Below, one piece after another: positions 1-35,437 of a stretch of DNA of 35,437 nt. The stretch comes from an uncultured delta proteobacterium (lineage in GTDB: Bacteria; Desulfobacterota; WTBG01; CAIYCZ01; CAIRTM01): positions 1-35,437 of the forward strand of contig CAIRTM010000037.1 in assembly GCA_903881505.1 (NCBI GenBank), in the 5' to 3' direction. The notes beneath the pieces are model-generated. The model was not told where the DNA came from, made no database searches, and saw nothing but the letters and a program-made list of their open reading frames with translations. Each line of letters opens with the position of its first letter. Position 1 is the stretch's first letter. Both the position numbers and the translations under genes were made by a program.

Positions 1-1065
1 GATCGCAGTAATGTTGAACGTATCGCCAAGGGCTGCGCCGCTTAAATTCGCAGGATTCCACAGCTTTGAAAGATACACGTCCTGCCCTATCTTGAGAGCG
101 TTGATGTGCGCTGCAACCGCGGCCTTGATCTCTTCCCCGGTCGTTGACAGCCATCCAGCCAGAGCGTCAAGGTTAATTTCAACGTCGATATCAACCTCGG
201 TCGGGCGGTAAAAATGGATGGTTGAGGGGTTGCCTTCGTCATCGGTGACGGTCTGTGTTGTCGTTCCGTCCGTACCGACCCCCGGAGGCTTCTTCAAATA
301 AATCGCCTGTGCTATGTCTGCCGCGTCGCCGCCTTCGACCACAAGCGCGATTGAGTGCGCCGCAACATCGCCCGCGGTCCCGGTGTCGTTTTCATAGCCG
401 GCGTACTGTGTTACTCCGTCAACAGCCGCAACCGCAGCGATAATGCCGTCCATTATCGACTGCGAGGAGATCATCGTTGATATTGTCTGCCGTATGCGGA
501 GCTGGGCGTCGGTTTCAACCGGTGCGCCTTCGACCGCAGCGGCTGCATTTGTTACCGTCAGCCAGCCGCGGACCGGCGTTCCTATGGTTGTAATGGTCCC
601 GATGGCAGCAGATACAGCTCCTATAAGGTCGGCCGTTGCAGTTGCCGTAACCGTGCCACCGCCGCCGATTGTCACCGAGGAAGGCAGGTTCCACTTCTGG
701 CCCAACGTATCCCGGCAAAAACCGTTTGTAATGACCGTTCCTGCAGTCCCGGTCAGCGTCAGGTCGGCGGTCGAATACGACGGCACAAGGCGGGCCAGCC
801 CGTTGATTTTTACGGTGCGCGTGAGCCCGTCACCGATAGCCGTCGCAGGGGACAGGCTGTTATAGATCAGGCTTCCGACCTGCATGGTGTCATAGAGCGC
901 CAGGGCAAAGGCGGAGATCAGTTGCCCGTCCTGGGAATCGGGGTCAATGTAGATATCGTCTCCATAGATGGAGCGGTATGTGTCTTGGAGATCTGCCAGC
1001 ACGTCGGCAAAATCGGGCACGATCAGGCCGGTTGCGTCAAGGTAGAAAAGGTCAGAAATCGCCAT
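1..1065 (-). CDS. Baseplate assembly protein J (gp47-like), 3' end beyond the window
   Basis: The frame is open from an ATG at 1065 to the left edge (355 codons), so the C-terminus is missing. It starts MAISDLFYLDATGLIVPDF, followed by a segment reading IYIDPDSQDGQLISAFA. The start and the later VTNAAAAVEGAPVETDAQLR stretch (turn, then E-T-D-x-x-L-R) are characteristic of the Mu gp47/P2 gpJ baseplate family. This wedge protein joins the hub to the fibres in contractile tails. It follows the gp25-like gene by 1 bp, the usual order in such phages. The family call is confident; the missing length (perhaps a few tens of residues) is a guess. Confidence 0.9.
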   Translation of the reverse strand, partial: MAISDLFYLDATGLIVPDFADVLADLQDTYRSIYGDDIYIDPDSQDGQLISAFALALYDTMQVGSLIYNSLSPATAIGDGLTRTVKINGLARLVPSYSTADLTLTGTAGTVITNGFCRDTLGQKWNLPSSVTIGGGGTVTATATADLIGAVSAAIGTITTIGTPVRGWLTVTNAAAAVEGAPVETDAQLRIRQTISTMISSQSIMDGIIAAVAAVDGVTQYAGYENDTGTAGDVAAHSIALVVEGGDAADIAQAIYLKKPPGVGTDGTTTQTVTDDEGNPSTIHFYRPTEVDIDVEINLDALAGWLSTTGEEIKAAVAAHINALKIGQDVYLSKLWNPANLSGAALGDTFNITAI

Positions 1066-1066
1066 A

Positions 1067-1423
1067 TTAAAGCACTCCGGTAATTTCGGTTTCACCGTAA
1101 AGGGTGTTTATTTCTGCGTTAATTGTTCGGCTGCGCGTGTCCCGGTCTTCGATCAGCTCCAGGGAGACGATGGAATCCAGCCCCTGCGTATCGTTTATGC
1201 GCTCGCGCATTGCTGGCAGGATCGTGTTCTGTTTGTTCGTTCCAAGCGCAGCCTGCTCGTATGGAGTGCCTTCCAGGATATCTACGAAATATTCACCCTG
1301 CCACAGCCGCAGGCGTGTGAGCACTGCCTGTGCTACTGCTTCGGGTGTATCAATGTGAAAATCTGCTGACAAGCTATGACCGCAGCAATAATCACCATCA
1401 CCGTCAAGTTTCCTGTATTTCAT
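1067..1423 (-). CDS. Baseplate wedge protein, gp25/gpW-like
   Basis: A 118-residue protein. It has the acidic opening (KLDGDGDYCCGHS) and the pattern TPEAVAQAVLTRLRLWQGEYFVDILEGTPY, in which an early helix is followed by a W-x-GE-x-F-x-D turn. This matches the gp25-like/DUF2634-type baseplate wedge family. In myophages these small proteins connect to J/gp6-type proteins and help trigger sheath contraction. It lies between the spike gene and gene J, the expected place. The assignment rests on residue pattern plus synteny. Confidence 0.75.
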   Translation of the reverse strand: MKYRKLDGDGDYCCGHSLSADFHIDTPEAVAQAVLTRLRLWQGEYFVDILEGTPYEQAALGTNKQNTILPAMRERINDTQGLDSIVSLELIEDRDTRSRTINAEINTLYGETEITGVL

Positions 1424-1434
1424 ATTTTTACCCG

Positions 1435-2223
1435 CTAAGCGTTTTGTGGGCTTCCTGTTACGCTGCCAGTTTCCTGATGCTTGTGCGTGGTAAGGTTCAC
1501 GCCACCACTTGTTATAATTCCGAACGGCTGCTCAATCGTGCAAAGCGCAGTTATTGTGCCACCTATTTGTCCAAGGACTACCGAAGGCGAAACAAGATTA
1601 ACTGCTGACGTTGAAATTATATCAATCGTGCCGGCGGTATATCCCAGCCTTAAAAAAGTCGTGCCTGCGTTGTCCTGTACTTTAATTTTGGGTGATTTTA
1701 AAATCTGTTCTGTGACGGCAGTGATGTTGATTTCGCCGTCAGGCGTGATTTCTAGAAAGGTCGTGCCGTCCTCGTCGCGCAGCTGCACGTTTTCGTCGCT
1801 CACATCGTCGAGCACCTTTGCCTGAGAAGCAGGCGCGAAAATGGCGAATCCGTCCGACAGGTCGTGCATGCGCTGCTCAGCCTGCGGTCCGACATCGCCG
1901 GTCTGCCACCACGAATCAATGCAGCGGCTCCCGAATACGACCAAGCACTCATCGCCGGCGGCCACCGGGAACGTCAGGGCAAAGCCACCCGCCCGCGGCC
2001 AGACGATAGGCACATCGACCAGCAGGGGCATATTTACGTCAGTCTGTATTCCGTCCTGGGCTGTTTGCTTGCCCTGGATAGCCGGCTGAACAGATACGGT
2101 CTGGGCGCCGAGATTCACCGCGGTAACGATCCCGGGACATGCGGTCCACATCCCGGCTGCCTTACAATCAAGCGCGGTCCGCAGGATTTCTTCAAAATCG
2201 GCTGTACGCTCGTTTCGCCTCAT
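1435..2223 (-). CDS. Membrane-puncturing spike, Gp138/gpV-like
   Basis: A 262-residue protein. The N-terminal half (VNLGAQTVSVQPAIQG, then VPIVWPRAGGF and a GDECLVVF segment) reads as the OB-fold of Gp138-type spikes. The C-terminal half is a repetitive beta region (GEINITAV, GTIDIIS, VNLVSPSV), typical of a trimeric beta-helix. The end carries THKH, an H-x-H pair resembling the metal-binding apex of P2 gpV/phi92 gp138 spikes. It is the needle pushed through the outer membrane. The start at 2223 overlaps the hub stop in an ATGA junction, so the two are probably translationally coupled. Confidence 0.85.
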   Translation of the reverse strand: MRRNERTADFEEILRTALDCKAAGMWTACPGIVTAVNLGAQTVSVQPAIQGKQTAQDGIQTDVNMPLLVDVPIVWPRAGGFALTFPVAAGDECLVVFGSRCIDSWWQTGDVGPQAEQRMHDLSDGFAIFAPASQAKVLDDVSDENVQLRDEDGTTFLEITPDGEINITAVTEQILKSPKIKVQDNAGTTFLRLGYTAGTIDIISTSAVNLVSPSVVLGQIGGTITALCTIEQPFGIITSGGVNLTTHKHQETGSVTGSPQNA

Positions 2224-3152
2224 TCATTAGCCTTTACTTTTTTGCCAGCCGGGGCTGTTTCATCTATATCTATGCAGACCAGGTTGCTGTACCAGTCGTT
2301 GCCGTGCGTGTCGCCCGTGTGATCAATGGCAATAACCTTGTAAACGCCATCCTTCGAGATAGACGGCGGGGTATTTACAGCCTCGCCCGGTTTTGTTGCC
2401 GGCAGGAGGGCCCGCTGGATGTCTTTTTCGTCAATCTTGACCCGCGCGCCGATCCGCAGCATCGGATTCAACAGGCAGCGCACTTCAATCCCGTTTTCAG
2501 TCTGCTTCGGCTGTCCGACAAGGCCGGTTTTGCTGTTTAACAGCACCGCCTCTCCTGGCAGTATTTCGGTGTGCTTGACAACCTGAAGCTTGCCGTCCTG
2601 GACACTCCAGGAGGCCCCGGCTGTGCGAGCTGACTGCCGCACATAGTCCCGCGCCGGGCCGTACATGACCTTGCCACGGGGAAGCGGCTGGTCGTCGATT
2701 GTGTCAATATGGCCAACCTGGACGCCGCCGGTCTGCCGCATTGATACCCCGGCAAAATCAATCTGATCGCGCTGTGTCGATCCAGCCGACAGGGTACCGT
2801 TGACAACGGCGAAGTTATAGGCAACATCACCATCGCCGGCAGCAATAAACAGGTATGTATCTGTCCCGCTTTCCCTGCTCTCGGCCGCCTGTTTTATGTT
2901 CCCGTCAAAAATAACGCCGTAGTTTGCATCGTAGCCGGCCTGCAGGATTACGCGGGTAAACTCCTTTTTTATGCGCTGCACAGTTTCTGGAGCCATGTTA
3001 TAGATGGTCATTTCAGCATTGTTCGGCGTCTGCAGGTCGTTTTTCTGCACCTTGAATTTTATGCGCAGACCCTCAAGATCAAGGCCGCTGCCCGCGCTAT
3101 CGGTAGCGAACAGGTTAACGCGCCGAATGTATTGAAGCCGTGCGGTTTCCAT
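2220..3152 (-). CDS. Baseplate hub protein (gp27/gpD-like)
   Basis: 310 residues from the ATG at 3152; a GTG lies one codon upstream. It opens with a beta-rich segment (RVNLFATDSAGSGLDLEGLRIKF), followed by NAEMTIYNM and VILQAGYDANYGVIFDGNI. These are the classic hub-domain features of gp27/gpD-type proteins: a first tail-tube-like barrel and the AGY...G.IF.G.I turn. The late segment RCLLNPMLRIGARVKI (positions R-C-L-L-P) is conserved in phage hub proteins. It sits between the plug and spike genes, as expected for a protein bridging tube and spike. Its stop overlaps the spike start and its start overlaps the plug stop. Confidence 0.8.
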   Translation of the reverse strand: METARLQYIRRVNLFATDSAGSGLDLEGLRIKFKVQKNDLQTPNNAEMTIYNMAPETVQRIKKEFTRVILQAGYDANYGVIFDGNIKQAAESRESGTDTYLFIAAGDGDVAYNFAVVNGTLSAGSTQRDQIDFAGVSMRQTGGVQVGHIDTIDDQPLPRGKVMYGPARDYVRQSARTAGASWSVQDGKLQVVKHTEILPGEAVLLNSKTGLVGQPKQTENGIEVRCLLNPMLRIGARVKIDEKDIQRALLPATKPGEAVNTPPSISKDGVYKVIAIDHTGDTHGNDWYSNLVCIDIDETAPAGKKVKANE

Positions 3153-3577
3153 CACTCATACCAACTCGGGGAAGCAAATGGTTCGCTCAGGTCATCCCCG
3201 GGACCGTGGGGGACAAACGGTATATATCCCTGGAATGCCCTGCTGTCGTCTGTGGCATCAGGATCAATTATGTGGTAGAGGTCAACCGTCTCCCCCAGAT
3301 TATCAAGCGACGCGGGTGCGTCATCATCTCCGGCTCCCACAACGTACAGGCTTCCGGGTATCCCAAGATATCGAAACTGCGCGAGCAGATCGGCGCCCGT
3401 TACCATGGGCATATCGTTTAAAAGAACCTCCTCAGTGTCTGAGTCCAGTATCGAGAGCACCCACATCTGCATAGCGTCAAACCAGCGGCTTTTCAGGATG
3501 ACCGATCGTCCGCCGATGGTTGTTTCAAAGCGCTGCGGCGTGTTTGTGAGCGGTATTTTGTAGACGGTTGCTGCCAT
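3152..3577 (-). CDS. Baseplate plug-like protein
   Basis: A 141-residue protein with the pattern YKIPLTNTPQRF, then FDAMQMWVLSILD, PMVTGADLLAQFRYLGI and GSLYVVG. This combination (Y-x-I-P-L-T-x-x-P-Q-x-F and P-x-V-T-G-x-D-L-L-x-Q-F/Y-x-Y-L) is that of the family annotated as phage baseplate plug protein, found beside hub and spike genes in myophages. It presumably sits inside the hub during assembly. The C-terminus after about residue 105 is longer than the core and has no motif I know. Function is inferred from family and neighbours. Confidence 0.7.
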   Translation of the reverse strand: MAATVYKIPLTNTPQRFETTIGGRSVILKSRWFDAMQMWVLSILDSDTEEVLLNDMPMVTGADLLAQFRYLGIPGSLYVVGAGDDDAPASLDNLGETVDLYHIIDPDATDDSRAFQGYIPFVPHGPGDDLSEPFASPSWYE

Positions 3578-3580
3578 ATA

Positions 3581-4126
3581 TCACCCGAAAATAGCCTGGA
3601 GCGCGGAGTTGTTTCTAACCTTTTCGCTTTCCTGTTTTGATGCTTCGCCGGTCTGCTTTTTGCCGGCATTCTCGGTCTTGCCGGTCTTGCCGGGATTTGC
3701 CTGCTGCTCCCTTGGCGGAACGCTCACGACCTCGAGGGCTGTTATGGCCACCTCTTGCAGGTCGATTGTAATGTTGAGCATTTTTTCCGTGACGGTGTCA
3801 TTAACCTGCGTAATCCCGGCGACGAGCATGTTTTGATAGGACCGCTTCCCCGACACGACCTTCATGGGTATCCGGTCTGATTGCATTTTGCGGAATTTGT
3901 CGTATATCTCGACCAGCTTCGATGGTTCGTCTGTCCAAGCGATTTTTATTGTCAGCTCGGCCGGCTCCATGAAAGCGTGATCAGTTATCGATGCGCCCTG
4001 CTGGACCGGATGCTTCGTGATACTCAGCCTGTCCGTTGCCGTTTCCTCAATGGTAACGTTCGCCTGGAACGCCCCAATGGCACGCTTAGGAAGGAAGTCT
4101 GTCAGGGTTGATGCGAACAGGCCCAT
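3581..4126 (-). CDS. Dit-like/baseplate protein downstream of the tape measure
   Basis: 181 residues. The N-terminal part (GAFQANVTIEETATDRLSITKHPVQQGASITDHAF, then AELTIKIAW) matches the N-terminal domain of phage baseplate proteins that resemble distal-tail (Dit) proteins. That domain typically has the H-P-V-x-x-G-A-x-I-T-D-H signature. The final 40 residues are low-complexity (K, G, Q, E-rich) and probably disordered. The gene lies 3 bp after the tape measure, where the ring protein that starts the tail tube is expected. I am confident of the domain and less so of the exact structural role. Confidence 0.7.
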   Translation of the reverse strand: MGLFASTLTDFLPKRAIGAFQANVTIEETATDRLSITKHPVQQGASITDHAFMEPAELTIKIAWTDEPSKLVEIYDKFRKMQSDRIPMKVVSGKRSYQNMLVAGITQVNDTVTEKMLNITIDLQEVAITALEVVSVPPREQQANPGKTGKTENAGKKQTGEASKQESEKVRNNSALQAIFG

Positions 4127-4129
4127 TTT

Positions 4130-5563
4130 CTACCCTGTAACCGGCGCAAGGTTGCGCGCGAGGTTCTTGTTTACGGTGTTCTGCCGGTCGGCGACTTCAC
4201 GGCCGACGGCTGCCGGGTCTCCGGAACCGTTTACGTTGATTGTCGTGTTTGCGTTCATGCTGGCCGTGTTCCCTCCGCCAGCCGTATATCCCGCAGTGGC
4301 CGGTACATACGGCGCGCCTGACATCATCCCGAGCACCCTTTCAGCCGCACCTTTACCGAATGCCTTGAAGCGATCCCACAAGCCCAGAAACTTGTTAAGC
4401 AGCTCGATTGCCTTTTTCATGTAGGCCGTAAAATCGCCAGTGAAAAACCCCTCGATCAGCGAAAACAGCATCGAGGCAACGTCAAAGGCCCCGCCGAATG
4501 CCGTCTTGATAACGTCACCGAGCATGCCGACATACTCGATGGCCAGCTCCATCGCCGGTCCCCATTTGGACCAGTCAATAAGGGCCTCGCCGCCTTCTTT
4601 CCAGACCATAAAGTCGTCATATAGCAGGGCAATCGCGGCGGCCAGAGCAAGGACAATACCGATTGGAGAGGCAAGGAAAGCGACATTGAGCAGCTTCCAT
4701 GCTGCCAGCATTCCCATTATCATGCCAAGCACGCCGTTCGTAGCGTCGTTTAAATCAAACAGCGCGCCCGTGATGCGCAGGATTGCATTGATTATCGCGG
4801 TTGTCTTTTCAACGATTTTTGGCAGGTTCGCCATGAGCATATCGTAAAATTTTTTATAGCCGCGCGTGATCTGCGGCATGATCTTGACCGCGATTGCCTC
4901 GCGCAGCTCCTTAAAAAGATGCGATATGCGTTTTTGTACGCCGAGCAGTTCTTTTGATGTTTTAATTGCCTTGTCTTTATCAACGCCGAGAATGCGGTTG
5001 ATATTGTCAAATTCGGCGGTGAGCGCAGACGTGTCCTCGGTGAGCATCCGAAGCATGGACGGGTCAAGGCCGAGCCTGTTGAGAACGCTCATCTGCTCAG
5101 GGCGGCTCATGTCCTTGATGTACGCCCCTATTTCGGCCATCATTTCCGTTGTGCTTTTTACTTCGCCGTTTGACTTGCGGACGTGCAGGCCGAATTTTTC
5201 AAAATACTTTGCACCACGGCCGACGCCTGTCGCCGCCTGCCCCATTACGTTCGACATGCTTTCAAGGGCGGCGGTCGCAGTCTCGGCACTCGATCCGGTC
5301 ATTGATGCGATATATCCGAACCGCTCAATGTCGTCGGCTGCAGTGTTTGTACGGTTTGACAGGTTGCCAAGCGTGGAGAGCTGTTTTGCCTCGGCATTTG
5401 CAAATGCTGTAATACCGGCCACGGCGCCGGCGATAGCTGTGCCGATCCCCAGCACGGCAACCCCGGCTTTTTGTATCCCGGCGTTGAATTTACCGAGGCC
5501 CGCCTCGTCAACCTTAAACCCGAGGCCGACAAGGAACTGTTTTATGACTTCACCCTGTGCCAC
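4130..5563 (-). CDS. Tail tape measure protein
   Basis: 477 residues from a GTG start at 5563 that overlaps the preceding TAG by 1 base (TAGTG). The N-terminus (FLVGLGFKVDEAGLGKFNAGIQ) is the usual short amphipathic lead of phage tape measures. It is followed by an Ala/Gly-rich hydrophobic hairpin, a long helical segment (residues about 60-260) and two strongly hydrophobic segments (about 275-320). The C-terminus is Asn/Gly/Ala-rich. It sets tail length and is ejected with the DNA. At 477 residues it is short, predicting a short tail if the usual length rule holds. Confidence 0.85.
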   Translation of the reverse strand: MAQGEVIKQFLVGLGFKVDEAGLGKFNAGIQKAGVAVLGIGTAIAGAVAGITAFANAEAKQLSTLGNLSNRTNTAADDIERFGYIASMTGSSAETATAALESMSNVMGQAATGVGRGAKYFEKFGLHVRKSNGEVKSTTEMMAEIGAYIKDMSRPEQMSVLNRLGLDPSMLRMLTEDTSALTAEFDNINRILGVDKDKAIKTSKELLGVQKRISHLFKELREAIAVKIMPQITRGYKKFYDMLMANLPKIVEKTTAIINAILRITGALFDLNDATNGVLGMIMGMLAAWKLLNVAFLASPIGIVLALAAAIALLYDDFMVWKEGGEALIDWSKWGPAMELAIEYVGMLGDVIKTAFGGAFDVASMLFSLIEGFFTGDFTAYMKKAIELLNKFLGLWDRFKAFGKGAAERVLGMMSGAPYVPATAGYTAGGGNTASMNANTTINVNGSGDPAAVGREVADRQNTVNKNLARNLAPVTG

Positions 5564-5739
5564 TATTTATTCGCCTCGTAAAATCTGCGCTCATTTTCGT
5601 CGTGGACATCGAGCGCGTCGTTCATCAGCGCAACATCCTCAAGGTCAATCGTGCAGTCCTTGAAGCTTTCATACTTACACATACCGCGCACAGCGGGCCG
5701 CAGCAGCCAGTCCTCGCCGTCGGGGAGACTTACCCAGCT
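5563..5739 (-). CDS. Second tail-assembly chaperone ORF, probably expressed by -1 frameshift
   Basis: This 58-codon frame has no ATG near its conserved beginning. The readable protein starts SWVSLPDGEDWLLRPAVRG and continues with CTIDLEDVALMNDALDVHDENERRFYEAN. That resembles small DUF6889-type proteins found between chaperone and tape measure genes. The frame is -1 relative to the upstream chaperone (5730-6149) and stays open upstream across its end. A Shine-Dalgarno-like AAGGAG lies about 8 nt before a CAGAAAC stretch there. This is the gpG/gpGT arrangement known from lambda and many tailed phages. No classic slippery heptamer is visible, so internal initiation (GTG or ATG at codons 17 and 20) remains possible. 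The 5' limit is approximate. Confidence 0.6.
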   Translation of the reverse strand, partial: SWVSLPDGEDWLLRPAVRGMCKYESFKDCTIDLEDVALMNDALDVHDENERRFYEANK

Positions 5740-6149
5740 GACTGACCGCTTTGTTTCTGGATAGCTCCTTGTAAATCCGACGGCAGTGCGGCGAAAAAAC
5801 CGGAAAGATTGTACATGAAGGCTTTCGCCGCCAGCTGCAGCATGACGGGCAATGTGATATCCTCAAACATGAGGGTGATTCCGGTATTCACCTGCGCCCA
5901 GCCCAGCCCGTCCGGCTGTTTCCTTCGCACGCAGTCCAACAGGCCGAAAACAACATAGTCGGAGTCGGCGTCGCTCAGCTTTGCCAGTGCGTTTGCCAGG
6001 GGGGTTAGAACGTCAGCCCCTGCCGACGGTTTCCCGACAGCGGGGGCCAGTTCTGACAGGACAGGAGCAAGCCTACGGACAATATGAAACTGTTTTCGTG
6101 CATCAATCTTTCCGCAACGGTATGTGATCCCCATCAGATCAAATTCCAT
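5730..6149 (-). CDS. Tail assembly chaperone
   Basis: 139 residues from the ATG at 6149, which is preceded by AAGGGA; a GTG one codon upstream gives the 140-residue form. The protein opens EFDLMGITYRCGKIDARKQFHIVRRLAPVL, a short beta start then a helix. It continues as an all-helical acidic/hydrophobic protein ending LPSDLQGAIQKQ. This is the pattern of chaperones that coat the tape measure before tube polymerisation. It lies between the tube gene and the tape measure, exactly where such proteins occur. The downstream -1 frame carries the likely extension. Confidence 0.7.
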   Translation of the reverse strand: MEFDLMGITYRCGKIDARKQFHIVRRLAPVLSELAPAVGKPSAGADVLTPLANALAKLSDADSDYVVFGLLDCVRRKQPDGLGWAQVNTGITLMFEDITLPVMLQLAAKAFMYNLSGFFAALPSDLQGAIQKQSGQSAG

Positions 6150-6164
6150 CACAATCCCTTTCTG

Positions 6165-6623
6165 TTACCCGCTTATCGTCGGGGTTCCAACGCCGAGCAC
6201 CTGATTGGTCTTTATGGCGTCGAAGGTCCACTCGTTCATGCCGCCCTCTTTGGCGTAGGTTATCGAGGCCCTTTTTTTGAACGCCACCTTCTCGAGGGTG
6301 ATGATATCGCCGCGGCCGGCGTCGCGGACCGTGATCGTGTTGCGGCCGTGCAGCACCGCGCTCGTGGTCTGATAGTTGTACATGGTCTGCAGCTGGGCAT
6401 TCACGGGCGAGGTTTTCAGCAGCCTGACCGTCACGGTTGAGGATTCATTGGCGGCCAGGGAGTGCATGCCGTTCCCGTCTGCGCCAATGGTCATGATGTT
6501 TTTGTCCTCAACGGGCTCAATGGTAATACCCTCATCCGACACCGCCGCGCCGGCTGCCATGTTGATCGTACCGCCCGGCCCGGAGAGCGCAGCCGATACA
6601 TCAAGAAAAGAATAAGTGCTCAT
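6165..6623 (-). CDS. Tail tube protein (DUF3277-like)
   Basis: 152 residues, with AAAGGAG upstream of the ATG. It starts STYSFLDVSAALSGPGG, then has VEDKNIMTIGADGNGMHS, TVTVRLLKTSPVNAQLQTMYNYQ and a DIITLEKVAFKK strand. This residue order is that of DUF3277 tube proteins: Y-x-F-x-D-V, then GADG-x-xMHS, then LLKTSPVN. The protein forms the inner tube through which DNA passes. It follows the sheath gene by 24 bp, as in other contractile-tail operons. Confidence 0.88.
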   Translation of the reverse strand: MSTYSFLDVSAALSGPGGTINMAAGAAVSDEGITIEPVEDKNIMTIGADGNGMHSLAANESSTVTVRLLKTSPVNAQLQTMYNYQTTSAVLHGRNTITVRDAGRGDIITLEKVAFKKRASITYAKEGGMNEWTFDAIKTNQVLGVGTPTISG

Positions 6624-6647
6624 GTTTTAACGCTCCTTTCGCGTGGT

Positions 6648-8138
6648 TTATCGGTTCACGTCAACAATGACGTCCATTTCATGAATCGCTCCGGCCAGCT
6701 TCAGCGCGATCTGGATCGGGGGCGCAATGCGCTGCTCGCGGTCTGCCTGCGCCTGCAGGGCCATCGGGGCCGAGTAGATGTAGTAGCCGTCTTTGAGGTA
6801 GTCACCCAGCTCGATCTGGCCGAAACCGGCAGCATTCCAGGTCCCCGGAGCCACAAGGCCGTTGTTGACCGCTTCCTGGCACACGCCGGCGGCAACGGCA
6901 ATCAGCATGTTCTGCCCGGCATCGGTCTGGGGGATCTTCGTCTTGCTGGTGTAGAGCAGGTTATACTCGGCGGTCTGCAGCGCGTCCTGGAACCAGTCCA
7001 GCCCGTGCCGCTCGTCGATATAGGAACCGTCGCACATCACGCCGTACTGCAGGATCGCCGTATCGTTCTGATAGGCGGCGAAGACGTTACACTTCTTGGC
7101 CTCGAGGGTCAGGGCCTGCGTCTCAGTCAGGTTTTCTGCCGTAATGCCGGGCATCTGTTTATACATCAGCGTAATGGTTGAGCGGTTCGCGCTGAAATTG
7201 ACGCTGAACGCCCTGCCGAAAACGGAGCAGGCGGCATTCGCATTTGCGCTGTATACGCAGAATGTGCGGGCATATTCAAGCGCTTCGAGCTGATAGGCGA
7301 TATCGGAGGTGTAGACCGATTCGGGGGTGTTCGCGTCGGTCTCGGTCACGCCGTACATCCTGGCGGGGGATGCCGCCTCAACGTAGGCTGCATTTGCCAG
7401 GATCTGTGCGTCTGACAGCGAGTTTGTAACGGCGAATCCCAGCCCGTACCATGCGCCGGACTTGTCGCACAGGTCGGCAATCGCAGCAACGGGCTCCTCG
7501 GCGGCATATCCGGGCAGCTCAAGCAGACCCAGCGCTGAAGTTCCCTTAATGATTCCGCTGATTTCGGTCCCGGCTCCACCGCCCGCGGTAAGGAATGCGA
7601 TGGAGGAATTGACGCCTGTCGATGCCGACGAGATAATAAACTTTTCGCCGTCCCATTCGCAGTTTGCACCGGTGAGCGCCGTATCGATAACAGTCGCACA
7701 GCCCGACAGCGTAGTGCAGGAATGGAAGTCAAGGCTTGATATCCTGTCCGGGGTTGCATCGCCGTCAATGGCGATTTTAAACTCACCGTCTGTGATTGCC
7801 TTCAGGGACGCGAGAAGCGCGGCCTGCGCGGATGCTGCCACAACGCCGCAGTACAGGGCGCCTGAGGTTGCGGCCTGCAGCCAGCGGCCGATCATCAAGG
7901 TCTCAGGCCTGGGCGACTGGCCGAAATACAGGGCAGCGGCAAGATACTCAGGTGCGCTTGTCCCGAAGTCGTCTGCCACGCTGTCCAGGTCGGTGTATGA
8001 GCGGTAGCGCTCATAGCCGTTGATAATGGCAGAATCTCCGATAATCATCAGGGTTCCGAACCCGCGCCGCGCTGCTGCGATAGGCGACAGGTTCACTTCA
8101 CAGCGCACAAGGCGCGAAGGGTTGAGGGTTGCAGTCAT
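6648..8138 (-). CDS. Tail sheath protein (DUF3383-like)
   Basis: 496 residues. It starts with NPSRLVRCEVNLSPIAAARRGFGTLMIIGDS and has RYRSYTDLDSVADDFGTSAPEYLAAALYF and PETLMIGRW. The C-terminal region carries FNVFAA-like residues (KKCNVFAAYQNDTAILQYGVM), then YIDERHGLDWFQDALQTAEYNLL. These are the hallmarks of DUF3383 contractile sheath subunits. Contraction drives the tube into the host, so this gene fixes the phage as a myovirus type. A good Shine-Dalgarno (AAGGAG) precedes the ATG. Confidence 0.93.
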   Translation of the reverse strand: MTATLNPSRLVRCEVNLSPIAAARRGFGTLMIIGDSAIINGYERYRSYTDLDSVADDFGTSAPEYLAAALYFGQSPRPETLMIGRWLQAATSGALYCGVVAASAQAALLASLKAITDGEFKIAIDGDATPDRISSLDFHSCTTLSGCATVIDTALTGANCEWDGEKFIISSASTGVNSSIAFLTAGGGAGTEISGIIKGTSALGLLELPGYAAEEPVAAIADLCDKSGAWYGLGFAVTNSLSDAQILANAAYVEAASPARMYGVTETDANTPESVYTSDIAYQLEALEYARTFCVYSANANAACSVFGRAFSVNFSANRSTITLMYKQMPGITAENLTETQALTLEAKKCNVFAAYQNDTAILQYGVMCDGSYIDERHGLDWFQDALQTAEYNLLYTSKTKIPQTDAGQNMLIAVAAGVCQEAVNNGLVAPGTWNAAGFGQIELGDYLKDGYYIYSAPMALQAQADREQRIAPPIQIALKLAGAIHEMDVIVDVNR

Positions 8139-8150
8139 TGCATTGTCTCC

Positions 8151-8753
8151 TTATGTTGTGGGTATCTCAGTCTCAAAATCTGCGCTGTTTATGTCACCGA
8201 CAGCCTGCACGAAAGATAAAACACGATATGTGCGCTCGGCATGCCGTCTGAAAGTCAAGGTTATGTCGGCCCTGTCATACCAGCGATCACCTACCAGCTC
8301 AGGCACGCGGGTCACGTTTGAAGCCGCGGCAAAGGCCATGCCGGCCAGATATAGCTGCTCGCGGTTCTGCCCAAGCTGCAGCGCGTCCCGGATGTTGAGC
8401 GCGTACAGCATGCAGCTCGGACCGTACACCTGGACCAGGACCTCAATACTGTCATGCGTTGAAAGCCGGGCCTGCTCGGTTGTTACCTGGTCCTCTGTGA
8501 TTTCCTCCTGCGCGAGGTATGACTGCCCGGCCTCGGGCGTAATGTTCTGGATGCCGAAAGCAATCCAGTTTACGGTCGGCTCAGGGATCGTCGGCGGCGT
8601 CGGCTGCCACAGTGCGCGGATCAGGCCCAGGGTTCCGCTGATCCCCGTAATGCCGGCAAGAATGCTGCGCAGCAGGCTGTCCAGGTCGCGGCCCTCGTTC
8701 GGCGCCGTTACTGCCTGCAAATACCCGCCGGTTGCGCTGGTGTTGTCTGCCAT
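8151..8753 (-). CDS. Neck/tail terminator protein (LIC_12616-like)
   Basis: 200 residues. The middle region reads NWIAFGIQNITPEAGQSYLAQEEI, then HDSIEVLVQVYGPSCMLYALNIRDALQLGQNREQLYLAGMAF, and ends WYDRADITLTFRRHAERTYRVLSFV. This order (N-W-x-x-F, EVLVQVYGP, then R.D.T..F.R) is the pattern of phage neck terminator proteins that cap the tail at the connector. The ATG directly follows the stop of the upstream gene. It lies immediately before the sheath gene, consistent with a terminator role. Confidence 0.7.
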   Translation of the reverse strand: MADNTSATGGYLQAVTAPNEGRDLDSLLRSILAGITGISGTLGLIRALWQPTPPTIPEPTVNWIAFGIQNITPEAGQSYLAQEEITEDQVTTEQARLSTHDSIEVLVQVYGPSCMLYALNIRDALQLGQNREQLYLAGMAFAAASNVTRVPELVGDRWYDRADITLTFRRHAERTYRVLSFVQAVGDINSADFETEIPTT

Positions 8754-9239
8754 TTACGCCGTCCGTTTCCTGATAACATAGGTGATGCTATTGAGCAGTG
8801 ACCCGGTAACGCGCAGGATCGCGGTCCCTTTGAACCCTTTTGCCTTGCGAGCCCGTACAGTCGGACTGTCCGAGGGGTAGTTCCCCAGGGCTTTAATTTT
8901 TGCCTTTACCTTCGACACTGCCAGCAACCCGGCTTCGTCCAGGCCGCGCGTTGCACGCTTTGGGTTTGTCAGAGTTTCAATGGCCGCAGCCCTCAGCCGT
9001 TTGAGGCATTCGGGCTCCGCTTCTTTCACGCCGGGGATCAAAAAAGGCCTGGGCGGGATGTTGAGCGCTGCGCTGCCGAACTCGTTCTGATAGCCAATTT
9101 GCGCATTGCCGATTTTTGCGTCATCCTTGCGCGGGCTTTTTTCGGCCGGTATCCCGATCAGTACCTCGTTTGCCTCGAGCGTCTTGATTGCCCTAAAAAC
9201 CTCTTTTGTCCTGTCGATTGTCACGCGGGCGCCCTTCAT
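8754..9239 (-). CDS. Tail completion/neck protein (HK97 gp10-like fold likely)
   Basis: 161 residues from the ATG at 9239, which overlaps the upstream stop as ATGA; a longer in-frame extension to 9425 overlaps the preceding gene and is rejected. It contains EVLIGIPAEKSPRKDDAKIGNAQIGYQNEFGSAALNIPPRPFLIPGV. The combination of a V-L-I-G-I-P strand, an N-E-F-G turn and IPPRPF-L-x-P is shared by Mu gpG/HK97 gp10-type head-tail joining proteins. The C-terminus is basic. Role inferred from motif and position between the adaptor and the terminator. Confidence 0.7.
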   Translation of the reverse strand: MKGARVTIDRTKEVFRAIKTLEANEVLIGIPAEKSPRKDDAKIGNAQIGYQNEFGSAALNIPPRPFLIPGVKEAEPECLKRLRAAAIETLTNPKRATRGLDEAGLLAVSKVKAKIKALGNYPSDSPTVRARKAKGFKGTAILRVTGSLLNSITYVIRKRTA

Positions 9240-9541
9240 GTGAAAATAGCCCCCGCGCAAAACAGGCGTGACAGGTGCTGGAACTGCCGGCCGTATGACG
9301 TCGTTTCGTATCCCGGCTGCTTTGTCTGGCTGGTGTCCTGAGAGGTAGCAACACCGCCGAAAGTGCCGAGGATGAGGTAATGGGCGGCCACGAGGTGCAC
9401 CGCCCTGGTCCTCATATCGCCCCACATGTCAGTGCTGACCAGCTGCTCGGCAATGGTGCCGCAATTGGCAACTGAGGCCGCAATGTAGTCAGTGGTGGAC
9501 GCAAACTCGGGGAACTCCGTGCGAAATGCTGCGCTGTCCAT
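9236..9541 (-). CDS. Head-tail adaptor (DUF4054-like)
   Basis: 101 residues with the opening FRTEFPEFASTTDYIAASVANCGTIA, then DMRTRAVHLVAAHYLIL and a Gly-rich loop, ending TTSYGRQFQHLSRL. Adaptors of this kind (F-R-x-x-F-P-E-F, helical core, A-A-H-x-L, Y-G-x-x-F/Y-x-x-L) sit under the portal and seal the head. The start overlaps the upstream stop as TAATG and the end overlaps the next gene as ATGA. This chain of overlaps suggests coupled translation of the neck genes. Confidence 0.75.
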   Translation of the reverse strand: MDSAAFRTEFPEFASTTDYIAASVANCGTIAEQLVSTDMWGDMRTRAVHLVAAHYLILGTFGGVATSQDTSQTKQPGYETTSYGRQFQHLSRLFCAGAIFT

Positions 9542-9738
9542 TACCTGCGTTTCCTTCCGCTGGCAGGCTTTTTATCAGCCACCGGATCGGCCTGCACTTT
9601 TTCAATGTCGCCGTTTGCGACAAGGGATTTAAATTCATCCAGTCCGGCAACCTCTGCCGAGACTTCATGCACGCCCGGGTTAAAGCGCAGTGCCGGGTCA
9701 AAGTTAAACTGCCGTGTGCTTTTAAATGTTGCTTTCAC
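9541..9738 (-). CDS. Small head-tail junction protein, function unknown
   Basis: 65 residues from a GTG start at 9738, with GGAGAGG about 10 nt upstream. The sequence MKATFKSTRQFNFDPALRFNPGVHEVSAEVAGLDEFKSLVANG is beta-rich, then the C-terminus is strongly basic (KKPASGRKRR). Similar tiny proteins with an F-x-P-G-x-H/x-V core follow capsid genes in many myophages and are annotated only as hypothetical. It is the first gene after the hairpin behind the capsid gene. I recognise the position but no function. Confidence 0.55.
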   Translation of the reverse strand: MKATFKSTRQFNFDPALRFNPGVHEVSAEVAGLDEFKSLVANGDIEKVQADPVADKKPASGRKRR

Positions 9739-9781
9739 CAGGAGCCCACCTCTCCTATCCCTACCGGTTAAAAAGGGAAGA

Positions 9782-9837
9782 CCGGGGAAGCTGTGGCCGC
9801 ATGGGATGGAGCACGCGCCACAGCCTTATCCCCCCGG
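9782..9837 (-). terminator. Long GC-rich hairpin behind the major capsid gene
   Basis: Read on the minus strand, CCGGGG pairs with CCCCGG and, inside, GCTGTGG pairs with CCACAGC. A short CTTTTT run follows about 10 nt further on. It lies in the 110-bp gap between the capsid stop and the small neck gene. It could be a partial terminator or 3' stabiliser that makes capsid mRNA more abundant than the tail genes. The T-run is weak and distant, so full termination is unlikely. Confidence 0.45.
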
Positions 9838-9848
9838 ACAGGCAGCCC

Positions 9849-10829
9849 TTAGTAACCGTAGGCGAAGTAGCAGGCCTCGGGTTTCACAAACTCCACCGTG
9901 CCGAAGCGGCAGTAGTAGATCGATACCTGGTTGAGGCCGATGTTCTGCACGGGCAGCGAGAGCAGAACGGACCGGGGCCAGCGGACCACGTCTTCGCGCT
10001 TGGTGTAGGCCACCATGCGGTCGGTCGTTCCGGACGCGATGGACGCCAGCTCGCGGATCGGCACGATCTCAAGCGGCTTGCCGTTCATGCTGTTGGAGAG
10101 GCTGTTTTCAGCCAGGAACTTGGCAAGGCTCATGCTGCCGTTGTCCAGCTTGCGGCTCAGCAGGTAGGAGAACTTCGCCGGAGCAAGGCCGAGGCGATCC
10201 GGGCACATCGTGTAGCCCGTTGCAGCCCAGCAGGCGGCAAGGACGGTGTTGATGTCGGTCAGCACTTCCTCGTCCGTCTTGGCGGTCCACAGGCGGGACG
10301 TTGAACCGGCATTATTGGCAACCTGCGACTCGGTGACGAGCGTTGAATTGCACAGGCCGTACACGCCGGCTTTCGTATCGCCCAGCATGGTCATGCCCTG
10401 GCTGTCGAGGTTCAGCTTCAGCTGCAAAGCGCTGAACAGCTGCGGATCGAGCGGGCGGCCCAGTTTCTGCGCCTGCGCCAGCTCAACAACGCTTTTCTGC
10501 ACCGACTGGCCCCACAGGAAGGTCTTTGCGGTCACGCGCTCCGAGTCCACGTTCACGCCGGGGATCTCGGTTGACTTGCTGGAGATGAACGACTTGCCGG
10601 TTGATTTTTCGCCGCCGGCGGCATAGAAGTTCAGCCGGTCGAAGGCGGTCGTCTCGTCGGCAACGTCCAGATCCACGACGTCGATATCGCGTGCGAACGG
10701 GAACGATGCCATCGGCTCATGCAGGACCGGATCGAGGCGCTGCAGCTCGTTTGAGAAAAACACACCGGTCGAGTCGATGGTCGCCCGGTCGATGGTTGCA
10801 TTGTCTTTGAAGAAAATCTTTTTACTCAT
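9849..10829 (-). CDS. Major capsid protein (DUF2184-like)
   Basis: 326 residues from the ATG at 10829, which has AAGGAG 10 nt upstream; the in-frame ATG at 10895 lacks this and overlaps the cement gene. It contains FARDIDVVDLDVADETTAFDRLNFYAAGG, then GVNVDSERVTAKTFLWGQSVQKSVVELAQAQKLGRPLD. The C-terminal part reads RMVAYTKREDVVRWPRSVLLSLPVQNIGLNQVSIYYCRFGTVEFVKPEACYF. The D-x-x-x-E-R-x-T-x-x-x-x-x-W-G segment and the terminal R-x-G-x-V-E-x-x-x-P-x-A are typical of the DUF2184 HK97-fold capsids. It builds the icosahedral shell. Confidence 0.88.
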   Translation of the reverse strand: MSKKIFFKDNATIDRATIDSTGVFFSNELQRLDPVLHEPMASFPFARDIDVVDLDVADETTAFDRLNFYAAGGEKSTGKSFISSKSTEIPGVNVDSERVTAKTFLWGQSVQKSVVELAQAQKLGRPLDPQLFSALQLKLNLDSQGMTMLGDTKAGVYGLCNSTLVTESQVANNAGSTSRLWTAKTDEEVLTDINTVLAACWAATGYTMCPDRLGLAPAKFSYLLSRKLDNGSMSLAKFLAENSLSNSMNGKPLEIVPIRELASIASGTTDRMVAYTKREDVVRWPRSVLLSLPVQNIGLNQVSIYYCRFGTVEFVKPEACYFAYGY

Positions 10830-10857
10830 GGTTTTAATCTCCTTTGCGCTGTGGGCG

Positions 10858-11625
10858 TTAGATGTTGTATGCGATTTCAGCGATGTTGTTGGCATCCTTC
10901 GCGCCGGTGAAAAACGCGCCGGGGATTGCTTCTGTCGTCAGGGAAACAACGGGCGAGAACTTATCGCCTGCCGTCATGGTCCCGGCTGCCGTGATCGTGA
11001 AGGTCAGGCCGGCTGCGGTGTACTCGGTGCCGACAACGGCGTCCTTCAGGCGGTTGCCGTTCGGGTCGATCACGGAGCAGGCTGCGGTCTGCGACGTGGA
11101 CAGCAGCGTGATCACGTAGGTGCCGGGAACGATGACGGTCGCGTCTGCGACGGTGCAGGCAATCGTGCCGGTTCCGGTGCCGACGATGGTCGGGTTCGTC
11201 ACGGCCGCAACAGCACCGGCCTCAATGCCGCCCTGGTAGCGGGTTGAGGATGTAGCAGCTAGACGCACATACACCTTGCCGCCCTTCGCGGCGGTGCCGT
11301 ACTGCACGCTCACGGCGCAATAGCCGGAGCGCAGACCGTTCACAACCGCGGGATACACGGGCGGGGTGGCGGTCAGAATGGCCTCGTTGCTTGACGCGCC
11401 GGGGACCTGCGGGAAGGGCCGCACGATAAAGCCGTATGTGTCGGCCGCGCGGTCGGTGTCAACGAGCCCGGTGATGGTGTCGCTTGCGTCGATCTGGAAC
11501 GGCAGGCCGTACTTCGTCAGCGGCAGGGTTGAGGACTGCATAAATGCGTCAACCACTGCCCCGGAGCGGGTGATCGCGCCAGCAGGCGCAACGGGGATTG
11601 TGCTGGTAATAACCTGATTTGCCAT
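10858..11625 (-). CDS. Structural cement/capsid decoration protein
   Basis: 255 residues. The first 120 (ADTYGFIVRPFPQVPG, then LRSGYCAVSVQYGTAAKGGKVYVRL) follow the pattern of phage cement proteins that plug capsid threefold or interface sites. The later region (VTNPTIVGTGTGTI... TAAGLTFTITAAGTMTAGDKFSPVV) is a repetitive beta sandwich, apparently inserted or duplicated. The protein then returns to the capsid-like end AIPGAFFTGAKDANNIAEIAYNI. It lies between protease/scaffold and capsid, the usual place. The beta insertion may be an outward-facing decoration domain; that part is inference. Confidence 0.72.
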   Translation of the reverse strand: MANQVITSTIPVAPAGAITRSGAVVDAFMQSSTLPLTKYGLPFQIDASDTITGLVDTDRAADTYGFIVRPFPQVPGASSNEAILTATPPVYPAVVNGLRSGYCAVSVQYGTAAKGGKVYVRLAATSSTRYQGGIEAGAVAAVTNPTIVGTGTGTIACTVADATVIVPGTYVITLLSTSQTAACSVIDPNGNRLKDAVVGTEYTAAGLTFTITAAGTMTAGDKFSPVVSLTTEAIPGAFFTGAKDANNIAEIAYNI

Positions 11626-11657
11626 TGTCTTGTCTCCTTGTGTGCTCTTGGTTTTGT

Positions 11658-12308
11658 TTACAGTTTCGGAACAGGGAACATCTCTTTTGCCCGATCGTTC
11701 AGGCGCTTGTGCTGCGATACGGGAGCAGGCGCGTCGTTCGTCGGAGCTTTCGTTTCTGCCAGGCGTGCCTTGCGCTGTTCTTTCAGCAGCTCGGACGCGG
11801 CGACAAACAGCTCGATGCTGTCAAACGCCGGAGCCTTGCCGCAGGAAAGCGTGTCGATGATCGCCTTGCCGTCGGTGGTCGCATAAGCGGCTTTCAGCGC
11901 AGACGGGATAATGTCGGCCGAGGTTGCAATGCCGGGAGCCAGTATTTCAGCGCGTGACATGGTCTCAGCATCCGGTACACTGTCGCCGGTGGGAGTTGCG
12001 GGAGGAGCGGGCTCTGCGGTCAGCCTGTTGATCGCTTCCTCAAGCACCGCGATACGGTCGGAATAGCGGCCCATTTCCTCACGGCATGCGTCAAGCTGCA
12101 GGCGCATATCGTTTACAATGACCGATATGTCAGCTGCATCCTGTGCTGGCACTGCAGGATCAGGCGGATCCCCTGCTGCAGGAGGATCACCCGCGGGCGG
12201 GTCTGCGTCATTGGTCGGCTGCGCGGGCGGTTCTGCCTCGTCAACAGCAGCATCAAAAGCGGAAAACCAGCTCCTGAGCTGTTCTTTCAGGCCTTTCAGT
12301 TTTGTCAT
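11658..12308 (-). CDS. Internal in-frame scaffold protein within the protease gene
   Basis: An ATG at 12308 lies in frame inside the protease gene, and AAGGAG is placed 6 nt upstream of it. The product would be 216 residues beginning MTKLKGLKEQLRSWF. It is helical and acidic, with a Pro/Ala/Asp-rich linker and a coiled coil, and ends in a basic tail (HKRLNDRAKEMFPVPKL). This mirrors lambda C/Nu3, where the scaffold is made from an internal start of the protease gene. The start site is seen directly; the role as scaffold is inference from that precedent. Confidence 0.65.
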   Translation of the reverse strand: MTKLKGLKEQLRSWFSAFDAAVDEAEPPAQPTNDADPPAGDPPAAGDPPDPAVPAQDAADISVIVNDMRLQLDACREEMGRYSDRIAVLEEAINRLTAEPAPPATPTGDSVPDAETMSRAEILAPGIATSADIIPSALKAAYATTDGKAIIDTLSCGKAPAFDSIELFVAASELLKEQRKARLAETKAPTNDAPAPVSQHKRLNDRAKEMFPVPKL

Positions 12309-12875
12309 GCCTATCTCCTTGAGCGAAATTTGATCTTGTATGGCGCACTCGCTGCCGCAGCGGCCGGCAGGCACAAGTGCGCAGTGGTTGCCAATGATGC
12401 TCGTCTGGTGTCCCTGGCCGGGTCCGTCTGCAACGTATTGCGCGTCGTATCCGAGCGACACTTCACGCAGGCCGTTGCGGATTGCAAAAATTGCCTCGGC
12501 GTCAGTTATAAGCAGGTCTGCCATGAGCTTGTCGTCGTCCGGGCTTTCACCTGGTCGCACGTTCTGGATCACGCCGGCTGCGTACAGTTTCCAGTTTTCC
12601 GGGGTGATCATTTCCGTGGGGTGCAGCAGCGTGACCGGCTTGCCCTCAAAGGACGCGATTGTAACGGCGTCGAAAAGGACCTCAGGCGCGCGCGAGACAA
12701 CAACCTTGCCGGCCGGGGCGTCAATGATTGGCTGTCCGTTTTCGTCGGTCAGTTCCTGTGCGGAATAGATCAGCTGGCCGGTGCGCGCAATAGGCACATT
12801 TCGGCAAAGGAGGTATCCCTCCGGGGTCTCCTGCTGGTTCTCGCTGATGAATGCTGTGGTGTAGTAGTTCGGCAT
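11658..12875 (-). CDS. Prohead protease (DUF2213-like) with C-terminal scaffold domain
   Basis: 405 residues from the ATG at 12875; a TTG three codons upstream is an alternative. The first 180 residues contain EGYLLCRNVPIARTGQLIY, VTLLHPTEMITPENW, DAEAIFAIRNGLREVSLGYDAQY and GNHCALVPAGRCG. His (in LHP) and Ser (in VSLGY) are likely catalytic residues of this S14/S49-unrelated prohead protease family. After residue 193 a new domain begins: Pro/Ala/Asp-rich, then a coiled coil (CREEMGRYSDRIAVLEEAINRL), as in scaffolds. No Shine-Dalgarno is visible before 12875, because the upstream RNA element ends directly there. Confidence 0.8.
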   Translation of the reverse strand: MPNYYTTAFISENQQETPEGYLLCRNVPIARTGQLIYSAQELTDENGQPIIDAPAGKVVVSRAPEVLFDAVTIASFEGKPVTLLHPTEMITPENWKLYAAGVIQNVRPGESPDDDKLMADLLITDAEAIFAIRNGLREVSLGYDAQYVADGPGQGHQTSIIGNHCALVPAGRCGSECAIQDQISLKEIGMTKLKGLKEQLRSWFSAFDAAVDEAEPPAQPTNDADPPAGDPPAAGDPPDPAVPAQDAADISVIVNDMRLQLDACREEMGRYSDRIAVLEEAINRLTAEPAPPATPTGDSVPDAETMSRAEILAPGIATSADIIPSALKAAYATTDGKAIIDTLSCGKAPAFDSIELFVAASELLKEQRKARLAETKAPTNDAPAPVSQHKRLNDRAKEMFPVPKL

Positions 12876-12882
12876 TTTGGCC

Positions 12883-13029
12883 AAAAAAAAACCGCACAGC
12901 AGGCGCGAAGCCTAAACTATGCGGTGTGTTCGGTATCCCCTAAAAACAGGGGCGACATTAACCGGCTATATTCACTTTTTTGTTAAAAAACCAAACCTTT
13001 CTGTGCTGCGTTAATTCACCCTTAGCACA
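12883..13029 (-). ncRNA. C4/P4-CI-like antisense RNA element in the head operon
   Basis: On the minus strand this gap folds into ordered elements. A hairpin (TGTGCT/AGCACA, 13002-13029) shows GGGTGAATTAAC in its loop. A second hairpin CCCCT/AGGGG lies at 12937-12952. A terminator ACCGCA/TGCGGT is followed by a run of nine T (12883-12925). The segment GTTAATGTCGCCC (12950-12962) is complementary to the first loop with one bulge and one wobble. The string GATACCGAACACACCGCA before the terminator is one I recall from the C4/P4-CI immunity RNA and ash region of enterobacterial phages. Family match is from memory; the folding is visible in the sequence. A short frame (ATG at 13031, 24 codons) may be a leader peptide. 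Confidence 0.55.
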
Positions 13030-13048
13030 CATTTTGACACTTTGTCAA
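13020..13048 (-). promoter_or_regulatory. Possible promoter/operator upstream of the C4-like RNA
   Basis: A perfect -35 TTGACA (13048-13043, minus strand) is part of a 15-bp palindrome TTGACAAAGTGTCAA. At 17 nt distance the -10 would be CTAAGG, which is poor, although preceded by TG one base away. It could be a regulated promoter that needs an activator, or a protein-binding site only. It is placed correctly to start the RNA element downstream. Confidence 0.3.
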
Positions 13049-13080
13049 CCATAAAATGGAAAGAATGACATTTTTTTTCT

Positions 13081-13269
13081 TTACCCGTCCTCGTCAACCT
13101 CGATCCAGTCAGGGGCGTGATCGTAGTAGATGCACTGGAATGGCGTCGCGTTCTCGCCCTCCTTGAAATCGAAAAACGTCGTGCAGTGGTAGCACATGCG
13201 GCCCGGGCATTGCGTGCACTTGTACATCCTGCCGACGATATTCAGACCGATTACGTTCCCGGGTGACAC
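13081..13269 (-). CDS. Small CxxC protein, function unknown
   Basis: 62 residues from a GTG at 13269 that overlaps the preceding stop (TAGTG). It contains YKCTQCPGRMCYHC, four cysteines in a C-x2-C-x4-C-x2-C arrangement, suggesting one zinc site. An acidic tail follows (DHAPDWIEVDEDG). It is reminiscent in size of Mu Com, a zinc-binding translational regulator, but the spacing differs and I do not claim homology. It is the last gene before the C4-like RNA, so it might belong to that control unit. Confidence 0.55.
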   Translation of the reverse strand: MSPGNVIGLNIVGRMYKCTQCPGRMCYHCTTFFDFKEGENATPFQCIYYDHAPDWIEVDEDG

Positions 13270-13439
13270 TATCTGACCTCAACCTGTTTTGTGATTTTCG
13301 CCACCTGTCCGTTGTTCAGGTGCACCGTGATATTGCCGGTGTCCCCTGCTTGAATTATAGCCAATTCCATAAAAATTTTCAGGACTTCTTTTCTGATATC
13401 GGGCTTTTCGACGATATTCACCACGCGCGAGCAGCTCAT
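13269..13439 (-). CDS. 56-residue YezD/DUF2292-like protein
   Basis: The ATG at 13439 overlaps the head morphogenesis stop as ATGA, and the stop overlaps the next GTG as TAGTG, so it sits in a tightly coupled chain. The protein has a helix (RKEVLKIFMELAIIQAG) then two strands, GNITVHLNNGQVAKITKQVEVR. The pattern G-x-I-x-V-x-x-x-N-G-x-V-x-x-I-x-x-x-x-x-x-R is that of small DUF2292/YezD proteins, of unknown biochemical role. Length and order agree. It is too short for many gene callers. Confidence 0.6.
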   Translation of the reverse strand: MSCSRVVNIVEKPDIRKEVLKIFMELAIIQAGDTGNITVHLNNGQVAKITKQVEVR

Positions 13440-14215
13440 TCAGTGCCCTCATCAACAGGTAACAGGACAGGCTCAGGATAACAGCGGCAGTTCGGGAACT
13501 GACCCGGGTGATGGCTCTCGCCGTCAGATAACGTCGGCGGGCTCGACCAGGAGAATATCTCGCCGGCGTCTGAGCGCTCGGCCATTTCGCGGTGGCTGTC
13601 ACGCACGACCTCATCCTCCATCGTGCGCCAGTAATAGCCGGTTGATCCTACCGATTCAGCCCTTGCCTGCGTGAGCATGCTGTTTGCCTTGGCCGTCTCT
13701 GTCCGGGCGATCACGCGAGCCCGGCCCTCGGTAACATCGCCTGCCCGCTCGATGTCTTTTGCGATCTCCTCGGGCCTCAGTCCCGCAACCATCCCGGACC
13801 GTGCCCGTTCCTGGGCCCATTTCCCCGCCTCGGTCGGTATGGACTTGATAAGCTGCACCTGGGAGGCCTGCAGCTCGCGCAGGCGCTTTCCTACGGCATC
13901 ATCGGCAACAAGGCCGCGCAACCCCCTGAATATCGCCTTTGACTGCGCCTGAAAGGCTCTGCGTGCGTCGGTGTCGATCTTTGCCAGGGCGCGGGAGACG
14001 AGCTTCTCAGCCCAGGGTCCGAGCGCCTCAGAATAAGCCGCCAGGGCAGCAAGCATCTTCGCGCCCGATGCACCCGAGGCCAGCGTTGAAGCGTTGCTCT
14101 CAACGATAACACCTGCCATACGGGCGACCTTTTTCAGCTGCTTTTCCAGTTCACGCTCGACGCCTTTCGGCGTTGCGTATGCCGGGCGCTTCTTTGTCGG
14201 CTTCTTACGCGGCAT
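13436..14215 (-). CDS. Phage head morphogenesis protein (SPP1 gp7/Mu gpF-like)
   Basis: 259 residues. The last third holds the family signature: ARVIARTETAKANSML, then YYWRTMEDEVVRDSHREMAER, then HHPGQFPNCRCYPEPVL. The R-T-E-x-x-x-x, D-x-x-V-R-x-x-H and N-C-R-C motifs define SPP1 gp7-type minor head proteins, present in a few copies on the portal. The N-terminus is Lys/Arg-rich (PRKKPTKKRP), as often seen for DNA-contacting minor proteins. It overlaps the portal by 11 bp. Confidence 0.88.
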   Translation of the reverse strand: MPRKKPTKKRPAYATPKGVERELEKQLKKVARMAGVIVESNASTLASGASGAKMLAALAAYSEALGPWAEKLVSRALAKIDTDARRAFQAQSKAIFRGLRGLVADDAVGKRLRELQASQVQLIKSIPTEAGKWAQERARSGMVAGLRPEEIAKDIERAGDVTEGRARVIARTETAKANSMLTQARAESVGSTGYYWRTMEDEVVRDSHREMAERSDAGEIFSWSSPPTLSDGESHHPGQFPNCRCYPEPVLLPVDEGTE

Positions 14216-15620
14216 CTAAGTCACCATTAGCAGGAACGCCATGCGCTACCGGATCGGCCGGCGGTGGAGTCTCTATCACCGGCTCAGGTGGTTCAGCCTC
14301 AGCCTCTTCGATTTCCTCCTGGCTGATCGTTGAAAAGATGCCCGTTTCCTCGCTCGATTTCTTGAGCTCTTTGAGGGCCGTCGCCTGACCGATAATCCCG
14401 GCGTCGGAAACCTTGACAACAGCGTCAGCAACAGCCTGAGCGGCCGTCGCCTTTTCCTGTTCCGTTGTCTGCCACAGGGGATTGAAATCAAAGTCAAAAT
14501 CCGCCGGCAGCGGCTGACCAAAAAGCGACATGCTTGAGCACTCAAGCAACAGGTGGATCGGCTCTCGCAGGCGCGTTTCCTGTTCGCTGGATATGCCGTC
14601 GTAATAGTTGCGGGTATCGCTTTCACCCGTTGCGTTCATCCCGGCGGGCGCCTGGCCAAAAACCTTGGTGGCCGGCATGCGGCCGGCTCCGCACAGCTGC
14701 TGCCCGAACTGCGTCATCATATCCGACAGCCCTGCGAACGTGTAGGAGTTGTAGGCGACCTCGTCTGTTTTGTCCAAGAGCGTAACACCCTGGGAGTTCT
14801 CCATCAGGGCCGTATAAAGCCACGCTGTTGTCATGTTTTCCTGTGCCTTGCTGCCGGCCGCGAGCACGTCACGGAATCCGTCAATTTTCACCGACTTTAC
14901 ATGTGCCTTGCGGATCAGGTCTGCAGAGCCAATCGTCGCCTGGTCGAATGACAGGAGCCGATCATGGATACGCTCAACGATGGACGCTCCCCAGTACTGT
15001 TCAGTCACAGCTTCATCGCCCGGCAACTCGATGCCGATCATGCGCACGCAGCGGCTGTGGTGCACGGTCTCAACAGCTTTTCCCGCGGCCGTTATCAGGT
15101 AGTATTCAGGCAGCCCGATTTTCGGACCTGTCTTTATGCGCCGTACTGGATCAGGCTGCACCTGGTGACGGTCATACACAAGCAGGCCATTAAACTGGCC
15201 CTTGCCGATCCGTCTGATATCAAGCGGAGTCGCGGTTTGCTGGCCCTCGATGTTAATCACGCCCAGTGCCCCGCCGTACAGCCTCGCCCAGCGGATCAGG
15301 TCGGTGATGGCTTTCCACAGCCCGGACCGGACCAGGTACCGCTGCAGCTGCGTCGCCTTATCCTGGTCAATTTCGCCGGTCAGGGTTATCCCCTCGCGGG
15401 TCATGTCCTCGGCTACGTAGTCAACCATGGCGCCGACGACCCAGTTCGTCCTGTAGGCTGCGGTGAGCTGGTCCTTGTCTTTCGTCAGGCCGCTGCGGAC
15501 GTAGGTCCCCTGTGACATAACCGTGCCCGACGACGTTGAAAGCGCTGCGGCTAGGTTCTGGTAGCCGTCGATGAACGCCTTTTTGATTTTGTCGATTGCC
15601 GTGCCTTTTTTATTCTTCAT
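14205..15620 (-). CDS. Portal protein (DUF1073-like)
   Basis: 471 residues from the ATG at 15620 (AGGAG 7 nt upstream); an in-frame ATG at 15653 lacks such a site and overlaps terminase. It contains GTYVRSGLTKDKDQLTAAYRTNWVVGAMVDYVAEDMTREGITL, then WARLYGGALGVINIEGQ, and GASIVERIHDRLLSFDQATIGSADLI. These are hallmarks of the DUF1073 portal family, which forms the dodecameric DNA channel. The family is labelled Acb1-like N-terminal in Pfam because some members carry an anti-CBASS domain. The C-terminus here is only an acidic Glu/Pro tail, so no Acb1 domain is visible. Confidence 0.9.
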   Translation of the reverse strand: MKNKKGTAIDKIKKAFIDGYQNLAAALSTSSGTVMSQGTYVRSGLTKDKDQLTAAYRTNWVVGAMVDYVAEDMTREGITLTGEIDQDKATQLQRYLVRSGLWKAITDLIRWARLYGGALGVINIEGQQTATPLDIRRIGKGQFNGLLVYDRHQVQPDPVRRIKTGPKIGLPEYYLITAAGKAVETVHHSRCVRMIGIELPGDEAVTEQYWGASIVERIHDRLLSFDQATIGSADLIRKAHVKSVKIDGFRDVLAAGSKAQENMTTAWLYTALMENSQGVTLLDKTDEVAYNSYTFAGLSDMMTQFGQQLCGAGRMPATKVFGQAPAGMNATGESDTRNYYDGISSEQETRLREPIHLLLECSSMSLFGQPLPADFDFDFNPLWQTTEQEKATAAQAVADAVVKVSDAGIIGQATALKELKKSSEETGIFSTISQEEIEEAEAEPPEPVIETPPPADPVAHGVPANGDLDAA

Positions 15621-15634
15621 GCGTAAACTCCTGG

Positions 15635-17077
15635 TTAAATGATGTTTTCCCATGCCGCGGCCTTATCGCCTGCCAGCATATCCATAATCGCGTCTATCAT
15701 CGGGTCCACCTGGTCATCGTGCGCGTGTGACATATCAGCGGCGAACGACTCACACTCTGCTAAAAAATCAGACGTGAATGGCGCATCAACAGGCAGGCAC
15801 ACGCTCCCGGCCTCGATGTAGCCGAGCACATCGCAAACCCTGGTATATTTGTCCCGATCGCGCTCGATCCCTTTGACCGGGATGTTGCCCTTGCGCCGCA
15901 CGACCTGGATCAGCCCTGTCCCGGATGACTTGTCTTCGACTTTGAGAGACCGCAGCGCACCGAGGGCATTAATGTCACGGTCGCGGCATTTCGCCCAAAA
16001 GGTAAGCGCCCGGGACTCGAGGTCCGGCGCCTCCCACTTTCCCCGGATCATATCGAGCAGATAGATTTTCCCGTCAATCCCGCGGCCCCACTCCTCGAAA
16101 ACGCTGTAATCGTTTGCCTCTTTGGTTTTCTGGGCGGTGTCGCCGTAAACGATCCGGTATTTGATCTGCGGCAAAACCTTGTACAGTTTGAACCAGCTGC
16201 CCTTAATGATGTTGCCGCCGCGTACAATGGGGCGCTGCTGCAACTGGCCGGCAGTTGCAACCGATCCCAGGGCAGTCTCCAGCGCCTTAACTGCGTTTTC
16301 GTTAAACCGCTCCGGGAACAGCAGTTCGCCGTCTTGGGTCCGTGGATCCCCTGGTCCGACGACATGCCTTGAGCTGCCGGGCTCGTATCTCATTGGGAAG
16401 CAGACATGCTCATAGCCGAGCTCAATAGCAACATCTGAGACATCGCCGACGGCCAGGCGCTGCATGATAATCACGACCGCGCTGTCGTCGTTATTCACGC
16501 GAGAAGGCAGCGACTCACGGAACGTCTGGACGTCAGCCTCAAGCCTGGTCTTGCTGTTTGCATCATCAACGCTGTGCGGATCGTCAAGCAGAATCCTGTC
16601 GCCGCGTGAGCCCGTCATTGAGGTGAATGCCATTGCCTCACGGAATCCGGTCCTCGAGTTCTCAAACTTCGTTTTTGCGTTCTGGTCACCGGTGAGCTCG
16701 ACTGGCCATAGTCGCTGAAACCAGCCCGACTGTATCAGCCGCCGGCACTTTGTATTGTCCCTGACCGCCAGATCCTGCTTATGCGCGGTCCCGAGATAGC
16801 GTAAGTGCTGCATGTCTTTCGGCCCCCACTCCCAGGCGGGCCACAGTGTTGACACCAGCAGGCTTTTCATTGTTCCGGGGGGTACGTTCATCAGTAGCCT
16901 TTTAATCTGGCCGGCTGTTACGGCCTCAAGATGCTCACATATCGCGTCTACAACCCAGCCCCACTTGAGCGGTGTTACCGGCTCGATTACCGGCCAGGCC
17001 TGCCGAACAAAATCTGCCAGAGACCTGCTACATAAATCCCTCTCAAGCGCTTCGGCATACTCATTGACTATCTGCAT
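15635..17077 (-). CDS. terL: Terminase large subunit
   Basis: 480 residues. The ATPase domain has a variant Walker A NVPPGTMKS (residues 64-72) and a Walker B RILLDD (161-166), preceded by FTSMTGSRGD. The RNase-H-like nuclease domain shows Asp313 (YGDTAQ), Asp382 (KVED) and Asp454/455 (HAHDDQVD). It cuts and pumps concatemeric DNA into proheads. Length is normal for the family. It overlaps the small subunit by 17 bp, which favours coupled translation. Confidence 0.94.
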   Translation of the reverse strand: MQIVNEYAEALERDLCSRSLADFVRQAWPVIEPVTPLKWGWVVDAICEHLEAVTAGQIKRLLMNVPPGTMKSLLVSTLWPAWEWGPKDMQHLRYLGTAHKQDLAVRDNTKCRRLIQSGWFQRLWPVELTGDQNAKTKFENSRTGFREAMAFTSMTGSRGDRILLDDPHSVDDANSKTRLEADVQTFRESLPSRVNNDDSAVVIIMQRLAVGDVSDVAIELGYEHVCFPMRYEPGSSRHVVGPGDPRTQDGELLFPERFNENAVKALETALGSVATAGQLQQRPIVRGGNIIKGSWFKLYKVLPQIKYRIVYGDTAQKTKEANDYSVFEEWGRGIDGKIYLLDMIRGKWEAPDLESRALTFWAKCRDRDINALGALRSLKVEDKSSGTGLIQVVRRKGNIPVKGIERDRDKYTRVCDVLGYIEAGSVCLPVDAPFTSDFLAECESFAADMSHAHDDQVDPMIDAIMDMLAGDKAAAWENII

Positions 17078-17498
17078 TTTTGAGCGCTGCGACTATCTCA
17101 CGAAGTGCCTCTGTTGAAATTTTTGAAGTATCAAGAACCTTTGCCGGAGACATACTGCCGTCTGATGATGAGTGGTCGAGCTCTGTTTTGTCTTTCCATC
17201 CGAAGTTGTTTTTTAAATTAAAAATCGAAATTACCGGAACATACTTTCCGGTGAGCGCCATTGTTTCTATATGGTTTTCGATTATGCTTTTTGCCTTTTT
17301 TATAGTGTCAAAAAACTCCTCTTTTTCCTCGTAGTTAACAAGCGTTTGCCGTGATGTATTCAGCGCTATAGCAAGCCCTGTAATGGTCAAAGGAATTTGT
17401 TTTTTATCGCAGGCTTTGAAGTATGCTTCGATTTTTTTTTGTAGATCCGCAACGGTTTTAAACTTCAACGGCCTGCCGGTCTTTTTCTTTGCGTTCAT
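17061..17498 (-). CDS. terS: Terminase small subunit
   Basis: 145 residues from ATG 17498 (AAGG about 12 nt upstream); a GTG three codons before lacks spacing for its own site. A helix-turn-helix region TITGLAIALNTSRQTLVNYEE is followed by helices and a conserved TGKYVPVISIFNLKNNFGWKDKTE. The last feature (F-x-L-K-N-x-F-G-W-x-D-K) is the typical end of small terminase/DNA-packaging proteins that bind cos or pac. It precedes the large subunit. Confidence 0.88.
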   Translation of the reverse strand: MNAKKKTGRPLKFKTVADLQKKIEAYFKACDKKQIPLTITGLAIALNTSRQTLVNYEEKEEFFDTIKKAKSIIENHIETMALTGKYVPVISIFNLKNNFGWKDKTELDHSSSDGSMSPAKVLDTSKISTEALREIVAALKNADSQ

Positions 17499-17578
17499 TC
17501 CAAACACACCCTTCTCAGATACGTATCATTTGCACCGGTCACGCGGCACAGCTCAACGAAGGACCAGCCGCACACTGT

Positions 17579-17815
17579 CTAGCGGCCGGAGATCACCTGC
17601 CGTGCCGTATAGCGCGCCGTGTCGCTGACATGCTTGCGACTGCTGCCTGCATAGTTTGAGACTCCTGACACATCTCCGACTGCATCACAACACAGCTGCA
17701 GCACGGTTGACGCGCACCAGCGGCGCATCTCAAGTATTGAATCCGGTAGAGGATCGTCAAGTAGCGGCGACACGGTCGGGCGTTCTGAAAAAGGCTGCGA
17801 GTATTGTCTCGGCAT
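17579..17815 (-). CDS. Small conserved-looking phage protein, unknown
   Basis: 78 residues from ATG 17815, which overlaps the RuvC-like stop (TAATG); a longer version to 17836 lies inside that gene. It starts PRQYSQPFSERPTVSPLLDDPLPDSI, then has RRWCASTVLQLCCDAVGDVSG and a basic end, SSRKHVSDTARYTARQVISGR. The last part resembles a helix-turn-helix in spacing only. It is the final gene before the terminase operon, a location where many phages keep a late transcription regulator. That is context, not evidence. It is followed by 80 bp without a gene. Confidence 0.5.
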   Translation of the reverse strand: MPRQYSQPFSERPTVSPLLDDPLPDSILEMRRWCASTVLQLCCDAVGDVSGVSNYAGSSRKHVSDTARYTARQVISGR

Positions 17816-18285
17816 TATTTCAACCCCAGATACCATTCCCGGATTAGTATCGCGTCGGCCTCGTTGTCGTCTGAGCCCTGATAGCCGAACCTTTCACGCG
17901 CAACCGCCAGCATTTCCTCTTTGTCGGCGTTGCCCTTGCCGGTAGCCCAGCGTTTAACATCGGCCGGCTGGACGTAGAGCAGCTTGATGTTTTTTACAGC
18001 ACAAAACAGCTCCACTACTGCCCGGAATTTATGGCTTGCCTCGACGGCAGACTTCCCCCTGGTGAATCCTGCTGCGTCTTCACAGACTATAAGGTCCGGG
18101 AAACCCCATGTGTCACAGTGGTACTGCAGAGAGGTGTTGGCGTGTAGTAGGCGGAAGTGTTTCGGCTCTGCCGGCCGTGACTTGGTTTTGGTTTTAGTCT
18201 GAAAATTCCAAGTACCGCTTGAGCGCGATCCGTTTAGCATGTGTGCCCAGCCTGCATGTGTCCCAGGGTCGATTGCGAGGATCAT
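17815..18285 (-). CDS. RuvC-like Holliday junction resolvase
   Basis: 156 residues. It has the family's four acidic positions: MILAIDPGTHAGWA (Asp6), LIVCEDAAGFTRGK (Glu74) and the C-terminal SDDNEADAILI (Asp and Asp/Glu cluster near 140-145). The core VQPADVKRWATGKGNADKEEMLAVARERFGY is typical of RuvC/phage RuvC-like nucleases. It would cut branched DNA produced during replication and packaging. Start overlaps the replication gene stop (ATGA). Small phage RuvC proteins are commonly found between replication and packaging genes. Confidence 0.85.
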   Translation of the reverse strand: MILAIDPGTHAGWAHMLNGSRSSGTWNFQTKTKTKSRPAEPKHFRLLHANTSLQYHCDTWGFPDLIVCEDAAGFTRGKSAVEASHKFRAVVELFCAVKNIKLLYVQPADVKRWATGKGNADKEEMLAVARERFGYQGSDDNEADAILIREWYLGLK

Positions 18286-19124
18286 ATCCCGACAGCCTCC
18301 TTAAGAGCGGCCAGGCCCTTTTTGTGTTTTTGTGATTTTGCGATATTGTCGGCCTCGAAGTGGTTGGCTGAGTACTTCTGCAGGAGAACTCTTCCGTAGG
18401 TGTATGGGTTTTCAATCACGAACTTCGCGCTGCCGTTTGAGCCTGATTTGTCGTTGAGGTGTTTTAGCAGGTATTGTCCTGTGTCCAGGTATGCCTTAGG
18501 GTGCCATCGCTGATTCTGGTTCTGCCGCAGGAACTCGTGGGGGTCAAACCCGTCTCTTAACCCGAGCAGTTCTTCAAAGAGACCTGAGACCTGAACCGCA
18601 AGGTCCGGCTCGGTTTCAATTTCAGGTTCAGGTTTAAGCTTAAGCTTAGGTTTAGGTTCAGGCTTAAAACAAGGGGATACCTTAGGTTCCTGTGGTGTCG
18701 TCTTGATATCCTTGTGGTATCCCTGCGGTATCCCTGTGGTATCCGTGGAGTGCCCTTGTTGTGTCTCTGTCGTATAAGTATCTATCCAACCTATTGATTT
18801 TGACGAGACAGCGGCAAGCATTTTAGCGACAAGGGGCTCAGGCATACATGTTTTTATGGAAATAGCCTCTGAGTCGAGAGGGTTTCCGTCCGGCTTGCCG
18901 TTTTCGCTAAGGATTCCTAATCTCGGTTGGCTCTGCTCTGATAAAATCATGATCAGGGCTACAAAACAGCCGTACATTGCCGGGCCGTCTTCCATCCTCA
19001 GGAGCCTTTTGTACCCTAGCCCCTGCTTGAGCGGCAGGGTAAAATTACCTCGGTTTTTAAACGTGCGGGTCTTTGCGGTTTCAAAGAACTGATCCCAGTT
19101 TAATACCTGCAGCAGCTCAGCCAT
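18282..19124 (-). CDS. Replication initiator (replisome-organiser-like)
   Basis: 280 residues from ATG 19124, which has AAGGAGG upstream; the frame continues 47 codons further upstream without a better site. The N-terminus (LLQVLNWDQFFETAKTRTFKNRGNFTLP, then DGPAMYGCFVALIMILSEQ) resembles the winged-helix start of phage replisome organisers. A low-complexity Lys/Pro/Glu linker lies around residues 155-175. The C-terminal part is not recognised. Repeats inside the gene look like an origin, as in lambda O. It shares an operon with the Cro-like protein and the resolvase. I judge replication likely; exact family uncertain. Confidence 0.6.
   Translation of the reverse strand: MAELLQVLNWDQFFETAKTRTFKNRGNFTLPLKQGLGYKRLLRMEDGPAMYGCFVALIMILSEQSQPRLGILSENGKPDGNPLDSEAISIKTCMPEPLVAKMLAAVSSKSIGWIDTYTTETQQGHSTDTTGIPQGYHKDIKTTPQEPKVSPCFKPEPKPKLKLKPEPEIETEPDLAVQVSGLFEELLGLRDGFDPHEFLRQNQNQRWHPKAYLDTGQYLLKHLNDKSGSNGSAKFVIENPYTYGRVLLQKYSANHFEADNIAKSQKHKKGLAALKEAVGI
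18613..18745. other. Candidate replication origin: five 11-bp iterons plus AT-rich repeats
   Basis: Five tandem 11-bp units occupy 18691-18745 on the plus strand. The best three are TGTGGTATCCC, TGCGGTATCCC and TGTGGTATCCG; TGTGGTGTCGT and CTTGATATCCT are diverged. An inverted copy (AAGGGGATACC) lies near 18672. Next to it, 18613-18672 is AT-rich with hexamer repeats of the TTCAGG/TTTAGG/TTAAGC type. Iterons beside an AT-rich stretch inside the initiator gene are the lambda-type ori arrangement. Confidence 0.6.
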
Positions 19125-19153
19125 ACACCTATGCCTCCTTGGTTTGCCCGTGG

Positions 19154-19226
19154 AAAAAGGGTAGGCGGAGGGCCCTGGGGCAGCAGGGTTCTTCGGTCCC
19201 GGATGCGCGTCCGGGCCTATCCGCCT
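19154..19226 (-). terminator. Branched GC-rich RNA structure with T-run before the replication gene
   Basis: On the minus strand AGGCGGA (19226-19220) pairs with TCCGCCT (19169-19163). It encloses two hairpins, CCCGGA/TCCGGG (19215-19198) and CCCTG/CAGGG. A TTTTT run follows a few bases later. It could be a terminator or attenuator controlling replication gene output, comparable in position to lambda tR1. The gap between stem and T-run makes it imperfect. Confidence 0.4.
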
Positions 19227-19256
19227 GATTTGCGGTTGCCGGGCTGTGCCGGCGGG

Positions 19257-19329
19257 GGGCCGCAAAACTGTATAAATCTGTATTCATGTCTTGCAAATAA
19301 TTTTTTCTAATTTTTATGTTTTGCGGCCC
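19257..19329. repeat. 12-bp perfect inverted repeat flanking a 49-bp AT-rich segment
   Basis: GGGCCGCAAAAC at 19257-19268 is repeated inverted as GTTTTGCGGCCC at 19318-19329. The segment between is AT-rich. One arm lies inside the last codons of the ribbon-helix-helix gene. It may be a binding site for a dimeric protein or an RNA stem in the operon leader of the replication gene. Confidence 0.6.
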
Positions 19330-19535
19330 TGAAAGTCAGAACCTATACTGTCAATCATGGATACTAAAACGGCAGGCCGCATGTCGGCCAGGTGCGCACC
19401 GGTGTTGCGGATCACCGCCGTCTCTATCCACTGTGAACGCGAAAGCCTGAGTTCTGCAGCCAGCAGGTCAACAACTTCCAATAGGTCGGAGGCAATCGTT
19501 ATGCTGATGTTTTCACGCGGGGCCGATGTGCTCAT
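19314..19535 (-). CDS. Ribbon-helix-helix DNA-binding protein
   Basis: 73 residues. The first part NISITIASDLLEVVDLLAAELRLSRSQWIETAVIRN is a clear ribbon-helix-helix: beta strand with alternating polar residues, helix A, and the R-S-Q-W-I-E turn into helix B. It would bind DNA as a dimer, like Arc/MetJ-type repressors. The ATG overlaps the Cro-like stop (ATGA), so both are made together from the left operator. It probably regulates early genes; the target may be the inverted repeat just downstream. That link is a guess. Confidence 0.7.
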   Translation of the reverse strand: MSTSAPRENISITIASDLLEVVDLLAAELRLSRSQWIETAVIRNTGAHLADMRPAVLVSMIDSIGSDFQGRKT

Positions 19536-19741
19536 GCGGCGGCCTCTTTTGCGTTTATACCAAGCAGTTCATCTGCCCGCACAACACCACTGGTTTCTTT
19601 CTGAATGGCGAGCGCGAGATCAACGCCTGGGCGCTGGTTGTACAGGATTATCCTGCGGACCATTGAATCCGAGCACCCCAACCGCTTCGCAAACGAACCG
19701 GGCTTTAAATTATTCTTTTCAAGGTATTCTTTTAGGCTCAT
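19532..19741 (-). CDS. Cro-like helix-turn-helix repressor
   Basis: 69 residues opening MSLKEYLEKNNLKPGSFAKRLGCSDSMVRRIILYNQRPGVDLALAIQKET. The stretch SFAKRLGCSDSMVRRIIL is a helix-turn-helix and the rest follows the YdaS/Cro type (short, G-V-D-L-A-L-A-I-x-K-x-T-x-G). It is divergent from the CI-like gene, the position of Cro in lambdoid switches. The ATG lies 8 nt after the -10 box with no Shine-Dalgarno, so the mRNA is probably leaderless or nearly so. A little over one operator overlaps its promoter. Confidence 0.75.
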   Translation of the reverse strand: MSLKEYLEKNNLKPGSFAKRLGCSDSMVRRIILYNQRPGVDLALAIQKETSGVVRADELLGINAKEAAA

Positions 19742-19745
19742 GTCT

Positions 19746-19800
19746 ATGAAGTATATTCATATAAACTGTCTTGTCAAGAGGAAATATGAAAAAGCTTCAT
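19746..19800 (-). promoter_or_regulatory. Left early promoter with two operators (PR/OR-like)
   Basis: Read on the minus strand: -35 TTGACA (19777-19772), 16-nt spacer, -10 TATACT (19755-19750). Two ATGAA-N5-TTCAT palindromes flank it: 19746-19760 covers the -10 and 19786-19800 lies upstream of the -35. Repressor on the first would block the promoter. The same layout recurs at 21536-21590. Confidence 0.85.
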
Positions 19801-19801
19801 A

Positions 19802-19836
19802 TTGTTTTTAGGCAAAGAAGTTTATATAACGCTGAT
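19802..19836 (+). promoter_or_regulatory. Repressor maintenance promoter (PRM-like), leaderless start
   Basis: -35 TTGTTT (19802-19807), 17-nt spacer and -10 TATAAC (19825-19830) are followed by only 6 nt before the ATG at 19837. The transcript would begin at or next to the start codon, as in lambda cI from PRM. The upstream operator (19786-19800) ends 1 bp before the -35, so bound repressor could touch polymerase and activate. Confidence 0.65.
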
Positions 19837-20442
19837 ATGAGAAAAATCGGCGAGGCTGTAGCGGAAAGGATTAGGCTTTTAGGGCTTATTCGTGCGCATG
19901 TCGCGCGCGAGCTCGGTATGGATGTCGGACAGTTTTACCACTGTCTGACCGGAAAGGTTAACTTTACGCTGGCTCAAGTTGAAAGGCTTTCTGAAATCCT
20001 TGGTGAAAAATACATCACGATCCCTGGAGAGGAGGACAACCTTTCGGTAATTCATGTGCCGGTCTTTAACGGTGGTGCCGGCCAACCGTCACACTGGACC
20101 GACGAAGGCTATCCGGAAGGGCACGCCAGCCAGTATGAAAGTATGCCGGCCGGGTCAGTCGGCAAGCATGCCTTTGGGGTGCGCGTGCATGGCGATTCAA
20201 TGGAGCCCAGTGTAAAGGCTGGCTGGATATGTATTGTCGATCCTGACCGTGAACCAGTCACGGGAAAGATAGTTTTTTATACAAACTGGGACACGGAAGA
20301 GCGCCTTATTAAGCGGCTGCAGCGCACCGATGCCGGCCCGATCCTTTTGAGTGACAACCCGCAATATCCTCCGGTACAGCCGTCCGGGCGGTATAAAATT
20401 TTTCCGGTGGTAAGGGCTTCCATTGACGCAACAGGACTTTAA
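19837..20442 (+). CDS. CI-like phage repressor with S24 self-cleaving domain
   Basis: 201 residues from ATG 19837; in-frame ATGs upstream would fall inside the operator. Residues 1-60 form a helix-turn-helix (HVARELGMDVGQFYHCLTG). The C-terminal S24 domain has VRVHGDSMEP with nucleophile Ser121 and the general base Lys159 (ERLIKRL). The Ala81-Gly82 bond in FNGGAGQ is the likely cleavage site. This predicts RecA-dependent induction. It should bind the four ATGAA-N5-TTCAT sites. The gene starts an operon with the nuclease 16 bp downstream. Confidence 0.9.
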   Translation: MRKIGEAVAERIRLLGLIRAHVARELGMDVGQFYHCLTGKVNFTLAQVERLSEILGEKYITIPGEEDNLSVIHVPVFNGGAGQPSHWTDEGYPEGHASQYESMPAGSVGKHAFGVRVHGDSMEPSVKAGWICIVDPDREPVTGKIVFYTNWDTEERLIKRLQRTDAGPILLSDNPQYPPVQPSGRYKIFPVVRASIDATGL

Positions 20443-20458
20443 AAAACAGGACTGAAAA

Positions 20459-21316
20459 ATGGCGAATATTCCCAAAAAGGTTATTGATCGTTTTGTAAAG
20501 GCTGTCCCAAAATTCCAGAAAGTTCTGCAGATTGCAAAGGATCGGGACATTAACGAATCCGACACGGTCTCTGTTTTAAATGATATTTTTTCAGAGGTGT
20601 TTGGATATGATAAATACCTTGAAATTACCAGCGAGCTCGCGATCCGCGGGACCTACTGCGACCTTGCGATTAAGATAGACGATAAAATACATTTCCTGGC
20701 CGAGGCCAAGGCTGTTGGCATGGACCTTAAAGAGGCCCATGTTAAACAGGCAATCGACTACGGCGCTAACCATGGCGTCCAGTGGGTTATTTTAAGTAAT
20801 GCGATCGAGTGGCGCCTGTATAGAATACGCTTCGAGCAGCCTATTAATTTTGATCTTGTTGTCTCTTTTAAATTCCCTGAGATCAACGCCCGCGAAGAGA
20901 AGTACCAGGACATTCTTTTCCTTTTATCAAAAGAGGGTATAGGGAAAAACGTTAAAGAGGCCCACTATGATAAAGTCCAAAGCGTTAATCGTTATGTGAT
21001 CGGGAACCTGCTGCTCGGAGAGCCCGTTATTACTGTCCTGCGTCGCGAGCTCAAGCGGCTTGCCGATGGCATAAAAATAGAGGCCGGCGAGATTGAGAAT
21101 ATAGTAAGGTCTGACGTTTTAAAGCGTGAAATAGTCGAGGGCGACCAGGCTGAAATCGCCGCGGCAAGGGTTAATAAATTCTACAAAAAAACTGTCAAAC
21201 GTCCGCCTCGCAAACCGGCTGCAGGGCAGGCCGTTGAGACAAAAGAACCAGAACAGCCGACAGTATCTGTGACAGAAAAACTTTTGGGCTCATGCGGCAG
21301 CGAAGACTATAAGTAG
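20459..21316 (+). CDS. Orphan HsdR_N-type PD-(D/E)XK nuclease in the repressor operon
   Basis: 285 residues. The first 130 match the N-terminal nuclease domain of type I restriction HsdR proteins: VLNDIFSEVFGYDKYLEITSEL, TYCDLAIKIDD (Asp68), HFLAEAKAVG (Glu82-x-Lys84) and KQAIDYG (Gln97, Tyr101). The helicase and translocase parts of HsdR are absent. The C-terminal half is charged and ends in a Pro/Glu-rich tail. It lies 16 bp behind the repressor on the same strand, with no terminator between, so it is likely made in lysogens. Phages often carry exclusion genes in that place (lambda rex). The anti-phage role is inference; a host-modulating or recombination role is also possible. Confidence 0.75.
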   Translation: MANIPKKVIDRFVKAVPKFQKVLQIAKDRDINESDTVSVLNDIFSEVFGYDKYLEITSELAIRGTYCDLAIKIDDKIHFLAEAKAVGMDLKEAHVKQAIDYGANHGVQWVILSNAIEWRLYRIRFEQPINFDLVVSFKFPEINAREEKYQDILFLLSKEGIGKNVKEAHYDKVQSVNRYVIGNLLLGEPVITVLRRELKRLADGIKIEAGEIENIVRSDVLKREIVEGDQAEIAAARVNKFYKKTVKRPPRKPAAGQAVETKEPEQPTVSVTEKLLGSCGSEDYK

Positions 21317-21477
21317 CCGTAATAAAGCTCAAAACACACCCTGATCTCAACCGGCACCGGATTTAAGTCGCCGGTATTAATATCTGCGTCACCGGATTTA
21401 TCCAGTATCTCAATTTCCCTGCAGATCCATTCCAACGCATCAGACATAGCGGTCACCCGATAGGTTTTTCTACCCAT
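21307..21477 (-). CDS. Small convergent ORF, unknown
   Basis: 56 codons from ATG 21477, tail-to-tail with the nuclease gene (10-bp overlap). The frame extends upstream to a TTG at 21516. The sequence MGRKTYRVTAMSDALEWICREIEILDKSGDADINTG is acidic, with a plausible amphipathic helix, and ends VPVEIRVCFELYYGYL. No good ribosome site is visible and I recognise no family. It fills the gap between the nuclease and the right operator region. It may be a real small gene or chance. Confidence 0.4.
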   Translation of the reverse strand: MGRKTYRVTAMSDALEWICREIEILDKSGDADINTGDLNPVPVEIRVCFELYYGYL

Positions 21478-21535
21478 AGTCGCATCTTGGCTAAAAACCT
21501 TCCGTTTTAAGCGCAATATTTTTTTGTGCCTTGAT

Positions 21536-21590
21536 ATGAAAATAATTCATATTTCCTCTTGACATATCCGATAATATGAATATACTTCAT
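21536..21590 (+). promoter_or_regulatory. Right early promoter with two operators (PL/OL-like)
   Basis: -35 TTGACA (21559-21564), 16-nt spacer, -10 TATACT (21581-21586). Palindromes ATGAAAATAATTCAT (21536-21550) and ATGAATATACTTCAT (21576-21590) are at the same places relative to the promoter as in the left module. It drives the long plus-strand operon. The copies share TTCATATTTCCTCTTGACA and TATGAATATACTTCATA exactly. Confidence 0.85.
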
Positions 21591-21594
21591 AAAT

Positions 21595-21678
21595 ATGAGA
21601 TCGCCGCAGTGGCGACAGGGCAGACAGACACCATGGAGGGCAGGACATGGGACAGGCAGCATTTCAAAAGGCAGGTGA
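21595..21678 (+). CDS. Possible 27-codon leaderless leader ORF
   Basis: An ATG lies 8 nt after the -10 TATACT, the same distance as the Cro-like start from its promoter. The frame reads MRSPQWRQGRQTPWRAGHG and ends at 21678, overlapping the next gene's start by 32 bp. The peptide is basic. It may be translated as a leader that couples to the downstream gene, or it may just be left from duplication of the promoter-start unit. Confidence 0.25.
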   Translation: MRSPQWRQGRQTPWRAGHGTGSISKGR

Positions 21679-22096
21679 CAGTATGGATAACAAGGTCTCG
21701 AGGGAATGCCGGCGCGGTGCTTTTGAGCAGCGGCCAATGACGTGGACCGAGCGGGTTGAGGACTATTTCTTAAAGCGCCGCACAACCGGGGCGACGCCAG
21801 AGGATTGCATGTGGGCGTTCGGTGTTATCGAGGGATTCCACCTGCAGAACACGATCAAGCCGCGAATATCGGAGCTGCTGAATGCGAAGGTGTTGGTGGA
21901 GACCGGCGAAAAGCGAGAAACGCGCGCAAGCCGCGAGAACAGCAAGGCCGGCAAGAAGCACAAAAAAACCTATGCCGCCGTGCTGGTCCACCGCGACTGG
22001 GCCGGCCGTGACTACCTGCAGCACACAGATCAGCCGGCCCTGTTCGGAGACGGCGAGCTCGGCCGCAGCTCAGCGGCCCGGCATTTCCCCGGGTGA
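21647..22096 (+). CDS. Winged-helix-like early protein
   Basis: 149 residues; GGAGGG lies 7 nt before the ATG at 21647, and a second ATG at 21683 is possible. Residues about 30-110 (TWTERVEDYFLKRRTTGATPEDCMWAFGVIE, then TIKPRISELLNAKVLVETGEKRETRASR and YAAVLVHRDW) follow a winged-helix plan. The R-I-S-E-L recognition helix and the T-G-x-x-R-x-T-x-x-x-x wing occur in many small phage proteins. It is first in the right operon, where regulators such as N or host-takeover proteins are usual. No enzymatic motif. Confidence 0.55.
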   Translation: MGQAAFQKAGDSMDNKVSRECRRGAFEQRPMTWTERVEDYFLKRRTTGATPEDCMWAFGVIEGFHLQNTIKPRISELLNAKVLVETGEKRETRASRENSKAGKKHKKTYAAVLVHRDWAGRDYLQHTDQPALFGDGELGRSSAARHFPG

Positions 22097-22101
22097 TCGC
22101 C

Positions 22102-22242
22102 ATGGCAGAAAAACCCGACTACCGTAAAACCTATGTGTTCTGCAAAGGCAAAAACCAGTACCGGCATTTTGGCGTATGCATCAAGTGCGCGCGTCATGCC
22201 AAGTGCAAAGACTATCAGGCATTCAAGGAGGCCAACGCATGA
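22102..22242 (+). CDS. 46-residue Cys-rich protein
   Basis: Begins MAEKPDYRKTYVFCKGKNQY, then FGVCIKCARHAKCKDYQAF. Four cysteines (C-x10-C-x2-C-x5-C) suggest a small zinc site. Its stop overlaps the next ATG (ATGA). No family known to me. It is below the length threshold of common gene finders, but its position in a chain of overlapping genes supports it. Confidence 0.55.
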   Translation: MAEKPDYRKTYVFCKGKNQYRHFGVCIKCARHAKCKDYQAFKEANA

Positions 22243-22472
22243 AAGAAAAATTTGAATTTTGTCCCCGTATCAACAGAATACCCGCGAAAGAAGAAGCCGG
22301 AAGAAAGGTGATAAAGCTCGGCGCGCTGCACGGCCACGCCCTGCACGCAACAGACGACTCGCGGCCCCTGCGCGGACTTGTCCCGGCGGTGATGGGCAAG
22401 AAGGTTGTCTATGTGTCCTGGTATCAGCGCAGGCACGCTATCCCGCAGTTGGCGGCAGAGGTGGTCGCATGA
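22239..22472 (+). CDS. 77-residue early protein, unknown
   Basis: Start at 22239 has AAGGAGG 7 nt upstream, much better than an ATG further upstream in the same frame. The sequence MKEKFEFCPRINRIPAKEEAGR is followed by KVIKLGALHGHALHATDDSRPLRGL and VVYVSWYQRRHAIPQLAAEVV. It looks like a small beta-rich protein. It is linked to its neighbours by ATGA overlaps on both sides. No homology recognised. Confidence 0.5.
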   Translation: MKEKFEFCPRINRIPAKEEAGRKVIKLGALHGHALHATDDSRPLRGLVPAVMGKKVVYVSWYQRRHAIPQLAAEVVA

Positions 22473-22624
22473 AAAGGGCACTCATTACAACGGTAATCGT
22501 TGCAATCATGATTTTGGTGGCGCTGCAGATCACCATCCCGATTATCGACAATGCCCAGGCGAAGTACAGCGCCAAAGACCGGCAGGCATTTTGTTTGCTG
22601 CGCGAACAGAGCGCGCAGCAGTAA
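22469..22624 (+). CDS. 51-residue single-pass membrane protein
   Basis: The ATG at 22469 overlaps the preceding stop (ATGA). The protein is MKRALITTVIVAIMILVALQ followed by ITIPIIDNAQAKYSAKDRQAF and a Gln-rich end. A hydrophobic segment at residues 4-25 with a basic start predicts one membrane anchor or an uncleaved signal with the rest outside. Early phage membrane peptides sometimes cause exclusion or change host division. Nothing specific can be read here. Confidence 0.55.
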   Translation: MKRALITTVIVAIMILVALQITIPIIDNAQAKYSAKDRQAFCLLREQSAQQ

Positions 22625-22650
22625 ATATCAACCAGGAGAAGGAGAAGGGC

Positions 22651-23664
22651 ATGAACGCAATTGCAAACATCGGTCAGAGGGCCGCGGCGATCGTCGCGGG
22701 CGTTAAACAGGAAATTGAACAGGCAAAAAAGGACAAGTGGAATGTGCTTATCTCTGAGGACATCCGGCCGGCATCGGAGATGTTTTTGCCGCACCTGTCA
22801 ATCGTGCGGTTAAGCGCCGATCCTGACGCCGGGGATTTTTACTATCCAACCGACGCTAAGGGTAAAGGAAGAATTACCTATAACGCCATGAAAAAGCTGG
22901 CCGCCGAGGCCGGTATCCAGTGGGTCCCCGAGCAGGAGGGTATTGTCCAGAAGGAAGAGAATTACGTAGCATTCCGCGCTGTCGGCCGCAGGTTCACGAG
23001 CTCCGGGGAGGTCCGGCTGCTGGCCGGTTTTTCAGACAAGGACATGCTGATTAAAGAAGAAGAGCTCAAGGGCGCAGGCAAAACCGAGGCCGCAATGAAA
23101 GCCGAGCTCCGCAAAGAGCGCAACTTTTGGATGCGCAAAGCCGAGTCCGGCGCCCGCGCGCGAGTAATCAAGGGGTTTATTCCTCTTAAGGCCGCATATT
23201 CCCGCGAGGAAATCGAAAAGCCGTTTGTTGTGCTCAGATACATTTTTTCGCCAGATATGCGCGACAGGGTTATTAAAGCGCACATCCTGCAGGCAGCAAC
23301 GAATGCCGTAAGTGGAGTCTTCGGCCCGGCTGCAGGCCACGCAGCCCTGCCGGCAGCCGACAACGTCCAGGAGGCCGACTTCCGCGAGCTGGACCCGACA
23401 GCAGCGCAGCAGATCCCCGAGGCTCCGGATCTGAGCGAGCAGCCCGAGCCGAGCAGCCTTGAGATCGACTTCCAGAACATGCCGGCAGACGAGCAGGTCG
23501 CATGCCTTCGCCGCATGATTAAATCAACAGGATACGACATTGCAAAGCGTCCCGCGCACCTGATGAAACAGGCCGAGCTGTACACGGCAGCCGAGCGCCT
23601 TGAGTTTTTCCGCATTCTCTCGCCGGCTCCAGCGCCAGCAACTCCGACAGCAGTCGGATTCTAA
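22651..23664 (+). CDS. Putative single-strand annealing/recombination protein
   Basis: 337 residues from ATG 22651 with GGAGAAGG upstream. The core reads GDFYYPTDAKGKGRITYNAMKKLAAEAGIQWVPE, then VAFRAVGRRFTSSGEVRLLAG and FWMRKAESGARARVIKGFIPLKAAYSREEIEKPFVVLRYIFSPD. The pattern of a Y-Y-x-x-x-x-x-x-G-K-x-x-I-T strand, then A-E-S-x-A-x-x-R-x-I-K and K-P-F-V-V, is seen in phage proteins placed as RecT/Redbeta-type annealing proteins. It precedes an SbcD/SbcC-like nuclease pair, the expected partner. The C-terminus is Pro/Ala/Glu-rich. Function is an inference. Confidence 0.5.
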   Translation: MNAIANIGQRAAAIVAGVKQEIEQAKKDKWNVLISEDIRPASEMFLPHLSIVRLSADPDAGDFYYPTDAKGKGRITYNAMKKLAAEAGIQWVPEQEGIVQKEENYVAFRAVGRRFTSSGEVRLLAGFSDKDMLIKEEELKGAGKTEAAMKAELRKERNFWMRKAESGARARVIKGFIPLKAAYSREEIEKPFVVLRYIFSPDMRDRVIKAHILQAATNAVSGVFGPAAGHAALPAADNVQEADFRELDPTAAQQIPEAPDLSEQPEPSSLEIDFQNMPADEQVACLRRMIKSTGYDIAKRPAHLMKQAELYTAAERLEFFRILSPAPAPATPTAVGF

Positions 23665-23674
23665 GGAGGCCGTT

Positions 23675-24808
23675 ATGAGAGTATTACACTTCGCAGACGT
23701 GCACGCCGAAGACGGCGCGAAATACCCGGAGATCAAAAAGTGCCTGCTGCATATTGTTGAGCAGGCCGAGAACGCGCGCCCGGAACTGATCGCGGTGCCG
23801 GGTGATATTTTCAACTCCTCAGAAGTCAAACTCGACAGCCGGGCGGCAAAACTGGTGTTCGCGGCGTTCTCCCGGCTGGCATCGGTTGCCCCGGTTGTCG
23901 TGAGTATCGGTACGCCAAGCCACGATGGCAAGGCAGCCGAGGTCCTGCAGCACATCCCGAACATCTACGTTGCCACAACCCCGCAGCAGTTTGACCTGCC
24001 GTGCGCCCTGGTGACCGCAATACCGGCGCCCACGAAGCAGTTCTTGCAGGGCACAGACACCGACATCGCGGCCGCAATGACGCAGATATTTATGGGCTTC
24101 GGCGCGGCCGCAGCCGATCGCGGCGACAAGCCGCACATCATGCTGGGCCACTGGAATGCGGAGGGCACCACAATCAACGGCCAGGATTACATCGGGCATG
24201 AAATCACAATCGGTTACGATGCCATGATGCTGGCCGACCCAGACATTGTTTGCCTCGGGCACATACACTGCCGGCAGCAAATACGAAGGATCGTTTTTTA
24301 CCCCGGCGGCATATACCAGAAAAACTATGGCGAAATAGGCGACAAAGGGGCGTGGATTCACACGTTCAATGGAAGATCCTTGACCGGCAGCCGTTTTGAG
24401 CACACCCCGTGCCGTCGCCTGTTCGTTGACCGGCTGAATTGCTGTGACGGGATAGAGTCGCCAAAAACGGCCGGCTGCGATGGTTGCGAGGTCCGCTGCG
24501 AAATCACCTGCTGGCAAGATATGGCGGGCGCTATCAGCCAAGACCTGTACCGGAAAGTCTATTTCGACGCCGGAGCCGAGTCCGTTGAAGTCCGTCTGAT
24601 CCGTGTTCCCCGGCAGACCGTGCGCAACGACCTTGTTCTGAAAGCCCATAGCCTGCGCGAGAAGCTCGTGGCCATGGCGGAGCTGCGCGGAGAGACGGTC
24701 CCGAGCGGCATCCTTTTAAAGGCCGACGCGCTGGAAGCGCACAGCGCCGACGAAATCATAAACAATATCACCGGGAGGGCAGCCCACAATGAAAATAAAG
24801 CAGCTTAA
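23675..24808 (+). CDS. SbcD/Mre11-like nuclease subunit
   Basis: 377 residues from ATG 23675 (AAGGAGG upstream). Calcineurin-like motifs in order: FADVHAED (Asp8, His10), VPGDIFN (Asp44), IGTPSHDG (His83-Asp84), MLGHWN (His159) and CLGHIHC (His196, His198). The usual GNHD motif reads P-S-H-D, but His and Asp are kept, so metal binding looks intact. The C-terminus is Cys-rich around residues 255-285. It forms a complex with the SbcC-like protein, with which it overlaps by 20 bp. The phage complex would trim or cut DNA ends for recombination-dependent replication. Confidence 0.85.
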   Translation: MRVLHFADVHAEDGAKYPEIKKCLLHIVEQAENARPELIAVPGDIFNSSEVKLDSRAAKLVFAAFSRLASVAPVVVSIGTPSHDGKAAEVLQHIPNIYVATTPQQFDLPCALVTAIPAPTKQFLQGTDTDIAAAMTQIFMGFGAAAADRGDKPHIMLGHWNAEGTTINGQDYIGHEITIGYDAMMLADPDIVCLGHIHCRQQIRRIVFYPGGIYQKNYGEIGDKGAWIHTFNGRSLTGSRFEHTPCRRLFVDRLNCCDGIESPKTAGCDGCEVRCEITCWQDMAGAISQDLYRKVYFDAGAESVEVRLIRVPRQTVRNDLVLKAHSLREKLVAMAELRGETVPSGILLKADALEAHSADEIINNITGRAAHNENKAA

Positions 24809-27083
24809 AGCAAGAGGTTTCTTGGGTTTCAAGCGCGGGCTCGGGCAGGATGAAGTCTGCTGCGACCTGTCGGGCCTGTCCGGGCTGGTGGCGATATGCG
24901 GCGAAAACGGCCGTGGTAAAACCACGTTTCTGGAACTGTTGACGCCCTTCCGTTCTTTTGCCAGCCGGTCCGGCGCACTGAAAAACCATGTGTTTCTGCG
25001 CGATTCTTTCAAGGAACTAACCTTCGACCATGCCGGGCATGAGTACCGCACGATGGTTAAGATTGATGCCGAGTCTGATAAATCAGAGGGCTTTATCTGG
25101 AGAGACGGCAAAAGCCTTGTTTCCGGTAAAGCCCGGGAATACGACAAAAAGATCGTTGAATTGTTCGGCAGCCCTGAGCTGTTTTTCTCAAGCGTGTTCT
25201 GCGCACAGAACAGCGCGAAACTGTCCGACATGACCGTCGGCGAGATCAAGGGGCTGTTTGCTGAGTTCCTGCAACTGGATAAGCTGGCAGGTTATGAGCA
25301 GGCCGCCAAGCAGGCCGGGCAGGCGGTTTTGACGCTGGCCGAAGCCAAGTCCCGCGAGATCGACCGGTTTTCTGGTTGCGCAGACATTGACGAAATTCAG
25401 CAGGAAATAGGCGAGCGCGAACTGCAGGCCGCCGCAAACACGGCGGAGATATCGCAGAACGCGCAGCTTCTCGCCGCAGCGCAGAGAGACCTTGCCGACG
25501 CGCAGAAGGCGGAAGCGCAGAACGCCGTTGTAATGGAAAAGGCGGCAGGGATTCGGCGCGAGACCAGTGCCTCGGTCGAGCGCTGGTGGCAGTACAAAAA
25601 CGCAACAGAAAAAGCTCTGCAGGACATGCGCGCCCAGTGCGCGGCAGAAATGGCGCAACTTGAAAAGGTTCAGGCACTGGCCGGAGACAATACAGACTTT
25701 GACGCGCTGTCCGTTGAGAAATCGCGCATCCAGACCGAGCAGGCCGAGAGGGACAGGCAGTTGGCCGAGATCGACACGCGCCTGCATGACGTGAGCGTGG
25801 CGGTCCTCGAAACAGAAAAACAACTGAACGCCCAAAAGCAGATCATGCAGGCAGTCAAAAACGACACCGAGCATGCGCGCCTGACGGCCGAGGCCGAAGC
25901 CTGTAAACGCAGCATGGCGGTACTTGAGAAGCGCAGCGCGATATGTAACGACCCCACCTGCGAGCTGATCGCCGCAGCGGTCCATTCTGCAAAGCGGTTC
26001 GATGAACTGCAGGGCCTTATCGCTGAAATTGAGCACAAAAATGACGCTGTTTTCGACCAGGCAAAGGCCGAGGCCGAACGGCTGCAGGCAGTGCTCACGG
26101 AAAAAGAAAATGCCTATCTGGCAGCCAAGGCCGACAAGCAGGCCGCCGGTATGACTTCCTCGGCTGCTGTTCTGCGCTTGCGCGAGATCGACGTCCAGCT
26201 GGCGCGCCAGGCAGAAGTAGCTGCCGCCCGCGAGCGCGTATCCGGAATTGAAAAGCGGGTTGCCGAAATCAAGGCGGCTGGCATTGCGAAGCGGTCAGAA
26301 CTCGAGCAGCGCGAAAAAACGCATAACGAGGAAATGACGCGACTGGATGAACTGGTGCAGGAAATTGAAGCACAGATCGACACGGCAGCGCCCGAGGGCG
26401 TACCTGCATCCCAGCGCCGGATCGAGACGCTGCAGACCGCGCAGTCTTTCGCACAGAAAAAAGCGGCAGACATCCAGGCGGCGCTGGCAACGGCGCGCGC
26501 GCGGCTGGAAAGTGCAAAGGCCGACATGGCCAAGGTTGACGCGCTCCGGGCCGAGCTTGAGGGTCTGAAAGCCGAGGCGGCAGAGTGGAAGTATTTGCAG
26601 GACGCATGCGGCAAGAACGGCCTGCAGGCGCTTGAGATCGACGGCACGGCCCCTGCCATCACCGAGTATGCAAACGCGATACTGCGGGCTACCTACGGCC
26701 CGGCTTTCTCGGTCCGCATCAGCACGCAGGACCCGGAGACCGGCAAGGAAACCTTCGACATTATTGTGATCGCCGACGACGGCACTGAGATCCTGCTGGA
26801 GAACCTGAGCGGCGGCCAGCGCGTTTGGATTCTCAAGGCGCTGCGCCTGGCCATGACGCTGATAAGCAAGGAGAAATCGGAGCACGACTTCCGGACCGCG
26901 TTTGGTGACGAAGAGGACGGGGCATTGGACAGCGAGAAGGCTCGCGCGTTCGTGGATATGTACCGGCAGTTTATGAAGTCTGGCGGCTTTGACGCCTTTT
27001 TCTACATCAGCCACCGGCCGGAGTGTGTTGCAATGGCCGACCACGTTATTGAACTGACTGAATCAGGAATAACTATTAACTGA
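24789..27083 (+). CDS. SbcC/Rad50-like ATPase subunit
   Basis: 764 residues. Walker A GENGRGKT (38-45) is at the N-terminus. A long heptad-rich region follows, then CNDPTC (386-391) in the middle of the coiled coil, where the zinc hook lies, then a second coiled-coil arm. The C-terminal ATPase lobe has ENLSGGQRVW (ABC signature) and FGDEEDGALD (Walker B and D-loop). The hook is C-x4-C rather than the usual C-x2-C. The whole is shorter than cellular SbcC (about 1000), as usual for phage versions. Confidence 0.9.
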   Translation: MKIKQLKARGFLGFKRGLGQDEVCCDLSGLSGLVAICGENGRGKTTFLELLTPFRSFASRSGALKNHVFLRDSFKELTFDHAGHEYRTMVKIDAESDKSEGFIWRDGKSLVSGKAREYDKKIVELFGSPELFFSSVFCAQNSAKLSDMTVGEIKGLFAEFLQLDKLAGYEQAAKQAGQAVLTLAEAKSREIDRFSGCADIDEIQQEIGERELQAAANTAEISQNAQLLAAAQRDLADAQKAEAQNAVVMEKAAGIRRETSASVERWWQYKNATEKALQDMRAQCAAEMAQLEKVQALAGDNTDFDALSVEKSRIQTEQAERDRQLAEIDTRLHDVSVAVLETEKQLNAQKQIMQAVKNDTEHARLTAEAEACKRSMAVLEKRSAICNDPTCELIAAAVHSAKRFDELQGLIAEIEHKNDAVFDQAKAEAERLQAVLTEKENAYLAAKADKQAAGMTSSAAVLRLREIDVQLARQAEVAAARERVSGIEKRVAEIKAAGIAKRSELEQREKTHNEEMTRLDELVQEIEAQIDTAAPEGVPASQRRIETLQTAQSFAQKKAADIQAALATARARLESAKADMAKVDALRAELEGLKAEAAEWKYLQDACGKNGLQALEIDGTAPAITEYANAILRATYGPAFSVRISTQDPETGKETFDIIVIADDGTEILLENLSGGQRVWILKALRLAMTLISKEKSEHDFRTAFGDEEDGALDSEKARAFVDMYRQFMKSGGFDAFFYISHRPECVAMADHVIELTESGITIN

Positions 27084-27099
27084 GGAATGGAGGAAAGCA

Positions 27100-27258
27100 A
27101 TGCCGACGAAAGCAGAGTACCAGCAGACAAACGACGAGCTCCGCAGCAAACTGGCGGCCTATGAGGCCCTTGGATCGCCTGAGTTTATCAAGGAGAAGCT
27201 GGACGTGGCAGAGGACGCGATCAACACCAACGCAATGATCAGGAAGCTGCTGGCTTAG
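27100..27258 (+). CDS. 52-residue helical protein, unknown
   Basis: ATG at 27100 preceded by GGAGG. Sequence MPTKAEYQQTNDELRSKLAAYEALGS, then EFIKEKLDVAEDAINTNAMIRKLL. It is almost all amphipathic helix and strongly charged. It follows the SbcC-like gene by 16 bp and could be a subunit of that complex or of the helicase; this is position only. No family recognised. Confidence 0.5.
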   Translation: MPTKAEYQQTNDELRSKLAAYEALGSPEFIKEKLDVAEDAINTNAMIRKLLA

Positions 27259-27260
27259 GA

Positions 27261-27291
27261 GGGCCAGCCCCGGCGCCGGGGTGGGCGGCCC
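27261..27291 (+). other. GC-rich hairpin in the early operon
   Basis: The perfect palindrome CCCCGGCGCCGGGG (27268-27281) is enclosed by GGGCC/GGCCC (27261-27265 and 27287-27291). It lies in the 78-bp gap between two small genes. No T-run follows, so it may be an attenuator, mRNA stabiliser or processing site rather than a terminator. Confidence 0.4.
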
Positions 27292-27336
27292 TTCTCCCCG
27301 CCTGCCCCGGTTGCTCCGGGTTTGAAATTAACAAAA

Positions 27337-27501
27337 ATGAAAAAACTCTTTTTAGAAATCGACTCCTGCAATAACTGCCCATACTGCGACGGGTTCCGGT
27401 GTAATAACGGACGGGGCTTTTGGTTTGACGACGAACAGCGCATTATGCTGCATGAGGGACGGTTGCTGTGTCCTGGGCGCTGTGATCTGGAGGACGCATG
27501 A
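27337..27501 (+). CDS. 54-residue Cys-rich protein
   Basis: ATG at 27337, stop overlapping the helicase ATG (ATGA). The sequence has SCNNCPYCDGFRCNNG and later LLCPGRCDLEDA: C-x2-C-x2-C-x4-C, then C-x3-C. It looks like a small zinc- or iron-sulphur-binding protein. No clear Shine-Dalgarno is visible upstream (an A-rich stretch instead), so expression may be weak. The overlap with the helicase suggests coupled translation. Confidence 0.5.
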   Translation: MKKLFLEIDSCNNCPYCDGFRCNNGRGFWFDDEQRIMLHEGRLLCPGRCDLEDA

Positions 27502-29138
27502 AGCGCAAACACCAGATTGACTTTGAGAATATCATGGACGGAATTATCGCGGGCTCGGGCGTGCGCAGGATTCTTGTCAACGCGACACCGGGCTCCGGCA
27601 AAAGCTCGATTCCGCTGATAGCCGGTAAGCTGATAGCGGCAAAACTGGCAGACAAGCTGTGCTGGATATGTCCGCGCACTGCGCTGCAGGACCAGGGCGC
27701 GCGGGCGTTTGTGGACCCGTTCTTCCGGAGGATGTTCGAGCATAAGCACAGCATCCGGACCTCAACGAACGAATACAACCCCTGTCGCGCAACAGACGGC
27801 TTCACGACTACCTATCAGGCGATCGGGGTTGACACTGCCCGGCTGGTCGCCCGCGAGATCAAAAGCCGCCGCTATATCGTTGTGCTGGACGAGTTCCACC
27901 ACGTTGAGTATCGCGGAGTGTGGCATAGCGCCCTGGAAGAGATCATTCAGCACGCGGCCTTTGTCGTGCTCATGACCGGCACGCTTGAGCGCGGCGACGG
28001 TAAAAAGATCGCCTTTATCGACTACAAGCAGGAGTCAGGGCCTAGCGGCCCGATATGGCGGCCAGTGCTCGAAGCTCCCGGCATGGCAACCGTTACATAC
28101 ACCCGCACCGACGCGCTCAAAGAAAAAGCCGTAATCCCGCTGAAATTTATCACTTTAGACGGCCATGCGAAATGGCAGGATTCATCCGGAAACACTGTGC
28201 AGGTTGATAAACTGTCCCGCGCGTATGGCGACTATGCAGCCGCAGCGATTTACACCGCCCTGAATACCGAGTTTGCAGCCGACCTGATGAACGCAGCGCT
28301 GTCACACTGGCGGCAGTACAGGCTTGCACGCCCGCGCTCGCAGATGCTTGTTGTTTGTGCCGGCATCGAGGGCGCCCGCAGTATGCTCGATCAGCTGCAC
28401 GGCCTGGGAGTCAATGCAGCCCTGGCAACGTCGCACGAGTCAACCGGGGCGCAGCAAAATATTAAAAAATTTAAGGCGGGCAAACACGACGTGCTCGTCA
28501 CCATCGCCATGGCATACGAGGGCTTAGACGTGCCGGCTGTTACGCACATAGCCTGTTTGACTCACATACGATCAACGCCCTGGATTGAACAAATGGTTGC
28601 CCGCGCGGTCAGGATCGACCGGGCAGCCGGGCCGTATGAGAGCCAGTGCGGGTTTATATTCGCCCCGGATGATGTTCTTTTCCGGGAGATTATCGAGAAG
28701 ATCAAGCGCGAGCAGGCCGCCTATGCTGTGCGTGGCGCGAAACAGGCAAGCATATTCGACGAAATGGGCGAGGGTAAAGGAGAAGGCGCGGGCAGTCGCG
28801 CCCCGTACGGCATTTCGCCCATAGGATCAGGCGCCGCGGGAGAGCGCGAGTCTTTTATCGGGCATGCGCTCCCGGTTGAGATCGAGACGCCGGACGACCA
28901 GGAGGACCGCCTGCGCGACGCCATTGAGGCGCATATCCGGCATTATTCTTTTCAGAACAGGTACAACCCGAAGCGGATCAACGCAGAGATATTTCAGCAG
29001 TACGGCAAGCCGCGAGCTCAAATGACAGTGCCCGAGCTTGAGGACGTGCAGGCCTGGATCAAAATCAAATACCCGCGCGATTACATCCGGGGAACCGGGA
29101 TGCGGCGGGTGCCGACAAAGGCGGTAGCGTGGACATAA
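27498..29138 (+). CDS. SF2 (DEAD/DEAH-box) helicase
   Basis: 546 residues. N-terminal RecA-like domain: ILVNATPGSGKSS (Walker A, 30-37), CWICPRTALQDQ (Ia), FTTTYQAIG (Ib), VVLDEFHHVEYRG (DEFH, 131-134), VVLMTGTLERGD (III). C-terminal domain: ALATSHESTGAQQNIKKFKAGKHDVLVTIAMAYEGLDVP (IV-V) and EQMVARAVRIDR (VI with the arginine finger). It should unwind DNA during replication or recombination. The last 110 residues are outside the helicase fold and may bind partners. It is on the early operon with SSB and the SbcCD-like pair. Confidence 0.87.
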   Translation: MKRKHQIDFENIMDGIIAGSGVRRILVNATPGSGKSSIPLIAGKLIAAKLADKLCWICPRTALQDQGARAFVDPFFRRMFEHKHSIRTSTNEYNPCRATDGFTTTYQAIGVDTARLVAREIKSRRYIVVLDEFHHVEYRGVWHSALEEIIQHAAFVVLMTGTLERGDGKKIAFIDYKQESGPSGPIWRPVLEAPGMATVTYTRTDALKEKAVIPLKFITLDGHAKWQDSSGNTVQVDKLSRAYGDYAAAAIYTALNTEFAADLMNAALSHWRQYRLARPRSQMLVVCAGIEGARSMLDQLHGLGVNAALATSHESTGAQQNIKKFKAGKHDVLVTIAMAYEGLDVPAVTHIACLTHIRSTPWIEQMVARAVRIDRAAGPYESQCGFIFAPDDVLFREIIEKIKREQAAYAVRGAKQASIFDEMGEGKGEGAGSRAPYGISPIGSGAAGERESFIGHALPVEIETPDDQEDRLRDAIEAHIRHYSFQNRYNPKRINAEIFQQYGKPRAQMTVPELEDVQAWIKIKYPRDYIRGTGMRRVPTKAVAWT

Positions 29139-29161
29139 ACCATCACAGGGAGAGTACCGAC

Positions 29162-29530
29162 ATGGAGACAGGAATACTTGTAAGCACAGTATCGGCAACA
29201 GTAATTTGCAAAGATACAGACACTGCCAGGGAATACACGCGGGAGCTCCTCGACACGGCACTCGATCGTGTGGGCGAGCCGATAACAATCAAAATTGAGC
29301 GCCGGGCGCTGGCAGATATCAAGCGGTTCCTGTCAGGCGATTCTGCAGAAAAGCCCACAACGGAACCGGCAAAGCCGAAAGCGCCCGCGGCGAAGGAGAA
29401 AAAGGCCACGGCAGATAAACCCGCCAAAAAGCCCGTGCCGAAGGCTGCGCCCGGCGGCAAGAGCAAAAAGCAGATTGTCCTTGAATGTCTTCAGGGCACC
29501 ACGCAGGCCACGGCGATAACAGCCCCTTAA
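29162..29530 (+). CDS. N-terminal part of an interrupted winged-helix-type protein
   Basis: 122 codons plus stop from ATG 29162 (GGGAGAG upstream); a GTG at 29129 inside the helicase is less likely. It has a strand-helix start (ILVSTVSATVICKDTDTAREYT, ITIKIERRAL), a Lys/Ala/Pro linker and then SKKQIVLECLQGTTQATAITAP, which looks like the first helix-turn of a winged helix cut by TAA at 29528-29530. The same frame stays open beyond the stop and continues that helix. It could be a nonsense-split gene, a readthrough product or a sequence error. Confidence 0.55.
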   Translation: METGILVSTVSATVICKDTDTAREYTRELLDTALDRVGEPITIKIERRALADIKRFLSGDSAEKPTTEPAKPKAPAAKEKKATADKPAKKPVPKAAPGGKSKKQIVLECLQGTTQATAITAP

Positions 29531-29554
29531 ATCTGCAAACGCACAGAACTGACC

Positions 29555-29830
29555 ATGTCCAGCGTCGGTCCCATCATGTGCAGCCTGAAAAACGACAAAC
29601 TGGCCGCCAGCATCAAAGACGGCAAGCTGCTGCGCTGGTATGACTGCAGTTTTAATCTGCCGGGAAACACACCGAAAACGCAGCAGCCGGCGAAGCTGAA
29701 AAAACTTTCGATTCCGAAGGGCGAGCATATCTACTGCCGCATGAAAGACGGAGATATCACTGCAGCCAACTGCCTGCCGGATGATAGCCAAAGAAGCTGC
29801 CGCCAGTGCCCGCACGTTGATGCTGCATAA
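29555..29830 (+). CDS. C-terminal part of the same frame, Cys-rich tail
   Basis: This frame is in phase with 29162-29530 and separated from it by one TAA; the codons between (ICKRTELT) read naturally into VGPIMCSLKNDKLAASIKDG. The C-terminus has cysteines in a YDCSF segment, YCRMKDG, and SCRQCPHVDAA. If ATG 29555 is used alone it makes a 91-residue protein, but no Shine-Dalgarno is visible there. I favour a single gene of about 222 residues interrupted by one stop. Confidence 0.5.
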   Translation: MSSVGPIMCSLKNDKLAASIKDGKLLRWYDCSFNLPGNTPKTQQPAKLKKLSIPKGEHIYCRMKDGDITAANCLPDDSQRSCRQCPHVDAA

Positions 29831-29838
29831 CCGATAAC

Positions 29839-29900
29839 GGCCCGTCCTGGGCGCTGCGCCCGAAAAATCTGTATGTTGTGTTGAGGGCGGGCCATTTTTT
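29839..29900 (+). terminator. Likely terminator or attenuator in the early operon
   Basis: GGCCCGTCC (29839-29847) pairs with GGGCGGGCC (29885-29893), with one G-T pair, and TTTTTT follows one base later. A smaller hairpin GGGCG/CGCCC lies within. It separates the recombination genes from a set of tiny genes, SSB and integrase. It may be a site of antitermination. Confidence 0.5.
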
Positions 29901-29915
29901 AAAAGGTGAACCTAA

Positions 29916-30074
29916 ATGAGCGCACACATTCCGAAAATAGAGCGAAGGAACGGACACTGGCCTCCACCGCCACCGCCACCGCCAACGAGGTACATAAAAG
30001 AAGATTTCGGAATCAACCCATTTATGTTGATAGCGGCGGCTTTATTGGCAGTTATCGCGGCATTTATTTTTTAA
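29916..30074 (+). CDS. 52-residue proline-run tail-anchored membrane protein
   Basis: ATG 29916 follows AAAAGGTGAACC, a good ribosome site. The protein starts MSAHIPKIERRNGHW, then eight consecutive prolines, then TRYIKEDFGINPFMLIAAALL and a hydrophobic end (residues 36-52). A C-terminal membrane anchor with a polyproline stretch in the cytoplasm is unusual for a phage early peptide. The codons for the prolines alternate (CCA/CCG), so this is not merely a DNA slippage run. The role is unknown. Confidence 0.6.
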   Translation: MSAHIPKIERRNGHWPPPPPPPPTRYIKEDFGINPFMLIAAALLAVIAAFIF

Positions 30075-30100
30075 ACCCAGTTTTTTAAAAGAGGTGAACC

Positions 30101-30340
30101 ATGGGAGTAAAAAGACTTAAAGCAAAAGAGGAACTGCGCTACAGGCCGAAATCGTCTGACTGTCAGTATTGCGGGATATGCAAGTTTTTCCTCAATGATA
30201 AGAATTTTAAAGGCAATGTCCTGTGCGACAAGGGCGCAGAACACCGCTGCAAAATGATCGGCTACGGCGGAAGATCATACCGGATCAACTATCACTATAA
30301 ATGCGACGCTTTCGCGTACATGGAAAGGACGGCACCGTGA
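30101..30340 (+). CDS. 79-residue Cys-rich protein
   Basis: ATG 30101 follows AAAAGAGGTGAACC, almost the same leader as the preceding gene. It has SSDCQYCGICKFFL (C-x2-C-x2-C), then VLCDKGAEHRCKMIG and YHYKCDAFAY. Six cysteines and two histidines suggest one or two zinc or Fe-S sites. Its stop overlaps the next GTG start (GTGA). Function unknown. Confidence 0.6.
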   Translation: MGVKRLKAKEELRYRPKSSDCQYCGICKFFLNDKNFKGNVLCDKGAEHRCKMIGYGGRSYRINYHYKCDAFAYMERTAP

Positions 30341-30555
30341 GCACAGTTATAACCGGCGCACAGGAGCGCGAGGAGTTCCGCAACCGAGTGATTCTTGCAA
30401 TCAAGGTCATGGGTATCGAAACAAAGCCCTGCAGCCGGTGCGACGAACCGCTCATTTTTATGAAAACGCACACTGGCAAATGGCAGCCGGTAGATATGTA
30501 TCTTGAGAGCCATTTAGCAAACTGCCCCGGCGCGGGCTCATTCAGGAGGGGATAA
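30337..30555 (+). CDS. Zinc-finger-like 72-residue protein
   Basis: GTG at 30337 overlapping the preceding stop (GTGA) is preferred over the ATG at 30301 inside it. Sequence [20 protein letters not shown] is followed by [39 protein letters not shown]-x2-C, His (SHLANC) and Cys suggest a single zinc finger of the kind common in phage replication accessory proteins. The stop overlaps the SSB start (TAATG), so it may be co-translated with SSB. Confidence 0.6.
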
Positions 30556-30980
30556 TGAATAAGGTTATTTTAATCGGACGCCTTGGCGGCGATCCGGAAG
30601 TGCGCTTCAGCGCAAGCGGTACTGCAGTCTGCAATTTCAGCCTTGCAACCAGCCACAAATTCAAGGACAAGCAGGGCCAGCAGCAGGAGCAGACCGAATG
30701 GCACAAGCTCGTAGCCTTTGGTCGCACCGCTGAAGTCTGCGGCGAATACCTCAAAAAAGGCAGTCAGGCCGCGATTGAGGGCCGCTTGCAGACCCGTAAA
30801 TGGCAGGATAAGGAAACCGGCGCGGACAGGTACAGCACCGAGATCATTGTCGAGCACCTTGAAATGCTCGGCAGCAGGCCGCAGCAGGGGCAGTCAAACC
30901 CGGCCGCTGATAACGTTAAAAACGCTTTTCCGGGCAGCTATGATGCACCGCCGATCCCGGACAGCGACATTCCCTTTTAA
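30555..30980 (+). CDS. ssb: Single-stranded DNA-binding protein
   Basis: 141 residues. It has the OB-fold signature [33 protein letters not shown], the core [42 protein letters not shown] and [11 protein letters not shown]. The C-terminus ends IPDSDIPF, the usual acidic tip (D-x-I-P-F) that recruits partner proteins. It protects single strands made by the helicase and nuclease of the same operon. Confidence 0.97.
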
Positions 30981-30994
30981 ACAAGGAGTAACCC

Positions 30995-31282
30995 ATGAAA
31001 AAACTTATTGTAACGCTGGCATTTCTGGTAATAGCGACAGCCGCAACCGCGGGACCGACCGAGACGGTTGCTATCTCAGTTATCGCCCATGGGCAGGAAT
31101 ACTCCCACGTTCAGAACGTCCGGGAGATCCCCAGGGGAAAACTTTATTTCGAGGAACTTATCTGCGGCATTGACGGCTATACCGTTGTCGAGCGCACTGT
31201 GACTGCGCCCTGGCAGATCGTCAGAACAAGGGTGATAGACAATAACGTAGAGCCGAAGGCCAAGTCGTGGAGGCCTTTATAA
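30995..31282 (+). CDS. Secreted/periplasmic small protein
   Basis: 95 residues with a clear signal peptide (MKKLIVTLAFLVIATAATA, cleavage likely after ATA-A). The mature part (GPTETVAISVIAHGQEYSHV, then LYFEELICGIDGYTVVERTVTAPW) is beta-rich with one cysteine. A phage protein exported during the early phase could affect the envelope or block later phages. AAGGAG precedes the ATG. No family known to me. Confidence 0.6.
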   Translation: MKKLIVTLAFLVIATAATAGPTETVAISVIAHGQEYSHVQNVREIPRGKLYFEELICGIDGYTVVERTVTAPWQIVRTRVIDNNVEPKAKSWRPL

Positions 31283-31461
31283 TGGCAGACATCTACAAAA
31301 TGAAGCTGCACGATGTTATTCGCACAGACAGCCTCTATGAGGTGTTACGGGTTCCGGGAGGATTTATCTATACAGCATTATCTGCTGACAGGATACCAGT
31401 TCCTACTGCATCCGTGTTCGTTCCCATGAACAGCGAGTTTCGCCGGAGCGAGAGCGCTTGA
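31282..31461 (+). CDS. 59-residue protein, unknown
   Basis: ATG 31282 overlaps the preceding stop (TAATG) and has GGAGG 8 nt upstream; a GTG at 31267 is an alternative. The sequence MADIYKMKLHDVIRTDSLYE then VLRVPGGFIYTALSADRIPV and SVFVPMNSEFRRSESA reads as a small beta barrel-like fold. The pattern R-V-P-G-G-F-I-Y is common in small phage proteins beside excisionase/integrase genes. Role unknown. Confidence 0.5.
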   Translation: MADIYKMKLHDVIRTDSLYEVLRVPGGFIYTALSADRIPVPTASVFVPMNSEFRRSESA

Positions 31462-31463
31462 AA

Positions 31464-31811
31464 ATGTCGAACGCCCATGCTATAGAACTTGACCTGCTGA
31501 CGCCCGGCGAAGTTGCCGGGCTGCTCAGGATGTCGCTCCCGTGGGTGTATAAGCACAAGTATGCCCTGGGCGCGGTGGACCTGTTTGGCAGTGTGCGCTT
31601 TTCAAGGGCAGTTGTAGAGGGCATATTACATGACAATTTGCAGGCGGCCCGGCGGGTATCAGTACGATTTCAGGCTGAACGGAAAGAGATACACGTCCCG
31701 GCTGTTCGACGCGCGCCGGGAGTGCCGGGCGGCCGAGCAGTCAAAAAGGGCCGAGCTCAGACGGCCCCGCTCACAGCCGACAGACATAACCTTTTACGCT
31801 CTGTGTCTTGA
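31464..31811 (+). CDS. Excisionase-like helix-turn-helix protein overlapping integrase
   Basis: 115 residues from ATG 31464. Residues 8-60 (LDLLTPGEVAGLLRMSLPWVYKH, then DLFGSVRFSRAVVEGIL) follow the AlpA/MerR-type excisionase plan: a helix-turn-helix, a wing with G-x-x-R-F, and a third helix. Beyond residue about 58 the sequence is in a different frame from integrase and becomes arginine-rich with little character. A 182-bp out-of-frame overlap is long, so the true protein may end early by a frameshift. It would act at the arm sites to control excision. Confidence 0.6.
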   Translation: MSNAHAIELDLLTPGEVAGLLRMSLPWVYKHKYALGAVDLFGSVRFSRAVVEGILHDNLQAARRVSVRFQAERKEIHVPAVRRAPGVPGGRAVKKGRAQTAPLTADRHNLLRSVS

Positions 31812-32691
31812 ATGCCTGGACTATGCGCAGGCGTGGAATGCTCCCCGTGTTTATCTCAACAAAAAGGCTACTCTCGGCAAGGTGTTGCGCATGACAGGCT
31901 GGACACATACCGCAGCAGCAGACATCACACGTGCAGACTGTGAGTCCTACCTCATGGCCCTGCAGGCTGAAAACCTCAAGGCCAGCACGATCAACGACCA
32001 CCGCAAAACCATCAGGGGCGTATTCCAGTTCGGGCTCGACCGGGAACTGCTGGCCGAAAACCCATGCTCGAAGGTTGCCAAAATGCCCCAGCAGCGCCGG
32101 GCAGATCTGTACATACCGACCGCGGTAGAGGTAAAAGCCGTGATTTTGGCAGCACCGCTACAGCGCAAAAGCAGATACATGCTGCAGGCCGCTCTGGCCG
32201 CCCGCCCGGGTGAGGTTGACAATCTCGAATGGACTGACGTTGATTTTAAGCGCGGAGAGGTACGACTTTGGACGCGCAAGACTTCAGGCGGCCATGAGAA
32301 AAGCCGCATGGTCCCGATGAACGAAACGGCCAGGGCGCTTCTCCTGGACGCACAGGGCAAGAGATCGGACGGCAGCCCCTATGTGTACCCCTGCCCGGCA
32401 ACCGGCAAACCGTATCAGGACCGGCACGGATTTAAGGCCGACTGCATACAGGCTGGCGTGCAGCCATTCCACCGGCATGCGCTCCGGCATTTTTCGGCCA
32501 GCCTGATCATTGACGCCGGAGCCAGTCTCAAAGAAGTCCAGGAGATCCTCGGGCATGCCGACGCCCGGACCACAGAAATTTACATCCACAACCTCAAGCG
32601 GGGAAGGGAAGCGCGCCGGGATATCATGCGGGCGCTGGATATGGACAATCCTATACGTGAATCTATACGTGACTTTTCTGAAAAACAATAG
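31630..32691 (+). CDS. int: Tyrosine site-specific integrase
   Basis: 353 residues. An N-terminal arm-binding region (YQYDFRLNGKRYTSRLF) is followed by a core-binding SAM-like domain and the catalytic domain: Arg192 (AARPGEV), Lys217 (TRKTSGG), His283-x-x-Arg286 (HALR), His309 (GHAD) and Tyr318 (TTEIYIH). All six catalytic positions are kept. Length is typical of phage integrases. The gene ends 93 bp before the attP core, and its last codons contain one pair of arm-type repeats, as usual for lambda-like systems. Confidence 0.96.
   Translation: MTICRRPGGYQYDFRLNGKRYTSRLFDARRECRAAEQSKRAELRRPRSQPTDITFYALCLECLDYAQAWNAPRVYLNKKATLGKVLRMTGWTHTAAADITRADCESYLMALQAENLKASTINDHRKTIRGVFQFGLDRELLAENPCSKVAKMPQQRRADLYIPTAVEVKAVILAAPLQRKSRYMLQAALAARPGEVDNLEWTDVDFKRGEVRLWTRKTSGGHEKSRMVPMNETARALLLDAQGKRSDGSPYVYPCPATGKPYQDRHGFKADCIQAGVQPFHRHALRHFSASLIIDAGASLKEVQEILGHADARTTEIYIHNLKRGREARRDIMRALDMDNPIRESIRDFSEKQ
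32651..32674 (+). repeat. Arm-type integrase sites, left arm
   Basis: Tandem 12-bp repeats CTATACGTGAAT and CTATACGTGACT lie in the end of the integrase gene. The same motif (TTATGCGTGAAT, twice) occurs on the other side of the tRNA-like core at 32891-32914. Equal spacing and orientation suggest binding sites for the N-terminal domain of integrase. Confidence 0.7.
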
Positions 32692-32784
32692 AATATATGC
32701 ACTATAGCGACAATATGGACACAGCAAAAGGCAAGGTAAAACGCTAAGTTGTTGAAATGGCATGTTTTGTGCTTTTTGGCTTCA

Positions 32785-32839
<55 letters not shown>

Positions 32840-32867
32840 AGCCTTGAAAAACCTACACTTTTACCCA

Positions 32868-32892
32868 GCGGCCAGAAACGGCCGCTTTTTTT
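32868..32892 (+). terminator. Rho-independent terminator after attP
   Basis: GCGGCC (32868-32873), loop AGAAAC, GGCCGC (32880-32885), then seven T. Plus-strand direction ends the early/integrase transcript before it enters the converging lysis genes. Confidence 0.85.
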
Positions 32893-32914
32893 ATGCGTGA
32901 ATTTATGCGTGAAT
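32891..32914 (+). repeat. Arm-type integrase sites, right arm
   Basis: Two exact tandem copies of TTATGCGTGAAT lie directly after the terminator, 52 bp to the right of the tRNA-like core. They mirror the CTATACGTGA pair in the integrase 3' end. Presence on both sides is expected for attP, not for attL or attR. Confidence 0.7.
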
Positions 32915-33017
32915 TTGCCCCTGTACCGTTTCGCGGCCAGTTGGGTAGCCGTGAAGGCGAAATCGTGGCTCTGGCATGGCAATGCGGCCTCCTGGGCGCG
33001 ATTTTTATGCACAGAAA

Positions 33018-33047
33018 AGCCCCGCAGTTGATGGGAACTGCGGGGCT
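33018..33047 (-). terminator. Rho-independent terminator of the lysis operon
   Basis: A perfect 12-bp stem AGCCCCGCAGTT/AACTGCGGGGCT with a 6-nt loop. On the minus strand it is followed by TTTTCTG. It ends the leftward lysis/late transcript. The stretch between 32915 and 33017 shows no gene. Confidence 0.8.
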
Positions 33048-33102
33048 CCTGCTGCTGCCGTGCGCCCGGGTATGGGTTGTCGCACGCGGCCAGCCAGCAA
33101 AA

Positions 33103-33375
33103 CTATGGTGTTGCCGCCTTTTTCGCCATCGCTCCGGCTGCGGTTCCGATCAGCGCTCCAAGCTGTTCAAGCCCTGCCGCCTCATTTGATTTTTTATTAA
33201 GCCCGACTTCAACCCCTTCCGGGGTTTTTACCGTTAACCCCTCGATATCCTGTTTGTCAAAAATAGGCCGGATGCTGGTCACTGTTGCACCACCGTACTC
33301 AATTTTGAGTACAGAGCAGGCCGAGAGGCATAGGCAAAGAAGCATAGCTATTACGATTGCATGGGCGGAGCGCAT
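33103..33375 (-). CDS. Small lipoprotein of the lysis region
   Basis: 90 residues with a signal MRSAHAIVIAMLLCLCLSAC and lipobox LSAC (acylated Cys20). AAAGGA precedes the ATG. The mature part has a beta-rich segment (VLKIEYGGATVTSIRP) and an Ala/Gly-rich end that could sit against a membrane. It is the last gene of the operon. It might be an outer-membrane spanin subunit (Rz1 type), but it is not proline-rich and is longer than most, so a lysogenic or envelope role is also possible. Confidence 0.6.
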   Translation of the reverse strand: MRSAHAIVIAMLLCLCLSACSVLKIEYGGATVTSIRPIFDKQDIEGLTVKTPEGVEVGLNKKSNEAAGLEQLGALIGTAAGAMAKKAATP

Positions 33376-33824
33376 AGTATTTTCCTTTCTGCTGATGGTT
33401 TTGTAGCCCCTTCGGAGAACAGGTCAACGCCGATATGACAATACTTAGGGCGGATATTCTGGATGCACAGCGGGATAAGCCGCCGCCACCATGATGATTT
33501 TTTCAGGTATGCGAGATCCTCGCGGTAGATCGTTTCTAGGAAATCATTGACAACCGGGAGCCATTTGATATCAAGAACACCGTCGCGGAATAACTTAAAA
33601 AAACCATCATGGATGAAAAACGAGCGCTTAAAAGCCTCGCTGTCAATGACTCCTGTCGCGCCATCAGAGGGGAAAAACCTCGATAGGGTTATCGTACCAT
33701 CAGGCTCTACGCGCACCATGCCGTCGATAGATTCAGCAGCGCATTCAGGTTTTACCGGTGTCTGCTCGCTGAATTTGTGCCACACCATATACTTTACGTT
33801 TTTTATATAATACAGGTGGTTCAT
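33351..33824 (-). CDS. DUF1353-like protein in the lysis region
   Basis: 157 residues. It contains MVRVEPDGTITLSRFF and later RSFFIHDGFFKLFRDGVLDIKWLPVVNDFLETIYRED, a pattern close to DUF1353: F-x-x-H-D-x, then D...L-x-x-L/Y-R-x-D. Such proteins are often found among phage late genes; their role is not known to me. It overlaps the lipoprotein gene by 25 bp and follows the small membrane protein by 7 bp. Confidence 0.5.
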   Translation of the reverse strand: MNHLYYIKNVKYMVWHKFSEQTPVKPECAAESIDGMVRVEPDGTITLSRFFPSDGATGVIDSEAFKRSFFIHDGFFKLFRDGVLDIKWLPVVNDFLETIYREDLAYLKKSSWWRRLIPLCIQNIRPKYCHIGVDLFSEGATKPSAERKILCAPPMQS

Positions 33825-33831
33825 GTGTTTC

Positions 33832-34026
33832 CTATTGCTTATCTTTCGACCGTTGTGAAAGATACCCGGCGCTGAACACGATTACCGCTATGCCCAGCTC
33901 CATCCAGTCTGTGCAGTTCGGCGGACAGACCGCTTGCACCTGTGGCTTGATAGCCAAGAGCAGGGCGGCAAGGTAGCACAGCCACTGTGCCCATCGACGT
34001 TTTGATTTTATGCCCTTGTCGGCCAC
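33832..34026 (-). CDS. Holin-like small membrane protein
   Basis: 64 residues with two hydrophobic segments, WAQWLCYLAALLLAIKPQVQ (12-31) and WMELGIAVIVFSAGYLS (about 41-57), a basic N-terminus (KGIKSKRR) and a charged C-terminus (RSKDKQ). Small size, two membrane spans and a place two genes after the endolysin fit a holin. The pair of cysteines in the loop (CPPNC) is noteworthy and would lie outside if both ends are cytoplasmic. Confidence 0.55.
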   Translation of the reverse strand: MADKGIKSKRRWAQWLCYLAALLLAIKPQVQAVCPPNCTDWMELGIAVIVFSAGYLSQRSKDKQ

Positions 34027-34030
34027 GGTC

Positions 34031-34384
34031 CTATTCCCCCCTGATCGCTGTCAAAATCTGTTCGGTGTGCTGGTCAAGCTTAGTCTCCAGCTTATCCATG
34101 CGGGCGCTGTAGGCGGTCATCTGCGAGTTGATGTAGGCATGCTGGGCCTCGCACAGCTTGCGGGTCTGGTAGTCCATGCCGAGCTGCTGCGCGATACCTG
34201 ATATGCGCCCGTGCAGTTGCGAGGCTGTATCGTTAACCCGCGTGTTTGTTGATTTTAGCTCGTTTACAATTTCCTTGACCATCGTGCGGCAGGTCATAAG
34301 CACGAACAGCGAGACAATCAGGGCGCTGGCCCCCAGCATAGAATCAACGTATTTCAGGATTGCGGTCAGCAGGTTCATCTCCAT
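34031..34384 (-). CDS. Membrane-anchored coiled-coil protein (spanin- or holin-like)
   Basis: 117 residues with one membrane segment (LGASALIVSLFVLMTCRTM, about 17-35), then a long amphipathic helix (VKEIVNELKSTNTRVNDTASQLHGRISGIAQQL, MDKLETKLDQHTEQIL). One membrane anchor plus coiled coil resembles an inner-membrane spanin (Rz) or a membrane-tethered holin partner. Gene order endolysin, this gene, small holin-like, then lipoprotein fits a lysis cassette, though the spanin role is not proven. Confidence 0.5.
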   Translation of the reverse strand: MEMNLLTAILKYVDSMLGASALIVSLFVLMTCRTMVKEIVNELKSTNTRVNDTASQLHGRISGIAQQLGMDYQTRKLCEAQHAYINSQMTAYSARMDKLETKLDQHTEQILTAIRGE

Positions 34385-34395
34385 CTCAGTCCCTT

Positions 34396-34848
34396 TCAGT
34401 TCACGCAGTACCGTTTAACGTTTTTTGTGTACTCCTCAACCGTGCCCTTGCCGTATATCGTGTTGTAGTATTTTTTCCAGTAAGCAGCCTGCCCTGAGAG
34501 GTCGGCCGGGATCGGGGCCGGCACTTTCAGGTATCGCATGCGGCAGCAGGCAATGGAGTAATCCAGTCGGTACTCAAGCGCCCACGGGATAGGCTCGTCA
34601 TCACGGTAGCCCTTGAGCCATTCACGGAAATCGGCTGGCAGCGAATCCTCAATCCATTGCGCGGTTTTCGGTTCAATCTGGAATATGCCTTTTGCCGGCC
34701 CGACAATCTGCTCGATATAGGTCCCGAAATGGCTCTCCTGTGCGGCTGTTCCGAGCAGTAGATTAATAGCAGCTTCACCGTTAACCGGGCGCGGGGCAGT
34801 CGCCAGAACGTCCGTTATCGCTTCTCGGAGCTGCTTATAATTAATCAT
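34396..34848 (-). CDS. Endolysin (lysozyme/transglycosylase-like)
   Basis: 150 residues from ATG 34848; an in-frame start at 34920 lies in the neighbouring gene. It has INLLLGTAAQESHFGTY, with catalytic Glu38 in an A-x-E-S-x-x-G/F motif, then GIFQIEPKTAQWI, which is the GxxQ region of lysozyme-fold muramidases/transglycosylases. The later segment YRLDYSIACCRMRYLKVPAPIP and AAYWKKYYNTIYGKGTVEEYTKN completes the fold. It cuts peptidoglycan for lysis. No signal peptide, so it depends on a holin. Confidence 0.8.
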   Translation of the reverse strand: MINYKQLREAITDVLATAPRPVNGEAAINLLLGTAAQESHFGTYIEQIVGPAKGIFQIEPKTAQWIEDSLPADFREWLKGYRDDEPIPWALEYRLDYSIACCRMRYLKVPAPIPADLSGQAAYWKKYYNTIYGKGTVEEYTKNVKRYCVN

Positions 34849-35099
34849 CCCTTCACCCCCGCCCACACGCGCAGGCCGCGCGCGTCTATGTCGCAACAGG
34901 TTGTTTCGAGCTTGCCGCACTCTTCAAAAATCACGTTCAGCCGGTCAAGCATGGGCTGTGACTGCTCGTGCGAAAGTACCCCGCAATGCACAAGCGCACG
35001 CACGTCCATCAGCAATCGTTCAGCATGTCTGCCGATAGGCGTGGTGGCGTTACGGATCAGGCCATCAACTTCACGGGTGCAAGCGGCACAGGCACTCAT
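34845..35099 (-). CDS. Small Cys-rich protein upstream of the endolysin
   Basis: 84 residues from ATG 35099 overlapping the preceding stop (ATGA). It begins MSACAACTREVDGLIRNATT and has ALVHCGVLSHEQSQPMLDRLNVIFEECGKLETTCCDIDARGL. Five or six cysteines and a helical middle part suggest a small helix bundle with a metal or disulfide. It overlaps the endolysin start by 4 bp (34845-34848). No family recognised. Confidence 0.5.
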   Translation of the reverse strand: MSACAACTREVDGLIRNATTPIGRHAERLLMDVRALVHCGVLSHEQSQPMLDRLNVIFEECGKLETTCCDIDARGLRVWAGVKG

Positions 35100-35437
35100 G
35101 ACAGGATAACCCCCCCGTTGAGTTCTGCCAGTATCATCGGCATGATGTAGTTGTAGATTGCCGTTGAATACGGCGGTATGGCATGGCATACATTGGTAGT
35201 GCGATCTTCTGCGGCAACGTTATTGTAAGTCCAATCCCAAACGTCAATATATGTTCCGATGCGTTCAATCTCTGCTTTGATTCCCGTGTGGAGTTTGGCA
35301 AGGTCGGTGCGCCATCCGTCATACATTGCCCCTACCTCGTCAAAGTAGTTGATTGACAGGTAGATTATCTTGTGCTTTCGAGCCAAGGCTTTGATTGCGC
35401 CAAGATAATATGCAATCTGGTCAGCACCCGTTCCGCC
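35096..35437 (-). CDS. C-terminal part of an SGNH-hydrolase-like tail protein, 5' beyond the window
   Basis: The frame is open from the right edge to a stop at 35096, 113 residues without the start; a TTG at 35386 is a possible but unnecessary start. It reads GGTGADQIAYYLGAIKALARKH, KIIYLSINYFDEVG, then DVWDWTYNN and DRTTNVCHAIPPYSTAIYNYIMPMI. The G-x-x-x-x-D/N start, helix, strand, and a final D-x-x-x-x-x-C-H region resemble blocks III and V of GDSL/SGNH esterases. Such domains are often part of tail fibres that trim host sugars. Only this end is visible. Confidence 0.45.
   Translation of the reverse strand, partial: GGTGADQIAYYLGAIKALARKHKIIYLSINYFDEVGAMYDGWRTDLAKLHTGIKAEIERIGTYIDVWDWTYNNVAAEDRTTNVCHAIPPYSTAIYNYIMPMILAELNGGVILS

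Follow-up and report, generated by a model that had tools for sequence, protein, structure and literature searches.

A candidate terminated RNA unit between the packaging and capsid genes of a phage late operon

The virion operon in the window (the whole 35,437-nucleotide stretch of DNA that was analysed, from an uncultured delta proteobacterium) runs on the minus strand and encodes, in order, a gp3-like packaging protein, terminase, portal, a Mu-F-like head protein, a Cys-rich ORF and then, after a gap, a DUF2213 protease, a further ORF and the major capsid protein. The gap (13080-12883, minus strand) is intergenic and separates the Cys-rich ORF from the capsid protease. What does such a segment do at the boundary between packaging and capsid genes? 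An initial annotation had read it as a C4/P4-CI-type antisense RNA with two complementary internal segments, which could place head synthesis under an RNA immunity switch.

Signals in the gap

The gap is bordered by two genes and contains the following features.

13081-13269, minus strand: Cys-rich ORF upstream of the gap, without a family match; absent at the corresponding place in two related phage loci, L014 and L021
13043-13048, minus strand: TTGACA, a box that matches a −35 element perfectly
13021-13026, minus strand: GCTAAG, a putative weak −10-like hexamer, at a spacing of 16 and with TGT ahead of it (extended −10-like)
12883-13014, minus strand: predicted RNA, from an approximate start site to the terminator end, as deduced from the promoter-like box and the terminator
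12931-12964, minus strand: predicted hairpin with an internal loop, outer helix CGGU/ACCG (12964-12961 with 12934-12931) and inner helix CCCCU/AGGGG (12952-12948 with 12941-12937); an equivalent two-part stem folds in L014 and L021
12883-12925, minus strand: intrinsic terminator, identified by folding and by a terminator scan, with stem ACCGCA/TGCGGT and inner AGGC/GCCT, followed by nine T (12891-12883)
11658-12875, minus strand: DUF2213 capsid protease gene (Pfam PF09979, E 1.2e-44), with its ATG at 12875

The 198-nt gap folds with a predicted energy of −56.9 kcal/mol (z −3.09), and none of 200 shuffles was as good, in agreement with the initial description of a gap that folds on the minus strand. 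For the 145-nt RNA part alone, the fold is just modestly better than that of shuffles (z −1.64, 10/200). The strong terminator said to end the unit is also present, at 12925-12883 with its nine T, and no other minus-strand site in a scan of window positions 1-18400 has a long uninterrupted T-run. The protease ATG lies 7 nt past the terminator end. A ribosome-site scan detected no Shine-Dalgarno sequence at the protease start in the window, L014 or L021, and strong ones at several downstream genes. Separately, the protease ATG in the window (12891-12873), L014 and L021 follows a T-run and an A-run with 4-6 nt between them, and these may possibly form a weak hairpin. Short ORFs are present in the gap, but none is conserved as would be expected of a leader peptide.

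The TTGACA box is half of a palindrome, TTGACAaagTGTCAA (13048-13034), and its occurrence by chance has a probability of ~0.06 in each 200-nt gap. It may act as a working promoter. The −10 box is poor in the window and in L014 and L021, where the equivalent of the window hexamer reads nyTAAk, and a consensus promoter scan did not call the TTGACA/GCTAAG pair.

Control by the prophage CI repressor was considered and rejected: the ATATGAA-N5-TTCATAT repeats seen near the CI gene are not seen in the gap, and the exact palindrome occurs once in the window, with no other exact copy. A repeat in L021, GCATAT-N5-ATATGC, has one other near match only, within a tail gene. Elsewhere in the window, a 66-nt segment is present in two inverted copies (19737-19802 and 21534-21599, 82% complementary) that carry the ATATGAA-N5-TTCATAT repeats; these copies probably serve as repressor operators on either side of the early region.

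Comparison with C4 and P4 CI RNAs

As a structured phage RNA of ~100 nt with internal complementarity, the element resembles the C4 family (RF01695; P1/P7 C4 and P4 CI), whose members are also characterized by RNase P processing at the 5' end. The C4 fold consists of a long closing stem around two hairpins that carry the loops a' and b' (PMC5320573), whereas the window element is a serial arrangement of a hairpin and then a terminator. When the Infernal comparison proposed with the initial annotation was run, neither RF01695 nor c4-a1b1 (RF03163) gave a match in the window at the gathering score or in the segment at E ≤ 10, and RF01695 had no match at E ≤ 10 in the window's own genome. At that same threshold, all Rfam models returned just chance matches to unrelated families for the segment and for the L014 gap. 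As a positive control, the Rfam library found the P4 CI RNA at 74.9 bits, with c4-a1b1 beside it just below the cut-off. The string GATACCGAACACACCGCA, named in the initial annotation as a C4/P4-CI motif, is missing from the P4 immunity region even when 3 mismatches are allowed, and in the viral collection it matches exactly only an unrelated contig.

The location differs as well. The element sits between the Mu-F-like head protein/Cys-rich ORF and the DUF2213 protease, outside the immunity region, where a C4 RNA would precede an antirepressor or kil-type gene; the CI gene is at ~19840-20439. Target sites through which a C4-like RNA could act on an antirepressor-type mRNA were not found, and no target family lies nearby.

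The proposed internal pairing fared unevenly. Segments 13010-13021 and 12950-12962 are present and could form 12 pairs with a single bulged G, but pairing of this strength with the hairpin region also arises in 318 of 1000 dinucleotide-shuffled versions of the 5' part, and the equivalent pairing in L014 and L021 is weak, at −9.2 and −6.4 kcal/mol. A switch based on long-range pairing was rejected, its strength being within the shuffle range and the pairing not being kept in relatives. Should GCTAAG be the true −10 box, the pairing segment's GGGTGA half would overlap the start site and fall largely outside the RNA.

An antisense immunity RNA of the C4/P4-CI type is therefore extremely improbable, and the C4 label should be dropped, because RF01695 does not match while the same Rfam library readily scores the P4 CI RNA. 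What is corrected is a tempting family label: the structured unit is real and conserved, but it is not C4.

Conservation in related phages

Close relatives were found by a protein search with the capsid and protease, and include L015, L019 and L020, which are near-identical to each other, and L021 and L022, which are identical in the gap. L014 is an 8634-base contig of G001, the nearest relative among the genomes compared and of the same genus as the window genome (G000). The unit is conserved in two related lineages (protease 59-63% identical), where the same gap has TTGACA 140-149 nt before the ATG (−149 in L014, −140 in L021), followed by a hairpin and, immediately ahead of the protease ATG, a strong terminator. 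The TTGACA box is kept in the window, L014 and L021 within surroundings that are just 38-54% identical. L014 and L021 share 84% identity over the last 65 nt, compared with 69% in protease coding DNA.

The inner helix persists between L014 and L021 despite both-sided changes in two of its pairs; across these two and the window, five pairs are changed on both sides. The covariation among these three sequences does not clearly beat shuffles, and its support for the helices is suggestive only, because shuffle controls are weak with two or three sequences.

For a comparison that excluded the window, a covariance model, R1, was built from L014 and L021 alone and then used to search the window without filters.

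12884-12983, minus strand: R1 match, 28.5 bits, E 4.3e-4 (a rough value, from a short calibration), the best in the window; the next scores 12 bits

Part of this score reflects hairpin geometry, because the L014 element also reaches 24.7 bits when its antisense strand is scored. In a search of 73 sources (631 kb), among them phages that have a bare terminator at this junction, the window segment is the best non-member match (E 0.0076, equally approximate). An R1 search of host genomes returned no match, a result that says little because the own-genome run missed even the window copy. At the DNA level, no homologs of value were found in public phages or in 98 related genomes, and a scan of viral contigs with the 14-mer CTAAATACTCCGGC gave chance matches only, known lineages aside.

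A survey of the unit's distribution covered 83 loci that encode a related protease or capsid, two of them lacking upstream sequence. The full unit is found only in the close group, and ~77 other phages with a related protease are without it. Six loci (L145-L147, L152, L164 and L167) have a bare promoter-like sequence, TTGCCG/T-17-CATAAT, directly before the protease (read by eye), and four (L182, L193, L211 and L224) have a bare terminator there. Because bare promoter-like sequences or bare terminators sit at this position in other loci, the packaging/capsid junction is a recurrent place for transcription signals.

These bare terminators, together with the weak −10 box, agree with an account in which the packaging and capsid modules of the window are separated by no more than an operon-internal terminator or a hairpin at an mRNA end, TTGACA is not a promoter and no separate RNA is made. 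This account is distinctly unlikely, as three lineages retain both the TTGACA box and the hairpin upstream of the terminator, and the R1 match takes in that hairpin as well.

Function of the unit and related systems

The favored explanation, held with middling confidence, is a promoter-proximal terminated RNA unit within the late operon, laid out like lambda pR'-tR' and punctuating transcription between the packaging and capsid genes. RNA polymerase would start near 13014 on the minus strand, and the resulting RNA of ~130 nt would fold into the looped hairpin and the terminator. Transcription would stop at 12883, a few nucleotides ahead of the protease ATG, presumably with good efficiency. Transcription of the protease and capsid genes would then depend on polymerase getting past the terminator, whether it came from the unit's own promoter or from an upstream late promoter. 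Passage could occur by leak or by antitermination, and such read-through may be regulated. No antiterminator was recognized among the ten window proteins scanned against PHROGs; several proteins are still unannotated.

In pR'-tR', which gives lambda 6S RNA and StxS in Stx phages, a late-promoter transcript stops before the late genes, which need read-through (PMC7873438). The window unit shares with it a promoter-like box, a short predicted RNA and a terminator before virion genes. It differs in that pR'-tR' heads the whole late operon and works with a Q-type antiterminator, whereas the window unit lies between the packaging and capsid modules and no such protein was recognized among those scanned; the two are not known to be related in sequence. 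IsrK of Gifsy-1 (RF01394) is a prophage RNA with a terminated short form that is also part of a longer mRNA (PMC4825925); the window unit has no Rfam match and another context. In having a promoter-like box and a terminator to itself within a late operon, the unit also resembles a moron. Phage morons are independent transcription units in late operons, and the window unit differs from them in that it has no protein gene, just short non-conserved ORFs.

The short pR'-tR' transcript can itself be a small RNA, as with StxS (PMC7873438). By this precedent, the unit could be an independently transcribed and terminated phage small RNA, comparable to an RNA moron or to StxS in a late operon, that acts in trans on host or phage mRNA; the terminator would then be its 3' end. 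The promoter-like box and terminator do make up a complete unit, and the single-stranded linker CTAAATACT and its adjoining stem are identical in L014 and L021 (17/17), more than structure alone needs. Nevertheless, the linker is different in the window, the element is found only in this phage group and the host genomes were negative (in the insensitive search above), and a trans-acting role is considered somewhat unlikely.

With the terminated unit as the preferred reading, the initial proposal that an RNA controls the head genes survives in part: termination would fit, and the architecture recurs in related phages, but the immunity-RNA label and the pairing mechanism fail. In a stronger and quite improbable form, a lineage-specific RNA element would gate the capsid protease and shell genes apart from the packaging genes through controlled terminator read-through, with the terminator also taking the position that the protease's ribosome-binding site would normally occupy. 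Should the terminated unit itself prove correct, an RNA element within the virion operon would put the capsid module under transcriptional control of its own, and the locus would offer a compact natural case for studying the balance of packaging proteins, protease and shell in tailed phages.

Two further observations concern the Mu-F-like gene upstream of the junction. In L014 (7314-8621, minus strand), the Mu-F-like head protein contains an intein (Pfam Intein_splicing, below the cut-off) that the window homolog does not have. A 292-aa ORF on the opposite strand (L014 7428-8306, plus strand), weakly nuclease-like (DUF559), overlaps this gene almost entirely, and both overlapping frames are open in L019 and L020 as well.

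Follow-up and report, generated by a model that had tools for sequence, protein, structure and literature searches.

A predicted PD-(D/E)XK nuclease gene behind the repressor of a temperate myophage: a candidate exclusion gene

The locus and its setting

The DNA analysed here, which we call the window, is one entire contig of 35,437 bases from an assembly of 149 contigs (3.16 Mb). Genes for terminase, portal, major head, tail sheath and tape-measure proteins point leftward, and genes for SbcC/SbcD-like proteins, a helicase and an integrase point rightward. The window is a temperate contractile-tailed phage (myophage) or prophage that spans the contig. The contig shows no exact direct repeat at its ends, and the completeness of the phage and its true host are therefore not proven. 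The subject of this report is a nuclease gene located 10 kb from the integrase gene and directly behind a CI/LexA-like repressor gene (Table 1). SbcD-like and SbcC-like genes occupy positions 23600-27083 in the rightward operon of the phage, and a scan for relatives of positions 22405-23664 found none.

Table 1. Features of the repressor-nuclease region (window coordinates)
Feature	Position	Strand	Basis or remark
Left operator 1, perfect TATGAA-N5-TTCATA palindrome	19745..19761	.	
Leftward promoter-like TTGACA-16-TATACT, overlaps left operator 1	19750..19777	-	11/12 consensus positions; consensus match only
Left operator 2, perfect palindrome, 40 bp from left operator 1	19785..19801	.	
CI/LexA-like repressor gene (HTH + Peptidase_S24)	19837..20442	+	Pfam S24 E 8.9e-18; phrog_4 (transcriptional repressor) E 6e-24
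Nuclease gene, 285 aa, phrog_17239 family	20459..21316	+	ORF, ATG start
PD-(D/E)XK nuclease domain, about residues 1-140	20459..20878	+	AlphaFold, VIA-align, conservation
Catalytic residues	D68 at 20660, E82 at 20702, K84 at 20708, Q97 at 20747, Y101 at 20759		
Conserved C-terminal helical domain, about residues 141-247	20879..21199	+	Predicted structure; without convincing PDB match
Right operator 1, perfect TATGAA-N5-TTCATA palindrome	21535..21551	.	
Rightward promoter-like TTGACA-16-TATACT, overlaps right operator 2	21559..21586	+	Mirror of left unit
Right operator 2, perfect palindrome, 40 bp from right operator 1	21575..21591	.	

A preliminary description of this DNA had placed the nuclease ORF 16 bp behind a CI-like repressor, with neither a terminator nor a promoter in between. 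The ORF and the 16-bp gap are present as described, and the repressor is of the S24/LexA type. The gap contains no promoter-like or terminator-like site on the + strand, and the junction of the two genes folds no better than shuffled sequences (z -0.89). We also found no inverted repeat where the nuclease gene begins and no + strand terminator downstream of it.

Perfect TATGAA-N5-TTCATA palindromes occur four times across the entire assembly, and all four copies flank the repressor-nuclease cassette. Each pair of these candidate operators, which the repressor probably binds, encloses or overlaps an outward promoter-like site, and the left and right operator/promoter units align as mutual reverse complements. 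The region between the units holds the rightward repressor and nuclease genes and, apart from these, nothing but small ORFs that may not be genes. This layout corresponds to that of the lambda immunity region, with the nuclease occupying the place of rexAB. A repressor-nuclease cassette bounded, in lambda-like fashion, by mirror-image operator/promoter units is a new observation. The rexAB-like position proposed in the preliminary description is thus strongly supported, both by the mirrored units and by relatives in unrelated phages that are likewise placed. To our knowledge, the P2 exclusion genes old, tin and fun do not follow the P2 repressor, and the comparison with P2 in the preliminary description looks loose in this respect.

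Sequence and predicted structure of the nuclease

The nuclease is assigned to phrog_17239 with an E-value of 8.2e-83. Its match to Pfam HSDR_N_2 (E 3.1e-5) scores 24.4 bits, 0.6 bits below the 25-bit cut-off, and all 76 members of our family alignment (A4) match the same model at E<=0.01. The catalytic D...ExK residues and a motif formed by Q97 and Y101, presumably the one named QxxxY, are present in the order found in HsdR_N-type PD-(D/E)XK nucleases and at the positions that had been given for them. Seven residues (E33, E59, D68, E82, K84, Q97 and Y101) are kept in 115/115 aligned sequences, a conservation that is partly built in, as one search pattern contained E33 and T36 and the other Y101 (in the viral scan, also Q97), whereas D68, E82 and K84 were absent from every pattern of the alignment scans.

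An AlphaFold model based on a 76-sequence alignment (mean pLDDT 92, pTM 0.79) predicts a restriction-endonuclease-like fold, for which the best VIA-align matches of the nuclease core are the type IIG enzyme BpuSI (Z 12.2, 3.6 A over 144 residues), DrdV (Z 11.7, 2.8 A over 131 residues) and an HsdR fragment (Z 11.5, 3.7 A over 120 residues). Foldseek E-values for the model are weaker, the best being 6.2e-3. Hjc (Z 6.3) and NucC (Z up to 6.7) stand lower in the structure list. Sequence and model together bear out the HsdR_N-type domain that had been proposed.

Towards its C-terminus the model has a helical domain followed by a tail of low confidence. Modelled separately, the C-terminal 112 residues are entirely helical (pLDDT 86), and comparison with PDB structures gave no convincing match (best Z 3.2), by which a new fold is not shown. 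The preliminary description had asked whether this half matches a known target-recognition module; it matched none in the searches run, and is instead a conserved helical domain. The expectation that it lacks a helicase held, as no helicase domain was found in the protein by Pfam, PHROG, NCBIfam and PADLOC scans or in the AlphaFold model. Likewise, the 285-aa length, the Pfam and NCBIfam scans and the model gave no sign of a methyltransferase or of a specificity or target-recognition domain, and no modified-base-reading domain is recognisable that would point to a type IV enzyme, a kind that cuts modified DNA only.

Searches of PADLOC (no match), NCBIfam and PDB sequences assigned no function to the window protein. 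Among the 76 family members, MmeI_N matches 10, PADLOC models of type II methyltransferases match 26 and those of type IIG enzymes match nine; we take these PADLOC matches to fall on the nuclease part of fused enzymes.

In five of seven close pairs of relatives, dN/dS is 0.012-0.060 (the other two pairs have no usable dS), which shows purifying selection in these relatives. Given the predicted fold, the invariant residues and the low dN/dS, the window protein is very likely an active nuclease, and the alternative that it uses a dead nuclease fold appears unlikely. The preliminary description, which had judged the residues complete and activity plausible, agrees with this assessment.

Relatives and their placement behind repressors

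A scan of viral contigs with an alignment (A1) retrieved 30 loci, whereas the single protein retrieved nothing; from a genome scan, the best 80 of 312 relatives were kept. The phage collection has one record with a homologue, Thermus phage Riverbug, and plasmids have seven, Leptospira plasmids being among the carriers. After removal of a 117-aa fragment (L102), 109 of 110 loci formed 77 clusters, 18 viral and 59 chromosomal; L061 and L096 were excluded from A4. Occurrence is sporadic, with a homologue in 5/98 genomes of the relatives search, the window's own genome counted. None is present in 80 loci with TerL relatives or 30 loci with CI relatives, and the four TerL loci inspected have different architectures adjoining TerL. 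Homologues in L068 and L120 belong to records titled as archaeal MAGs (Methanothrix and Methanoperedens), where binning errors are possible.

A repressor-like gene with HTH and/or S24 domains lies directly upstream of the nuclease, on the same strand, in nine of the 18 viral clusters (L010, L018, L025, L026, L028, L029, L036, L038 and, with sub-threshold Pfam scores, L037). Among chromosomal clusters, which derive from the best 80 of 312 relatives, this is so in four of 59 (L049, L058, L059 and L075), the other 55 having no repressor directly upstream. L013 and L031 have a repressor-like gene one gene further upstream. In the cultured phage Riverbug, 4 bp separate the end of a LexA-like gene from the nuclease homologue.

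A repressor within 150 bp upstream was found for 6/17 nucleases against 9/253 other genes in viral loci (one-sided Fisher p 9e-5) and for 4/55 against 4/800 in chromosomal loci from the best 80 of 312 (p 9e-4), figures that are inflated because some of the loci tested also went into the local repressor HMMs, and that are to be read with viral contigs being repressor-rich beforehand and genes being called by a simple greedy ORF rule. The phrog_17239 membership, the residues common to all 115 sequences and the recurrence of the repressor linkage in other loci show the preliminary observation to be more than chance.

On a quick family tree that carries long-branch warnings, 17/80 rows are repressor-linked and 11 changes are needed to account for them, at least three being forced by starred branches. 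Shuffled labels need 15.7 changes on average, and one of 500 shuffles was as low as 11. The repressor-linked label is therefore clustered on the tree, yet not of single origin.

Mirrored operators were searched for in 22 repressor-linked loci, 21 of them scorable (L029 ran off its contig), and are clear only in the window; a signal in L057 is marginal (3/60 shuffles). Two groups of loci show that phages switch DNA-binding specificity while retaining the S24 domain and the nuclease. Within L023, L024 and L025, the nucleases are 92-95% identical and the S24 parts of the repressors 71-86%, but the N-terminal parts only 21-37%. Between L057 and the L055/L058 pair, the nucleases share 88-90% identity and the repressors 95-97% over most of their length, but only 38-43% in the DNA-binding part.

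Other neighbours of the nuclease also recur. Six Leptospira-type contigs (L011, L012, L014, L015, L016 and L035) have a conserved 70-aa ORF that ends 11-18 bp upstream of it. An ion-channel gene adjoins it in 4/59 chromosomal clusters, again from the best 80 of 312 relatives: Ion_trans genes are upstream in L044/L045 (8-bp overlap) and L072 and downstream in L049, and a Castor/Pollux channel gene is downstream in L103 (4-bp overlap). These channel neighbours are scattered on the tree (4 changes) and recall the RexA-RexB pairing. According to a home-made screen for export signals, the gene after the nuclease is exported or lipoprotein-like in 7/18 viral clusters (L011, L013, L025, L027, L030, L033 and L036) compared with 119/1053 other genes in all loci; L002:8887-9603 is a further case, and the Riverbug annotation has a periplasmic protein downstream of the homologue. 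Perhaps these genes encode exclusion lipoproteins.

A test for defence islands around chromosomal relatives was negative. PADLOC families numbered 74 near them and 82 among genes at least 4 kb away, in a random 110 of 187 near proteins and in 109 of 205 far proteins (after one N-base drop), with families named for the first 25 of each set. Our literature search, which had subscription journals mostly outside its scope, found no experimental study of the nuclease family. In the available part of PMC8432527, an HsdR_N domain is fused to HsdM and not free-standing, and the available part of PMC8713573 describes a Campylobacter HsdR_N protein in which a phage-sensitive strain and a phage-resistant one differ.

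Possible functions

The layout of the region predicts expression of the nuclease in the lysogenic state. We consider it reasonably likely that this temperate myophage uses the gene to make an exclusion (anti-superinfection) nuclease in the lysogen, from the slot that RexAB and BstA occupy elsewhere. As long as the prophage stays silent, the nuclease would be co-transcribed with the repressor from the repressor's own promoter, and the two outward promoters that flank the immunity region would both be shut by the repressor. Upon induction the joint transcript would fall, so that replication of the phage itself would suffer less. DNA would be cut by the N-terminal domain through metal-dependent PD-(D/E)XK chemistry. 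Because the protein has neither a methyltransferase nor a motor, we propose that it is activated through its C-terminal helical domain, which might sense a DNA structure, a modification or a protein of the incoming phage. The outcome would be destruction of the invading DNA or an aborted infection. This reading is favoured by the operator-bounded cassette, the predicted fold with its intact residues, the recurrent placement behind repressors, the exchange of repressor halves next to a retained nuclease and the sporadic occurrence of the family. Against it stand the negative defence-island test, the lack of a PADLOC match for the window protein, the 55/59 chromosomal clusters that have no repressor directly upstream, and mirrored operators that are clear in just one of 21 scored loci. 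A nuclease in a prophage without a methyltransferase raises the question of how the DNA of the host and of the phage itself is spared, presumably by some form of self-protection.

A broader proposal is possible, and we hold it more tentatively: phrog_17239 may be a widespread single-gene defence family whose C-terminal helical domain is a new kind of infection sensor, which has been captured repeatedly behind unrelated repressors and which in some chromosomes is paired with a channel in the manner of Rex.

The presence of relatives on Leptospira plasmids would suit a nuclease of DNA maintenance or repair that aids the persistence of prophages or plasmids through recombination, stabilisation or post-segregational killing and not through defence. 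So would the fold, which PD-(D/E)XK repair nucleases and Holliday resolvases have in common with it at lower Z. The nuclease domains of HsdR and type IIG enzymes are much closer, however, with Z 11.5-12.2 compared with 6.3 for Hjc. Together with the sporadic occurrence of the family, this makes such a role unlikely.

A lysogeny modulator is a further reading, suggested by the place next to the repressor gene: the protein would bind DNA as a partner of the repressor and tilt the choice between lysis and lysogeny, as is reported for lambda RexA, and would cleave DNA secondarily or not at all. We regard this as quite unlikely. The full catalytic set is retained in every aligned sequence, and most chromosomal relatives have no adjoining repressor. 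Moreover, the DNA-binding half of the repressor is swapped while the nuclease stays, which argues that the nuclease is not tied to a single operator specificity.

The HsdR_N-type domain also brings to mind a loose nuclease subunit that serves a type I system (HsdM/HsdS) of the host. Methylase_S (PF01420, HsdS) has no match in the assembly, which is 96.8% complete, whereas the same search was positive in 9/14 control genomes. The only other HSDR_N match in the assembly is a 984-aa ORF that by eye is type IIG-like; hhalign of A4 against it gives an E-value of 0.0012 over the nuclease motifs, although the probability is just 19.6%. It is therefore very improbable that the nuclease is on loan to a type I system of the host; in addition, the protein has no helicase and the homologues whose neighbours were looked at have no adjoining HsdM or HsdS. 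Finally, a neutral passenger of no use to the phage, which the scatter of the repressor-linked state over the tree might suggest, can hardly be reconciled with the low dN/dS of relatives, the catalytic invariance and the enriched placement behind repressors, and we give it almost no credence.

The exclusion nuclease that we favour would represent a candidate nuclease family, with members across many bacterial phyla, at the place where temperate phages classically keep exclusion genes. As the plaque-forming phage Riverbug (of Thermus thermophilus HB8) has a homologue in the same slot, the idea is directly testable.

Comparison with known systems

A defence role for genes in the equivalent slot of Riverbug is already in print: the available part of PMC11437467 proposes that the LexA-integrase slot of Thermus phages, Riverbug included, holds horizontally moving defence genes, and calls the Riverbug gene a homologue of type IIL restriction-modification enzymes. 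That gene (gene 55, XKB90104.1) is 40% identical to the window protein over 91% of the latter and lies directly behind the LexA-like gene. However, a gene for a periplasmic protein and then the integrase come next in Riverbug, where the window has a mirrored operator unit.

With type IIG/IIL enzymes such as BpuSI, DrdV and MmeI, and with HsdR, the window protein shares the N-terminal nuclease fold (Z 11.5-12.2, rmsd 2.8-3.7 A over 120-144 residues). Unlike the type IIG/IIL enzymes it has no fused methyltransferase or target-recognition domain, and unlike a type I subunit it has no helicase or translocase domain and no partner HsdM or HsdS; it carries its own helical C-terminal domain instead.

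Lambda RexAB and RexABpp of P. putida are located behind the repressor and inside the immunity region, as described in the available part of PMC12894663, and the window nuclease has the same slot. RexA is a DNA-binding sensor and RexB an ion channel, whereas the window cassette has one nuclease gene and no channel gene. BstA of prophage BTP1 is expressed in lysogens, lies directly downstream of cI and recurs behind repressors in diverse prophages (PMC8585504, available part). BstA belongs to another protein family and has the self-immunity element aba, of which none was identified in the window, but its slot and its recurrent placement are those of the window nuclease, which is found, like repressor-linked exclusion genes in general, directly downstream of and co-directional with a prophage repressor.
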